In this document: piece after piece, positions 1 through 64,000 of the stretch
How the letters are laid out: every line of letters starts with the position of its first letter
Position numbering within the stretch: position 1 is the stretch's first letter
Origin: Diacronema lutheri
Taxonomy: Eukaryota; Haptophyta; Pavlovophyceae; Pavlovales; Pavlovaceae
NCBI GenBank assembly: GCA_019448385.1
Contig: JAGTXO010000064.1
Coordinates: forward strand, 62,001-126,000
DNA length: 64,000 bases
Direction of reading: 5' to 3'
Program-made: the position numbers and the translations under genes
The notes under the pieces: model-generated
Told to the model about the DNA's origin: nothing
Seen by the model: only the letters and a program-made list of their open reading frames with translations
The model's database searches: none

Positions 1-90
1 GATCTTCGGGCCTCGGCGTGCGCGTGCGCGTCGGCCGGTGGTGTGATTGACGGCAGCCACCGGTGCGGCGGCGCGCGGGCGGCGGCGCGC

Positions 91-194
91 GGTGGCTAGG
101 CGCGTGTGGGCCTTTGGGCCTGCTCCGCCTGGCGCCTCGCTGCGCACTTCCTGACCCCATCTGTTGACCCGTCGGAAAGCGTCGTTAGTATATA
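91..194 (+). repeat. 105-bp dispersed repeat, copy A
   Basis: About 104 bp nearly identical to 12105-12210, with a shorter third copy of its last 33 bp at 11827-11859. The shared end reads CTGTTGACCCGTCGGAAAGC and runs into TTAGTATATA. It lies 3' of the minus-strand dnaJ gene. No coding potential is seen. It may be a solo terminal repeat or a SINE-like unit; the family is not recognised. Confidence 0.8.
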
Positions 195-257
195 AAATGG
201 AATAGCGACTTTCCATATTCATCCGCGGAACGACTTTCCGTGTCGTTCCAACCGTGC

Positions 258-1550
258 TCACCGCGGCGCCACACTGAAAAGCACGACCAGGTCGCCGCGC
301 TCGACGCGCCCGCCAGCGCGCGCTCCGCGCGCGGCGCCGCGCCGCGGCATCCCCTCGCCGCGCAGCGCGTGCCGCGTCCCGTTGCGAACGCGCAACCGAG
401 CCGTCTGCACCTCGAGCGCTCGTCCGTCCAGCGCGCGCAGCCGCAGCACGACGCCCTTGCGCGCGCGCGCCTGCGCGCGCGTGAGCGCACAGCGCCAGAC
501 GAGGTCGTCGCCCTCCCACGTCAGCCACGCGTGCGGCACGAGCGCCACGCGAAAGCGCAGCGCGCCCAGCCCCGCCGCGCCGAGCGATGCCGCGCTCCCG
601 CGCGTCGGCGCGAGCGCGCTGCCCGGCGCCGCGCCCGCCGTCACGGCCAGCGTCACCGTCACAGTCCGGCCGGCGTGCCGGACACGTAGCGTGCGCTCGC
701 ACCCGGCGTAGAGCTGCGCGAGCGTGCAACGCACGTCGACCGTCGCTGCCGCCGCGCCGCGCGCCCCTGCGCCGCCGGCGCGCGTCGACGCGCGGTCATG
801 CGCCCCGGCCGCGCGCGCGCGCCGCGCGCCGCGCGCCGGCGGTGGGCGCGCGCCGCCCGCGCCCGCCCACGCCGGGTGGCCGCCGCCACTGCCGCCGCCG
901 CCGATGCCACCCGCGCCCGCACCGCCGAACAGCGCGCCGAAGATCTCGTCGAGCCCAAGACCGCCCAGCCCGCCGCCCGCCGCGCCGCCCGCCGCGCCGC
1001 CGACGCGCGCGCCGAATGGCATGCCGCCAAACGCGCCGGGCGCGCCGGCGCCAAATTGTTGAAAGGTGAAGCCGCCGCTGCCGAACGGCGCGCCCATGCC
1101 GCCGCCACCACCGCCAAACTGCACGCCAAAGCCACCGCCGCCGCCGCCAAAGAAGGGCACGCCGCCGGCCGACGCCGCCGCCGCCGCCGCCGGCGCGAAG
1201 CCGCCGCCGTGCTCGTGCGCGCGGAGGCCCTGCTCGCCGTACCGGTCGTAGGCGGCGCGCTTTGCCGGGTCGGATAGCACCTCGTACGCCGCCGCCGCCT
1301 CCTTGAACTTGGCCTCCGCCGCCGCCTTGCGCGGCGCGTCGGCGGTCGAATGACGGTCCGGATGGTAGCGCAGCGCCGCCTTCTTGTACGCGGCGCGCAC
1401 CTCCGCGTCAGTGGCCTGGCGGCCGCGCGCCGAGAGGCCGAGCGCGTCGTACGGGCTCGCCGTCCGTCCCGCCGCGCAGCCGAGCAGCAGCAGCAGCGCG
1501 AGCCGCGGTCGCGCCGAGACGCGCGTCGTCGCGACGCGTCGCGGCGCCAT
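258..1550 (-). CDS. DnaJ/Hsp40 co-chaperone, type II, secretory
   Basis: Single-exon 430-aa Hsp40. The start at 1550 is followed by a basic stretch and a leucine-rich hydrophobic core (residues 17-28) that looks like a signal peptide, so the protein probably enters the ER or endomembrane system. The J-domain begins near residue 33 and carries the HPD tripeptide at 63-65, needed to stimulate Hsp70 ATPase. A long Gly/Phe region follows, with no CxxCxGxG zinc repeats, which makes it type II (DnaJB-like). The C-terminal substrate-binding beta domains are recognisable by the EGMP motif and the final RGDLVV-type strand. It ends in SVAPR with no KDEL-like retrieval signal. An in-frame upstream extension exists but would bury the signal peptide, so it was not used. 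The gene lies head-to-tail upstream-side of ftsH on the same strand, with no sign of shared transcription. Confidence 0.85.
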
Positions 1551-2366
1551 GCTCCTTTCGTCGTCCGGACGTGTGACTGTGGCGCTTGGCCGACTGTCCG
1601 CGCGCAGACTGAACTTGGGAATTTGAAATCGGACGACGCCGCGACGGCACGTGGCGACGCTCGCGGCCAGGAGCGCCTTTTCACGGGCGCGCACGGCGAA
1701 CTCATGCACGCGTATCATCAGGGGCCGAGGAGTCCAGGAGTCCGGGGGGTCTCCGGGAGTCCGGAGCGGGAGCACCGACGCGCGCCGGCCAGCGGCATCG
1801 GACCGCCGGCGGGCAGCGCGCGCGTGCCGACCCACCCTGCACCGCCGAGCGGCGCGCGCGCTCGGCGGGCCGTACCTCCCGAGAGTCCGGGCGAGGCCGG
1901 ACCGCCGGGAGTCTGGGAGTCCGGTTCGGGGGCACGGAAGGAATGCTGGCGAGGGACTCTGGCCATGGCGGCGACGTCGTCGGGAGAAATGCGCACCGCC
2001 CGCAGCCGCGCCGCGCGCCGCGCGCGGTCCGCCGCCATGCGCTCGTGGTCGGTGCTCCCGCTCCGGACTCCCGCTCGGACTCCGCGCACCGGCCGAGAGT
2101 CCGGGAGTCCGAGTCCGGTCCGCCGCCATGCGCTCGCGCCGGCGCGCGCCCCTCGGGCCGCGGCGGCGGCGGCAGCGCCGCCGGCGCCGGCGTCGAGGGG
2201 CGCACGCAGGGGTCCGGCGGGGGTCCGGCGAAGGTCCGGCGGGCGCTCGAGGTGGCCGGATCGGGTGGCGGGCGGGTGAAGGCTATGCAGTGGAGGCGTT
2301 TCAAAAGCGGCGGCGGCGGCGTTTCAAAAGACGGCGGCGAAGGCGCGGGAACGGCGGGTGCGCCTC
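1551..2366. other. Intergenic, TCCGG-rich, with a foldback
   Basis: This lies between the dnaJ start and the ftsH stop. It is rich in degenerate GGAGTCCGG units of the kind also filling ftsH introns. A perfect 25-bp inverted repeat (1754-1778 against 2049-2073) brackets about 270 bp. A CTTTTGAAA-type motif occurs near 2297 and 2325. No gene is supported. Confidence 0.5.
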
Positions 2367-3098
2367 CTACGCGGCGGGCGCGGGCGCGGGCGCGGGCGTC
2401 GGCTTGCCCTTGCCCATCTCCTTCATCTTGGCGACGGCCTCCTCGATCTCGACGCGCCGCGCGGCCATCTCGGGCGAGGCCATCAGCTTGGCGTCGGCAG
2501 TGAAAAGCTCGTACAGCTCGGGGCCGTCGACCGTCTCCTTGTCCACGAGCCGCTCGACGAGCGCGTCGACGAGCGCGCTGCGCAGAGGGGAGGGAGGGAA
2601 GGCGAGTCCGGTGCGCGGAGTGGGTCCGGTGCGCGGAGTGGGTCCGGTGCAGGGGATGCAGGAGGGGTGGAAGGCGGTTGCAGTCCGGTCGAACGGAAGG
2701 GGCCGGCGGTGGGCGGAAGCACGCATGCCGGGTCCGGTCGAATGGAAGGGTCCGGGCGGTGGGCGGAAGCACGCATGCCGGGTCCGCCCGCTGGCGCGGC
2801 GCGGCGCGGCGCGGCGTGCAAGGGCAGGAGCAGGGGGCAGGGGGCAGGGGCAGGGCGCCGCGCAAGGCAGGGCGCCGCAAAAGGCAGGGGGGCAGGGGGC
2901 AGGGGCGGGGGCAGCGACAGGAGCGCAGGGGCGCAGGGGCGCCGCGCACCGGTGCTCGGTGAGCGTCGCCTTGCACTTGGCGTACGCCTTGTCGACGAGC
3001 AGCTTCACCTGCGCAGTTGAAGGAGGGAGGGAAGTCCGGTGCGTGGGGTCGAGTCCGGCGCGCGAGGTTGAGTCCGGTGCGTGTGTGGGTGGGTGGGT

Positions 3099-3129
<31 letters not shown>

Positions 3130-5493
3130 CGGGAGACGGAAGAGTGCGGAGATGCCCTTTGAAAAAGAGCGCGCATCGCGACGCGACGGACGCGGCTCTC
3201 GACACAGGGCGCCGCGCGGGTCGTGCGCACAGGCACACGGGGTATTTCCAAAAAGGGCGCCGCGCCGCGCGCAAAGGCGCTCGGTATTTCCAAAAAGGGC
3301 GCCGCGCGGGTCGTGCACACAGGCACACGGGGTATTTTCAAAAAGGGCGCCGCGCCGCGCGCACCTGCTCATCAATGCGTTCCTCCGTGTCCTCCGACGC
3401 CGTCGAGGGCGCGCCGAAGCCGCCGGGCTCGGGCGTCTCCCACGCGATCGGCGCAAGGTTGTCCTTGGCGTAGCCCCACTGCGCCACCATGCGCCGCGCA
3501 ATGTTGCGCACCTGCGCGGGTCCGGATGCGGGTCCGGACGCCGGTCCGGATGCGGGTCCGGATGCGGGTCCGGGCGTGGGTCCGGGTCAAGAATCCGGCC
3601 ACACAGGTGTGAAGCAGGGGCGGGTGGGTGGCGCACGCGGCGCGAGCCCGCCCTTCCGCCCTCCCCTCCCCCCCCCCCCCCCCCCTCCCCCTCCCCTCAC
3701 CTCCTCCTCTCACACTTCTCAAAAGCGGCGCCCGCGCGTACCCCCGCCGCACCTGCTGCAGGTCGTTGGACGCGCCCGTCGTCACCTCGTCCTCGCCGTA
3801 GACAATCTCCTCCGCGACCGTGCCGCCGAGCGCGACGGCAAGCGAGCCCTCGAGGAAGCGGCGCGAGTAGAGGCCGGACTCCATCCGGTCCTCGTTGGGC
3901 AGGAAGAGCGTGAAGCCGCCCGCGCCGTTCGTGCGCGGCACGATCGTCACCTTGCCTGCGCGAGAGGAGGGGGGAGTCCGGTGCGTGGACGGGGGGAGTC
4001 CGGTGCGTGGAGGGGGGAGTCCGGTGAGCGAGGGGTCGAGTCCGGCGGAGTCCGGTGCGCGGGCGGGAGCGAGTCCGGTGCATGCGAGACCACGAGGGCG
4101 AAGAGTCCGGACGGAGGGGGTCCGGACGGAGGGGTCCGGACGGAGGGGGTCCGGACGGACGGAGGGAGTCCGGACGGACGGAGGGAGTCCGGACGGAGGG
4201 CAGCGGCGCGTACCGACGAGGTCGTGGCCCGGCGTGAGCGCGCCCATCACCGCGTGGCCCGCCTCGTGGTACGCGACGAGGCGCTGCCGCGACGCCGACA
4301 TCATCGTCGTCGACTTGGCAAGGCCTACGGGTAGGCGCGGGTAGGCGCGGGTAGGCGGGGGAATGGGGGGGAGGGGGCGGGGCGGGGCGGGCAGGTGAGC
4401 GGGCAGGGCGGGCGTGTGTGTGCGGCGGGGCGGGCGGGGCGGGCGGGCGGCGGCAGCGGCCGAGCGTCGCGGCCGCAGCGCGCGCGCGGCGACGGCGGCG
4501 GCGCACGCGCAGCCACCCGCCGTCGCCGCCGCCACCCCGCCGCACACACACGCAAAAACATGACCGACCCCCCTTGACCCCAGCACCCAACCTGCACCCC
4601 CTACCTACACCCGCACTACCCGGCAACCTGCACCCACTTTACCCATCGCCTGCACCCCCTTTACCCAGCAACCTGCACCCCCATTACCCAGCAACCCGCA
4701 CCCCCATTACCCAGCAACCCAGCACCCCAGCCCCAGCCCCCCAGTACCCCAGCCCCTGCCCCAGAGTAGCCCAGCCCCAGCAACCCAGCACCCCAGCCCC
4801 TGCCCCCCAGTACCCCAGCCCCTGCCCCCCAGTACCCCAGCCCCTGCCCCCCAGCACCCCAGCCCCAGCAACCCAGCAACCCAGCCCCTGCCCCCCAGTA
4901 CCCCAGCCCCTGCCCCCCAGTACCCCAGTCCCAGCCCCCCAGTACCCCAGTCCCAGCAACCCAGCACCCCAGTCCCAGCAACCCAGCACCCCAGCCCCAG
5001 CCCCCCAGTACCCCAGCCCCTGCCCCCCAGCACCCCAGCCCCAGCCCCCCAGTACCCCAGCCCCTGCCCCCCAGTACCCCAGCCCCTGCCCCCCAGTACC
5101 CCAGCCCCCCAGTACCCCAGCCCCAGCCCCCCAGTACCCCAGCCCCTGCCCCCCAGTACCCCAGCCCCTGCCCCCCAGTACCCCAGCCCCTGCCCCCCAG
5201 TACCCCAGCCCCTGCCCCCCAGTACCCCAGCCCCAGCCCCCCAGTACCCCAGCCCCTGCCCCCCAGTACCCCAGCCCCTGCCCCCCAGTACCCCAGTCCC
5301 AGCCGCGCAGCGCGCACGCACCGACAGTGAGACGGTCGAGGGCGGCATCGACCTCGGCGTACCCGATCTCCTTCTTGTTGCGCCGCGCCGCGTTGATCGC
5401 CGCCTGCTCGGCGCAAGGGGCGGGGAGAGGAGGGGGGGGGGGGGGGGGGGGATGAGGGTTGCAGGGGCAGGGGCAGGGGCAGGGGCAGGGAGA

Positions 5494-5524
<31 letters not shown>

Positions 5525-6246
5525 CGGGGCCCGTGAGCGCGGGGCGCCGTGCAGGGCTCGCGGGCGGAGAAGCTGAATGGACGGAAAGATGAGTCCGGGA
5601 GATGGGCGGGAGTCCGGCGGACGGGGTGCAGTCCGGGAGACGGGAAGCAGTCCGGGCGGGGGAAGGGGAGCAAGGGGGGAGAGGGGGGGGGGGGGGGGCA
5701 CCTCGTTCATCAGGTTGGCGAGGCCGGCGCCCGAGAAGCCGATCGTCCGCTTGGCGATGTTCGCGAGCTCGACGTCGGCTGCGAGCGGCTTGCCCTTGCA
5801 GTGCACTTTCAAAATCTCGACGCGTCCGGACGCGTCCGGCAGATCGACGGGCACGCGACGGTCGAAACGGCCGGGGCGGGTGAGGGCGGCGTCGAGGACG
5901 TCGGCGCGGTTGGTGGCGGCGATCACGATCACGCCGAGGTTGCCCTCGAAGCCGTCCATCTCCGTGAGGATCTGGTTGAGCGTCTGCTCGCGCTCGTCGT
6001 TGCCGCCAAAGCCCTGCGAGCGGGGTGGAGTCCGGGAGGGGAGAGGAGGGGTCCGGGGGCAGTCCGAAGAGCAGTCCGGGAGGGGCAGTCCGGGGGGGAT
6101 GCAAGACGGAAGCGGTCCGGGTGAGCGCGTGCGCGGTGCAGGGCTCGTCGCGCAGGGCAGTCCGGGGGGGGGGGGGGGGGGGGGGGGGGGGAAATCGGGT
6201 GGCGGGAAAGCAAAGGGACGTAGGCGTTCCGCGCATCCCCGCCTTG

Positions 6247-6277
<31 letters not shown>

Positions 6278-7672
6278 GCCACCCCGCCCTGCACCGCTTT
6301 CTTCCAAACAGGGCGCGCGCGCGCGCGCTCGCACCTGCCCGGAGCCGGCACGCTGGCGTCCGATGGCGTCGATTTCGTCAATGAAGATGATGCACGGCGC
6401 GTTCTTCTTCGCCTGCGAGAAGAGGTCGCGCACGCGGCTCGCGCCGACGCCGACGAACATCTGCGCGGCACAGGACGGGGTGCGGGGGTGCGGGGGTGCG
6501 GGGGGTCCGGGGAGGGGGTCCGAAGTCCGGGAGTCCGGGAGTCCGGGATCGATCAGCACCGGACGTGAAGCGCGAGGGTGCGACGGGAGAGGCCGGACTC
6601 GCCCGGACCGCGCGCGCTGGCGGCGTGGCACCGCTGCCGCCATCCTCGCGGCATGCTCTTAGCCGCCAGCGCGCCCGCCCTTAACCGCCAGCGCGCCCGC
6701 CCGCCCTCACCGCCCATCCCCCCCTTCCCCGCCCCCGCCCGCCCCGCCGCCCGCCCAGCCACCCGCCCGCCCGCCCCGCTGCCCGCCCAGCCACCCGCCC
6801 GCCCGCCCGCCCGCCCGCGCGCCGCGTGCCACGTGCCGCGCGCCGGGCACCGCGCGCCGCGTGCCACGTGCCGCGCGCCGGGCACCGCGCGCCGCGTGCC
6901 ACGTGCCGCGCGCCGGGCACCGCGCGCCGCGTGCCACGTGCCGCGCGCCGGGCACCGCGCGCCGCGTGCCACGTGCCGCGCGCCGGGCACCGCGCGCCGC
7001 GTGCCACGTGCCGCGCGCCGGGCACCGCGCGCCGCGTGCCACGTGCCGCGCGCCGGGCACCGCGCGCCGCGTGCCACGTGCCGCGCGCCGGGCACCGCGC
7101 GCCGCGTGCCACGTGCCGCGCGCCGGGCACCGCGCGCACCTCCACAAACTCCGAGCCCGAGGCGGAGATGAAGGGCGTGCCCGCCTCGCCCGCGACGGCG
7201 CGCGCGAGCAGCGTCTTGCCCGTGCCGGGCGGGCCCTCCATGATGACGCCGCGTGGGATCTTGGCGCCCACCTGCGGCCGAGGATGGGATATGGGAGATG
7301 GGATGCGGGATGGGATCCGGATGCGGGATGGGATCCGGATGGGGGATGGGATCCGGGATCCAGGATCCGGGATGCAGTTTGAAAACGGGCAGCGGATGGG
7401 GGATGGGCGATGAGTGAGCGATGCGATGGGATCCGGGATCCGGGATCCGGGATGCAGTTTGAAAACGGGCAGCGGATGGGGAAAGGGCGATGAGTGAGCG
7501 ATGCGATGGGATCCGGGATCCGGGATCCGGGATCCGGGATCCGGGATCCGGGATGCAGTTTGAAAACGGGCAGCGGATGGGGGAAGGGCGATGAGTGAGC
7601 GATGCGATGCGATTCGCAACGGGGGCATTGAAAAGCGGCGGGCGTGGGAGCGGCTGCCGGCGCAGCTGCCAT

Positions 7673-7709
<37 letters not shown>

Positions 7710-7762
7710 CCGCTTTTCAATGCTCCGCCGCCGCTTTTCAATGCTCCGCCGCCGCTTTCCAA

Positions 7763-7848
<86 letters not shown>

Positions 7849-9287
7849 GCGCGCGCAAGCGCGCGCCTTGGCAAACTTGGCCGGGTTCTTCAGGAACTCG
7901 ACAACCTCGAAGAGCTCCTGCTTGGACGAGTCGCAGCCGGCCACGTCGTCAAAGGTGACGCCCGTCTCCGGCTCGAGCTGCAGCTTCGACTTGGCCTGCG
8001 GGTTGGCATGGGAGACGATGGCGGGCGGGAAAGGGCGGGGAAAGGGTGGGGAAAAGGCGGGGAAAGGGCGGGAAAGGGCGGGAAGGGGTGAGGGGGGGGG
8101 AGAGGCAGGGACCAACGGTCAGCATGGTGGACACGCAGTGGCCCCAGCAAGCGGCGCACGCCACCGGGTCGGCGGTCAAGGCGCCGCCACGACCCCCCCT
8201 CCCTCCTGCATTACCCGTGTCTCCACACGTAATCCGCCTGCCACCCCTTTTCCCGACAGCGCGGGTCCGGTCCGGTGCGTCGATCCGGCGCCCTGTCCGG
8301 CAGCCACGCGCCACCGGCAGCAGCCGCCATCACCATTGCTGCCACCGCCGCCATCGCCGCGCCGCATGACCCAACCACACCTGCCCCGCCACACCACGCC
8401 TGCCCCGCCACACCACGCCTGCCCCGCCACACCACGCCTGCCCCGCCACACCACGCCTGCCCCGCCACACCACGCCTGCCCCGCCACACCACGCCTGCCC
8501 CGCCACACCACGCCTGCCCCGCGCCCTGCCCCGCGCCCCGCCCCGCTGCCCCGCGCCCCGCCCCGCCGTCCCGCCGCCCCGCCTCGCTGCCCCGCGCCCC
8601 GCCCCGCCGTCCCGCCGCCCCGCCTCGCCCCTCTCCACCGCGTCCAGGCCGCCTCGCCCCGCCATGCCCCGCCCCGCCCCGCCAACCGCCCGCGCTCCGC
8701 CGCACCTGCCCCATGTTGAACGGCGTGCCGCCCGGGCCCATGCCGCCGCCGGGCCCCTGCGAGCGCGAGAGGAGGAACAAGCCGCCGAGGAGGACGGCGG
8801 GGAAGGCGAGAGAGCCGAGGATGTCGAACGCGACGTTGGGCTGCGGCCGCGGCAGCACGTTGAAGCGCACGTTGTGCTTCTCGAGGAGCGGCACGAGGTT
8901 CTTGTCGCCGATGATGTTGACGGCGCGCACGACGCCGTCGACGTCCGTCGCGGCGAGGCGGCGGCCGTCGTCGGAGAAGGTGACGACGTCGACCTTGTCG
9001 TTGTCGACGGCCTCGAGGAAGTCCGAGTACGACCACACGCCACGCGCGTCCGCCGCGCCCGCCGGCGCGCCGCGCGCGAGCGCGAGCGCGGACGCGCCCA
9101 CGGCGGCCGCGAGCGCGCCGCGCCGGCCGAGCGGCGCGGCGGAGCCGTCCATGCGGAGGCGCGGCGCGGGCGCGGCACGCGAGGCGGCGCGCACCGACGG
9201 CCGCGCCGCCGCGCCCGCCGGCGGGGCGAACCCGCTCGTCGCGCCCGCGAGCGCGAGGACGCCGAGGCAGCTGCGCGCAATCACCAT
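2367..9287 (-). CDS. ftsH: Plastid (thylakoid) FtsH AAA+ zinc metalloprotease, 11 exons
   Basis: The spliced product is 697 aa, usual for FtsH. Exons (minus): 9287-8706, 7995-7867, 7271-7140, 6460-6335, 6013-5702, 5403-5322, 4324-4214, 3955-3753, 3511-3365, 3008-2950, 2577-2367. All phases agree. The start MVIARSC gives a signal peptide ending at SGFAPP (Phe20), then an Arg-rich transit region and a twin-Arg hydrophobic lumen signal, so thylakoid delivery through a complex red plastid is inferred. A second membrane segment ([21 protein letters not shown]) closes exon 1. Walker A GPPGTGKT is in exon 3, Walker B IIFIDEID in exon 4, the SRH with TNRADVLD and GRFDRR in exon 5, and zinc site HEAGH (about residue 474) in exon 7. 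The C-terminus is Pro/Ala-rich. Intron 2 has a GC donor; the others are GT-AG. FtsH degrades photodamaged membrane proteins such as D1. An 8-residue upstream Met (9311) is less likely. Confidence 0.93.
3217..3356. repeat. About 50-bp tandem repeat in ftsH intron 9
   Basis: Three imperfect units carry GGTATTTCCAAAAAGGGCGC together with ACACAGGCACACGG. A run of G at 3100-3127 sits in the same intron (3364-3009). Confidence 0.65.
4721..5303. repeat. 22-bp minisatellite in ftsH intron 6
   Basis: About 25 imperfect copies of CCAGTACCCCAGCCCCTGCC plus two bases, strongly strand-asymmetric (C-rich on plus, G-rich on the transcribed RNA). It fills most of the 997-bp intron between exon 6 (ends 5322) and exon 7 (starts 4324). 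Confidence 0.9.
6821..7139. repeat. 35-bp minisatellite abutting an ftsH 5' splice site
   Basis: Nine nearly identical 35-bp units contain GCCGCGTGCCACGTGCCGCG. The array stops exactly at the 3' edge of exon 3 (exon end 7140), so in the sense direction the intron starts with GTGCGCGCGG and immediately enters the repeat. Copies are almost identical, suggesting recent expansion. Confidence 0.92.
7310..7600. repeat. Tandem GGGATCC-rich repeats in ftsH intron 2
   Basis: Three copies of a roughly 75-90-bp unit contain GCAGTTTGAAAACGGGCAGC and GATGAGTGAGCGATGCGATG, separated by variable runs of GGGATCC. They lie in the intron between exons 3 and 2. Confidence 0.8.
7676..7846. repeat. Poly-C tracts with CTTTTCAATG inserts
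   Basis: About 33 C at 7676-7708, then three CCGCCGCTTTTCAATGCT-type units, then an uninterrupted run of about 80 C ending at 7846, only about 20 bp from the exon 2 donor. Tract lengths may be unreliable in an assembly. Confidence 0.85.
8379..8521. repeat. 19-bp minisatellite in ftsH intron 1
   Basis: About seven near-perfect copies of CCCCGCCACACCACGCCTG, followed by more degenerate CCCCGC-rich sequence up to the exon 1 donor at 8705. Confidence 0.88.
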
Positions 9288-9419
9288 TCTGGGACACACC
9301 ACACACACCACGTGCGAACGCTCCTTCGAGGGCCTTCCGTCGCGCTTTCAACGCCGGCGCCATCGCCCCGCCCCTTTTGAAAACGCCCAACGGAACGGCG
9401 GGCCGAACCGGGAGAGTCC
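9288..9419. promoter_or_regulatory. Divergent promoter region
   Basis: Only 132 bp separate the ftsH start (minus) and the next plus-strand start, so both genes must be served from here. It contains CCCCTTTTGAAAACG, one of the dispersed CTTTTNAAAAG-type motifs seen through the window. No TATA box is obvious. Confidence 0.45.
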
Positions 9420-10414
9420 ATGGCGGCGGCGGGCGAGGAGGTCGTCAAGCTCGTCTTCTTGTGCGTGCCCGGCGACGGGGCGGGCCGGCGCCCGCGCAAG
9501 GGCATGGTGCCGCTCGTCGCCGGTGAGAGCTGGGCGCAGTTTGAAACGCGCGTCGCGCGCCGCCTCCAGCTGCGCGCGGGCGCGCCCGCCGGCGTGTACG
9601 CGTGGGACGGCGGTCCGCGCATCAGCTCGGTGGAGGGCCTGCTCGACGTGGACGAGGGGCGCACGCTCGTCGTGCTCGACGCAGACGGCAACGACAATAT
9701 TGCCGCGGCCGCCAACGCCGCCGGCGCGTCCGCCGCGCTCGCCGCCGCCGCCGGCGGCGGCGCGCGCGCCGGGCGCGCGGGCGCGACCGACGGCGTCGCC
9801 CACGCGTACCGGCCGTCGAGCGCGTGCGGCAGCTCGGTGCGCGCGCGGCCGGCCGCCGAGTCGACCGGCGGGTCGCACGCCTCGGCCGGCACCGACTCGG
9901 GCGCCGCCATCGTCGGCGCCGGCTGCGTCACCATCCACGTCTCGCCGGCGGACGGCGCGGCCGAGGTGTGTGCGCGCGCGCGCGCGCGCGCGCCGCAGCG
10001 GCGGCGCGGCCCGCGCTCCGCCCGTGCGTCCCGCACCTACGTCTTCGCTCCTCGCCGCCGCTCCGACAGCCGGACGCCGGACACCGCCCGCCCGCGCGCG
10101 GCCCCGGCCCACACGCATGTGCGCGCGCGCGTTCGCAGGCGAAGCGCGCCACGCGCGCGCGGCGCGCCGCGGACGGCGGGCGGCGGCGCGAGAGCGGCGG
10201 CGCAGGCAGCACGCGCGCCGAGCGCGCCGCCGCCGCGCGCACCGCGCCGCTCTCCGTTCGGCGCGTCGCGCTGCTCGCGGCGGTCGTGACGTTTCTCGGA
10301 ACTTTCTCGCTCTGGATGACGTCCATGCGCGGCGCGCACGTGCTCGAGCGGATCCGCGAGCGAAGCGCGAGGCCGGGTGGCGGCTTCGTCCGCGCGCCTG
10401 TGACCGTGCCGTGA
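9420..10414 (+). CDS. Hypothetical tail-anchored protein, possible ubiquitin-like N-terminus
   Basis: Two exons, 9420-9965 and 10139-10414, joined phase 0 to phase 0 by a GT-AG intron, give 273 aa. Residues about 8-90 alternate hydrophobic strands and one amphipathic helix (KLVFLCV, SWAQFETRVARRL, TLVVLD). This resembles a beta-grasp/ubiquitin-like fold, but no family is recognised. The middle is Ala/Gly-rich and likely disordered. Near the C-terminus RRVALLAAVVTFLGTFSLWM is a convincing single membrane helix followed by a short tail, so the protein is probably tail-anchored. It shares the 132-bp divergent promoter with ftsH. The function is unknown. Confidence 0.6.
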
Positions 10415-10764
10415 CGGTGCCTCGTGACGGTGACTCGTGAAGTTGTGCATTCAATGACGGTCAGTCACAGTCAGCCGGGGGAGGCCTTGCCTCCGACCAG
10501 GCCCAGGTCGGACTGCTCGGAAGCACCGTCAAGCCTGCCCGAGGTGGCACACCTCGTCCGCATGGCCGTCGTGCACATCCACGCAGGCCGTGCGGAGCTG
10601 GCAAGCGCGCATCCGCGCGAGCATGCACTTGTGAAGCCAGCTGCCAGCTGCATGCACGCACACATGAAAATCTGCCACCAGTCCTGCCTCTTTTTTGCGC
10701 GCCAGCTTGACGGCAAGGGTCGCGCCAGGTTCACCGACGTCCAATCTCCAGCCCGTTCGTAGCG
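10415..10764. other. Intergenic
   Basis: It starts with short direct repeats of GTGACGGT/TGACTCGTGA. The rest is less GC-rich and contains several GCATGCA words. No gene is seen. It should hold the promoter of the MYND gene. Confidence 0.4.
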
Positions 10765-11685
10765 ATGGCTCCAAGCGCGGAGGCGGTGTACCTCAAGGCG
10801 CAGGCGTACGCCGAGGGCAAGGGCGTGCCGCGCGACGTGGTTGAGGCCGCGCGCCTGTACCGCTGCGCCGCGACCCAAGGCCACATGCGCGCGCTGTACG
10901 ATCTGGGCAAGTGCTACGTGACAGGGACCGGCGTGCCGCAGGATTGGCCACAGGCGTTGCATTTCTTGCGCCTCGCCGCGGGCAAGGGCCACGCGGGCGC
11001 GCTGTTCGCGCTGGGCCTGTGCTACCAGAACGGCGAGGGCGTGTCGCGGGACCAGGCCGAGGCCGTGCGCTTCTTCACGATCGCCTCCGACTTGAAATTC
11101 GCTGTGGCGCAGCACCAGCTCGCGCTCTACTACGACAAGGGGATCGTCGTGCCGCGGGACGCGGCGAAGGCAGCGCAGCTGTACACCCTCGCTGCCGACT
11201 GCGGCTATTTGCACGCGCAGTTCTCCCTCGCCGTCTGCTTCGAGGAGGGCAACGGCGTGGTGACGAACACGACCAAGGCGGAGCACTACTACCGCCTCGC
11301 CGTCGGCAACGGGCACGCGCTCGCGAGCTTCGGACTCGGCAAGCTGCTGCTCGACACGGCCGAGGGCGACGCGACGCGCGAGCGCGAGGGCGCGCTCAGC
11401 ATCGCGCGCGCCGCCTCGCAGATGGGCGCGGAGGGCGAGCGGATGGCTTGCGCAACGCTCATGTTTCACATGGACAAGCGCGGGGTCGCGCACGCATGCT
11501 GCGTTGGCTGCTGCAAGACCAAGCAGCTCAAGACGTGCGGCAAGTGCCGCGTCGCCAAGTTTTGCGGGGCCGAGTGCATGCAGCGCATGTGGCCCATGCA
11601 CAAGGCGAGCTGCCGAAAGTTTGCCAAGGAGGCTGCCGCTGCTGCTGCATGTGGTGCGCCCGCGGCGGCGCCGTCGCGCACGTGA
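10765..11685 (+). CDS. Sel1-repeat protein with C-terminal MYND zinc finger
   Basis: Intronless, 306 aa. Residues about 7-230 are six or so Sel1-like (TPR-type) helical repeats, each marked by AxxLYxxAAxxGHxxA followed by LGxCYxxGxGVxxD. They form a protein-binding solenoid. Residues about 240-280 form a MYND finger, with paired cysteines in CCVGCC, CGKC and FCGAEC and the terminal H-x-x-x-C in MHKASC, all present. MYND fingers bind Pro-rich partner peptides. Sel1-MYND proteins are common in protists and large algal viruses, usually as adaptors. Lysine and phenylalanine use is higher than in the Ala/Arg-rich neighbours. The ATG at 10765 opens directly into the first repeat. A very short Ala-rich tail ends the protein. 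Confidence 0.9.
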   Translation: MAPSAEAVYLKAQAYAEGKGVPRDVVEAARLYRCAATQGHMRALYDLGKCYVTGTGVPQDWPQALHFLRLAAGKGHAGALFALGLCYQNGEGVSRDQAEAVRFFTIASDLKFAVAQHQLALYYDKGIVVPRDAAKAAQLYTLAADCGYLHAQFSLAVCFEEGNGVVTNTTKAEHYYRLAVGNGHALASFGLGKLLLDTAEGDATREREGALSIARAASQMGAEGERMACATLMFHMDKRGVAHACCVGCCKTKQLKTCGKCRVAKFCGAECMQRMWPMHKASCRKFAKEAAAAAACGAPAAAPSRT

Positions 11686-12104
11686 CGGGCGTGAGCGTCG
11701 GTCGCACGCGTCTGTAATCATACAGATGGACTAGGGGCTTCCTCGTGCGCTCACCTCTCCCGTGCGCGCACCATGTTCGACGTTGCGTATCGTAACGTGT
11801 GTCTTACATATGAGCGCCGTTAGTATCTGTTGACCCGTCGGAAAGCGTCGTTAGTATATCTTATGATCCCCTCTGATTCCCCCCCCATTGGCCCTTACCC
11901 CCTGCTCACCTTTTCGCTGCTCGCGCCAGCGCTCTACGCGCGCAGCAGGCACGCGTTTCTGAGCGCCCCTCATCGCCACCACCGCGTTCACGGAGGACGC
12001 CAAGAGCCGTCCGCCACACATTGCCCACCTCCCAACTCTCTCAGTTGCCAGACCCATCTCTCCAAATCTCGTTTGATCGAGTGAGTTGAGCTCAGCTTCC
12101 TCTC
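11686..12104. other. Intergenic with the short repeat copy C
   Basis: A relatively AT-rich, pyrimidine-rich stretch. 11827-11859 repeats the end of the 105-bp element (CTGTTGACCCGTCGGAAAGC). Small hairpin ATCATACAGAT-type sequence follows the MYND stop. No gene is supported. Confidence 0.5.
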
Positions 12105-12210
12105 GGTGGCTAGGCGCGAGTGGGCCTTTGGGCCTGCTCCGCCTGGCGCCTCGCTGCGCACTTCCTGACCCCATCTGTTGACCCGTCGGAAAGCGTCCTT
12201 AGTCTATATA
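12105..12210 (+). repeat. 105-bp dispersed repeat, copy B
   Basis: Nearly identical to 91-194 over its whole length, with a few substitutions (for example AGTCTATATA against AGTATATA at the end). Same orientation as copy A, 12 kb apart. Confidence 0.85.
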
Positions 12211-12849
12211 GGGCGCGGTCCGGGCTGGTCCGGCCAGTGTAAGGCTGAGAGTACGACCCGGGTCGTACAATCAAGGGTTAAAAGCCAGCCAATGAGCGCT
12301 CGAGGGGTCGGGGCGAGGCTTATGACGAGCCTAGGACCGAGACACCCTCCTGACCGGCCGATTTGGAGTAGAATTCGGGGTCGAGCGGGCGCGGCGGACG
12401 GAGGGCCCGAGCCGGGCCGACGGAGGGTCCGACCCCGGAATGCGGGCGACCGGAAGGGCTTGGGTGATTTACGCCTAGTAGAATAGAATGGCGGATTCCG
12501 GGGGGGCTCGCAACTGGCATCGCGCAAGCTGAGGCCCCCTGACTGACCGGACCGCGCCGAGTGCGCGTGCACCCCGTGGAGGGCGCGGCCAGTCGGACAC
12601 TCTTCGCGACTGAGCTCGCCGCGGCATACCGTGCGCTGCGCCGGCGCGCTACTTGCCGTTGGCCGAGCTGCGGGTGTTGCGCACCGCCGTGTTGCGCAGC
12701 CAGCGGCTGGATGCGCCGGTGGCCGGAACCTTGGCGCGCTTTGGCTAAGCGACCTCGGCCTGCACAGACTCGAACGCGTGCGTAAACTCGAGGCGTTGCA
12801 GGTGGCGAGCACGTGAGTTCGCGTAGGAGGTCTTGTACTCGGTGGCCTG
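12211..12849. other. Intergenic, unassigned
   Basis: Mixed-composition sequence with no convincing coding signal on either strand. 12480-12510 is locally AT-richer. It probably includes decayed 3' parts of the minus-strand remnant to the right. Confidence 0.3.
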
Positions 12850-12922
12850 ACTGTCGACCGACGAGAGCTTGGGCGAGTTCGGCGGCACGTTGGCTCACTT
12901 GGGCTCGGTGCGCGGCTCTGCC

Positions 12923-12955
<33 letters not shown>

Positions 12956-13788
12956 CTTCGGACTCGCTGCCCGGCTCTGCCTGTGCGGGCGCGATGCACT
13001 CGGACTCGATGCCCGGCTCTGCCTTCGTGGGCGCGGTCGCGGGCACGGGCGCGCCCTCGACCCCGTCGCGGTTGAAGACATCGAACTCGACGCACACGCC
13101 GTGGTCCTTGAAGTCGGTGGCCTCGCTGTCGTTCGCGTAAGCCTCGGGCGAACTCGCAACGAGCGACGACATCTCGGCGTGGAGCCAGCACATCTCATGC
13201 TGCACCGCGTGTTCAGGTTCTCGAGCGCTCCGTTGAAAGAGTCACTCTCACCGAGGCGCTCGCTGCACCACACCAGATAGCCATCGAGCTTGTGAGCGTG
13301 CTCGTGCGCCCGTGCGAGGTCCTTGGAGAGCGCGTCGGCGCGCGCGCACATGCCGTCGCATGACTTGGCCGGTGTCATGCTGTGCTTCCAAGGCCTGGTG
13401 CTCGGCGTTGAGCGTGTCGTGATCCTCGCGAACGAGCTGCAACCAGCTGCAGCAGCCGCGCGACGCCGCTGTCGCCGACGATGCGCTGGAGCATGTGGCC
13501 CATGAGGTGTGCGCGGCACGTGGCGAGCGCCACATTTTTGCGCAGCAGCGCGAGGATCCGGGCGCCGCGGACGAGCCGGCCCATGCACTTGAGCGCGTAG
13601 ATTCGGCCGCACATGCACGCGCCGACGACCGAGTCGGCGGGCCCGCCGTCGAGCCAAAAGTTGGCCTCGGCCGCATCGCGGCGGCGGGCGACGCGCTGAA
13701 GGATGCGCACGCGGTAGTGCCGGTCGACGAGCAGCTCGTCGCCGAAGATCTCGTCGGGCAGCAGCACGGAGACGTTCTGGGGGTACAT
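12850..13788 (-). pseudogene. Frameshifted remnant of an unidentified protein gene
   Basis: Protein-like composition (Lys, Asn, Cys, Trp, Met) is seen on the minus strand but moves between frames. From an ATG at 13788 it reads MYPQNVSVLLPDEIFGDELL and continues through CMCGRIYALKCMGRL to a LLQLV near 13450. The sense then continues in a second frame (REDHDTLNAEHQALEAQHD), in a third from about 13370 (ARADALSKDLARAHEHAHKL) and in another from about 13210 (EMCWLHAEMSSLVASS through VEFDVFNRDG). The frame changes have no splice-like boundaries, so inactivation or sequence errors are likely. The LPDEIFGDEL start faintly resembles an F-box and the middle looks coiled-coil. The family is not identified. 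Confidence 0.5.
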
Positions 13789-14210
13789 GCTGTGCGAGCG
13801 TGCACGCGACGAGATCTCGTCGGGCGTGCCGTCCGTTCGTTCAGAGCAGAGCGCGTCGGACCGGCAGACAGACGATGCAGCGCGCGAAGGCACCTGCGGC
13901 GCGCGGCGTGGCCTCGCGTGCCGTCACGAAGCCGCCTGCGCGCACTGCGGAGGCGGCGAGCGCGACGAGGGCGGGCGCGGACGAGGTGCTGAGCGGCGTC
14001 ACGTACGCGCCCTCGCTCGCCGAGCTCGACGCCGCGGCGCTGACGATGCGCGCGGCGTACCACACCGACCGCCCCTGAGACGATGCGCGGCGCCCGCGGA
14101 GGACTGGTCCGTTGGCGCGCAAACCGTGGGCGAAAGGGCGCGAAGCCAACGGCCGTCCGCGCACGTTCAAACGCGCGCATACGGGTGGCATCCTCCCACC
14201 TTCGGCGCCG
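13789..14210. other. Intergenic between remnant and palindrome
   Basis: Possibly an upstream part of the remnant (minus frame with RPLASRPFAHGLRANG), but no clear start or splice sites. It ends at the palindrome arm near 14204. Confidence 0.3.
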
Positions 14211-14515
14211 CTTTCTAAAAGGGTGTAGGGTGTAGGGTGTAGGATGCAAAACAAGCCCTCCCCACATTTGGGCCCGACGTCATTCCTTCTTCGAAGCCGT
14301 GACGTTACTCACATACGAGTACCTTTACTTAGTGTAGGATGTATCTATTCTCTAGGTATTTGCATAGTGTAGGGTGTAGGATAAGTACGGTTATGAAAGT
14401 CCCATAGGGGGGAGAAGGAATGACGCTGTGACGAAAGAAGGAATGACGTCGGGCCCAAATGTGGGGAGGGCTTGTTTTGCATCCTACACCCTACACCCTA
14501 CACCCTTTTAGAAAG
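14211..14515 (+). mobile_element. 305-bp MITE-like element, copy 1
   Basis: It has about 80-bp terminal inverted repeats that begin CTTTCTAAAAGGGTGTAGGG and carry (GGGTGTA)3, then GCAAAACAAGCCCTCCCCAC and GACGTCATTCCTTCTT. The AT-rich core (14290-14420) is non-coding. Copy 2 (14763-15067) is its reverse complement. It is non-autonomous; the transposase family is unknown. Confidence 0.85.
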
Positions 14516-14762
14516 CGGCGGCGCCTCGGAGCATGGCGGCTCGACAGCATGGCGCCTCGACAGCATGGCGTCGTCCAGCGTGGCGTCCAGGATGGCGACT
14601 GCGCCCGGGCCGTGACGCCGCGACGTCGTTCGGCTGCGTCACGGAGGAGCGCCATCCGTGCGCCACGGAGGAGCGGCAGGACCACGACGCGGCGTGACGC
14701 TGGACGACGCCATGCTGTATAGGCGCCATGCTGTCGAGCCGCCATGCTCTGAGGCGCCGCCG
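14516..14762. repeat. Spacer of the palindrome, itself with inverted ends
   Basis: The 247-bp spacer begins CGGCGGCGCCTCGGAGCATG and ends with its near reverse complement. About 65 bp at each side pair (CAGCATGGCG units). CACGGAGGAGCG is directly repeated at the centre. The 305-bp elements therefore sit on the two arms of a larger foldback centred near 14639. Confidence 0.75.
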
Positions 14763-15067
14763 CTTTTCAAAAGGGTGTAGGGTGTAGGGTGTAGGATGCA
14801 AAACAAGCCCTCCCCACATCTGGGCCCGACGTCATTCCTTCTTTCGTCACAGCGTCATTCCTTCTCCCCCCTATGGGACTTTCATAACCGTACTTATCCT
14901 ACACCCTACACTATGCAAATACCTAGAGAATAGATACATCCTACACTAAGTAAAGGTACTCGTATGTGAGTAACGTCACGGCTTCGAAGAAGGAATGACG
15001 TCGGGCCCAAATGTGGGGAGGGCTTGTTTTGCATCCTACACCCTACACCCTACACCCTTTTAGAAAG
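14763..15067 (-). mobile_element. 305-bp MITE-like element, copy 2 (inverted)
   Basis: Same length as copy 1 and almost identical to its reverse complement, including the asymmetric core. Its left end reads CTTTTCAAAAGGG instead of CTTTCTAAAAGGG. Together with copy 1 and the spacer it makes an 857-bp near-perfect palindrome. Confidence 0.85.
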
Positions 15068-15171
15068 CGGCGGCGCCTCAGAGCATGGCGCCCGCCCGCT
15101 CGAGCCGGACCTCCGCGCAGCCGGACTCGCCCCGCCCCGGGCTGCTCTGGCTGGGCGACGTCGTGCGCGCC

Positions 15172-15657
15172 TCAGAACGCCGCGCTCGCCACGCGCACGT
15201 AGCCCTCGTCCGGGTCCGGCTCGGGCGCCGCGTCGCGCACCGAGCGCGACGCGGCCTCGACGCCCGGCGTTTCGGCACGCGAGGCGACGGATGCCTCGTC
15301 CGGCCGGCCCCACGGCAGCTGCAGCTCGAGCTGGCGCTGGATGATGCGCGGCGTCGCCACGCGCCCGTGCTGCACCTCGCGACGTCGCGCGCGCACGTAG
15401 AGCACGATCGCCACCGAGCCGCTGAGGCCCATCATCGCGCCGAGCAGCACCGAGATTGTGGTCTCATTGTCTGCTTGGGCGCGAACGGAAAACGCGCGAA
15501 GGGTGGCGACGAAGATCGTTGGGTTGGGTTGGGCCACCGGCTCCCGAGGATTGCTTGTGGCGCTCGACTGACCGTTGGCCCAGCTTTTTTTTTTCTCGAA
15601 CCTACTGTGGAGCCGCCTGCAGCGTGATCTCCCGCGCACAACGACCATGGCCGCCAT
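15172..15657 (-). CDS. Possible small single-pass membrane protein
   Basis: An open frame of 161 aa on the minus strand. The right part, from about 15485 down to the stop, looks coding: a membrane helix ETTISVLLGAMMGLSGSVAI, a basic stop-transfer RARRREVQ, then an acidic tail ending GYVRVASAAF. The N-terminal 50 residues are less protein-like, and the ATG at 15657 overlaps the start of the plus-strand helicase, so the true 5' exon is uncertain. No family is recognised. Confidence 0.35.
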   Translation of the reverse strand: MAAMVVVRGRSRCRRLHSRFEKKKSWANGQSSATSNPREPVAQPNPTIFVATLRAFSVRAQADNETTISVLLGAMMGLSGSVAIVLYVRARRREVQHGRVATPRIIQRQLELQLPWGRPDEASVASRAETPGVEAASRSVRDAAPEPDPDEGYVRVASAAF

Positions 15658-18110
15658 CGACCTGCGCGCCTTCGACGCGGCGCTCGCCAACTGCGAGATC
15701 GTGAGCACGCGGCCGGTCAAGCCGAGCGAGCAGGCGCGCACGGTCGACAAGCTGAGCTACGGGCCGTCGCGCCGCGCGCTCGCCTTCGTCTCGCCGCCCT
15801 GCGTCGTCGACTGGCCCGAGCTCACGGGCGACGGCAACTTTGGCACCATGTACGGGCCGACGGACGTCGACAAGGCGGCGTACACGGCCGGCGTGACCGA
15901 CAAGGAGCTGCCGATTGAAGGCGCGCCGCTCGCGCAGATGGACGCCTACTTTGGCGCCCTGCGCGCCATCGACGATCAGCGCGTCGAGACGGTGCACGCG
16001 CGCCAGAAGGAGCTGCTCAACACGCGCGGCCTCTCGAAGGAGGAGGTGCGCGGCAAGCTCTCGCCCGCCGTCAAGCCCAAGTACGAGGACGACACGCTCG
16101 CGCACACGCGGCTGAACATGTCGACGCGCACGTTCACGTGGGCGGGCTCCGAGCGCGTCGTGCCGCTCGTCGACGCGCGGCGCGAACCGGTCGACGAGAT
16201 CCGGCACGAGGACGTCTGCGCCATCGCCACGCAGCTCGACCGCGTCTACACGGGGCTCACGGGCTCGATGTTTGGCACCAAGTGGAACGTGTGCGGGGTC
16301 ATGCTCCTGAAGCGCGCCGAGCAGCGGCCGCAGCCCGGCTCGGACGCCTTCGCCTCGTACGGCGTGCCCGCCTGGGCCGACACGTTCGACTCCACGGGGC
16401 TGTACGTGCCCGACGAGCGCGAGCGCGCGGCGGCGCTCGCGGCGGTGGCCGGTCTGCGCACGGCGCGCGCGCCGGCCGGGCCGGGCGGGCGCGAGCTCGC
16501 GCGCGCGCAGGGCTACCATCGCGCCGAGCGGGCTGCGAGCGCGGCGGCGGCGCGCGCGGCGATGGCCGAGGGCGGCCAGCAGTGCGCGCTCCACGGCGCG
16601 GTCGTCAAATCGGCGCTGCGCGGCGTGGGCAACCGGCTGCATCTTTGCGACGCGCCGGGCGGAACGGGCAAGACGTTCGTCGAGCGCGCCATTATCGCCG
16701 CCGTGCGCGCGGATGGGCACGCGGTCGTCGTGGGCGCGTCCTCGGGCGTCGCCGCCACGCTGCTGCCCGACGGCCGCACCTTCCACTCGACCTTCAAGGT
16801 GCCCGGCGGTGCCGACTCCGACGGGCAAGCCGTTCAATGGCGTGCCGCGCTCCGAGCGCGGGCGCTCCCTGGCCGCCGCGGCGGCTGGTCGTGTGGGACG
16901 AGGCGCCGATGCAGACGCGGTGCCACCTCGACTCGCCTGATCGGTGTTTGCGCGACGTGACGGGCGTCGACGAGCGCTTCGGCGGCGAGACGCTGCTGCT
17001 CGCCGGCGACTTTCGCCAGTGCTTGCCGGTGGTGCGGCGCGGCTCGCGCGCGCAGATCGTGCGCTCCTGCCTCAAGTACTCGGCGCCGTGGCAGCACGAT
17101 CGGCAGCACGCCTTGGTCGAGAACGTTCGCGCCTCGAGCGCGGCGCGCGACACGGGCGACGCGCTCGGCGCGGGCGAGTGGGCGGAGCTGCTGCGCAGCC
17201 CCGGCGACGGCGCCGTTCCCGCGGCGGTGCCGGCGGCCGGGGCCATGCCCGGCGCATTCCCGCTCGATCCCGTGCAGCTGCCCGAGGCCGTCGGCGGCGT
17301 CCCCATCCGCGTGGGCTCGGCCTACCCGACGGAGCTCGTGACGACTTTGTCCACGGCGCGACGTGTTGGACCGACGACGGCTCGCTGTGCGACCGCGCGG
17401 TGCTCTGCGCCAAGCAGACGGACGTGGCGCGGATCAACTGGCTGGCGATCGGCCGCTTCCCGGGCGCGGCGGCGAGGTGCGCGTCGGCGGACGAGCTGGC
17501 GCGACGACATGGCGGGCAAGCAGATTGCGCTGGCGTCGGTCGAATTCCTCGACTCGCTCGAGCACGCGCAGATGCCGCACCGCGTCCTCGACCTGAAGCC
17601 CGGGATGGTGGTGATGCTGCCGCGCAACCTCTCGCCCGGCGAGGGGCTGTGCGGCGGCACGCGGCTGATCGTGCGCGGCATGCGCGCCGGCGGCCGGCTG
17701 CTCGAGTGCGCACGCCCCGGCGCGGCCGCCGGGCGCGACAGCACCGTGCTCGTCGCGCGTGTCGACCACCACTCGCCCGACGACGGCACGTTCGCGCTTG
17801 TGCGGATGCGCCGCCAGTTCCCCGGTGCGGCCGGCGTAACGAGGCGCAGGGGCAAGCGCTCGGGTGCGCGGGCGTGTGGCTCGCCGAGCCGTGCTTCACG
17901 CACGGCCAGCTCCACGTGGCCGCTTCGCGCGTCGGGCACACGTCGCGCGTCCGCTTTGCGCTCGGCCCGAACCTCGTGACGCGCAGCGTCGTCTTCAAAG
18001 AGGTGCTCCGCGCGGTCAGCGGTGGCGAGGCGGCGGCGGCGGCGCTCGCCGCGGCCGCCGTCGCCGCCGCGCGCGAATGCGCGGCGGCGGCGCGCGGTGG
18101 CGGCGGGCGC
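15647..18110 (+). pseudogene. PIF1/Helitron-type helicase, frameshifted
   Basis: The N-terminal about 330 aa are an unrecognised domain (IDLRAFDAALANCEIV, FGTKWNVCGVMLLKR) that could be a nucleic-acid-binding module. A superfamily 1B helicase follows: Walker A in APGGTGKTF (about 16665), motif Ia SSGVAATLLPDGRTFHSTFK, motif II VVWDEAPM (about 16890), LLLAGDFRQCLPVV (about 16995), the RNLSPGEGLCGGTRLIV block (about 17620) and the late HGQLHVAASRV motif (about 17905). This order matches PIF1 helicases of Helitrons and giant viruses. The reading frame changes near 16830, 17340, 17500 and 17840 with no consistent splice sites, so the gene is broken or the sequence has indels. No HUH Rep nuclease is visible nearby, so it cannot be called a complete Helitron. 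The Lys and catalytic Asp-Glu residues are intact. Confidence 0.72.
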
Positions 18111-19551
18111 GGACGGCGCGCGCGGCGCCGGCGGCGGGCGGCGCGCTGGCGGCGGGCGCGCCGCCGGCGCGCGGTGCTGGCCAGCACCCGCCGGCGCGAC
18201 GCCCGCCGCGCCGCTCGCGCCGACGCGCAGCCGTCGGGTGCTCGCCAGCACCGCGCGCCGCGCGACCGGCCCGCGTACCTGCGCGCCCTTCTAGGGCGCG
18301 CAGGGCGGCGCCAATGCGGCCGGCGCGCAGGGGCCTCACGCTGGCGCGCTGCCCGCCGCCGCGTGGGTCGCCGCTGCGCGCGTGCCGTCGGCGCTGCCGC
18401 CGCCCGGCGTCGCGCTCGCGCCGCAGCCGCAGCCGCCGCCGCCGCCGTCGCCGCCGCCTGCCGCCTGCCGGCAAGCTGGGCAAGTGCGCAGCGGCGGCGA
18501 CGGCGGTGCGCGACCCGGCGAGCAGGCGGCGCGCCGCCGAGCCGGGGGCGGGCTCCGTGGGCGACGAGGCTCGCCCGCCACTCGCACTACTCGCGCGCCA
18601 AGTGCGCACAACGCGCCCCCCCCCCCCCCCCCCCCACCCCACCCCCCGATGAATTTAATGCTCATACCATGGCGTCGCGCCACGGCAGTACGCCCGTGGC
18701 CCCGGCGGCCAGCCTCGCGCCGCTACGCCGTGTCGTCGCGGCCGGCGCACACAGCGAACTGTGTTTCCGCGGCACATGCCCGGCTGCTCGCGCGCTGCAA
18801 GCTTGCCGAACTGCTCGCGCTGGAATGGCGCGTTGCGGGCGTGCCCGCGCACCGCGCGTGTGCCATGCGCGTTCCGGGAGCGCCGCGCCGCGCGCCAAAG
18901 CGGCGCGCGGCGGACGTGCGGCCTCGGGCCGAAGAGGGGCCGGCGCGACCGGCCGCGAGGCGGGCGCAGACGCTCGGCGTGCCGGTCGATGCGTCGTCCA
19001 AATCCGCGTCGGGCGGATGCGCGCCTGGGCCGGCGCTGCGTGCAGTCGGCGGGGCCCGGCCACGCGCTCGGGCGTAACGTTCGCGCCTGTTCGGCCGAGG
19101 CGCACTCGCCGTCCCCTCGCGCCGGCAACGTGCGTGCGGGCCAGCACGCAGGCAGCGTACGATGCCACGGCAGCGGCGAGCGCGTCCCCGCCGGTGTGCC
19201 GCTCGGCGCCCCGTCACGCGCAACGTGCGCGCCGCCCGCTGCATGCGCACGCATACGCGCGCTGGCAGCGTGCGCAAAATTGCCCGGGCAAGATCGTCCC
19301 GCGCTCGCGCCGCCGACGCATCATTCCATGTGTCCGTTTCGGCATCTGCCACCATCCACCAGCCCTCGAAAGCCGGCTTGCGCGTGGGCGCCCGTCCGGT
19401 GCGAGAAGCGGCTCGCGTCCTCGCGCGGGGCGCCTCCGCGCCAGGCGCCCGGCGCGCGCTCGTCTTGCCGCGCCACCACGCTGATCTGCGCCCAACCCTC
19501 GCTCGCCAATTCCCCCGTCGTCCCTGCTGCGCAGCCCGCAACAGCGCGCGC
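18111..19551. other. Ala/Arg low-complexity and unassigned sequence
   Basis: Downstream of the helicase both strands stay open because of base composition. GCG-rich low-complexity runs to 18600, then a poly-C run (about 18609-18640) and a short AT island at 18650. A minus-strand stretch near 19330-19400 (WWMVADAETDTWND) is mildly protein-like, but no gene structure could be built. Confidence 0.35.
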
Positions 19552-20975
19552 ATGGCGCGTGCACGGCGCGGCGCCTTGAGCAAGTTTTACGTCGTCGGTC
19601 GGCAGCCTGTGGAAGACGCGTTTGACGGCCCGATGTGGCCGGTGAGAGTGCCCGGCGTGCCGCGTGGTGAGCGCCTGCACGGCTTGCCGGGCTCGGCGCG
19701 CGCCCAGCCAGCCTCCCTCCATCCCGCCGCAAACCGTGCGTGCGCACCCCGCACACCCGGCGCTGCGCGGCGCGGCGCAGGCGCGAAAAACGAGGGCAGC
19801 GCGTGCTACACGACCGTCCTTATGCAATCGCTCTTCGCCCTGAACATGCTCCGTGCGATGCTTCGCTCCGCTTCGCGCCGTGCCAACAGCGTCGAGAGGG
19901 CGCGTTTTCGGGACTTTGGCACGCTGATCGAGGACACCAGGGCGCCGACACGGCTGTGTCTTGTGTCCGTCATCGACGTCATCTCGGGCCGTGGCGCGCG
20001 ACGGACGCCGCAGGATGCCGCTGAGTTCTTCCGGTTGCTGCTCGGCCGAGTGCCCGGGCTCGCTGCGGCCTTTGAAGCCGACACACGCGTCGGGCCAGTG
20101 CTCGAGCAGATCGCCGTGCCTTCAGAGGCCGGCGAGGGCATCGCCGTACTCGTCAGCGTCGGCGGCGATGCGGCGCGCGCGCTTGCACACGCTCTGGGGG
20201 GCGCCGCTGGGCCGCCGCGGGATCGCCACACGAACGCGGGCCACTCGGGCGTGCTCACGCCAGCCAGCATTGCTGTCGAGGCGCCGCGCACGACGCGCGG
20301 CAATGGCTCGCAGTGCAAGAACAACCGCGCGCTCGTGTGCGCGCCGCGGCTGCTGCTCGGCGGGCGCGACCACCTCCCCGTCGCCGGCGTGGTGCACGTG
20401 GGCGAGGGGCCGATGAGCGGGCACCTTGTCGCCATCGTGCTCCGCAACGAGGCTTGGTTTCCGTGCGACGACTACAACGTGCGGCGGCGCGCACGGTCGC
20501 TCGGTGCCGCGACCGGCGGTCGAGCGCAGCCGCGACCGCCCCGTCCTCCCGCGCGGCACGCGCGCGTGGCCTGAAAGCTCGCGCGCGCGCCTGCCGCACG
20601 CACGCGCGTTGCCCGCGCAGATCTACAACGTGCCTGAGTCCGACGCGCTGGCGTGGGCAAGTGGTGCGAGCATGCTCGTTCACAGCCGGCTCGACGTGGA
20701 GCCGTTGGACCCGGCGCTGGGCTCAGCGTCACCGCCGTCGGCCGCATCGCCTGCGTGGCCGAGCTCGGAGCCCGACGCGCCGACCTTGCCGGCAGCCTGG
20801 CCGCGGGTGCGGCAGATGGCAGCGGTGCCAACAGATGCGACGATCGGCATCGCGGAGACGGCTGCAGACATCTCTACGGCGGCGATCGGCCCAGCTGCGT
20901 GCGAGGCCCGCCAAGTTGTCTCCGTGACGCGCGCATTGCCAACAGCGGTGAGTGCGTCCTCGTCTCCGGCGGCCG

Positions 20976-21014
<39 letters not shown>

Positions 21015-21229
21015 ACACACACACAACTCTCCCTACCTTCTTCCTCCTTTCGCACCTCGCACGCGCACGCCGTCCGCTGTCCGCTGTCCGCGGCCCAAAT
21101 TGCCTTGCGGAAGCCGAGCAGGCAGAGCCCTGCTTGGATGGCTCCAGCGCGCATCTTGTGGATGGCGACGCTGTGGGCGAGCACGGACGCTCAAATGTGA
21201 CCAGTGGCGCGCACGTGCACGTGCGCTAA
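19552..21229 (+). CDS. USP-type (peptidase C19) deubiquitinase, divergent
   Basis: Three exons: 19552-20478, 20621-20947 (donor GTGAGT), 21122-21229; phase 0 throughout, about 453 aa. The Cys box is GSACYTTVLMQSLF (Cys about residue 85), matching GNTCYxNSxLQxLF with the GNT replaced. TPQDAAEFFRLLL is the QQDAHEF-like helix. The His box is HVGEGPMSGHLVAIVLRNEA (His about 291), followed by WFPCDDYN (Asp about 307), and exon 2 starts with VPESDALAWASGASMLV, the usual end of the fold. So Cys, His and Asp are in the correct order and spacing for a compact USP that removes ubiquitin. The Ala-rich first 80 residues are uncertain and may hide an intron. It lies between two mobile-element-like blocks and could be element cargo or host. 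Confidence 0.68.
20981..21013. repeat. Poly-C tract in the USP intron
   Basis: About 33 C followed by CACACACA, within the intron between 20947 and 21122. Confidence 0.8.
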
Positions 21230-22012
21230 CTGGACGTCGAGCGTGTGCGCCTTGTCCGCACGTGTGCACTCACGTGCGTCTGCGGCGATCTGCCCGGCGT
21301 AGTAGTCCGCGCGCGCGGGAGCCGCGTCGGCAGTAGGAGCAGGATAACGTACTTGCGCCTGACGAGGACGGCGAGAAGTGCGGCTTTTCGCTCGGGGTCT
21401 ACCATGCCGCCGAGGTTGGCGCTGGCGCGCGTGAGGCAGTCGGAGCGCGCTGGGCCCGGGTTGAAGGCCTCACCCCGGGGGACGGGAGGATTCAAGGCGC
21501 CGAGCCGCTGCGGGTGCGGCGGGAGGCCCCGGGCGGGTGTGCTAATGCGGCTCGATGGCCGCCTGCCGGGGGGGGGGGGGGGGGGAGGGGGGGGGGGGGG
21601 GGGGGGGGGGCGTTGGGCCGCCCGCGGAAACGGAGGTGAGCGTGTGGGAGCGGCGCGCGTCGGCGCGCGCGGCTGGCGTGCAGCACGGATAAGTCTTGTG
21701 TGGACTTCGCGGGGCGGATCCCGGTGCAGGGATTGCCGACGTAGGCCGCGAGCGCGAGCAGGGCGGGGATGAAGACGGATGATGGGGTTGGGGCCAAGGC
21801 CGCCGCACCCGCAGCTATCACGGTGGCAGCGACCGCCACGGTCAGTGCGAGGCTCGCGTGGCCGCTGCGCGGGCAGCTCGCCCGCCAGGTCCAGGAGGGC
21901 CGGCCTGCGGCCTCAGTGCCCAGCGTTGGGCATGTCAGCGTCTGCGTCTGCGGGCCCGCCACTGCGATGGCGCATTGAGCCTGGCGCACCAAAACGCAAT
22001 CGGTCCGCCGAT

Positions 22013-22054
<42 letters not shown>

Positions 22055-23961
22055 CGAGGCGTGCGCGGGGGCTTGGGGTGGGCTCCGGGTGCCGGCGCTG
22101 TGCCAGCGGCGGGCTTGGTTGACGCCGTCTCGCCGGGGCCCTTGCGCCTTGCGGCGCGAGCGTCGCGGAGGGGCGTCGGCTGCGCTGGCTCCGCGTCGGC
22201 GGTGGCGTGGGGCAGGCTCTTGTGGAGGGCGGAGCGCTCGCGCACGAGTCGGTTGCCAAGGCGGGCTGTCTGCGTGCCGTTGGGCTGCGCTTGGGCAGGT
22301 AGGACCTGCGGCCTCGGGGGCGGGCGGGTTTTCGTGTTGGGCCAGGCGGCAACGCGCACCGGCCGTGTTCGCGGCCGGCAGGCGGACGTCCGCAGCGGGG
22401 CGGAGAATGCGGGTGAAGCGCTTGCACGGGCGCGGTTCGCACCTGGCGGCCAGGCGATCACGAACCGTTGGGTCGCCGGGCTGTTTGGTGGAGCCGAGGG
22501 CAGCAAGGATAGCGAGCTTGGCCGCCTCATCGGTGACGAGCGGCACTGTTGCCCAGCTCTGTACCTCGAAGCCCTGGATGTGCAGGCGTCGGGGAAGTTC
22601 CCGGCAGCGTCGCCTGCGTCCGTCGAGAGGCGGACCGAAGTCGCGCCCGTGCCCCCGTTGGCGACACCGAGCTCTCGCTCGTTCACACCGGCCCGCCGAC
22701 GCGGGCGCGTGGTGCGCGCGCGTTGGGTGCGTGTCTGCCTCGAGCAGCGTGCCCAGTCGCAGTGTGGGCGCGTGTCCGTCTGCCTCAAAACGCCACGTGG
22801 AGGGGAAGGCGCGGGGCGGGCTCGCCGAGGAGGTGCCGCCGCTCGCTGCCACCCGGCGCGGGCTCGGGGCAGCCGTCTTCGGGTGCCGCGCTCTTCGCGC
22901 CATGCACGAACGTTCCGCCGCGCTCGCAGCGCGCGAGCGCACACACAGAGCGCGCGGCGACCCCGGCGGGGGCAGTGCGTCCCGGTGGCACTCGCGGGCG
23001 CGCGCCTGGCCTGGGCGCAGCTGGGCGCGTTGCCGCCCGCGCAGCGAGCCGCCCGCGCGCCTCGCCGCGCGCGCGCTTCGTCGCACGCGTGCGCCCTGCA
23101 TGCACGCGCATAGCGCGCGGCGGCTCGGCGCAGTGCAAGGCAGAGCGTGCTGCAACGGTTGCGAGGGCGCGCACGCGCGGCGCGGCGCGCCCCTGTGTGG
23201 TCGCCTGCGCGCGGCGCGTGGTCCGGACGCAGCTCGGTGGCGTGATGCCGTTCGTGCAACACAGTGCGCGTGAGAGCCGCACGTGCACACCTGCAGTGCA
23301 ACGCGGCATTGCGCGCGTTGCGTGGGCGGAGCGCGGCTGGATGTGCTTGAGGTCGCGCAGCATGCCGCGCGCCGCGCGCTGTGCGGCGCAGCGAGTCGGC
23401 CATGCCCCTGGTCCTCGTCTCCGGGGGGGGGGGGGGGGGGGGTGGTGGTGGCAACCAGGATCCGCCAGCGCGTGGTGGGCGCCGTCCAACTCCCAGCCAG
23501 GATGCGCCCCGTTCTTCCCCGACACTCTCCGTCCAAACCCGCCGCCCAGCCTGCCGCCGCACCCGCCGCCAACGCCGCCGCGCACCCATCCGCCGAGCTC
23601 ACCTCGCGCGCGCTCGCGCTCACGCTGCGCGACGAGGCTGCGCAGGCCGGCGCGCGGCCGTGCAGAGCAGCGCAGGCCGGCGCGCGGCCGCGCGCGCGCG
23701 CTCACGTTGCGGCCGCGCAGCGAGCTTTCGCCGCGTCGCAGCCCCTCCGAGCAGCCACGATGCACGCCCCCGGAGGACGTTGGCCGCGCTCGGAGGCCGC
23801 GCTCGGGCGCGCAAAGAGAGGCGGCGCGGGCAAACGAGTAGGCTCGGCGCGCTGGCGGGTCCTGGTTGTGGGAGAGCGGGGCATTCTCCAGGGCATCATG
23901 TAAATTCTCCCAAGTATCATCCGGGCCGCCATCCGGACACTGACGTGCCCACAGTCTGCAG
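21230..23961. other. Degenerate region with minus-strand protein-like fragments
   Basis: Poly-G runs at about 21571-21610, 22015-22054 and 23426-23442 divide it. Minus-strand fragments look coding but do not join: ASANLGGMVDPERKAALLAV (about 21380-21460), a hydrophobic stretch LALTVAVAATVIAAGAAALA (about 21790-21860), and GFEVQSWATVPLVTDEAAKL (about 22500-22590), which continues in another frame with AGVNERELGVANGGTGATSV (about 22620-22700). Frame changes without splice signals suggest old pseudogenes or mobile-element debris. No family was recognised. Confidence 0.4.
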
Positions 23962-26900
23962 ATGGAGGACTCCGTGAAGGACGCTTTGCCCGGCGGGCGG
24001 GGCGGCTCGGACAGTTTCTCGCTGGCCCTCAGCACCATTCTGTCGCCGGGAGATACCCACCCCCACGTGGTCCCATCCACTTGCCTCATCGCCCTGCTGC
24101 GTTACGCGGATTTCGGCACGAGCAGGGTTAGGGTGGGCGACACGGGGTGCTCGCAGCATGCGCTCAAGGTGGCGCTGCGCAACCTGCGCAAAGCATGCGC
24201 GGATGCGGACCGGTTTGGGCAGGTGCTCGTGGTCGTGCTACCGCTCTGCCTCCGCGCGTCCAGCGGCCTCGTGCACTGGACGGCGGCGTACCTGCTCCTC
24301 GCGCCGCCCGCGCAGCGCGGCGCGCCGCCCGGCGCCGCGCTCGCCCTGCTCGCCGATTCGCGCACCTTGGGCAACGGCGAATCGGCGTACGCCACGGCGG
24401 CCGGCGTGCTCATCAAGAAGCTTGCGCAGCGCATCGGCAGAACAGCGCCGCCCATCGATGCCTTCAAGGCGCCCCCGCAGAGTGGGGCCGCGTGTTGCTT
24501 CGCCGCGGCAACAGTCGCGGCCGAGGTCGTGGCGAGCGCATCGACGCTCTACGGCCGCCGCGCGAGTGTCCTTGTCGACATCAAGAAGGCTTTGGACGCG
24601 CGCCTCGCGCGCCTCACGACGGCCGCGTACGAGGAGACCCGCGCGCGCACGCTCCGCGCCGCCATCGGCGCTCTGCTCGGCGACCGCGCCAGGCGCTTCG
24701 GCCCGTTCACCCGCGAGGCCGCGCGGCTCGCCGAGGCCGCGCGGCTCGCCGAGGCGTGCGATGCCAGTGTCGGCGGATCCGCGCCCGACGGGCTGCTGCA
24801 GGCCGTCGAGGCGGCGCTGCGCGCGCCCGACGACCGCATCGCACGCACGGCCGCGCTCGACGCGCTCACGGGCGCTGCAGGCCGCGCGCTGTCGACGGCG
24901 GCCAGGCCGCGCGGCGCGGCGGCGCCAAGGCCGCCGTCGCGAGCGCCACCGCCGCGTGCGCCGCAGCGGCGCGCCGCCTCGGCGTGGGGGCCCCGACCAT
25001 TCAGCAGCCTCGGCGGGGGCGAGGGCGACGGGGACGATGGCGACGCCACCACCGCTGACGACGGGGAGGGCGCGGAGGACGGGGACGACGACCCCGCGGG
25101 CGCGGCGGCTGCGGCGGTGGCGACGGGCACGGCGGCGACGAGCGCGGTGGCGGCGGGCGCGGCGCCAACCTCGCCGGCGGCGGCGGACGGCGGTGGCTCG
25201 GCGCCGCTCGAACGCCGCTGCGTCTACACTGCGCCTGATGAGGGCGACGCGGACGCGCGCGTGTACGACGCCAAGGACCCCGAGCAGCTAAAAGCGGGCA
25301 GGGCGCGGCTACGGGCGAACAGCGGGCGCGCGCCCGCCGTGGTCGACACGCTTTTCGCGCACGCGACGGGCACGATCGTCACGCGGCAGCGCACGGAGGG
25401 CGTGACCGGCGCGGGCATGCACCACCTCGCCGCCCCGACGCAGGGCGCGGGGTACGGTACCGTCGTGCGGGCCGAGCTGGGCGAGCCCGGCTTCGCGGGG
25501 ACGACATGGCACATGACGTCGGGCGTGGAGAACCAGCCGCGCGCGGTACGAGCGGCCGCGCGCGCGTACGCGCACGACGGCTGGGGCGGCGTGTACAATG
25601 CGCACGAGGACTTTGCCGCCTTCGAGGGCTTGCCGCGGCTCGCCGCGCCCGAATCGCTCGCGGCCATCGCCGGCGGGTCGGCGGACGCGGTGTTCTGCTG
25701 GCGGTCCGGCCGGTCCGTCATCGGCGAGGTGACGACGGTTCACTTCAATGGCGACCGCGCCGCCGCCATCGACCACGCGCGGGCGCTGCGCGTCAGGCCC
25801 GATTGGCGCTCGCAGCCCAGGATCTACGAGGCGGCGTGCGGCGCGGAGGGCACGGTGCTGCTCGTGTGGGTCGTGCCCGACCGTCACAAGAACCCGCGGC
25901 TGGACTGGGCGCCGATTCTCGTCGTGATCCACCTGCCCGCCGACCCCGACTGGCTCGCGCGCGCCACGCCGGCGATCGCGAAGGCGCGGCGCGAGGTCGA
26001 GGACGGACGCGCGCGCGCGGAGGCGCGCGGCGTGCCGCAGCACCTCGCCTACACGCTGAGCCCACGCTTCCGAGGCACCGCGCCGCGCGGAGCCGCGCGC
26101 GTGCCGCCGCGCCTCGGCGCGAGCGACGCGCGCGAGGCGCGCGCGCTCGCGGCGCTCGAGCCGGCGCTCATGTTCGCGCCGGCCTGGCGGCGCGCGGTGC
26201 GCGCGGCGAGCCGCGCCCCCGGCAGTGGCGCCGCGGCCGTCGAGCGCGCGCTCGCGCGCCTGCACAACGCGCTCGAGCCCGATGACGAGAGCGCGCCCGA
26301 GTCGACGCGCGTCGCGCCGCTCGCCGCCGCGCTCGAGCAGTCGGCGGGCTGGCCGGCGGGCACGGCGCGCATGGCGGCAAGCGTGACCAAGGGCCCCGGC
26401 GTCGGAGATGGCGCAGGTGGCGACGAAGTGACCAAAGTGGAGGAAACGGCGAAGACGAGCGGCGACGGCTGCACCGGCACGCCTCCTCTGCGCCCGGCCG
26501 CGCGCGCGGCCGGCGCGGCGGACGACGGAGGGGCGGCGGTCGTGGCGGGCGTCGAGGGCGAGCGCGACGCACTCGCCAAGACGGGTGCCGGCGGCTGCGA
26601 CGACGACGCTCGCGAGCCGCTGTCGGCCGGCAAGCCCGGCGCACTCGCCGCCGCGGCGACCGTCGGGGGTCTCGGCGAGCTCGTCGGCAGCCTATGCGCG
26701 TGGCTGGCGCGCGGCGCGGCTGGCGGCGCCATCGCGGCCATCTCCCCCGGGACGGCCGCGCGCGGAGCAAACGGCACGCCGCAGCGCGCCGAGCCGCCGG
26801 CCGCCGGCGATCCCGTCGCTCCGCACGCGCGCGTCGCCGCTGCGGCGCCCTTGGCGGGCAGCGCGGCGGCGCCGTCGTCGGCCGCGCGCGACGCGCAGCG

Positions 26901-29900
26901 CGGCGTCGCGGGATTCGACGCGGCCGCGCACGCGCACGCGCGCGACGGCAGGCGGGCGGCACGGCGGATGCGCGAGCAGGAGGGGGCGGTGCACAGGGCC
27001 TTCCGCATGTCCCTCTGGCGCGACGCGACGTTTGTCGAGTTCGTTGAGAAGCTGCGCCCCGACGGCGGCGCGCAGCTGCTCGCGCGCGAGCCCACGCGGC
27101 GCGCGGCGGCGGTGCTGTGCGAGCTCGCGCGCGGCCGCGACGGCGCGAGCGGCGCGGCCGGGCTGCTGCACGAGATGAGAGCCGCCGATGCGCGCGCGCG
27201 CGAGGCCGCCAAAGCGGCGGAGGCAGCGCAGCTTGCGCACGGGACGCTGCGCATCGTGGCAACCGTGGCGCTGGGCGGTGCGGTCTTCGCCGGCATGTCA
27301 GCGCTGGTCGTTGCTTGCGCGGCGCGCACGGCGACCGGTGCGCTTTTTGGGGCCCGCCGCCCGCGGGCGGCCGCGCGCGGAGCCGACGACGCGCTCGGCA
27401 CGCTGCAGCGCGCCAAGCCGCCGCCCGCCGACAAGGGCAAGCGCAGGCGCGCCAGAGCCAACGACGACCCCGTCGACGCGGCGCGCAAGGCCGTGGGCAA
27501 GGCGGAGGGCAACTGCCGCAAGGCAGCCCGCCGGCTGCACCTCGCTGCACTGGGCGAGGAGGAGGCGCAGCAGCGCGTGCTCGACGCCGAGGCGGCGGAG
27601 CAGCTGGCGCGCTCGCGCGAGCCGGCCGGCGGCTGGGTAGGCAGCGCGCGCGCGCGCGCGCGCGCGCGCCCCGCCGCGCGCGCGCCCGTCGATTGGCGTG
27701 CGCGCAGCGCAGAACGGCGCGCCAGCTCCGTCACCTGCGCGCCGCCGCGCCCGTGCCCCTCGCGCGCAGGGGCGCCCTGCGGACCTGCGGCTGCAACAGG
27801 CGCACTTTGGCATGCGCGAAGATGCCGACGCGGATGTGCGCCGCGCGCACGAGGCGCTGCGCCGGGCGAGAGAGGGTGTGGCGTGCGCCAAGGCCAGCGT
27901 GCGGCAGATGGAGGCGGCGTTGCTCAACGCGACGCGCTGCGCCACCGCGGTGCTCGCGCCGCGTGGCGTGCCGGAGGGTGACGAGCAGGCCGCGGCGAGA
28001 GAGCAGGCGGCGCTGGACCGGGAGGCGCCGCCGGCCGCGCAACGCGCGGCGCCGACGGCGCGCTCGCCCTCGGAGCCGCCGTCCGAGTGGGGCCCGCCAG
28101 CGGTCGGCCGGCGCCCGACGCCGCGTGCACTGTCGCACGCCGCGGGTCGCGGGGACGACAACCCGTTTGCGCCGCTCGCAACCGTCAGCGGCGATTGGTC
28201 GCCCACGCCGAGCTCGCGCTCGCCGTCCTCGCCGCCGCGGCAGCCGCCGTCCGACCGCCGCAGCGCGCAGCGTCGCAGCGCGCGCGCGCGGCCGCCGAGG
28301 CCGACCGTTTCGCCCGAGGACGCGCTCGCAGCCGAGCGCCAGGCGCGCGCGCTGTCGGAGCAGGCGGAGCAGAGGCGCGCCAAAAAGGCCGCCGCCAAGG
28401 CCGCGCGCCGCGCCGCGCGCGCCGCCGACAAGCGGACGGCGCGCGTCGTCCACGCGTGCGTAAGCGCCGCCTTGCGGCGCGTCTGCACGAGCGTCGCCAC
28501 GGGCACGCCGCTCGCCGTGCTCCGCGAGCGCGCCGAGGGGCCGCGCGCGCCGAAGCCCGCGCCCGCGCCGCCACGCCGCGCAGCGGACGGCGGCCGCGCG
28601 CTCCGCCACGCGCGCCGTGCGGCCGCCGCGGCGGCGGAGCGCGAGGCGGCGGTGGCGGCCGACGCCGACGGGCGGTTCGAGCGGCAGCCCTCCGCCGCCC
28701 GGTTCGACGGCGGCGATGGCGGCGGAGGCGGCCACGTCGAGGCGAGCGCGCGACCGCGCGCCGGCGAGGCCGGCGAGGCTGGCGCGCACGGCGCGCCTGG
28801 CGCAGCGGGGACCCCGGCGGCGTCGCTCGCGTCGCGCAGCCCGTGTGATGCGCGCCGCACGGCACGCCTCCCGCACGCACGCGCCGCAGCCACCTGCGCA
28901 CGCAACGGCGGCTGGGGTGGCAACGTCGGCGGCGACGTGTGCGGCGGTTGTTTCGGCGGCGGCGGCGTCCGTCGCGACGCCTGCGGCGGCGGCGACGCCA
29001 CCTGCGGCTGCGGCGATGGCGGCGTCGGTGCTGGCGCTGGCGAGGCCCCTGCACACGGTGCGCCGGCGCGCGCGACGGCGTCGCGCTTGCTGCGCTTGCT
29101 CGGCGCGCCACGCGCCGTGCTCGGTGCGATGGCGCACGCCGCGGCCGTGTTGGCGCGCGGCGAGGCCGCAGCCGTCGCTGGCGTGCGCGCCGCCGCGCGC
29201 GCCGTGCGGCGCGCGCGCCGCCGAGCGCCTCGCGCGCGCCGCACGGCTGCGCGGCGGGCTCGCGGCCCGCCGATGCGCGACGTCGACGGCGCCCTGCGGC
29301 CCTCGCCGTCCTGGTTGCGCACACGCCTCGTCTGCGGCCGGCGCCTCGCGCCTCTGCGCCGCGCGGGCGCGCGCCCGCCGCCCGCACACGCCGCGCCGAG
29401 TTCCCGCGCGCGCGCTGCGCAACCCGACAGCGACGCGCCGGCGTGCGCGCCGCGGCGCTCGGCGCCTGTCGGTGCGCCGCCGCGCGCGCGTGGCCTGCGC
29501 GCGGCGCGCGCACGGCGCTTCCTCGACGTCGCCGGCCGCGCGGCGCGGAGCGCGCGCCTCGGCGCGCGCATCACGCGCCAGCGCACGCCGGGTTCGCCAT
29601 CGGAGCCCTGCACGGCCGAGAGCGGCGACGGCGCGGGCGCCGGCGGCGTCGGCGCGGCGGCGCCTGGCGCGGCGACGATGCGCGCCACCGGCGCGCGCGC
29701 AGCGCGCGCTGCGGCGGCGGCGGTCGGTGGCGCCTCGCGTCTCGCGCGCCGCGCGATGGCAAGCGCCGCCGCCGCTGCCACCTCCATCGCCGGCGCTGCC
29801 GCCTCGACCGTCGCCGCCGCCGCCGTTGCCATCGGCGCGGCCGTCACGTCACCGGCGTTCGCCGCGGCGCGCGGCATGGCGGCCGCATGCGTCGCTGCCT

Positions 29901-32217
29901 GCGCCCGCCCCACCGCCGCGCAGGCGGCCGCGTCGCGCGCGCTCGGCGCGCTCTTCGTGCTCGTCGACGCGGCCGACGCGGCGGGCGACAGCGACGCCGC
30001 GCTCGGCGCGCTCGCGGCCGCGGTCGACGCGACGGAGCTGCGCCCGCCCCCGGCCTTTTGGCGCGCGGGCCGCGCCGCGGCGTACGCACCGCGTCCGCCG
30101 CCCCTCGACTCGGCGCGGCCGCGCTACAACCGGCGCGCGCGCGCACCTAGCCCTCCCGTCGCGGCCGCGCGGCGCAATCTCGCGCGCGCGGTGCGCGAGC
30201 TCACGCGCGCCGCGCGCGCTGAGCGCGAGCGCGCGCCGGCGCCGCGCGGCGCGCGCGGCGGCGTGCTCCACGCGCTGCGCGCGTCGCTCCCCGTGCACGC
30301 GCGTGCCGCGCTCGGCACGGACGCGGAGCTGCGCGCGGACATCGCCGCGTTCGCGCGCGCGCGCCGCGAGCTGCACAGCCTCACCGACGCCGAGGTGGCG
30401 GCGCTCGCGCGCCCGGACGGGCCGCCGCTGCCCGTGCGGCTCGCGTGCACGGCGGTCGCGCGCGCGCGCGGCGTGACCGTGCTGCTCGACATCGTGCCGC
30501 GCGGCGGCGGCGCGCCCGAGCGGCTCGTGTGCCGCGCCCGTCGCCGCGGCGCCGCCACGCGCACGCCACGGCCGACAGCCGCCGTTATCGCGCGCGCGCC
30601 TTGCATAGCGGCGCGCGTTGGCCACACTGAGCCGGCGCGCGCGTGCGCGGGCGGATCGATCGGGGTCGCGCGCCTCCGTTCAGCGCGCCGCCGCTCTTGG
30701 CGTGGGGCGCGGCTCGACGTGCACACCCGCGAGCGGCTGGCCACACCGGTGCCAGGCCACGTCGTGGCCTGCGCCGCCGCCTCGGCCATCGGCGCGTGCG
30801 TCGCTCGCGCGCGGCTTGGGCTTGCACGGCTGGCGCGCGCGTGGCCCTGCGCCTCCGCTCCACTGGCCGCTGCTGCTGTCGCCTTCGCGCCTGCCGCCGA
30901 CGGTGTTTTCTGCGCCCCGCTGGGCGCTCCTGCATCCGCCTTCGCGCCTGCCGCCGACGGTGTTTTCCCCGCCGCACTAGCCGCTGCTGCATCCGCCTTC
31001 GCGCCTGCCGCCGATTTTCCCGCCCCACTAGTTGCTCCTGCATTCGCCTCCGCGCCTGCCACCGACGGCGTTTTCCCCGCCCCACTAGCCGCTGCCGCTG
31101 CCGCGTCCGCGCCCGCCGCCGCGGGCGCGTCTTCCGCCCCACCAGCCATCGCCGCCGCGCCCGCCGCCAACGCGCGCACCGCCAACGTGCCCGTTGCCAA
31201 CGAGGCTACCGCCACCGAACCAGCCGCCCTTGAGCTTCCCCTCCAACCCGCCAACTCGGCGCTGCTTGCGTGGGCGGGCGACGCGGCTGCGCGCCGGCTG
31301 GCCGCCGCCGCCGCGAGCGCCGGCCTCCCGCAGGCAGAGGTGGAGCGCATCGCCAGCGGCGACATGCTCGCCTCAACCGTCGACGCGTGCTGCGAGGTCG
31401 TGCTGCGCGTGCACGGGCAGGCCGGCGGCGGGCATGTCTGCCACGTGCCGCTCGCCGCGCAACCCGCGGTGTTTCAGGACGACGCCGAGCGCGCCGCGCT
31501 GCTGCACCGCCTGCGCAGCGAGGCGACAACGCAGGCTGTCATCGGCGTGTGGAGCCCGTCGGACGAGCGCGGCGGCGCGGGCGGTGACGACGGCGCGCAG
31601 CTCGCCTCCGGCCATTTCACCGCGTTGCGCCTTGTGCGCGTCGCGCGCGCGGGCGAGCATCGCTACGACGCGGTGCTCGTCGACACGCTCGCGTCGCCCT
31701 GCAGGCAGGCGCTCATGCTCGCCAAGGCGATAACTGCCACGCTGCACGCGGCGGGTCTCGACATTTCGCGCGTGCGCCGCGCGCTGCTGCTCAACGAGGC
31801 GGCGCAGCGTGGCGCGACGTGCGGCCTCGCGATAGTGGGCGCGCTCAACGACGCGCTCGCCGCGGCGGGCTGCTCGTCCGCGCCGCGCACGTTCAGCGTG
31901 GCGGACATGTACGCTGTCGGCGAGCGCCTCCGCGTCGCGCTGACCGGCGCGGCCAGCGATCGTGCGCCGGGCGGCGTCTGCGCGGTCACGAGCGCGGTGC
32001 GTGGCGGGGGCAGCCCCGATCGCGCCGAAACGCCGCCGCAGACGCGCGGCGCCAAGGCCGCCGCTGGCGTCACCGCCGCCGCCACCGCCGCCGCCACGCC
32101 GCCGCCGCCCGCGCTGGGCGCCGCCGCCGCCGCCACCGCCGCCGCCGCCGCTGCTGCCGCCGCCGTGGCCGCGCCGCCACCGCCGCCACCGCCGCCGCCG
32201 GCCGGCGACGCGGGCGA

Positions 32218-32293
<76 letters not shown>

Positions 32294-35200
32294 GCCGCGC
32301 GCACGTTCTTGAAGCTCGCGCCCAGGGCGCGCGCGGCCGCCTCGGCGCGTGAGGCGTTGCGCGCCGCGTGTGCGCGCGCGGACGCGGCGGCGTCGTCACA
32401 CGCGTCGGCGCCGCACGCGCCCGCCGGTGCGCGCCGCCGGCGGCGCGCGGGCGCAGGCGAGCTGGCGCTCGCGGCTGCGCGCGCGCTCGCCTCGACGGAG
32501 CACGGCGATTTGACGGACGACGCGCTCGAGGCCGCCGTCGAGCAGGAGCTGGGCGACGAGCGCGGCCAACTGCTGCTGTGCACGCGGGGCGCAGCGGCGC
32601 AAAGGCCCGCGCTTTGCCGGCTCCTGAAGCACGCGTGCGCGTCGGCGCGCGCGGCGAAGCGCGCGCAATTCACGGTGTTCGTCGTGCGCGCGCCCACGCG
32701 CGGCGAGCGGGGGGGCGCCGCCGCGAGGCGCGTGGACTCGGTGGTCGAGCTGTCGTGCGCGCTGCACGAGAAGGCGGGCGCGCTCGGCGGCCTCCAGCGC
32801 GTCTGTGTGCGTGGCTTCGCCCTCGAGCGCCGCCGGACACTCGACGCTGGCGCCGAGGCCGGCGCGTCCGCCATCGGCCAGGACGAGCAGGTCGAGGCAG
32901 AGGCGGGCGAGGCGTGCGTCGCCGGCGTGACGATGGCCAAGCAGCTGCGTCAGTTTGCCGAGCAAGCTGCCCGCGACGACGTGCTCTTCCACGTCGCCGT
33001 GTCCGAGGCCGACGCCCACGCCCGGCTGGCGCGCGTTGCGGGTGACGATGTCGGCGCGTACAGCGTCGTGCTCGCAGTCGCCGGGCTCGTCTGGCTGGCC
33101 AAGGCCGACGAGGTTGCGCCGGCGGCCGCCCAGCCCGCCGCCGTGCCGCCCGCCGCCCCGCCTGCTGCCGCCACGTCCGCCGACGCCGAGCGCGACGCCT
33201 CGCCTTCCGACCGCCTGCGCGCGCTGACGCTCGCCGTGCGAGTCGCGCTCGCGCGCGGCGTGCTGCGCCACCTCCTCGCCGACGCGTCGCCGGGCGCGTC
33301 CGCGACCGCTGGCGGTAGTTGCGCGACGCCCGTCGAGGCGGCCACGTCCGCCGCCGCGCCGCCCGCCACGGGCGTCGTGACGAGTGGCGTTGCGGCGGGC
33401 GCTGTGGCGGCCGCACCGGCTGCTGCGGGCGGTGCGATGGCGGGTGCATCGCCCATCACGCGGCCGGCGAAGCGCGCGCGGCGCACGCTCACCGCCGCTC
33501 CAGCCGCCTCGGCCGTTGCGGCCGCTGGAGGCGCACGCGCGGGCACACGCGGCGCGGCCGGCGCGCCTCGCGCGCGCGCCGCGCGCGCGCCGGCCGAGTA
33601 CGTCTGGCTTGCCATCGCGCGCCGGATGCTGGCGGCGCGACACGCGGCGGCCGCGGGCGGCGACTTTGTCGCGTCGTGCGTCGCCGCGATGCAGGCCGAG
33701 TACGGCGACGGCTGTGCCGTCGTCGTCGGCGACGCGCCTGATGACGCCTTGGTCGAGGCTGCGGCGGCGGCGCTGCTCGAGGGCAAGCACGCGGCGGTGA
33801 GCCTCGGCTGCGTCGACCGGCCGGCGGTGCTCGTCGTGCAGCGCGCCGTGGACGCGCCCACGTCGCGCGTGCACGGGTGGTGCGCGCACGCGGCGGGCGC
33901 CGCCGAGTTTGACGAGGGCGCCGCGCACGGCGTGTTCAACGCGATCGTCGAGCGCGCGTGGGCGCTGCGTCCGGACCCGGCCGACGGCAGCCCGCCGCCC
34001 ACGCGCACGTGGGAGGTCGAGCAAATCGCTGGCGACGCGCCCGACCAGGCGGGCGTGGCCGCGCTGCGCGTGCTCTACGCGCTCGTCGCGGCGCACGGCC
34101 GCTACCGCTCGGCCGCCGCGCTCTTTGGCGCGCTCGCGCAGCTGCACGCGCCCGACGCCGCCGGCGCGCGCGCGGAGGTCGTCGCGGCGGCGTGCGCGGT
34201 GCCGCCCGGCGCGCGGCCGGGCGCCGCGCCGGCGGCCGCGCGGGACGACGCGAGGGAGCGCGCATGGGACGGCGCTCAGATCGCCGCGCTCGCCGTCGGC
34301 GCGGACGCTGCGCGCAGGCGTGTCGCGCCCGTGCGCGCGCTCGTCGACGCGCTCGGCACGCCACCGACCTCGGCGATCACGGGCGGGCCGGCGGTCCGGC
34401 TCGCGGGCGCGGGCGACGGCGGCCACGGTGCACGGTGGGTGGGCGGGCAGGCGGCGACGCCCGCCGAGCAGCTGCCGAGGGAGCTGCTGCGCGCCTACCA
34501 CGAGGCGGTGCTGTGCGTCACGCCCGGCAGCCTCCAGCTCGGCCCGGCGGCGCTCGACGCGGTCACGCGGCCGCGCGAAAACGACACGCTGGAAGGCCTC
34601 CTCGCGCGCGTCAGCTGGCAGTGCGGCGCGAGGGCGAGCACGTGCGCCATGCTCGCCACGTTTTCCGAGCAGGCGGGCACCGGCTCGCGCGTCGCGCTCA
34701 AGGCCCTCCGCACGAGCTCCGACCTGGCCGGGCTGACGGCGGCTGCGGTCGGGCAGCAGGCGCCGCAGACGCCGCCGCCGCCGCTTCTCGTGATGCTCGG
34801 CCGCTGCCCCAGCCCGCTCGTCGGCGGCGGCCTCTTCCCGCCCGACCGCGCGACGGGCGAGCCGGCGGTGCACGCGGCGACGTCCGAGCTCGCCGTCGAG
34901 CTGCTGCGCGACGCGCGCGCGCTGGCCGGCACGGACGGGCGGCTCGTCGTGCTGTGCCTCGAGGCGTCCAACCCGCTCTGGTTCTGCCCCAAGGTGCGCG
35001 AGCTCGAGCTGCCGCGGACGCGGTCGGACGGCGTGCGCGCGTCCGGCTGCACCTGCCCTGCGACGTGCAGCGATGCGCGCGGCGCGGCGGGTGGCGCTGC
35101 CCGCGGCGCATCGACGCGGCCGGCGGCGCGCGCGATCAACAAGGCGGTGCTCGACCACTTCGTCGCGCTTTTCGGCCGCGAGGGCTTCGCGACCTTTGAG

Positions 35201-38200
35201 TTTGCGGGCGGCGGCGAGGCGAGCTGGCTGTGCGACAGCGCGGCCGGCACGACGACCGTCGCGGCGTGCGCGTCGCTGCCGCCGCGCATGGGCGATGGGC
35301 AGCTGGCCATCCGGCGGCACACGCTCGGCACGGGCGCCGACGCGCCGGCGCACGCCGTCGTCTCGCTCCGCGTCGCGCACGTGAGCCACGCCATCCGCCG
35401 CGCGGCGGACGACGGCGGCGCGCGCGCCGAGCGGATGGCGCGCGCCGCGCGCGCGTTCTGCGATGTGGCGGCCGCGCTGCGCGTCGACGCGATCCTGGCG
35501 GAGGTGCCCGAGGACCGCCCGACGGGCACGCCCTTCCTTGGCGGGCTGCTCAAATGTTGGGACAAACGCAACGGGAGCTGGACGGCGCCAGCCACGCTCG
35601 CGCTCGGAGACGTGCGCGAGGTGGCCAAGCGGACGGCCGACGCAGCGGCCGGCCGAGCGGACGAGGTCCCTGCGGCTGGCCGTCCGCAGGTCGCGGCGCG
35701 CGCGTGCGCTGGCGCGATTGGCGGCGGCGCGGGCGCGGCGGGCGCCTCGGACGCTGCGCCGCGTGCACTGGCGGGCGCGTCGGGTGCGCGCACGGACGGC
35801 GGCCCTGCCGACGCACCGCGCCAGCTGGAGAGCCGCTACGGCGAGGCGAGCAAGCTCGACCTACCCCAAGATTCCACTACGGGCCGCGTCCTCGACGCTC
35901 GCGAGGCCCAGGACCGCGCGCGCGTGCCTGCTGCGCCCGACGGCACAGCGCTGCGCCGCGTGCTCGACGCCGTCGGCGCGGGCGCGCCCGCGCAGCGCAG
36001 CCCGCGCTGGCACGACGAGCGATGGGAGGAGGTCACGGGCAGCAAGGTTGGCGACGTCGTGAACGACAACGCCGGCGTCGCGCACGAGACGCTCACCGAC
36101 GAGTACGTGCACCGGCGGCGGCGCGAGGTGCGGACCAAGGCGACGACCGCGGGCATCCTCGGCGAGGCCGTCGCGCTGCGCAAGCTGGCGGCCGCGTACG
36201 GCATCACCGTCGTGTGCAACCTGCCGATGGTGCGTGCGGACCCGCACGACAAGAGCGCGCCGTTCGCCTTCTCGCCGGACGGGCTCGCCATCCTCCCCGA
36301 AAACAACGAGCAGGTCCTCGTCGAGGTGAAGACGCTCACCAAGGCGGGCGCCACGGCGCACGAGGACGGGCCGCCGCAGCCGCACCGCGATCAGCTGCAG
36401 CTCGGCATGCACGTCCTCGGCGTGAGCAAAGCGCTCTACGTGCAGTACCTCAGGCACGAGGACCGGATCGTCGTGCACGTCGTGACGCGCGGCGCCGGCT
36501 GGCTTGCATTCGCGCAGCCGAGGGTGCAGGCCTTCTGGGCGCGCGTCGTCGAGCGGCGCGCGCGGCTCGAGCGCGCGCGCGCCGACCACCCGGCTGCGAG
36601 CCGGCGGCACCGGCGGCAGCAGACGCCGGCCGGGCCGCCGCTCGTGCTCGCGCTGGACGGGCGCATCCCCGCCGCGCGCGCCGCCGCGCTGCACGCCGTC
36701 GCGCACGGCACCGCGAGCGCGGCGGCGGTGACGGCGGCGGCGGCGACGGGCGACGCGACGGCGTTGCAAGACGCGATCGCGGCGCTGCGCGCGCCCGTCG
36801 GCAATGCGGCGATCGACAGCGCAGCGCGTGCGGAGCGCGCGGCCGTCGAGCGGGCGATCGCGTACCTCGGGCAGCCGGCGGGCGACGCCGCCGCCCGCGG
36901 CACGGCCGAGGCGGCCGAGGAGGAGAGGACGGTCGACGCCGACATCTGCGCGTTGCTGCACCAGCTCGGCGCGAGCGTGGCGCACGTGCACGTCGAGGAC
37001 GCGGATTGCGTCACGCGTGAGCACTGGGGCGAGGCGGTGCTCGCTGCAGCGGACGACCCGTCGAGCGCCCCCGCCATTTCGAGCGTCATCGTCGCGCACA
37101 TCGTGCGCCTCGCCGGCTTTGGCGTCGAGCTCCCGCAGTCGATTCGCGTCGCCCCCAGCACGGCCGACTGGCACGAGGGCTGGCTCGACGTGCAGTGCGT
37201 GCTGCTGCGCACGCGCCGGCGCGGGCGGCGCGACGACGACTTTGTGGCCGTCGTCAGGCGCGGTGGGCGCTGGTTTGCGTGCGAGCCCGGCCGCGCGCGG
37301 CGGCTGCAGTGGCGGTCGGTCCTACGCCGCGCGCGCGGCGGCGTCGACGGGACCGGCGAGGAGGCGTTCGCGATCGTCTACGTGCGGCGCGGCGACGCGG
37401 CCGGCGACGCGGCTGGCGACGCGCAGGCCGCACGGGCGCGCGGCGGGCGCGCGCGCAGGCGCACGCGCGGCGGCACGCGCAAGCGCAAGCGCGGCGCCTC
37501 CGCCGGGCTCGAGGCGGCCGCGCCCGCCGGCGCGCCGGCTGCCGCGCCCGCCGGCGCGCCGGCGGGCGCTGCTCACCGCCCGCCCGCCATGCGCGCCACG
37601 GTCGCCGCGCGCACCACGCGCTCTGTGACCGACGCGCTGCACTCGGCGCCTGCCGCCACGGTTGCACCTGTCTTCGACTGGCGCGCCGGCCGCCCGCCCC
37701 CCGCCGCTCGAGCCCGCCACCCGCGGCCGCGTGGGCGCGCGCCACCGGGCAAGGCCTGGGACAGCGTCTCGGGTGCGTGGGCGGACATGCCGACTGGTGC
37801 TGCCGTCGCCGCCGCGCCGCCGCCGCTGCCGCCCGCCGCCGCGCCGCCGCCCACCGCCGCGCCGCCGCCCGCCGCCGCGCCGCCGCCCGCCGTCGCGCCG
37901 CCGCCCGCCGCCGCGCCGCCGCCGCCGCCGCCACCGGCGGCGCTCAACCGCTGGCAGCACGTCGGCGCGGGCGGCAGCGCGGCGGGCCGGCGGCTCGCGG
38001 CCATCGCACGGCGGCAGCGCGGCGTGCGCGCGCCGCCGCCCACCGCGCGCTTCCTCGCCACGCTGCCGCCACCGCCACGCGACGGCCTCGCGCGCACGAG
38101 CAAGCAGGCGCGCGCGAGGCGCAACGCGGACGGACGGCCGGCGCACGCGCGCGCGGCCAACGCGCGCGCCTTCTACCGCGGCGTGGAGCTCGGCGTGCAC

Positions 38201-41200
38201 GCGACGCGCGCCATCGTCGACGCGCGCCACGCCGACCTGCCGCAGGCCGTCTTCGTGGCGGAGGCGCGGGCGATCGTCGCGCGCTCCGCCGGCGGCGGCG
38301 CGCTGCTCGCGCCGGACGACGTGCGCGACCTGTGCGACGCGCAGACGGACGCCGATCGCGCTGCGATCTGGGCGTCGGTGGGCGCGCACGAGGCGACGCG
38401 CATCTTCGCGCTCGTCACGCGCAACGCGAGCTTGGCGGGCGCGGCGCTGCTCGTGCTGCACACGCCGGCGGGCGCGCCGGCGCGCGCGCTCGGGCTCGTG
38501 GCGACGCGCTCGCGCGCGCCGTCGACGGGCGCGCCGCGCGACGCGCACAGGGCGCTGGTGCAGCGGTTGGACGTGCTGATGGACGCGATCGCCGCGGCGC
38601 GAGGCGCGTCGCCGCTCGAGCTCGAACACGCGCTCGCGCCCGAGCCGCAGAGCGCGTGCAACGCGCGTGCGGCCGCGCTGCTCTGCCTGCAGGCCGTCGC
38701 GGACGCGAGCGGCCGTCCCGCCGCTGAGGACGCGCTGGCCGCGCTCGACGACGCGCGCGGCATCGACCGGCACTGCCACGCCGTCCGGCAGCAGATCGAG
38801 GCGAAGCTCGCGTGGCGGCGCGCCGACGGCGCCGTCGGCGTTGACGGCGCCGACGGCGCGCCCGCGCTCGCGCCTGCCGCCGCACCGCCGGCGTGCGCGC
38901 CGGCGCACGCTGCCGGCGAGGCGGCGGTCGACCAGGCGATCGTCACGCGGGTGCGCGACGCGCTGCGCGCGTGGGCGACGACTGGCACCGCGCCCAGCGC
39001 GGCGGTGCTCGACGACGCCTGCGCCGCGTACACGGCCCGCGCACGCGCGCGCAAGGACGCGCGCACGGCGCTGGGCCCGACGCGCGCGGCCGAGCTGCTC
39101 GCCGCGGCCGCGCGCGGCGGAGCCGACGGGGCGGATGCCGCGCGCGCGCTGCTCGGCGGCACGCCGCGCCTGCTCGTCGTGCTCCTCTGCGTGCCCGTCG
39201 CCGCGCCGTCCGGCGAGCCGCCGCGCCCGGTCGGGCTGCTCGTCGCCGACCGGCCGACGGACGACTCGCGCCCGGCCGCGCTCGTGCGCTACGACTTTGC
39301 GCCGCTCGACGCGGACGTGGCCGTCGCGGTCGGCGCGCATGCCGTCGCGCTGGCCAGTGCGATCTGGCCGCTGCTCGCGGCCGAGGGGGAGCCGCGGCCA
39401 TCGCCCGTCGTGCGCTCGCAGCCGCGCGGCGGCGACGATGGCGCGTGTGCGCTCGCAACGTTCGCGTGCCTCGACGCGCTGATGACCGCCAGCGTCGGCG
39501 CGCACGGCCTCGCGGGCGGCGCGGGCATGCTGCCCGCGCTGGTCGCGCGAGGCGCCGCGGCCGCCCAGCGCGAGCGGCAGCTGCGCGCGGCCGCCGAGAG
39601 GCTGGGCGGCACGGTCGCTGGGTGGCCGGACACGGGCGCGAGCGCGGCGGGCGCGAGCGTCGACGAGGAGGCGCGCACGTACGAGGTCGAGGCGGTCGTC
39701 GACGAGCGCCGCAAGGCGGGCAAGAAGGTGACGTTCCAGTTCCGGATCAGGTGGCGGGGCTACGACGAGAGCGCCGACACGTGGGAGCCTGAGGCCAACG
39801 TGAGCAGCGACCTCGTCGCCCAGTTCCGCAAGACGCGCGACGAGCAGAAGCGGCGCGCGGGCGGATCGGGCAGCGGCAGCGGCGGCGCGGGCGCGGCGTC
39901 GGCATTGGCGTCGGCGCCGCTTCGCGCGCACGGCGAGTCGGGCGCCGCGGGCAAGCGCGCCGCGGCGGGTGCCGCCGCGAGCGCGCGCGACGCCGCGGGC
40001 GCGCGCGCGCCGAGCGTTCCCCGCGCGCGCGGCGTCGAGCGCGCGCGCGTGGACGAGCCCGCTGCGCCGAGCGCGCGCGCCGCCGGCGGCGCGACGGCGC
40101 GCACGCGCGGCAGCGTGCTCCCGGGCTTCGTGGTCAAGCGCTCGACGCTCAACGCGGGGCCGCAGGCGGTGACGGCGCAGCCCGGTGCGCGGAAGGAGCT
40201 GCGGCGCATCGCGGCGGCCGTGCACAGGCTCACGACACAGGCGTACCGCGTCATCAACAAGGTGGTGCGCGACGAGGCTGCGGTGGCGAGCGCGCAGGCC
40301 GTCGGCGCGGCGTCGGGCGGCCCGTCGACCAGCGTGCACACGTCGACCACGATGGACAAGGGATCCGTCCGTGCGATCTTCTCGGCCATCGGCTGGCACA
40401 AGGACGAGAGCACGTACGGTGCAGCGCCGCGAGGCAAGCCCGCCGAGCAAGCCGCCGCGCAGACCAAGGCGGCGACGGCGCGCGCCGTCGGCGAGATGGC
40501 CGAGGGCGTCCAGCCCGTCTGCGCGGTGGGCCTCACGGAGATCCTCGAGGCGGAGGCGACGCAGGTGTCCACCGCGTGCCTGATGCACCCATCGCGCGTC
40601 GTGAACGGGCTGCTCCGCGACGTCGTCCGCGCGGCAGTCGAGCGCGACGAGGCGCTCGTCGCGCTGCCCGAGATGCAGCGAAACGCGCGCGTGCGCGAGC
40701 TGTGCGAGCGGCTGCTGCGCGGCGACGTGGAGGGCGCGCGCGTCGGCTGCCCCGCCGCGCTCGACCGCCACCTGCCCGACATGGTCCTCCACAAGATCGA
40801 CTACAAGTGCACGCCCACGAAAAGGTGGAACTACGACCGGCACACGACGCGCTACTTCCTCGTGCAGATCCGCACCCTGCAGCACGTGGCCGAGGGGCAG
40901 GCGCTGCTCTGCCGGCTCGCGCACATCCACACGCAGCTGACCGGACGGCCGCCGCGGTACAATGTGGCGCCGCTGCGCACGCACAATGTGCGCGCGAGGC
41001 GTGGCTGCCGCTGCCGCCGCCGAGCGCCCAAGCGCGCGCGCCGCCGCCGTGCGCGCCGCCCCGCGGCCAGGTTGGTCACGCGCCCGCGCGCTCGCGCGCC
41101 GCGCGCTGCGCGCAGGTGCCGCGCAACGTGCGCCTCGCCGCGAGCGCCATCTGGGTGACGCTTTCGGATGACGAGCGCAAGGAGCTGCGCGCGCGGCTCA

Positions 41201-42840
41201 AGGCGCTGGACCTGCGCGACCACGATGGCGAGCCGATCAAGTGGACAGGCACAAACGGCAACACCCCGCCGATGTCGGACGTGCGCGTCAGGTACGCGGT
41301 CTTTGCGACGCGCTTCGACATCTCCAACCGCGTCTTCGACTACGCCGGGCGCGAGCGGCCGCCGGCCGATCTGCCGTGGCACGCGCGGCGCTCGTGGGTT
41401 GGCCTCGCGCCGCTGCCGCGCGTGCCGCTCCCGGGCCGGCAGCCCGTCAAGTCGGTGGTGACAGATGGCGTCGCCGTGCACGCCGTCGGGACCGTCCTCG
41501 TGCCGAAGGCGCAGGCGCCGGCCGGCGGCTCGGGCGTCCTGCACCGCTGGCGCCGGCCGGACGGGCGCATCGCCGTCGCGCTCGGCTCCGAGCTGCGGCG
41601 GGCGATCGACGTCGAGGCGGCGGTCGTCGTCGCGGCCGACCCGAACATGGGCAACATCACCACCTACTCTGCGCACGTCGGGCGGGCGGCCGTCTGGCGG
41701 CAGTTCACGCAGCGCGCGCGCGCGCGCGCCGCGGGCTTTGCGCGCGAGACGGCCAAGACCAACGCGGCGCGGCGGCGCGTGCGCACCGACGGGCGCGGCG
41801 AGGAGTTCAGCGTGGAGGCGGACGAGGCGCGGCTTGGCGAGGCGCACAGCGCCAAGGTGCTCGACGCGGGCAAATACATCGCCTTCCACCGCGAGAGCGC
41901 GCGGGTGCGCGAGCGCGCCGCCGAGCACGTGTACGACGCGCCGGCGCGCCGGAAGGAGCGCTGGCGGCGCGACAGCGGCGGGCGGTCCAACGCGGCGCGC
42001 GTCGCCGAGGCGCTCATCGCGGCGCACTGTGTCGACGGCGTGACGCGCGACCGGCTGCTCGTGTGCGTGGGCAAGTGGCTGCGCGACCACAAGGGCGCGC
42101 AGCCCAAGGGCGCGCCGCCCGCCTTCCAGGTGGGGCTGCTGCGCGAGCTGCGGCGGCGCGGCGTCGCGGCCGTCTTCGTGCCCGAGCCGTACACGTCGAT
42201 GCACTGCTCGATGCCGCGGCTCGCCAAGGGCGGCAGGCTGCAGCGCTGCGGCGCGGAGCTCGCGCAGAACCCGCGCCTGCCCGTGGCAAAGGGCGGCACG
42301 CGCACGGTGCACGCGCTCGTCATCTGCCCGGCGTGCAACGGCGGCAAGAAGCCCGTGCACCGCGACTACAACGCCGCGCGCAACATCTTCTACGACGTGC
42401 ACGACATGGCGGCGCACGCGGCCGGGCGCGACACCACGTCGACGCCTGAGCGCTTTGCCCTCGTGCTCGCCTGGTGGGCGCGCGGCGAGGTGTGGGAGCG
42501 TGAGGAGCGCATGGTGCACGGCGAGGGCGACGACTGCGACGACGAGTGCGACGGCGACGACGAGGGCGACGACGAGGGCGACGACGACGACGACGACGAT
42601 GGCAGCGGCGACGGCGGCGGCGGCGAGGGCGACGGCGACGGCGACGGCGACGGAGGCGGCGGCGGCGACGACGACGATGACGGCGGGGGAGGCGGCGGCG
42701 GCGACGGCGGTGGCGACGACGGCGGCGGGCGCGGCGGCGGTGGCGGCGGCGGCTCTCGCGCCCGCACCCCCGCCCGCGGAGCTGCCAGCGCCAGTGCCGG
42801 CGGCGGCAGCGCGCGCGGGCCGAAGCGCGGCCGGCGTTGA
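23962..42840 (+). CDS. Giant multi-domain protein: Ulp1-like proteases, YqaJ nuclease, chromodomain, Fanzor nuclease
   Basis: Exons 23962-27636, 27770-40987 and 41116-42840 (introns 133 and 128 bp, GT-AG, both phase 0) encode about 6,205 aa. Domains in order: Ulp1/C48-like protease 1 (residues about 80-200; His105, Asp132, Gln173, Cys178/179); Ala/Pro linker; TM helix near 1093-1115 and a coiled coil spanning intron 1; Arg/Ala-rich region; Ulp1-like protease 2 (about 2390-2620; His2507, Asp2530, Cys2576); poly-Ala near 2710; decayed protease-like modules; an uncharacterised Cys-containing block (about 3460-3850); YqaJ-type nuclease (about 3967-4160); Pro-rich linker; two more Cys-protease-like blocks; chromodomain (about 5194-5250); Fanzor nuclease (about 5360-6065); Asp/Gly-rich tail ending PKRGRR. 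It is probably a mobile-element or virus-derived protein. Undetected in-frame introns in the 13-kb exon, or more than one gene, remain possible. Confidence 0.75.
24200..24530 (+). other. Ulp1/C48-like cysteine protease domain 1 in the giant protein
   Basis: The order His (VHWTAAYLLL), Asp (LLADSRT), Gln (APPQSGAACC) and Cys fits the H-D-Q-C site of SUMO-protease-like C48 enzymes. The family includes domains carried by many eukaryotic DNA transposons. Identity between CysA (178) and CysB (179) as nucleophile cannot be decided. Confidence 0.6.
27637..27769 (+). other. Intron 1 of the giant gene
   Basis: It starts GTAGGCAGCG and ends CGCGCGCAG. It joins codon boundary to codon boundary and reconnects a coiled coil (GEEEAQQRVLDAEAAEQLAR to DLRLQQAHFGMREDADADVR) that otherwise stops in each frame. 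This supports splicing rather than a frameshift. Confidence 0.7.
31250..31910 (+). other. Ulp1/C48-like cysteine protease domain 2 in the giant protein
   Basis: HVCHVPLAAQ, then GHFTALRLVR (His), DAVLVDTL (Asp) and RGATCGLAIVGALNDAL (Cys) give the C48 order with the CG-x-x pattern of the nucleophile helix. The Gln of the oxyanion hole is replaced by Asn or lies at AAQRG. Confidence 0.62.
32219..32300 (+). repeat. GCC trinucleotide repeat coding poly-Ala
   Basis: About 25 consecutive Ala codons, nearly all GCC, inside the giant reading frame. The length is probably polymorphic. Confidence 0.9.
35995..36580 (+). other. YqaJ / lambda-exonuclease-type nuclease domain in the giant protein
   Basis: It begins SPRWHDERWEEVTGSKVG. 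A helix with ILGEAVALRKL (Glu about 4021) follows, then FSPDGLAIL (Asp about 4061), VLVEVKTL (Glu-x-Lys about 4076) and HRDQLQLGMHVLG with the trailing Gln. This is the complete PD-(D/E)xK signature of YqaJ viral recombinases, which resect DNA ends for strand annealing. All metal-binding positions are present, so activity is plausible. Confidence 0.82.
37030..37395 (+). other. USP-like C-terminal block in the giant protein
   Basis: DDFVAVVRRGGRWFACEPGR followed by FAIVYVRRGD resembles the His-box end of USP proteases (HYVAxVRRxGKWYxCDD then AYxLxYxR), but the His position is Asp and no Cys box is obvious before it. A decayed protease fold is inferred. Confidence 0.4.
39675..39845 (+). other. 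Chromodomain in the giant protein
   Basis: YEVEAVVDERR, FQFRIRWRGYDESADTWEPE and NVSSDLVAQF give the full chromodomain pattern, with aromatic cage positions Tyr (YEVE), Trp (IRWRGY) and the WEP motif. It probably reads methylated histone tails. Chromodomains in transposon proteins are known to steer integration to heterochromatin. Confidence 0.9.
40180..42430 (+). other. Fanzor (eukaryotic TnpB-like) RNA-guided nuclease domain
   Basis: After a helical N-terminal part, the RuvC-like core shows Asp5806 in VVVAADPNMGN, then about 180 residues later VPEPYTSMHC (Glu5988, Thr-Ser 5991-5992), a zinc site (Cys5995, Cys6009, CPAC 6035-6038) and HRDYNAARNI (Asp6048). This matches the published Fanzor signature D-x(125-275)-[TS][TS]xx-zinc finger-RD, with the relocated glutamate next to the TS pair instead of the TnpB position. 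The first zinc pair is widely spaced (13 residues). A 128-bp intron (40988-41115) splits the domain in phase 0. Confidence 0.82.
40988..41115 (+). other. Intron 2 of the giant gene
   Basis: It starts GTGCGCGCGAGG and ends CGCGCAG. Both flanks are codon boundaries and join VAPLRTHN to VPRNVRLAASAIW. Without it the Fanzor core lies in a different frame from the rest. Confidence 0.75.
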
Positions 42841-43245
42841 CGCACGGCCGAGCCGCGCAGCGGTCGACGCTTTGCGGGCTCTGCCCAGGTCGCGCGCGGC
42901 TGGCGACGCGTGCCGCGCGCGGCACGACCGTGCACGCCGCCACCCGTGGCCGAGCGCGCCGCACCAGCCGGCCCGCTCCAACCGCCGTGCGGATCACGGA
43001 CGCTCGCTACGGCTCGTCGGCGCGCGTCACCTGCGCCGGCGGCCACGGCGCCGTCTGCTCCGGCCTCGTCGCGAGCAGCCCGACCGCTGCTCGCCGCCCG
43101 CACGCCGCCGCAGCAACGCTGCGCGTCGTGCTCCCCCGCTCGCCAAACGCGAAGAGCTCCCTCACAAGGACGTCCTTCCGAACGGCCCGCGCTGCACTCG
43201 GGGCGCGATCGTGCCCCTGATCGGATTTGGCTTGACCATCTATAC
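42841..43245. other. 3' flank of the giant gene
   Basis: GC-rich and without coding support on either strand. In Fanzor and TnpB systems the guide RNA usually overlaps or follows the nuclease ORF up to the element end, so this stretch is a candidate, but no structure could be proven by eye. Confidence 0.3.
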
Positions 43246-43405
43246 GCCCGTTCCCTGCAGACAAACATTTCTGCAGACAAAAATCGTGACGCTCTTCGGG
43301 CCCCTGTTCGATTTTGCGCCGCCATGGATTTTCGGTATCGTCACAATCATAATTCAAAATTATGCCGAAACCCAAAATTTCGTAAAAAGTTTACAGGGAA
43401 CGGGC
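43246..43405. repeat. 160-bp AT-rich island with 12-bp inverted ends
   Basis: GCCCGTTCCCTG (43246-43257) and its exact complement CAGGGAACGGGC (43394-43405) bound an island far more AT-rich than anything near it, with a hairpin ATAATTCAAAATTAT and a duplicated CTGCAGACAAA. It may be an element terminus, a MITE or a regulatory end. Confidence 0.65.
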
Positions 43406-43505
43406 CGTCATGGTCGGGCGCCGCCGAACTGGGTGGATGGCGGCGGCGGCGGGTCGAACACACAGCGCGCCGCAAGTCCGGACGGTTTGAGTGTGCGTCC
43501 GGCGA

Positions 43506-43892
43506 ATGTACGAGGCCGGTTCGAGTGTGCGTCGAGTCGGAACAGTGGAGCGTGCCGCTGCCACGCTTGCCGACTTTGCGACTACGCACGAGTTTGGGTA
43601 CGAGCGCGACCTGGTCGGATGCACGGCGCTCACTGGCGGCTGGCCGTCGGGCTCGCGAGGCTGCGCGCACAGCATGCGCAGCGGGCGGATGGGCGACTTC
43701 TTCCGCTTGCTCGCGCACGCGCTGCCCCGCGGCGCGCAGGACGAGCGCTTCGTGCAGGCCAAGGCCGACGCCTACTGCGACTGCACGCACGTCGGGACCA
43801 ACCCGCACCGGCTGGCGATCATGGCGCAGGGCCTGCTCGACGCCAAGACGGCCGGCTGGGAGCGCGCGGAGCAGGCGCGCGCGTCACCATAG
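43506..43892 (+). CDS. Small hypothetical protein inside an inverted repeat
   Basis: A frame of 128 aa from ATG 43506. The C-terminal half (MGDFFRLLAHALPRGAQDER, YCDCTHVGTNPHRLAIMAQG) looks like real protein with Cys, His, Asn and amphipathic helices. The first 40 residues are weaker. An imperfect 23-bp inverted repeat (43567-43589 and 43929-43951) overlaps its 5' part and lies just past its stop. No family is recognised. Confidence 0.35.
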   Translation: MYEAGSSVRRVGTVERAAATLADFATTHEFGYERDLVGCTALTGGWPSGSRGCAHSMRSGRMGDFFRLLAHALPRGAQDERFVQAKADAYCDCTHVGTNPHRLAIMAQGLLDAKTAGWERAEQARASP

Positions 43893-43951
43893 CTGCCTTG
43901 GCCTGCAGGGAGGGGGGGCGCTGAGTGCGTGCGCAGTCGCAAAGTCGGCGA

Positions 43952-44384
43952 GTAGTCGCACCGGACACCGTCCTCGCGCAAAAAGTCATGCACCGGTCAC
44001 CATCGCTGCCTCGACGAGCTCGACGACGACGAGGCAGAAGGCATCAACTCTGCCGCGCGCTCTCTCCTCGGCTGCCGCTTTGTTCAGCCGCCGCCTCCTC
44101 CGCCGCCTCCTCCGCCGCCGCCGCGCCTGCGCCCGACACCGCCGCCGCCGCCGCCCGCGCAGGCGCCGACGCTCGAGCCGCTCGAGTCGCCCGATCCAGA
44201 GCCCATGCCCTTCGACATGACGCTGACGACTCCTCCCGTCGGCGCGCCAAGTCATGCACTGGTCGTGCACAAGTCGGAAAATCCGTACCGCAAGTAGGAC
44301 CGCGCGCTGACGGTCGCGCCGAGCCGCGCCGAGCCGCGCCGAGCCGTCGCATCTCGGCCTCAAGCGCAGCGCATCAAGCGCAAC
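43952..44384. other. Intergenic
   Basis: It contains GTCATGCAC-type short repeats and three direct copies of GCCGAGCCGC at about 44320-44347. No gene is seen. Confidence 0.35.
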
Positions 44385-44400
44385 TAGCGCCGGTGCAGCT

Positions 44401-44546
44401 GGCCCTGCCGACGCACGCCAGCTGGAGAGCCGCTACGGCAAGGCGAGCGAGCACGGCTTTATCCAACATTCCGCTACGGGCTGCGTCCTCGACGCTCGCG
44501 AGGCCCCGGACCGCGCGCGCGTGCCTGCGCCCGACGGCACAGCGCT
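44401..44546 (+). pseudogene. Diverged fragment of the giant-gene coding sequence
   Basis: About 145 bp align with 35821-35960 inside the giant frame: CCAGCTGGAGAGCCGCTACG, GCGTCCTCGACGCTCGCGAG and CGACGGCACAGCGCT are shared in the same order, with substitutions and small gaps that break the frame. Homology stops at CAGCGCT, where CGCTTCGAGTAGGAG, a copy of PIP5K exon sequence (44654-44668), begins. Confidence 0.75.
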
Positions 44547-44567
44547 TCGAGTAGGAGGGTTGGGGCT

Positions 44568-44570
<3 letters not shown>

Positions 44571-44607
<37 letters not shown>
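44571..44607. repeat. Poly-G tract
   Basis: About 36 G on plus, 12 bp 5' of the PIP5K stop position (44619), between two copies of CGCTTCGAGTAGGAG. Confidence 0.85.
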
Positions 44608-44608
<1 letters not shown>

Positions 44609-44618
44609 AGGGGGCGGC

Positions 44619-47600
44619 TCAGTCGACGTGCTCGGACAAGAAGGCCTGAAAACGCTTCGAGTAGGAGATCGGGTCGACCATCGCCAGGCCGCGCGCGCGG
44701 CGCGCGCCGCCGCCGGCCGCGCCTCCGGCAACGGTGGCGCGCGCGCCGTCGCCGTCGCCGTCGCCGTCGAGCGGCAGCGCCTGCACCGCGTCCTCGAGCT
44801 CGAGCTGCTTGCGCAGCCCGTGCTCTGTCATGATGTCCACGAGGCCCATAAAATAGACCTCTTGCATGCCCGCGCCCGACCTGCTCAGCTTCACAGCGGC
44901 CGGCGCGGCGCGCGCGCCTGCGCCGCCGGCCGCGCCGCCCGCCACGCTCGCGCCGCCCGCGCCCGTCGCGAGCGCGTCGGCGCCGGCGGTCGAGCCGAGG
45001 CTCGTGTGCGCGAAGAGGTCGCCGATCGACGCGGTCCCGAGGACGGCAAGGTTGGCGCGTGAGTGCGCGTGGCTGCGCGGCAAGCGGCGCGCACGCGGTG
45101 GTCGGCCCGATGGCGGCACGCGCGCGCGCATGGCGCTTGGACCCTCGCATGCAGGCGCCATTTTTGGGCGGGAAAGACAGGGTGCCGCGTGGCAGCGCGG
45201 CGTGGCGCTTGGGTCGCGTGCGGGCGCCATTTTTGGGCGGGAAAGACAGGGTGCAGCGTGGCAGCGCGGCATGGCGCTTGGGTCGCGTGCGGGCGCCATT
45301 TTTGGGCGGGAAAGACAGGGTGCCGCGTGGCAGCGCGGCATGGCGCTTGGGTCGCGTGCGGGCGCCCATTTTGGGCGGGAAAGACGGGGTGCAGCGTGCC
45401 CAAGGAATGCGGAAAGCGCGGCGTGGCGCGTTGCCGCGCGGGCACCGCGGCGCGCGGCCGCATGGGCGGGTGCCGATGCCGAGGGTAGCAAAGCGCCCGC
45501 CGCACGCACGCGGCACGGGCACACTGGCGTTACGCGGGCACACTGGCGACACAACACAGGGCGTTACACGGGCACACTGGCGACATACTGGCACAGTCGC
45601 AACACACTGACTGGCACACTGGCGACACGGGGCGTCACGCGGGCACACTGGCAACACAACACAGGGCGTTACACGGGCACACTGGCGACACACTGGCACA
45701 CTGGGCACCACCGCGGCGTGCGCGCGCACCCGTGCCCGAGGCTCAACGGCACTGCGCCAGGCGCGCTCGGCTGACGAAGCGCAATGGTGCAGAGCGGCGG
45801 GCGCGCCTCCGACTTGTCGGCGTATGGCGTCGCACAGTGAACGCCCACGAGCAGAGCGTAACTGCGCGAGTGACGAAACGCGCGCGACGCAGGGCGCGGG
45901 CGCGCGGGCAGGCGGCGCCGCGCGCGGCGCGGCGCGACGCGGCGCGCGCTTGGGCCGTTACTTGGGCCGTTACGCCGCCCAGTCGCGCACGCGCCCGCAT
46001 GTGGCGCCATCGCGCGCCTCCGCGCCCGCACAGGACGCGCAGACCTCCGCCCGGACACGTCCGCCCGGACACGTCCGCCCGGACCCTCGCGCCCGGACAC
46101 CCGCGCCGCCAATTTTAAAAGGGGGCGCGCACTCGACCCGCTCGAGCACCTCGAGGAGGCGGCAGTCCACCGCCGCCTGCTCCAAGAGCATTGCGCGCTT
46201 GTACTCGCCGAGGTGGAGCGTGCGGCCGAGGCCGCCGGCGACGTGCGCGGCGGTGACGGCGGCGTCGGCGGACGCGGAGAAGGACGCCGCGTGCGGCCCG
46301 CGCAGCTCGTACCTGCGCGCCAGCGACGCCAGCGACGCCATCGTTCGCCAGCGACGCCATCGTTCGCCAGCGACGCCATCGTTCGCCAGCGACGCCATCG
46401 TTCGCCAGCGACGCCATCGTTCGCCAGCGACGCCATCGTTCGCCAGCGACGCCATCGTTCGCCAGCGACGCCATCGTTCGCCAGCGACGCCATCGTTCGC
46501 CAGCGACGCCATCGTTCGCCAGCGACGCCATCGTTCGCCAGCGACGCCATCGTTCGCCAGCGACGCCATCGTTCGCCAGCGACGCCATCGTTCGCCAGCG
46601 ACGCCATCGTTCGCCAGCGACGCCATCGTTCGCCAGCGACGCCATCGTTCGCCAGCGACGCCATCGTTCGCCAGCGACGCCATCGTTCGCCAGCGACGCC
46701 ATCGTTCGCCAGCGACGCCATCGTTCGCCAGCGACGCCATCGTTCGCCAGCGACGCCATCGTTCGCCAGCGACGCCATCGTTCGCCAGCGACGGTCGCGC
46801 GCGCGCGCGCGCGTCCCGAGCACGGCGTGAGCGTTCCGCCATCGCTCGCGTTCCGCCATCGCTCGCCACGCGTTTCGTCGCCCGGGCACGATGGCGGCGG
46901 CCATCGCGCGCCGTGCTCGGGAAGTGACGATGGCGGGCCGCCAGTGACGGTGGCGTGGGCTGCCCGCCATCGCTCGCCACGCGCGGGCAGGCGCGCGACG
47001 CGGCGCAGTGCGACGCGGCGCAGTGCGACACGGCGCGGCGCGACGCGGCGCAGTGCGACGCGGCGCAGTGCGACACGGCGCGGCGCGACACGGCGCGGCG
47101 CGACACGGCGCAGTGCGACACGGCGCGGCGCGACACGGCGCGGCGCGACACGGCGCGCGCGGCGCACACCGCTCATGAATCGCGCGATCGGGCGGCAGCA
47201 CGTTCCCCATCACCGTGACGTAACGGTGACACTCGTCGACAGCTGGGGCCGCCGAGCGCGCGTGCCCGGCCGCGCGCTCGCCGCCGCTGGCCGCCCAGCC
47301 GGCGCTGACCGCCGCGCCGTCCGAGCCTCCCCCTCTGCCTCTGCCGCCGCAGCCGCCTCCGCCTCCGCCACCACCTCCCGCTGCACCGCCACCTCCCGCT
47401 GCGCCGCCACCGCCACCACCACCGCCCGCCGCGTCGCCAACATGGTGCGTTGCGCGCAGCGCGGCGACCGCTGGCACGCCGCCATCGTACCCACCGCCGC
47501 CATCGTACCCACCGCCGCCATCGTACCCACCGCCGCCACCGCCGCCATCATCGCCGCCGTTGACCGCGGGGCCGCCGTCCACGGTGCGCGCGCGCACACC

Positions 47601-48538
47601 CAGCTGCGGCGGCGCGCGCGGCGAGCTGTCGGGTGTCGGCTCCGGAGTGAGCTCGTCCGCGGACGGTGTCCACGTGACTCGGTACAACCCAAAACAGCGC
47701 GGTAATAGAGAAAAGGGCGAGGCGAGTAAGTGGTCGCAGTAGCTGCGCGGACGGGCGCGAGCGCGCGCGCGCGCAGCGTGGTCGAGAATTGAAAAGAAGT
47801 GGTCGAGAAGAAAGGAGGACGGGGGGGGAACTGGAGCAAGGCGTGGTGTGCGACGCGGAGGCGGGCCGACGTACGCCCCCAGCTGCACGCGCGCGCGCTT
47901 TGGCCTGCCCAACCTTCCCCTTTGCCCCCGTTCACTCTTCATTCGGCGCGCGGGGCGAGCGGGCGGCGGCCGCGCGGGCGGCGGCGGCGCGGGCGGCCGG
48001 CGGCGCGGGCGGTGGCGGCGCACGCGCACCTGTCAAGCCGGGCGGCGAAGGCGAGCGCCTCGCCGCGCGTGAGGGCGCGCAGGACGAAGCGATAGTCCGC
48101 CGTGTACGCGAAGAGCTGCCCCGGCTTCACGTTGGCCGCCTGCTCCATCAGAAGGCGCTCGGGCCGCATCGCCGAGGCGAAGCCGGCGTCGGAGATGCCG
48201 AAGTGGTCGCGCAACGCACGGAAGGCGCGCGGCGCGAGCTCGGCGCAGGTGAAGTCGGGCAGGCAGTGCGGCGGCGTCTCCGCCGAGCCGCGCTTCGGGA
48301 ACGCGAGCTCGGCCGTCTCGCCAAAGTGCTCGCGCGTGAGGCTCGGCGGCAGCGGCTCCTGCGAGAGCGACGACGAGAGCGCGGCCGCGCCGTGCATCGC
48401 GGCGAAGAGCAGCTCGACGGCCTCGGGCTGCGTCGCGACGAGCTCCGGCGTGGGCATGACCACGCCCGGGTCGCGCAGCTCGGCAAGCGCTGACTGGAGC
48501 GCCGCGTCGCGCCCTGTCGCGCTGTCGCGCCCGGCCAT
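44619..48538 (-). CDS. Phosphatidylinositol-phosphate 5-kinase family protein, divergent
   Basis: Exons (minus): 48538-48030, 47742-47170, 46312-46133, 45861-45730, 45072-44619; all four junctions are phase 2 and GT-AG; 615 aa. The PIPK core is clear: DFTCAELAPRAFRALRDHFG, FAYTADYRFVLRALTRGEAL, HLLASPFSLLPRCFGLYRV, YVTVMGNVLP, IHERYELRGP, VDYALLVGVH, YFMGLVDIMTEHGLRK and DPISYSKRFQAFL at the end. PIP5Ks make PI(4,5)P2 at membranes. Oddities: the IHERYDLKGS motif reads ELRGP, and the usual catalytic Lys before the acidic helix is Arg (LRAL), so activity is doubtful, although both Asp of VDYALL and VDIM remain. A Gly/Tyr-rich insert (YDGGGG repeats) sits in exon 2. Introns hold large minisatellites. 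An in-frame ATG at 48571 would add 11 residues. Confidence 0.87.
45150..45400. repeat. 68-bp tandem repeat in PIP5K intron 4
   Basis: Four copies carry CATTTTTGGGCGGGAAAGAC and GCAGCGCGGCATGGCGCTTG. Further right (45510-45710) are shorter ACACTGGCGACAC and GTTACACGGGCACACTGG units in the same intron. Confidence 0.85.
46318..46793. repeat. 19-bp minisatellite, about 24 copies, in PIP5K intron 2
   Basis: The unit CGCCATCGTTCGCCAGCGA is repeated almost without change, starting a few bases from the 3' splice site of intron 2 (exon 3 begins at 46312). Since 19 is not a multiple of 3, the array reads through in all frames and creates long false ORFs. Confidence 0.95.
46992..47159. repeat. 15-bp minisatellite in PIP5K intron 2
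   Basis: About 11 units of GCGACGCGGCGCAGT / GCGACACGGCGCGGC lie close to the exon 2 donor at 47169. Confidence 0.85.
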
Positions 48539-48967
48539 TGGTGCGGCGCCGCAACTTCCCGTTCGCGTCACCGTGTGTGCGTGACGCTCAGTCCCAGACT
48601 GGGATCAGTGACTGGCGGCACTCTCACTGTGGGGCGTGGGCTGCACGCGCGGAGCTTGCGCGCACGGGCACGCCAGTGCCAGCACACGGGCGCACGCGCA
48701 ACAGCCGCTCGCTTACGGTTCTGCGCGGACGCTGACGCCCCGCACTCCGGCATTCGCGGGCCGGACTCCGGCGACGATGACCCGGACAGCCGGACTCTTG
48801 CGGCCAAAACCGGCGCCACGCGCCGAGGCTCGCGCGCTGCGCCTCGCGCGCGGCCGAGCGACGCGGGCAACGCGCCGCCCGCCCGCCCCGCCGAGCCCTC
48901 TCGCGCCTCCGCCGCGCCGCACGCGCGCGCCGCCCGCCGGCACGCCGCACGCGGCGCGCGGCGTGGC
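48539..48967. other. Intergenic
   Basis: It lies between two same-strand genes. A small hairpin AGTCCCAGACTGGGAT is at about 48592-48607. It should contain the PIP5K promoter. No gene is supported. Confidence 0.4.
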
Positions 48968-50364
48968 TCAGCGCGGCCTTGGTGGCGTCGGCCCCTTGCC
49001 CTTGCCCGACGCGTGGCCGACGGGCAGCGGCTCGGGGTACTCGCCGCCCAGCGACGTGAGCTGGCTCTCCGCGGCGTTGTGCCCGTGGCCGCCGCGCGCG
49101 CTCCGCGGCATCGCGAGCTTTTTTGCCGCGCCGCCGGCCGCGCCGGCCGCGGCGGTGTCGTCGGCGCCGAAGAGGAGCATGTCATGCGCGCGGTTGAGCG
49201 CCGAGAGAATATTCTCACCCGTCTGCCCAAAGCCCGCGAACTGCCCCGCGGACGGGTGGATGCCCAACGCGTTGCGCGCGCGGGCGGGCGGCGGAGGCGC
49301 GGCGCTGAAAATGTCAACGCTGCCCGCGTTTGCATGGCGGCCGAGCGAATTGCTCGGCCGGACGGTCTGAAACGTCGGATGGTCGTACCCACCCGCCAGA
49401 TCGAGCGTCGACGCCATCGCCGCCGGGCCCGCGTGCGTGCGCAGCGCCTTGCGCTGCCCCTCGTACGGGTTAGAGTGTGCCTCGTACCCGCCAAAGATGT
49501 CGGCGTGAACGTTGCCCACGCCGTGCGGCCCGCCCACCACCTTGCGCTGCCCCTCGTACGGGTTGGAGTGTGCCTCGTACCCGCCAAAGATGTCGGCGTG
49601 CGCGTTGCCCACGCCGTGCGGCCCGCCCACCACCTTGCGCTGCCCCTCGTACGGGTTGCTGTGTGCCTCGTACCCGCCAAAGATGTCGGCGTGAACGTTG
49701 CCCACGCCGTGCGGCCCGCCCACCACCTTGCGCTGCCCCTCGTACGGGTTAGAGTGTGCCTCGTACCCACCAAAGATGTCGGCGTGCGCGTTGCCCACGC
49801 CGTGCGGCCCGCCCACCATCGTACGTTGCCCCTCGTACGGATTGCTGTGTGTTTCGTACCTGCGGCGTGCGGCGCGCGTGGGCAGAGGTGGGCGAGCACC
49901 GACCGCCATCGTGGGCACGCGCATGCAGGCGACGCAGTGGTTTGCCACGTGGCGAGGCGCGTGTCGACATCGTGCATCGCGCGCGCGCGGCGCGCGCGTA
50001 ATCTCGGCCAAGCGCGAGGGCACGGCTCGCACCCACTGAAGATGTCCGCGGTCTGCGCGTTGGCGGTGCGGCCGAGCGCATTGTTCGGGCGCGGCTGCGC
50101 GGGCAGCGTTTGGTCCGAGTACCCGCCAAAAATGTCCGCCGTCTGCTTGTTGGGGTGGGTGCGAGCCGAGTGCGAGCCGCCGCGAACGCCGAGCACACCG
50201 GGCGTTGCGAGCGTGGACGCGCCGCCGGCATAGCCAGCGTAGCTCGCGGTGGGAGCAACGCAGCGGGCAGAGCGCGACCCGACCATCACATCACCGCCAA
50301 ACACGCCCATGTCCGGACGTCGGTACTCGGCGCCGCGCGGCGGCGTCTTCCGGGGGAGCGGCAT
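48968..50364 (-). CDS. Protein with five tandem 31-aa repeats (ADIFGGY repeats)
   Basis: Exons 50364-50033 and 49859-48968 (GT-AG, phase 2) give 407 aa. The core is five consecutive copies of a 31-residue unit reading NPYEGQRKVVGGPHGVGN then HADIFGGYEAHS. Looser related units flank it on both sides (QTADIFGGYSDQT, QTADIFSGYETHS, GSVDIFSAAP). The repeats are rich in Gly, Asn, Tyr and His, with no predicted helix, so they likely form a flexible or filament-binding array. The C-terminal 100 residues contain one helix (NILSALNRAHDMLLFGADD). No signal peptide or TM is seen. The family is not recognised; short tyrosine-glycine repeats of this type occur in cytoskeleton-associated protist proteins, which is only a suggestion. 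Confidence 0.7.
49448..49859 (-). repeat. 93-bp coding tandem repeat
   Basis: About 4.5 near-identical in-frame 93-bp units encode the 31-aa repeats. Variation is concentrated in single bases (GTGCGCGTT against GTGAACGTT), alternating between units, which suggests duplication in pairs. Confidence 0.92.
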
Positions 50365-50858
50365 CGGCGGAAGTTTCCCCTGCCGTACCTTGTCGGAAGT
50401 TTCCCCTGCCGGAACACGATCTGAGTAGTAAGAAATCTACGGGCCCGGCGAGCTGCGCGTGCTGCGCACCGCCGCTGTCCGCGCGCTGCACCGTGTCGCT
50501 GTAGCCCACCGCCGGCGTGCGTCGCACCGCACCGCGCGCCGCCGAGCCGGCGGGCGGGCGGGGAGGTGGGGGGGGGGGGGGGGGGGGGGGGGATCTCGGC
50601 GGACGGCTCGCTGCTCCTCGCCACGCGCGCGGACGGCGTTGCCGATCTGCGGGCCGTCGCCGCGCCGCGGCCGAGCACCGCCGAAACGCACGCGAACGCC
50701 TGCGCGCGCGCGGATGCCGGCGCCGGTGATTTCGACGACGGCGAGCGCTGCGGCATTGCGCCGCTCGCGCACCTGCTCGCGCTAAGTGGCGCGCGGGAAA
50801 CCGCTCCTTCAGAGAACGTTCGCGATCGGAGCGTGCCCGTCCTGCTGGTATAAAGTAC
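50365..50858. other. Intergenic or 3' exon of an unknown plus-strand gene
   Basis: It includes TTTCCCCTGCCG direct repeats (50377 and 50401) and a poly-G run (50571-50592). On plus, 50593-50853 reads ISADGSLLLATRADGVADLR to a stop and resembles a WD40 strand, possibly a last exon after a poly-G intron. The upstream exon is not convincing. Confidence 0.3.
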
Positions 50859-51481
50859 CCATGGGCTGCGCGCATCCGTGTCTGACCGTGCGAACTGGAA
50901 TCCACCACCCGGATCGGTCAGAGCAGCTGAGCGTGCCCGTCCCATGGGCTGCGCGCATCCGTGTCTGACCGTGCGAGCTGGTCCACCACCCGAATCGGTC
51001 AGAGCAGCTGAGCGTGCCCGTCCCATGGGCTGCGCGCATCCGTGTCTGACCGTGCGAGCTGGTCCACCACCCGGATCGGTCAGAGCAGCTGAGCGTGCCC
51101 GTCCCATGGGCTGTGCGCATCCGTGTCTGACCGTGCGAGCTGGTCCACCACCCGGATCGGTCAGAGCAGCTGAGCGTACCCATCACATGGGCTGTGCGCA
51201 TCCGTGTCTGACCGTGCGAGCTGGTCCACCACCCGGATCGGTCAGAGCAGCTGAGCGTGCCCGTCCCATGGGCTGCGCGCATCCGTGTCTGACCGTGCCA
51301 GCTGGTCCACCACCCGGATCGGTCAGAGCAGCTGAGCGTGCCCGTCCCATGGGCTGCCTGCATCCGTGTCTGACCGTGCGAGCTACTCCACAACCCGGAT
51401 CGGTCAGAGCAGCTGAGCGTGCCCGTCCCATGGGCTGCGCGCATCCGTGTCTGACCGTGCGAGCTGCTCCACAACCCGGAT
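50859..51481. repeat. 81-bp tandem repeat, about 7.5 copies
   Basis: Units contain CATGGGCTGCGCGCATCCGT, GTCTGACCGTGCGAGCTGGT and CCCGGATCGGTCAGAGCAGC. 81 bp is a multiple of 3, so it is open on both strands. The leftmost unit differs most. The stop codon of the neighbouring minus-strand membrane protein is inside the rightmost unit. Confidence 0.95.
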
Positions 51482-52369
51482 CGTGCGGCTCGCGTCGCGC
51501 GCCGTGAGGCCAAAGATGGTCGCGAGGCAGAGGCATAACGCCACCTCCGACATGTAGGCGATCGTGCCGCCCGGCGCGTGACATGTCTCGGGCGGAACCA
51601 GCCCTGTGCAGCCGAGGACGGACTGGGTGAACATGAAGATGGCGACGAACACGATGCCGAGCACCGTGAAGACGCGCCGGGCCGTGTACATGCTGGACGG
51701 AAAGGTGTGCAGCACAATGAACTCAAGGACAAAGCTCACGCCAAAGGCGAGGCTCGCACCCGTGTCGTGGATGCGGTACTCCCACGCCGTCGCCCGCTCG
51801 CTTCCCTGCGGATGGTAGCTGACGCACGCGAGGACGTACAGGCCGAGGCTCTGCAGGGCAGCCCACCAGAAACGGATAAAGCCCTCCAAGCCAAAAGGCC
51901 AGAGGGCCGGCGCCTGCTGTGGGCCGCCACACGAGAGCACCTTTGCGCACGACGAGATGCAGGCGTGCACGCAGCTGTGCGCAGGTTTTTGGGCGGGAGG
52001 CGTCAACAGGAAGGTCTGCAGCGTCATGACGTTGAGAATGGCAGCAAACGTGCCGAGCGCAAAGAACAAACGGCCCTGTGGCGCGTTCCAGTTGCCGACG
52101 CTGGCCGATATTGTCTGGTAGTGCTCGATGCTGCCGCCGGTCGACACAGTGATGATGAGCGCCTGCAGCACGGCGAGGGCGAGCAGCATTGAGACGAGCG
52201 TCGTGCCGAGGACCGCGAAGCGGTACAGGATGGTAAGCATGAGCTCGACGAGCACAGGGAGGGGCGGGATCGTAGCGGGGACGAGCACAGGGAGGGGCGG
52301 GATCGTAGCGGGTGGCAGACGAGGCGCACTCGGCGGCACAGGTCGCGGCTGCGACGAGCACGTCCCCAT
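51404..52369 (-). CDS. Multi-pass membrane protein, Frag1/DRAM/Sfk1-like
   Basis: Intronless, 321 aa. The N-terminus MGTCSSQ fits an N-myristoylation plus palmitoylation site. A Pro-rich linker with a tandem duplication (TIPPLPVLV twice) is followed by about six hydrophobic helices: YRFAVLGTTLVSMLLALAVL, FFALGTFAAILNVMTLQTFL, FWWAALQSLGLYVLACVSYH, ASLAFGVSFVLEFIVLHTF, VFTVLGIVFVAIFMFTQSV and AYMSEVALCLCLATIFGLTA. The first loop TISASVGNWNAPQGRLFFAL resembles the extracellular signature of Frag1/DRAM/Sfk1 proteins, involved in GPI-anchor and lysosome/autophagy functions; the assignment is tentative. The last about 20 residues (ARSDTDARSPWDGHAQLL) come from the adjacent 81-bp satellite, so the array has replaced or extended the original C-terminus. 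It is divergent with the next gene, 49 bp apart. Confidence 0.65.
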   Translation of the reverse strand: MGTCSSQPRPVPPSAPRLPPATIPPLPVLVPATIPPLPVLVELMLTILYRFAVLGTTLVSMLLALAVLQALIITVSTGGSIEHYQTISASVGNWNAPQGRLFFALGTFAAILNVMTLQTFLLTPPAQKPAHSCVHACISSCAKVLSCGGPQQAPALWPFGLEGFIRFWWAALQSLGLYVLACVSYHPQGSERATAWEYRIHDTGASLAFGVSFVLEFIVLHTFPSSMYTARRVFTVLGIVFVAIFMFTQSVLGCTGLVPPETCHAPGGTIAYMSEVALCLCLATIFGLTARDASRTIRVVEQLARSDTDARSPWDGHAQLL

Positions 52370-52418
52370 GCCGCCGCTATTGCGGCCCTGCGTGCCCTTT
52401 TTGAAAGTAACGGGATAT

Positions 52419-54986
52419 ATGGCGCCCGCTGGTAGCGATATCGCACGCGCGCGCCGCGCTGACGAAGCCGAGCCCACCGCGAGTTTGATGGCTGCCGATG
52501 CGGCGCCGCAGTCGACGCATGGCCCACCGGAGCCGGCCAAGCGCTCGCCAGCTGGCGCGGCGGCTGAACCGGCCAGCGTGGCGGGTTTGACTTTCTCGGC
52601 GTCGTCGTCGTCGTCGGCGGGCGGCGCTGCGCGGCCGGTGAGCGGCACGGCGCGCGCGCCGCCGAAGCGCACGGCCGGCAAGACCGCGTCAGCGGCGGCG
52701 GCGCGCGCCGTTCGATCGGCTGCGCGCGCCGGCACGCGCGTCGCCGCACGGCTGCGCGCGCACTACGCCGCCCAGCGCGCGGAGCGCGCCGCGGCCGCCG
52801 CGCGCGGCGCTGCGCTTGGTGTGCAGGTCGGCGCCGGCGACTTCGCCGCGCGTGGCGACGTGCGGCGCTCGGCCGCCGAGTCCGACGCGCGGTCCGACAT
52901 GCTGTCCGACGGCGGCGCGGGCGTGCTCGTGGCCTTTGAGCCCCCGCCCGCCGCGCCGCCCGCGCGCCGCCCGGCAAGGCTCTTCCGCGGCAGCGGCAGC
53001 GTTCCCCTTTTCAAAAGGGGCGCTGCGTCTGGCGCGCACGGCGGTGGCGCGGCCGCGCACGCGGCCGGCGCGGCTGGCGCCGGGTCCGGCGCGGCTGGCG
53101 CCGAGTCCGGCGCTGGCGCGAATGCGGCGCTCGGGGCGGCCGCCCTCGCGCCGCCCTTTTCAAAAGGGGCGGCAGACGCGAACGCCGCCGACGTTACGCG
53201 CGAGAGCGGCTGTGCTGATGCCCGTGGCATGGCGGGCAAGCCGGCGCCCGCGCCCGCGCCAGCGCCCACGCCCGCGCCCGCGCCCGCGCGCCCGCGCGCC
53301 GCGTTCGGTCGGCTGAGGCTGCTGGGCAACAAGCCGGGCACTGCTTTAAAATTGCAGGCCTTGCGCACCTTTGGCGCACGCGCGCTCGGCAGCCGGCGCG
53401 CCCTACTCGCCGAGCACGTCGCGAGCGCGTCCGACGTGGCCGATGCCGAGTACACGGGCGGCACCAGCGCCGACGGCCAAACGCCGCCGCCGCCGTGCGA
53501 CGGCGCGCGGCCGCCCGAGCCTGCCGCCGCGCCGCCAGCGCGCGTGCCACGGCGCCCGGCCGGTGACGGCGCTGCCGCCTGCGCTGCCGTTGGCCTCGCC
53601 CGGCCTCGCGCCGGCGCGTGCGGGGCGGCGCGCGACGAGCGGCGGACGCGCGCGCACGGCGCGGACGGCGCGGATGGCGCGGGCGCGAGCACGGACCCGG
53701 ACCCGGACCCGGACCCGGACCCGGACCCGGATCCGGACGCACGCGCATCAAGCGCAACCGCCGCGCCGGCGGCCGCGCGCTGCGCCTGGCCGCCCGCGCC
53801 CGCGCCCTGGTCCGCGCCAGCGCCAGCGCCCGCCATCGTCCTACCCACGCTCGCGCTCGCAATTTGCACATTAATACTCATTGTGTTGCGAGCGAGCTCC
53901 CCGCCCGCATGCGGCGACGGCTGGTACGGCACTGGCCGCGATGGTGGCTACCACGCCCTCCGCCAACCCGTGCACACAAGGGCGCCCTTTTCACACGCAC
54001 CGGGCACGTGGGCGCATGGCTTTGAGGCGCCCTTTTCACACGCATCGGGCACGTGGGCGCATGGCTTTGAGGCGGCCGTTTCGGAGGCGCGCGGCGCGTG
54101 GGCGCGCGACGACGAGGCGGGCAGCCCTTTGCGAAGCGGAGGGCTGCACCGCCATGCTGATGGCAGCGGTGCGCAGCATGGCGGTCTGCGCCAAGGCGAG
54201 CACGCGCACGATGGCTGCGCACCGTCCGAGGCCGGGCGATGCGAGCACTTTGAGCGCGAGCCGCGCGGCGAGGTCGGCGGCGAGACGGGCGCGGACCGCG
54301 GCGAGACGGGCGCGCGCTGCGCGGCCGCCGATCTCGGCGGTGGCGAGCGCAGCGCCCAGCGCGCGCCAGAGTGGGCGGTGGCGGTGTCGCACGTGTGCGC
54401 AGCCGAGCGCGATGGCGGCACCCGAGGCGACGGCGGCGTCCGTGGCGCGGTTCAGCACCCGCCGCTCGCCGCGGATGCGCCAAACGACGCGCGACCGGAG
54501 CGTGCGCGGCCGGGGCGCGACGACGCGGCGACGGCGCGCGGCGCGAGCGAGTGGCTGAGCGGTTGGCGCGTGGAGCTGGAGATCGTGCCGCGAGGCTTGG
54601 CCGCACGGCCGCGCGCGCCAACGGGCGGCGGCGCGCTTGGCGTCGCGGCGGCGGCGGCGCGCGCGCGAGCGTCTGGGCTCGGTGGCGCGCTCGTCGAGCT
54701 GGCCGCGGCGCGGCTGGGTGGCATCGCGACGGCGGCGGCCGCGCCCGCGTCTGCCGCCTCGCTTGGTGCGATGGCCGCGCGCGCGCTCTGGCGGCTGCTG
54801 GCGCTGCTGCCGCACGCGCTCGACGCGGGCGACGCGGCGCAGGCGGCGCTCGGCGCGCTGCTCGGCGCGCTCGCCGACGGCGCATGGCGGTGCGTGGGCG
54901 GTGCGGCGCCGGCGGGTGGGGCGCGGGACGCGGGGTTTGCGGCGATGCTTGGCGCGGCGCCCACCGCCGCCGCCGCCGCGGTCTGA
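52419..54986 (+). CDS. Large Ala/Pro-rich single-TM protein, unknown
   Basis: An open frame of 855 aa from ATG 52419. The composition is strongly Ala/Gly/Pro/Arg. Features: a basic N-terminal third, a motif RLRLLGNKPGTALKLQALRT (about residues 297-316), a TDPDPDPDPDP run (CCGGAC hexamers at 53693-53738) and one good TM helix IVLPTLALAICTLILIVL (about 473-490). The following part carries a duplicated FSHAPGTWAHGFEA motif and a C-terminal amphipathic helix bundle (AARALWRLLALLPHALDAGD). Two perfect palindromes CCCCTTTTCAAAAGGGG lie inside the coding frame (53006 and 53153). No family is known, and undetected introns are possible, so the exact product is uncertain. Confidence 0.5.
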   Translation: MAPAGSDIARARRADEAEPTASLMAADAAPQSTHGPPEPAKRSPAGAAAEPASVAGLTFSASSSSSAGGAARPVSGTARAPPKRTAGKTASAAAARAVRSAARAGTRVAARLRAHYAAQRAERAAAAARGAALGVQVGAGDFAARGDVRRSAAESDARSDMLSDGGAGVLVAFEPPPAAPPARRPARLFRGSGSVPLFKRGAASGAHGGGAAAHAAGAAGAGSGAAGAESGAGANAALGAAALAPPFSKGAADANAADVTRESGCADARGMAGKPAPAPAPAPTPAPAPARPRAAFGRLRLLGNKPGTALKLQALRTFGARALGSRRALLAEHVASASDVADAEYTGGTSADGQTPPPPCDGARPPEPAAAPPARVPRRPAGDGAAACAAVGLARPRAGACGAARDERRTRAHGADGADGAGASTDPDPDPDPDPDPDPDARASSATAAPAAARCAWPPAPAPWSAPAPAPAIVLPTLALAICTLILIVLRASSPPACGDGWYGTGRDGGYHALRQPVHTRAPFSHAPGTWAHGFEAPFSHASGTWAHGFEAAVSEARGAWARDDEAGSPLRSGGLHRHADGSGAQHGGLRQGEHAHDGCAPSEAGRCEHFEREPRGEVGGETGADRGETGARCAAADLGGGERSAQRAPEWAVAVSHVCAAERDGGTRGDGGVRGAVQHPPLAADAPNDARPERARPGRDDAATARGASEWLSGWRVELEIVPRGLAARPRAPTGGGALGVAAAAARARASGLGGALVELAAARLGGIATAAAAPASAASLGAMAARALWRLLALLPHALDAGDAAQAALGALLGALADGAWRCVGGAAPAGGARDAGFAAMLGAAPTAAAAAV

Positions 54987-57785
<2,799 letters not shown>

Positions 57786-58348
57786 GCTCGAGGGGAGTGG
57801 AGGGCCTGGCGGGTGGGGCCTCGCGTAAGGCAGGCGGTGAAGCAGCCCGCGTGTGTGGTTTGCTGTTTCGGGCGGAGCGCGGCCCGTGTGTCGGCGCCGG
57901 CGCCGGGCGGTCGAGTGAGCACGAGCGGGCGGTGGGCGGCGCGCGCGCAAGGCTCGCCGCGCGCGCGTTTGGCGGAGCGCCGCGGCATGGCGGCCCGCGC
58001 CGTCCGGACGGCATGCGGGCCGCTGTTGTCGCGGCTGGTCAACGGGTCCCACAAGCCCTGCAGCACAACATTTTGAGTGTGTGAGCACCCAAGGCCGGCG
58101 TGCGTCTGCACGGGCGGCAGCCGCGTCGTTGGCTGCGGAGTGGAAAGCGCATGTGACGTCGGCGCGAGGTGCGTGCACTGACGCCATTGTGCGCGCATGA
58201 TGTCCAGCAATTTTAAATTCGCGCATGATGTCCAGCACACTGAAAAAAACCAGTCTGAATTCAAATGCATCAGTCCAACTGCTGTTGTCGCGCACGCACT
58301 CACCCCGCGGCTCTCGCGCCGCGCACGCCGCCCGCACTGCCTGTGCCC
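57786..58348. other. Intergenic between convergent genes
   Basis: GCGCATGATGTCCAGCA is directly repeated at 58193-58209 and 58221-58237, in an AT-richer patch containing AATTTTAAATT. No gene is seen. Confidence 0.45.
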
Positions 58349-59487
58349 TCAGCCAAAGCACACCGTGTCGCGCAGCGCGGCCAGGCCACCGACGGTTCCG
58401 ATGGCGCCGCCGACGCCGCCCACGGCGCCCGGGCCCACGGCCGGCCTGCCGTCATCATGGCCGAGCGCGCCCCGCAGGAGCGCGACGCACCCAGCGCGGC
58501 CGAGCGCGCGCGCGCCGGACGCGAGCGCCGGCCACGCGTCCGCCGCCGCGAGCGCATCCGCCACCGCGTCCGCCGCGTTGAGCTGCGAGAGGAAGAGCGC
58601 GACGCACTCGGCCTGGCCGTTGGCCACGGCGCCGACGAGCGCCGTCGCGCCGTTGGCGTCGCGCGCGCGCGCGTCGGCGCCGCGCTCGAGCAGCAGCTGC
58701 GCGCAGTCGGCGTGCCCCGCCGCCGCCGCGCAGTGCAGCGCGGTCTGTCCGCGCGCGTTCGCCGCCGTGACGCACGCGCCGCGGTCGAGCAGAAGGCGCG
58801 CGCATGCCACGTGCCCGCGCGCGCACAGCAAGAGGAGGGCGGGCGTGCCGTCCGCGTCGGCGGCGTTGACGTCGACGCCCTGATCGATCAGCAGCCGCGC
58901 CGCCTCGAGCTGGTCGCCACGCTGCGCGCGCAGCCGCCCCCCCTGCGCGGCGCGGCCGCCGGCGCGTCGGTCACCGCCGGCGGCGGAGGCGACGGGCGAG
59001 GGCGCGTGGGCGATGGTGCCGGCCTCGTCGTACACGTCGCCGTCGCTCGCGCCGTCGCCGTCGAACGCCGCGTTCGCGCAGATCGCGTGCAGGCCGGTCT
59101 GGCCGTCAAAGGTGACGTGCGCGCGCGCGTCGACGCCGCCATCGAGGAGCACGCGAAGCGTCGCGAGCGGCCGCGCGGAGCCGCAGCGGTCGGCGCCGCA
59201 CGCGACGTAGAGCACCGGGTCGGACAGCTGCGCGAGCCAGCTCACGTCCGCGCCGCGCTGCAGCAGGAGGCGCACGATGGCGGCGTGTCCGTGCAAGCCG
59301 GCGAACCACAGCGGCTCGTGGCCGCGCCCAAACGGGTGGCGCGCGCGCACGTCGGCACCGAGGTCGAGCAGCGCGGCGGCGCACTCGAGATGGCCCTCCT
59401 CGCACGCCCAGTTGAGCGCGTCGCCGAGCAGCTCCGCAGCATGGCGGCGCGCCGGCGCGGCGGGCGGCGACGCCGACGCCGACGCCG

Positions 59488-59525
<38 letters not shown>

Positions 59526-60022
59526 TCGGCGATTGCGTCGACGAGGAGGCGGACGATGGGCAGGTGACCGCCGTGCGCCGCAAACTCGAGCGCCGCGTAC
59601 GCCTCCTCGCAGCTCACCCCCTCCGCGAGCAGCGCGCCGACGACGAGGGTGGAACCGGCCGACGCGGCCGCGGCGAGCGCGCGCGCGCGGCAGAACGGCG
59701 CGTCGAGCGCGCGCGCCCAGTGGAGTACGTCGGGCGCGTCGTTGAGCGCGGCGAGCACGCATGGCGCACGCGCGCGCCAGTTCGGCACCTCCGCGCGCCA
59801 CAGCTCGGCGAGCGAGACGCTCGTCACCGCCGCGAGCCGCACGCCGCCCGCGCCGTGCGCGGCGGTGGCCGCGCGGAGCGCGCGGCACGTGCGCGCGGCG
59901 AGGGGCGCGTGCACGTCGAGGAAGGAGACGACGTTGCGCAGCGCGTCGTCCGTGAGCAGCGCGAACGGGCACGGGCCGTCAGCGTCGCGCGCGGCGCACG
60001 CGCGTCGGTGCGTCGGACGCAT
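58349..60022 (-). CDS. F-box protein with ankyrin repeats
   Basis: Intronless, 557 aa. Residues about 18-55 (FALLTDDALRNVVSFLDVHA through CRALRAAT) match an F-box, the Skp1-binding part of SCF ubiquitin ligases. About nine ankyrin repeats follow in two blocks: YAALEFAAHGGHLPIVRLLV, LNWACEEGHLECAAALLDLG and EPLWFAGLHGHAAIVRLLLQ before a Gly/Ala-rich insert, then ARLLIDQGVDVNAADADGTP, LLLLCARGHVACARLLLDRG, QTALHCAAAAGHADCAQLLL and ATALVGAVANGQAECVALFL. A poly-Pro stretch (GGC repeats near 59490-59525) interrupts the first block. Such proteins choose substrates for ubiquitination and are greatly expanded in protists and giant viruses. It is divergent with the next gene (272 bp). Confidence 0.87.
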
Positions 60023-60294
60023 CTCTGCGGGAGATGCTGGACGTTGAGGAATTTTGGGGTGGACGGATTCCCGCGCGATTCGCCCGTCTAGGCATCTTTG
60101 CCATCACGAGTCCCGGTCTCAATGTGACTGGTCGACCGGGCGGGGCTCTCATCCCAGTCCGCGCTTTTGAAATCCGAGCGGGCAAAAGCCATGCTGCTCT
60201 CACGGCTTGCACGCTCGTCAGGCCGGTGAGCGCGCTCGCGGGGCGTCGCGCGTGCCGCGCCACGCGCGTGCAGCCGTGGTGGGCGCCGTCGCAC

Positions 60295-60894
60295 ATGGCC
60301 CTCGCTCACGCGCCACCGGTCCGCGCCCGCGCGCCGCCGACCTTGGCTCGCAGCGCGCGCGCGCTCTCGCGCACGCTCTCGACGATTGACGCGGCCGCGC
60401 CGGCTGCGCCGCCTCCGGTGCTGGTCGACGCGGGCTTCGCCGCCGTCGTCGGCGCGTGCTATGTGGGCGCTACCCTCTGGGCCTACAATGACGGCGTCTT
60501 CGGCAAGATGTTTGGTGGCGAGGCCAAGGCCGCCGAGCAGGCTCAGGTGCGCGCGGGGCCAGGGCGCGGGCCCAGGGCGCGCGCACGGGCGCGCGCGCGC
60601 ACGCGCGTCGCGAGCGCACACGCAGCGCGCGCGCGCGGCGCGCGGCGCGCAAAGGCTCTCGGGGCCGCGCCGCCCGCCCGCCGGGCCCACCAGGGAGCGC
60701 CGCGTCTTTCGGGCGTGCACCGGCTGACCCGCCGTCCGGCCCCGGCCGACCGCCTCCGCTCCATTTGCGCTTCACCCTCGCTCGTTCGCGTGTTGGCGCA
60801 GGCCAAGGACCAGCTGACGGCGATGGAGGAGGATCTCGCCGCGATCAAGAAGGCCGTCGAGGAGGGCGCCACCAAGAAGAAGCGACGCCCGTGA
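60295..60894 (+). CDS. Small mitochondrial-type single-TM protein
   Basis: Exons 60295-60546 and 60802-60894 (GT-AG, phase 0) give 114 aa. The N-terminus is Arg/Ala/Ser-rich without acids (PTLARSARALSRTLST), a good mitochondrial presequence. It is followed by one membrane helix (VDAGFAAVVGACYVGATLWA), the mobile-looking segment NDGVFGKMFGGEAKAAEQAQ, and a short coiled coil (LTAMEEDLAAIKKAVEE) ending in a lysine cluster. The size and layout suggest an inner-membrane accessory subunit. An alternative first exon starting at 60191 with a GTGAGC donor does not keep the frame. The family is unknown. Confidence 0.6.
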   Translation: MALAHAPPVRARAPPTLARSARALSRTLSTIDAAAPAAPPPVLVDAGFAAVVGACYVGATLWAYNDGVFGKMFGGEAKAAEQAQVRAGPGRGPRARARARARTRVASAHAARARGARRAKALGAAPPARRAHQGAPRLSGVHRLTRRPAPADRLRSICASPSLVRVLAQAKDQLTAMEEDLAAIKKAVEEGATKKKRRP

Positions 60895-61115
60895 GCGAGA
60901 AAGCTCACGTTGGAGAAAATCAGAAAAGGGCGGTGTGCCCACGAGCGCCCGCTCGCGGGGCGCCCGCGCGCGCGGCGGGCAGCACGGGCGGTCCAGCCGA
61001 TGGGCGAGGCAGCGAAATTCCATCCGGGCGCACTGCTTGAGCTTGTCACTGTCAAGATGTAGGGCAGAAAAAGTCACTGTCAAGACCTGGGGCCACGCAC
61101 GCGGTGCGCTTCCAC
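60895..61115. other. Intergenic between convergent genes
   Basis: GTCACTGTCAAGA is directly repeated at 61045-61057 and 61073-61085. Short and probably 3'-UTR sequence. Confidence 0.45.
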
Positions 61116-64000
61116 TCACGCTGCCGCGCGCGCGCCGACGACGTGCACGATGTGCGACCGCCCCTTTTCAAACGAGAGCGGCGCCGCGTCGCCCGCCCCG
61201 CGCACCGCCTCCGCGACGGCCGCCGCCGCCACCGCCTCGCGCGCGCCACCGCGCCCGCGGCCAGCACCGGCACCGCCCGCGCCAGCCAACGGCCCGTCGG
61301 TTACGGGCAGCGCACACTTTTGCGCCGCCTCAACTGCCACGGCGTACCCGCCGACATCGTAGAGTCCGGGCGCGCGCGCGAGCGCGTGCAACCGGACTCG
61401 CACGATGCCGGCGGCTGCGAGCCGGATCGGCGCGGCGCAGGTGCGCCCCACCCAGCTCACGCGGCCATGCGCTGCGCCGCCTTTTTTCCCGCCGGCGCTC
61501 GTCGCCGCCGGCGCGCCGCCCGCGCCGCCGCCTGCGCCCGCGCCGCCGCCGTCGCCCGCCGCGCCGGGCGGAGGCGCCGGCGCGCGCAGGTGGACGATGA
61601 GCTCGGCGTCGGCGCTCAGGTTGCGCAGCACGACGCACACCGTCAGCACGCACGCCGCGCCGCACGTCGGTGGGGCCAGCGCCGCCGCCGCGTCCGACAC
61701 GCCGGGCTCGGACGAGTCCGTCACGCCGGGCTCGGACGAGTCCGACACGCCGGGCTCGGACGAGTCCGACACGCCGGGCTCGGACGAGTCCGACACGCCG
61801 GTCGGGAAGGCGTGTCGGACAACGAGCGGCGTCTCGATCCAGTGCGCAACGCCCAGCGGCCCCGCCACCGCCGCCGCCGCTTCCGCCGCCGCCGCCGCGG
61901 CCGTCGCCGCCGCCATGCTGAGCGGCGGCGCGCCCGGCGGGCCACCGGCGCGCCGCGGCGCCGCGCGCGCCGCAAGCGACGCGGCGGCGGCCGACGCCGC
62001 GGCGGCGGTCATCGGCGGCGGGCGCACGTGCGGCGCGAGCTCGAGCGCGAACAGCGCCCTCTGCCCCGCGCGCTCGCGCGCGCCGCCGACGCCGCCGCCG
62101 CCGCCGCCGCCGCTGGCGCCGCCGGGCGCGCCGGGCGCATCGGGCGCGAGACGCCATCGTAGCGAAAGATGCGTGCCGGCGCCCAAGCTGCCGGGGCGGG
62201 GACCGTCCGCGCCGCTTCCGGCGCTGGCGCCGTCCACGGGCGGCAGCTGCGCGTTCGCGAGCTCCCGCCTACGCGCGGGCGAGGCGCGCGGGCGGGCGTT
62301 ACATGGGGGGGGGGGGGGGGGGGGGGGGGGCGGGCGGCGCGGTGGTGGCCGCGGCGAACAGCGCGCGCGCGCGCCAATCGCGGGCGTTTCAAATTCGGCG
62401 GCGCAGTCGGTGGGCGGCGTGCGGGGCAGCGCGCGCACCACAGCAGCTGCGCGTGCAGCTCGGTCGTCACGGGGCCTGTCGGACCCATCGGACCCGTCAT
62501 CGGACCCGTCATCGGACCCGTCATCGGACCCGATGTCGGACTCGCCGCCGTCGGGCCGAGCGCGAGCTCGGAGCGCGTGCACGCGGCCGGCCATGCGCGC
62601 GCGCCCGGCGCGCACGCGCCGCCCGCCGCGGCCGCAGCCGCGGCCGCGGCCGCGAGCGCCGCGGCGGACGCCGAGGAGAGTCCGATGTGTCCGACGCCCG
62701 TTCCGACGCCCGTTCCGACACCCGTTCCGACGAGTCCGGGGCGGCCATCGTGCGCAGAGGGCACGTCGGGCGCGGGCGCGAGCGACGCGGCAAGCGCGGC
62801 GGCGAGCCCGGCGGGCGCGGCGAGCGCCGCCGACCCGCCGCGGCCGCCACCAGCGCCAAATGCGCCGGCAACGCCGAAGAGTCCGGCTGGTGGCGCTCGC
62901 CGCAGGACTATCAGCATGGTGGTCTCCTCGCCTGGGCGGAGCGCGCGCGGAGCGGCTGCTTGGGAGGAGCCGGTACCTGCGCGACCCAGTCCGGGGTCCG
63001 GCGGACCGTCCAGTCCGGGGTCCGGCGGGCCGACGGGGTCCGGCGGGCCGACGAGGCCCGCGAGCGCCCAGCCCGAGTCCGAGTCACACGCGAGCGCGTC
63101 GAGGAGCACAAGCTGCGGCTGCGAGTGTGGCTGCGGCTGCGAGTGTGGCTGCGGCTGCACTTGTGAATGTTCGACCACCGCGCTCGGCGGCGCGGGCGGG
63201 AGCACGAGCAGCGCGCCGGGCGCGTCGGCGGCGGCCTGCGGAAGCAGCGAGCGCACGCGGATGGCTGCGCGGCGGCGGCGAGAGGACGCGAGCACGCAGC
63301 CGATTCACCGGGGACGCGCGAGCGGCAGGCGTAGCGGCGCGCGCGGAGGAAAGGAAAGGAAAGGAAAGGAAAGGAAAGGAAAGGAAAGGGGGAATAAAAA
63401 GAGGCGTGAGGTCATGCATGCGCAGCGGCGCGGCACGCGCGAAGCGGTGCATGAGCCGAGCGAGCGAGCGAGCGGATCGGCCCCGCCCCCATCAGCACCG
63501 CGCACAAATCCAACTGGATTTTAAATGGAGCGAGCGCCGTGCGCGCGCGCGTCCGCGCAGCACATGACCGCGCGGCGCCGCGTCGCGCGGCGTCGCGCGG
63601 CGTGGCGTGGCGCGGCGCGGCGCGGCGTGGCGCGGCGCGGCGCGCACCGACAAGAAACTCGACGCCATCGCCACCGCCTCCGCCACCGCCACCGCCGCCT
63701 CCACCACCGCCACCGCCACCGCCACCGCCGCCAACGGCAGCCGCCGCAGCCGCCGCCGGCGCGCGCACGCGCGGCGTCGCGAAGACGACGCGCGCCTCCA
63801 CAGCGCGCGTCACGCGCACGCACACGCTATGCGCGCACACGCGCAGAAGCGGCGGTGTGGCAGGCTGTGCGGCCGCCGTCAGCTCGCGCCCGGCGCGCGC
63901 GCCCGGCGCGCGCTCACGCGCTGCGCCGCCGCCACCGCCAACACCGCCGCCGCCAACACCGCCACCACCGCCGTCTCCGTCCGCCGCCTCCGCCGCAGCG
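61116..64000 (-). CDS. TRAPP-complex-like trafficking subunit, C-terminal part (truncated by window edge)
   Basis: Three exons are in the window: beyond 64000 to 63648, 63264-62439, 62268-61116. Junction phases agree (phase 1, then phase 2), giving more than 770 aa. The 5' part lies outside. The pattern is of tandem beta-sandwich domains: PPLLRVCAHSVCVRVTRA, VLLDALACDSDSGWALAGL followed by LRPGEETTMLIVLRR, HLSLRWRLAPD, TVCVVLRNLSADAELIVHLR and, near the end, VSWVGRTCAAPIRLAAAGIV with APGLYDVGGYAV. The W-x-G-x-T block and a closing G-x-YD strand are typical of the C-termini of TRAPPC8/Trs85-type and related tethering subunits, so a role in ER-Golgi or autophagy trafficking is inferred; which subunit is unclear. 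Low-complexity inserts (GVSDSSEP repeats, GPMT repeats, poly-Ala) interrupt the domains. Confidence 0.5.
61686..61806 (-). repeat. 24-bp coding tandem repeat (GVSDSSEP)
   Basis: Five copies of a 24-bp unit (CACGCCGGGCTCGGACGAGT plus four bases) encode an acidic GVSDSSEP repeat in the TRAPP-like gene. One copy has Thr in place of Ser. Confidence 0.88.
62308..62331. repeat. Poly-G tract in the last intron
   Basis: About 24 G on plus in the 170-bp intron between 62439 and 62268. Confidence 0.8.
63350..63391. repeat. GGAAA pentanucleotide microsatellite
   Basis: About eight perfect GGAAA units lie in the intron between 63648 and 63264 of the TRAPP-like gene. Confidence 0.9.

Follow-up and report, generated by a model that had tools for sequence, protein, structure and literature searches.

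The giant gene that the earlier note had read from this stretch of the Diacronema lutheri genome lies inside a mobile element, as delimited by genome-wide comparison of copies, a setting that the note did not recognize. It is probably the principal gene of a family of giant DNA transposons that was recently active in this alga, and its product would combine a Fanzor nuclease with an exonuclease and a chromodomain; Fanzor and exonuclease would perhaps drive cut-and-copy maintenance of the element. The element is present in about two hundred copies per D. lutheri genome and is best read as a giant Fanzor transposon of a new type. If true, one gene of that copy number would encode a Fanzor together with a chromatin reader and an exonuclease of the recombination type, making cut-and-copy directly testable in a cultured alga, and the giant protein would stand out among natural RNA-guided nucleases by its size. 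Positions refer to the window, the whole stretch of 64,000 nucleotides that was analyzed (contig C8:62001-126000), and the features are collected in Table 1.

Table 1. Features of the element and of the predicted giant gene (window coordinates)
Feature	Position	Strand	Details and basis
Whole mobile element	12204..43245	+	31,042 bp at most (~31.04 kb)
Perfect palindrome near 5' end	12251..12268	.	18 bp
PIF1-like helicase gene	15575..17979	+	PF05970 E 1.7e-15 and 1.5e-24, Pif1_2B E 4.5e-13
Ubiquitin-specific-protease-like frame	19162..20574	+	PF00443 E 3.6e-8; Cys and His boxes by eye
Frame 1 of giant gene	23962-27981	+	1339 aa; ORF list
Exon 1 (predicted)	23962..27636	+	1,225 aa; holds C48-like motif set by eye
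Putative intron 1	27637..27712	+	76 nt, GT-AG, phase 0, GC-repeat
Frame 2 of giant gene	27698-41158	+	4486 aa; ORF list
Exon 2 (predicted)	27713..40987	+	4,425 aa, uninterrupted
C48-like segment	31244..32074	+	H 31613, D 31682, Q 31805, C 31820; motif by eye
YqaJ / lambda-exonuclease / RecE-like exonuclease domain	35984..36559	+	Profile matches
Chromodomain	39680..39832	+	PF00385 E 5.6e-12, 45.8 bits, cut-off 25.1
Probable N-terminal half of Fanzor	40115..40987	+	Position and inspection by eye
Frame 3 of giant gene	40576-42840	+	754 aa; ORF list
Putative intron 2	40988..41115	+	128 nt, GT-AG; other donor/acceptor pairs fit too
Exon 3 (predicted)	41116..42840	+	Fanzor RuvC and TNB, then acidic/Gly tail
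Predicted catalytic residues of Fanzor	D 41638, E 42184, D 42364	+	Alignment
TNB domain of Fanzor	42148-42387	+	PF07282 E 2.4e-6, 28.0 bits, cut-off 26.3
Hairpin-bearing 3' non-coding tail (candidate region for an omega RNA, the guide RNA)	42841..43245	+	Position

Extent, ends, and copies of the element

The assembly searched comprises 43,492,796 bases in 103 contigs. Exact 5' ends of the element occur at 181 places (94+87) in these 43.5 Mb and exact 3' ends at 210 places (113+97), with the reversed-pattern control giving 0 in both cases. End pairing used the listed places on contigs C1-C45, which hold 89 of the 181 5' ends and 99 of the 210 3' ends; a same-strand 3' end lies within 60 kb of 64 of these 89 5' ends, and the other 25 have no 3' partner there. 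The 64 paired-end elements, with a combined length of 1.80 Mb, fall into groups near 31.0 kb (29 elements), near 21.5 kb (12 elements), at 29.1-29.4 kb (8 elements), and at 26.0-26.9 kb (7 elements), with 2 near 30.5 kb and 6 others between 12.7 and 37.8 kb.

Copies fetched from contig interiors are 99.3-99.9% identical to the window over the pieces 19.15-29.17 kb and 39.15-43.25 kb and all end at 43244-43250 in window coordinates, the DNA beyond being unrelated; two copies at contig ends are 98.0 and 98.3% identical. This near-identity could come from a recent burst alone. Contigs C1, C5, C6, C10, and C12 have the 3' end pattern of the element no more than 4 bases from their start, presumably because the assembler breaks at repeats longer than the reads, and the element probably accounts for a number of contig breaks in the D. 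lutheri assembly.

The 5' boundary of the copies lies at about 12204 and reads TATA(N)GGCG, where N is mostly C or G, with the end placed one base later than in the window in 9 of 40 scored ends (40 scored of 288 candidates). The 3' end is CATCTATAC in 16 of the 20 fetched loci in which it was located, the terminal bases being CTATAC in these 16, CTATAA in 2, CTAACG in 1, and incomplete in 1. TATA is found at both ends in 10 of the 11 copies with both flanks read (the exception, C9:1127565, has a 3' end of TAAC), and none of the 11 has a flank string of more than 4 nt common to both sides; the outer bases CTATA/TATAC may be part of the target rather than of the element. Searches for inverted terminal repeats, and for a long repeat common to the first and last 500 bases, found neither. 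An empty site was sought via the 5' flank, itself the end of another repeat, and 9 other loci of that repeat did not show the target; the 3' flank belongs to a further repeat.

Gene model and domains of the predicted giant protein

The earlier note joined three reading frames through two phase-consistent introns. The frames are real, GT-AG pairs of matching phase are present at both junctions, and joining there gives 18,675 nt with no internal stop, encoding 6,224 aa; the pair chosen for intron 2 is one of several that fit, and this model of predicted splicing is plausible. A coding-score table follows frame 0 to ~27.6 kb, changes to frame 1 up to ~40.9-41.1 kb, and then returns to frame 0 until 42.6 kb, dipping near tandem repeats at 30.6-31.2 kb and in a few other places; it was trained partly on this region and is independent only at 28-31 kb and 41.1-42.6 kb.

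Of the proposed fusion of Fanzor, YqaJ-type exonuclease, and chromodomain, the exonuclease, the chromodomain, and the probable N-terminal half of the Fanzor occupy one uninterrupted 4,486-codon frame, so that this part of the fusion needs no intron. No stop separates the Fanzor from the exonuclease through exon 2, and the RuvC half of the Fanzor, placed behind a single putative intron, needs that predicted intron to join the giant protein. The joining of the first 1.2 thousand residues, encoded by exon 1, is less sure, because the copy in the window needs intron 1 and a 21.6 kb variant is without exon 1. Among exon 1 matches genome-wide (150 scored of 186 candidates), ~110 of the 150 have by eye the same 1345-codon open frame, and the intron 1 sequence is identical to that of the window in all 4 fetched copies that cover it. 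In at least four copies the exon 1 and exonuclease matches lie in open frames of equal length (6136 aa in C11, 5746 in C48, 5733 in C75, and 5279 in C21) and so seem to be in one frame, the first junction apparently varying between copies.

Linkage of exonuclease and Fanzor was tallied over 88 of 150 exonuclease rows (150 scored of 234 candidates) and 110 of 148 TNB rows (from a list of 150 scored of 306 candidates), the 38 TNB rows left out being mostly better-scoring rows of a second Fanzor family and diverged matches, along with a few rows of this family. Of the 88 exonuclease matches, 76 are followed at 6,233-6,263 bp by a tallied TNB match in the same orientation. The remaining 12, in these partial lists, are without a tallied partner and count against the fusion, and 34 of the 110 TNB rows are without a tallied exonuclease partner, which reflects partly gaps in the tally and partly, perhaps, copies that have no exonuclease.

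There is some chance, though not a large one, that the region instead holds three separate neighboring genes, one corresponding to exon 1, one to exon 2, and one for a Fanzor with its own start. The replacement of exon 1 in the 21.6 kb variant would fit such an arrangement, as would the short homologues (570, 527, and 425 aa), a weak point given that the searches admitted 0.55-1.75 times the query length. P0006, a gene model of exon 2 from a different D. lutheri assembly, is limited to 425 aa of that exon and was counted against the fusion, in a search whose length limits for a 251-aa query are such that the giant protein could not appear. P0005, a homologue of the Fanzor, begins close to the junction of exons 2 and 3 and was taken in favor of that junction, though its start may be only a mechanical ORF call. 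The separate genes are opposed by the probable Fanzor N-terminal half lying within exon 2 with no stop after the chromodomain, by the 284-nt overlap of frames 1 and 2, and by the at least four copies that seem to hold exon 1 and exonuclease in one frame.

The Fanzor, exonuclease, and chromodomain assignments are supported at the level of sequence. The profile search that had been proposed as a check places PF00385 and PF07282 above their cut-offs and PHROG 434 on the exonuclease, with PF09588 under its cut-off and no match for C48. The claim of a YqaJ-type exonuclease is borne out by the RecE-like PHROG 434 (E 5.9e-15, residues 2763-2954 of frame 2), the match to the lambda-exonuclease / RecE / YqaJ family extending over 192 residues; TIGR03033 (E 3e-5, 24.2 bits, cut-off 68.05) and Pfam PF09588 (YqaJ; E 0.031, 15 bits, cut-off 22) match below their curated cut-offs, and a PDB sequence search with the domain matched no exonuclease. 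Known members of this family are mostly phage or viral and paired with an annealing protein; in the annotation obtained here no such partner was noticed. The chromodomain, likewise confirmed, matches 58 distinct PDB sequences at E<=0.01, with a best value of 1.2e-11.

The Fanzor identity holds up on the TNB match (Table 1), on the published Fanzor motif, and on the D/E/D residues kept in a homologue of ~50% identity. The motif D-X(125,275)-[TS][TS]XX-[C4]-X(5,50)-RD is present in P0003 (the window), P0004, and P0005, its tail arising in 1 of 2000 shuffles, and the catalytic D, E, and D are invariant in a three-sequence alignment of the window, P0004, and P0005, the last being 46% identical in the search and 50% in the alignment. 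In one longer read-through frame the PF07282 match scores 25.4 bits, just below the cut-off of 26.3. The N-terminal half gives no match in profile scans, the Fanzor part scores 13.7 bits against the TnpB model NF040570 (cut-off 100), and its best match among PDB sequences is Cas12f1 (E 0.015), with no Fanzor chain listed. An AF2 model of the Fanzor built from three sequences has a pLDDT of 42, and a fold search with this model gave no meaningful PDB match. As in characterized Fanzors (available text of PMC10432273 and PMC11423790), the RuvC residues are D/E/D with the E just before the TNB zinc domain; unlike them, the Fanzor here would sit at the C-terminal end of a product predicted to have 6.2 thousand residues.

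The SUMO-type proteases of the earlier note were not upheld. The C48-like segment has residues in the order H-D-Q-C, which we take to be that of the Peptidase C48 (Ulp1/SENP) active site, and all four are kept in a diverged copy on contig C14 whose segment is 82% identical in protein. Pfam PF02902 (C48) has no match in the frames of the giant protein or elsewhere in the window and 9 matches genome-wide, none on contig C8. PDB sequence searches with the C48-like segments gave no support, and a two-sequence AlphaFold model of the segment was too poor, the fold search giving no support either, so that a SUMO protease is suggested by motifs only. True Peptidase C48 matches occur at C102:59161-60954 and C86:177693-178289 in open frames of 1460 and 1892 codons, which are perhaps other transposons.

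The C14 copy (21.57 kb) shares 12205-14581 with the window at 99.7% and 31242-43245 at 98.3%, has pieces of 16182-20979 at 90-96% (4-10% differences over most of 16.2-21.0 kb), and has 20980-31241, where the whole of exon 1 and the beginning of exon 2 lie, replaced by ~2.4 kb of other sequence. This mosaic divergence fits an exchange of sequence among copies such as would result from recombinational repair. Its giant frame has 4190 codons, and five indels in the aligned ORF together keep the frame intact. Between window and C14 copy, the coding frame has a pN/pS of 0.58 over 31242-32742 (Fisher p 0.005), compared with 1.36 and 1.04 in the other frames, and dN/dS over 31242-40987 is 0.70 compared with 1.11 and 1.00. 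Substitutions number 105 in 31242-32742 and only 48 from 32742 to 40987, with 6 differences in exon 3; beyond 32742 the ratio in 1.5-kb windows scatters from 0.17 to 4.2, with one undefined, selection being too weakly sampled where the C14 copy is so similar. That the frames arose by chance in 78-80% GC sequence can be given hardly any weight, since, although long shadow frames of up to 1220 aa run on the other strand, the 4486 stop-free codons compare with a maximum of 1727 in 200 Markov-1 sequences of the composition of that stretch, three domain assignments fall in frame, selection is frame-specific, and the domain matches refute chance for exons 2 and 3.

Mobility and the proposed action of the nuclease

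Six-frame Pfam scans of 12204-43245, run in pieces at E<=0.1, give no match to a transposase, a tyrosine or serine recombinase, an integrase, a polymerase (PolB included), a reverse transcriptase, or a capsid; such scans would miss a domain split by introns or foreign to Pfam. A Polinton/Maverick or LTR element was rejected on the lack of PolB, integrase, capsid, and reverse transcriptase in these scans and of LTRs. The element resembles giant eukaryotic transposons, as treated in the available text of a review (PMC6431247), in its length of tens of kb and its accessory enzymes, and differs in having no reverse transcriptase, DDE integrase, or PolB among its matches. No viral relatives were found among 16 candidate stretches, and no phage relatives were found. 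Upstream of the giant gene, the PIF1-like helicase is decayed and frame-broken, its motifs I and II lying in different frames with an identical break in the C14 and C17 copies, both of which have window positions 14581-16182 absent or rearranged; this broken frame was counted against the probable reading of the element. The ubiquitin-specific-protease-like frame comes next, before the giant gene.

In the probable account, splicing would join the three frames into one product, and RNA from the 3' end of the element would guide the Fanzor to sites beside a TATA-like motif, with cutting aimed especially at donor sites just vacated by the element. Resection of the ends by the exonuclease would then let the sister copy repair the gap and so bring the element back, a cut-and-copy maintenance of the kind proposed for TnpB, and the chromodomain would tether the giant protein to marked chromatin. 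An exonuclease of the recombination type fused to a Fanzor would fit such resection of breaks. The inserting enzyme would be either a helper acting in trans or a recombinase that escapes recognition in those large portions of the giant protein that carry no annotation. In the candidate guide-RNA region the folding z-score of 42841-43241 against shuffles is -0.69 and that of the last 200 nt is -1.70; the tail is not unusually structured by this comparison, which was counted against the guide-RNA reading, and Rfam gives no match above its gathering score within the window.

Published work provides partial parallels. Fanzor1 is a TnpB-like nuclease of eukaryotic DNA transposons, with three examples in green-algal Helitron2 elements and a description of Fanzor1 in Helitron2 elements of Chlamydomonas (Bao and Jurka 2013, available text of PMC3627910). 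The present element is like these in encoding a nuclease with the D-X-[TS][TS]XX-C4-RD motif within a eukaryotic DNA transposon, and unlike them in being 31 kb long with no recognized transposase; the words YqaJ, protease, and "fused" are absent from the main text of that paper. According to the available text of PMC10432273, what Fanzor does for eukaryotic transposons is still an open question, and its cutting at the sister chromosome could promote the spread of single-stranded DNA transposons, much as for TnpB. YqaJ, haptophyte words, and Diacronema are all absent from the main text of that paper and from that of PMC10711439. In the limited collection of literature searched, YqaJ and Fanzor occur together in no paper, Fanzor and a haptophyte word co-occur in one CRISPR review, and a single giant-virus paper combines at least 3 of YqaJ, PIF1, transposon, and Ulp1. 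The D. lutheri NIVA-4/92 genome is 73.25% GC (PMC8379373), and the main text of its paper contains no word in "transpos".

A possible though doubtful alternative to cut-and-copy maintenance by a Fanzor transposon is a tyrosine-recombinase (Crypton-like) element with the Fanzor as cargo, in which an unrecognized recombinase would insert by exchange at TATA. The TATA at both ends of 10 of the 11 copies with no longer shared flank string, and the lack of terminal inverted repeats, agree with such exchange, as tyrosine and serine recombinase transposons are without terminal inverted repeats and target site duplications and Cryptons have short terminal direct repeats (available text of PMC3627910). 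The two kinds of element are alike in these terminal features, but no tyrosine recombinase is recognized here, and the six-frame scans, with neither a tyrosine nor a serine recombinase, weigh against this alternative.

A relative of Helitron or Helitron2 without Rep, a rolling-circle element moved in trans as proposed for the Chlamydomonas Fanzor1 elements, is unlikely. It would account for the PIF1-like helicase and for a palindrome or hairpin near both ends, the occurrence of Fanzor1 in Helitrons is published (available text of PMC3627910), and the genome has one Helitron_like_N place. The Helitron Rep (PF14214) is not in the element, however, and that single place in the assembly (C63:35738-36019, E 8.3e-23) was rejected as a helper, since the 3 kb read there match the window neither in DNA nor in protein. 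In addition, the ends miss the Helitron1 rule (5' TC, 3' CTRR) except for one 3' end with CTAA, and full 5' ends are nearly as common as 3' ends (181 vs 210), unlike one-ended products. More improbable still is that the giant Fanzor protein is itself the mobility enzyme, combining an RNA-guided cut and resection with chromodomain steering and copying at TATA in place of a classical transposase, which would make the element a new class of transposon.

Flanking repeats and neighboring families

Positions 12054-12203 and 43246-43406, which flank the element, are parts of two other repeat families. The 5' flank has 47 genome matches and the 200-base 3' flank 46, each with its own place included, 10 of the latter being only to a 45-base piece of the second Fanzor family. 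Further downstream, 43401-43573 is 98% identical to part of this second family of Fanzor elements, which belongs to the same genome, and 45-base pieces of it occur 3.6-4.6 kb from 9 listed second-family matches. The second family was rejected as the same element, its TNB part being 29% identical and the 7.2 kb examined having no exonuclease match. Positions 44401-44550 are 88% identical in DNA to 35801-35952, part of exon 2 next to the exonuclease domain, of which they are a diverged remnant.

Repeats of other kinds occur inside and outside the element. At 14203-15090, within it, nested inverted and direct repeats of ~86-104 bp carry tgtagggtgtaggatg motifs and are partly absent or rearranged in the C14 copy. 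Outside it, a tandem array with periods of 22/44/66 bp occupies 4710-5304, and a 35-bp tandem repeat at 6815-7137 comprises 9.2 perfect copies.
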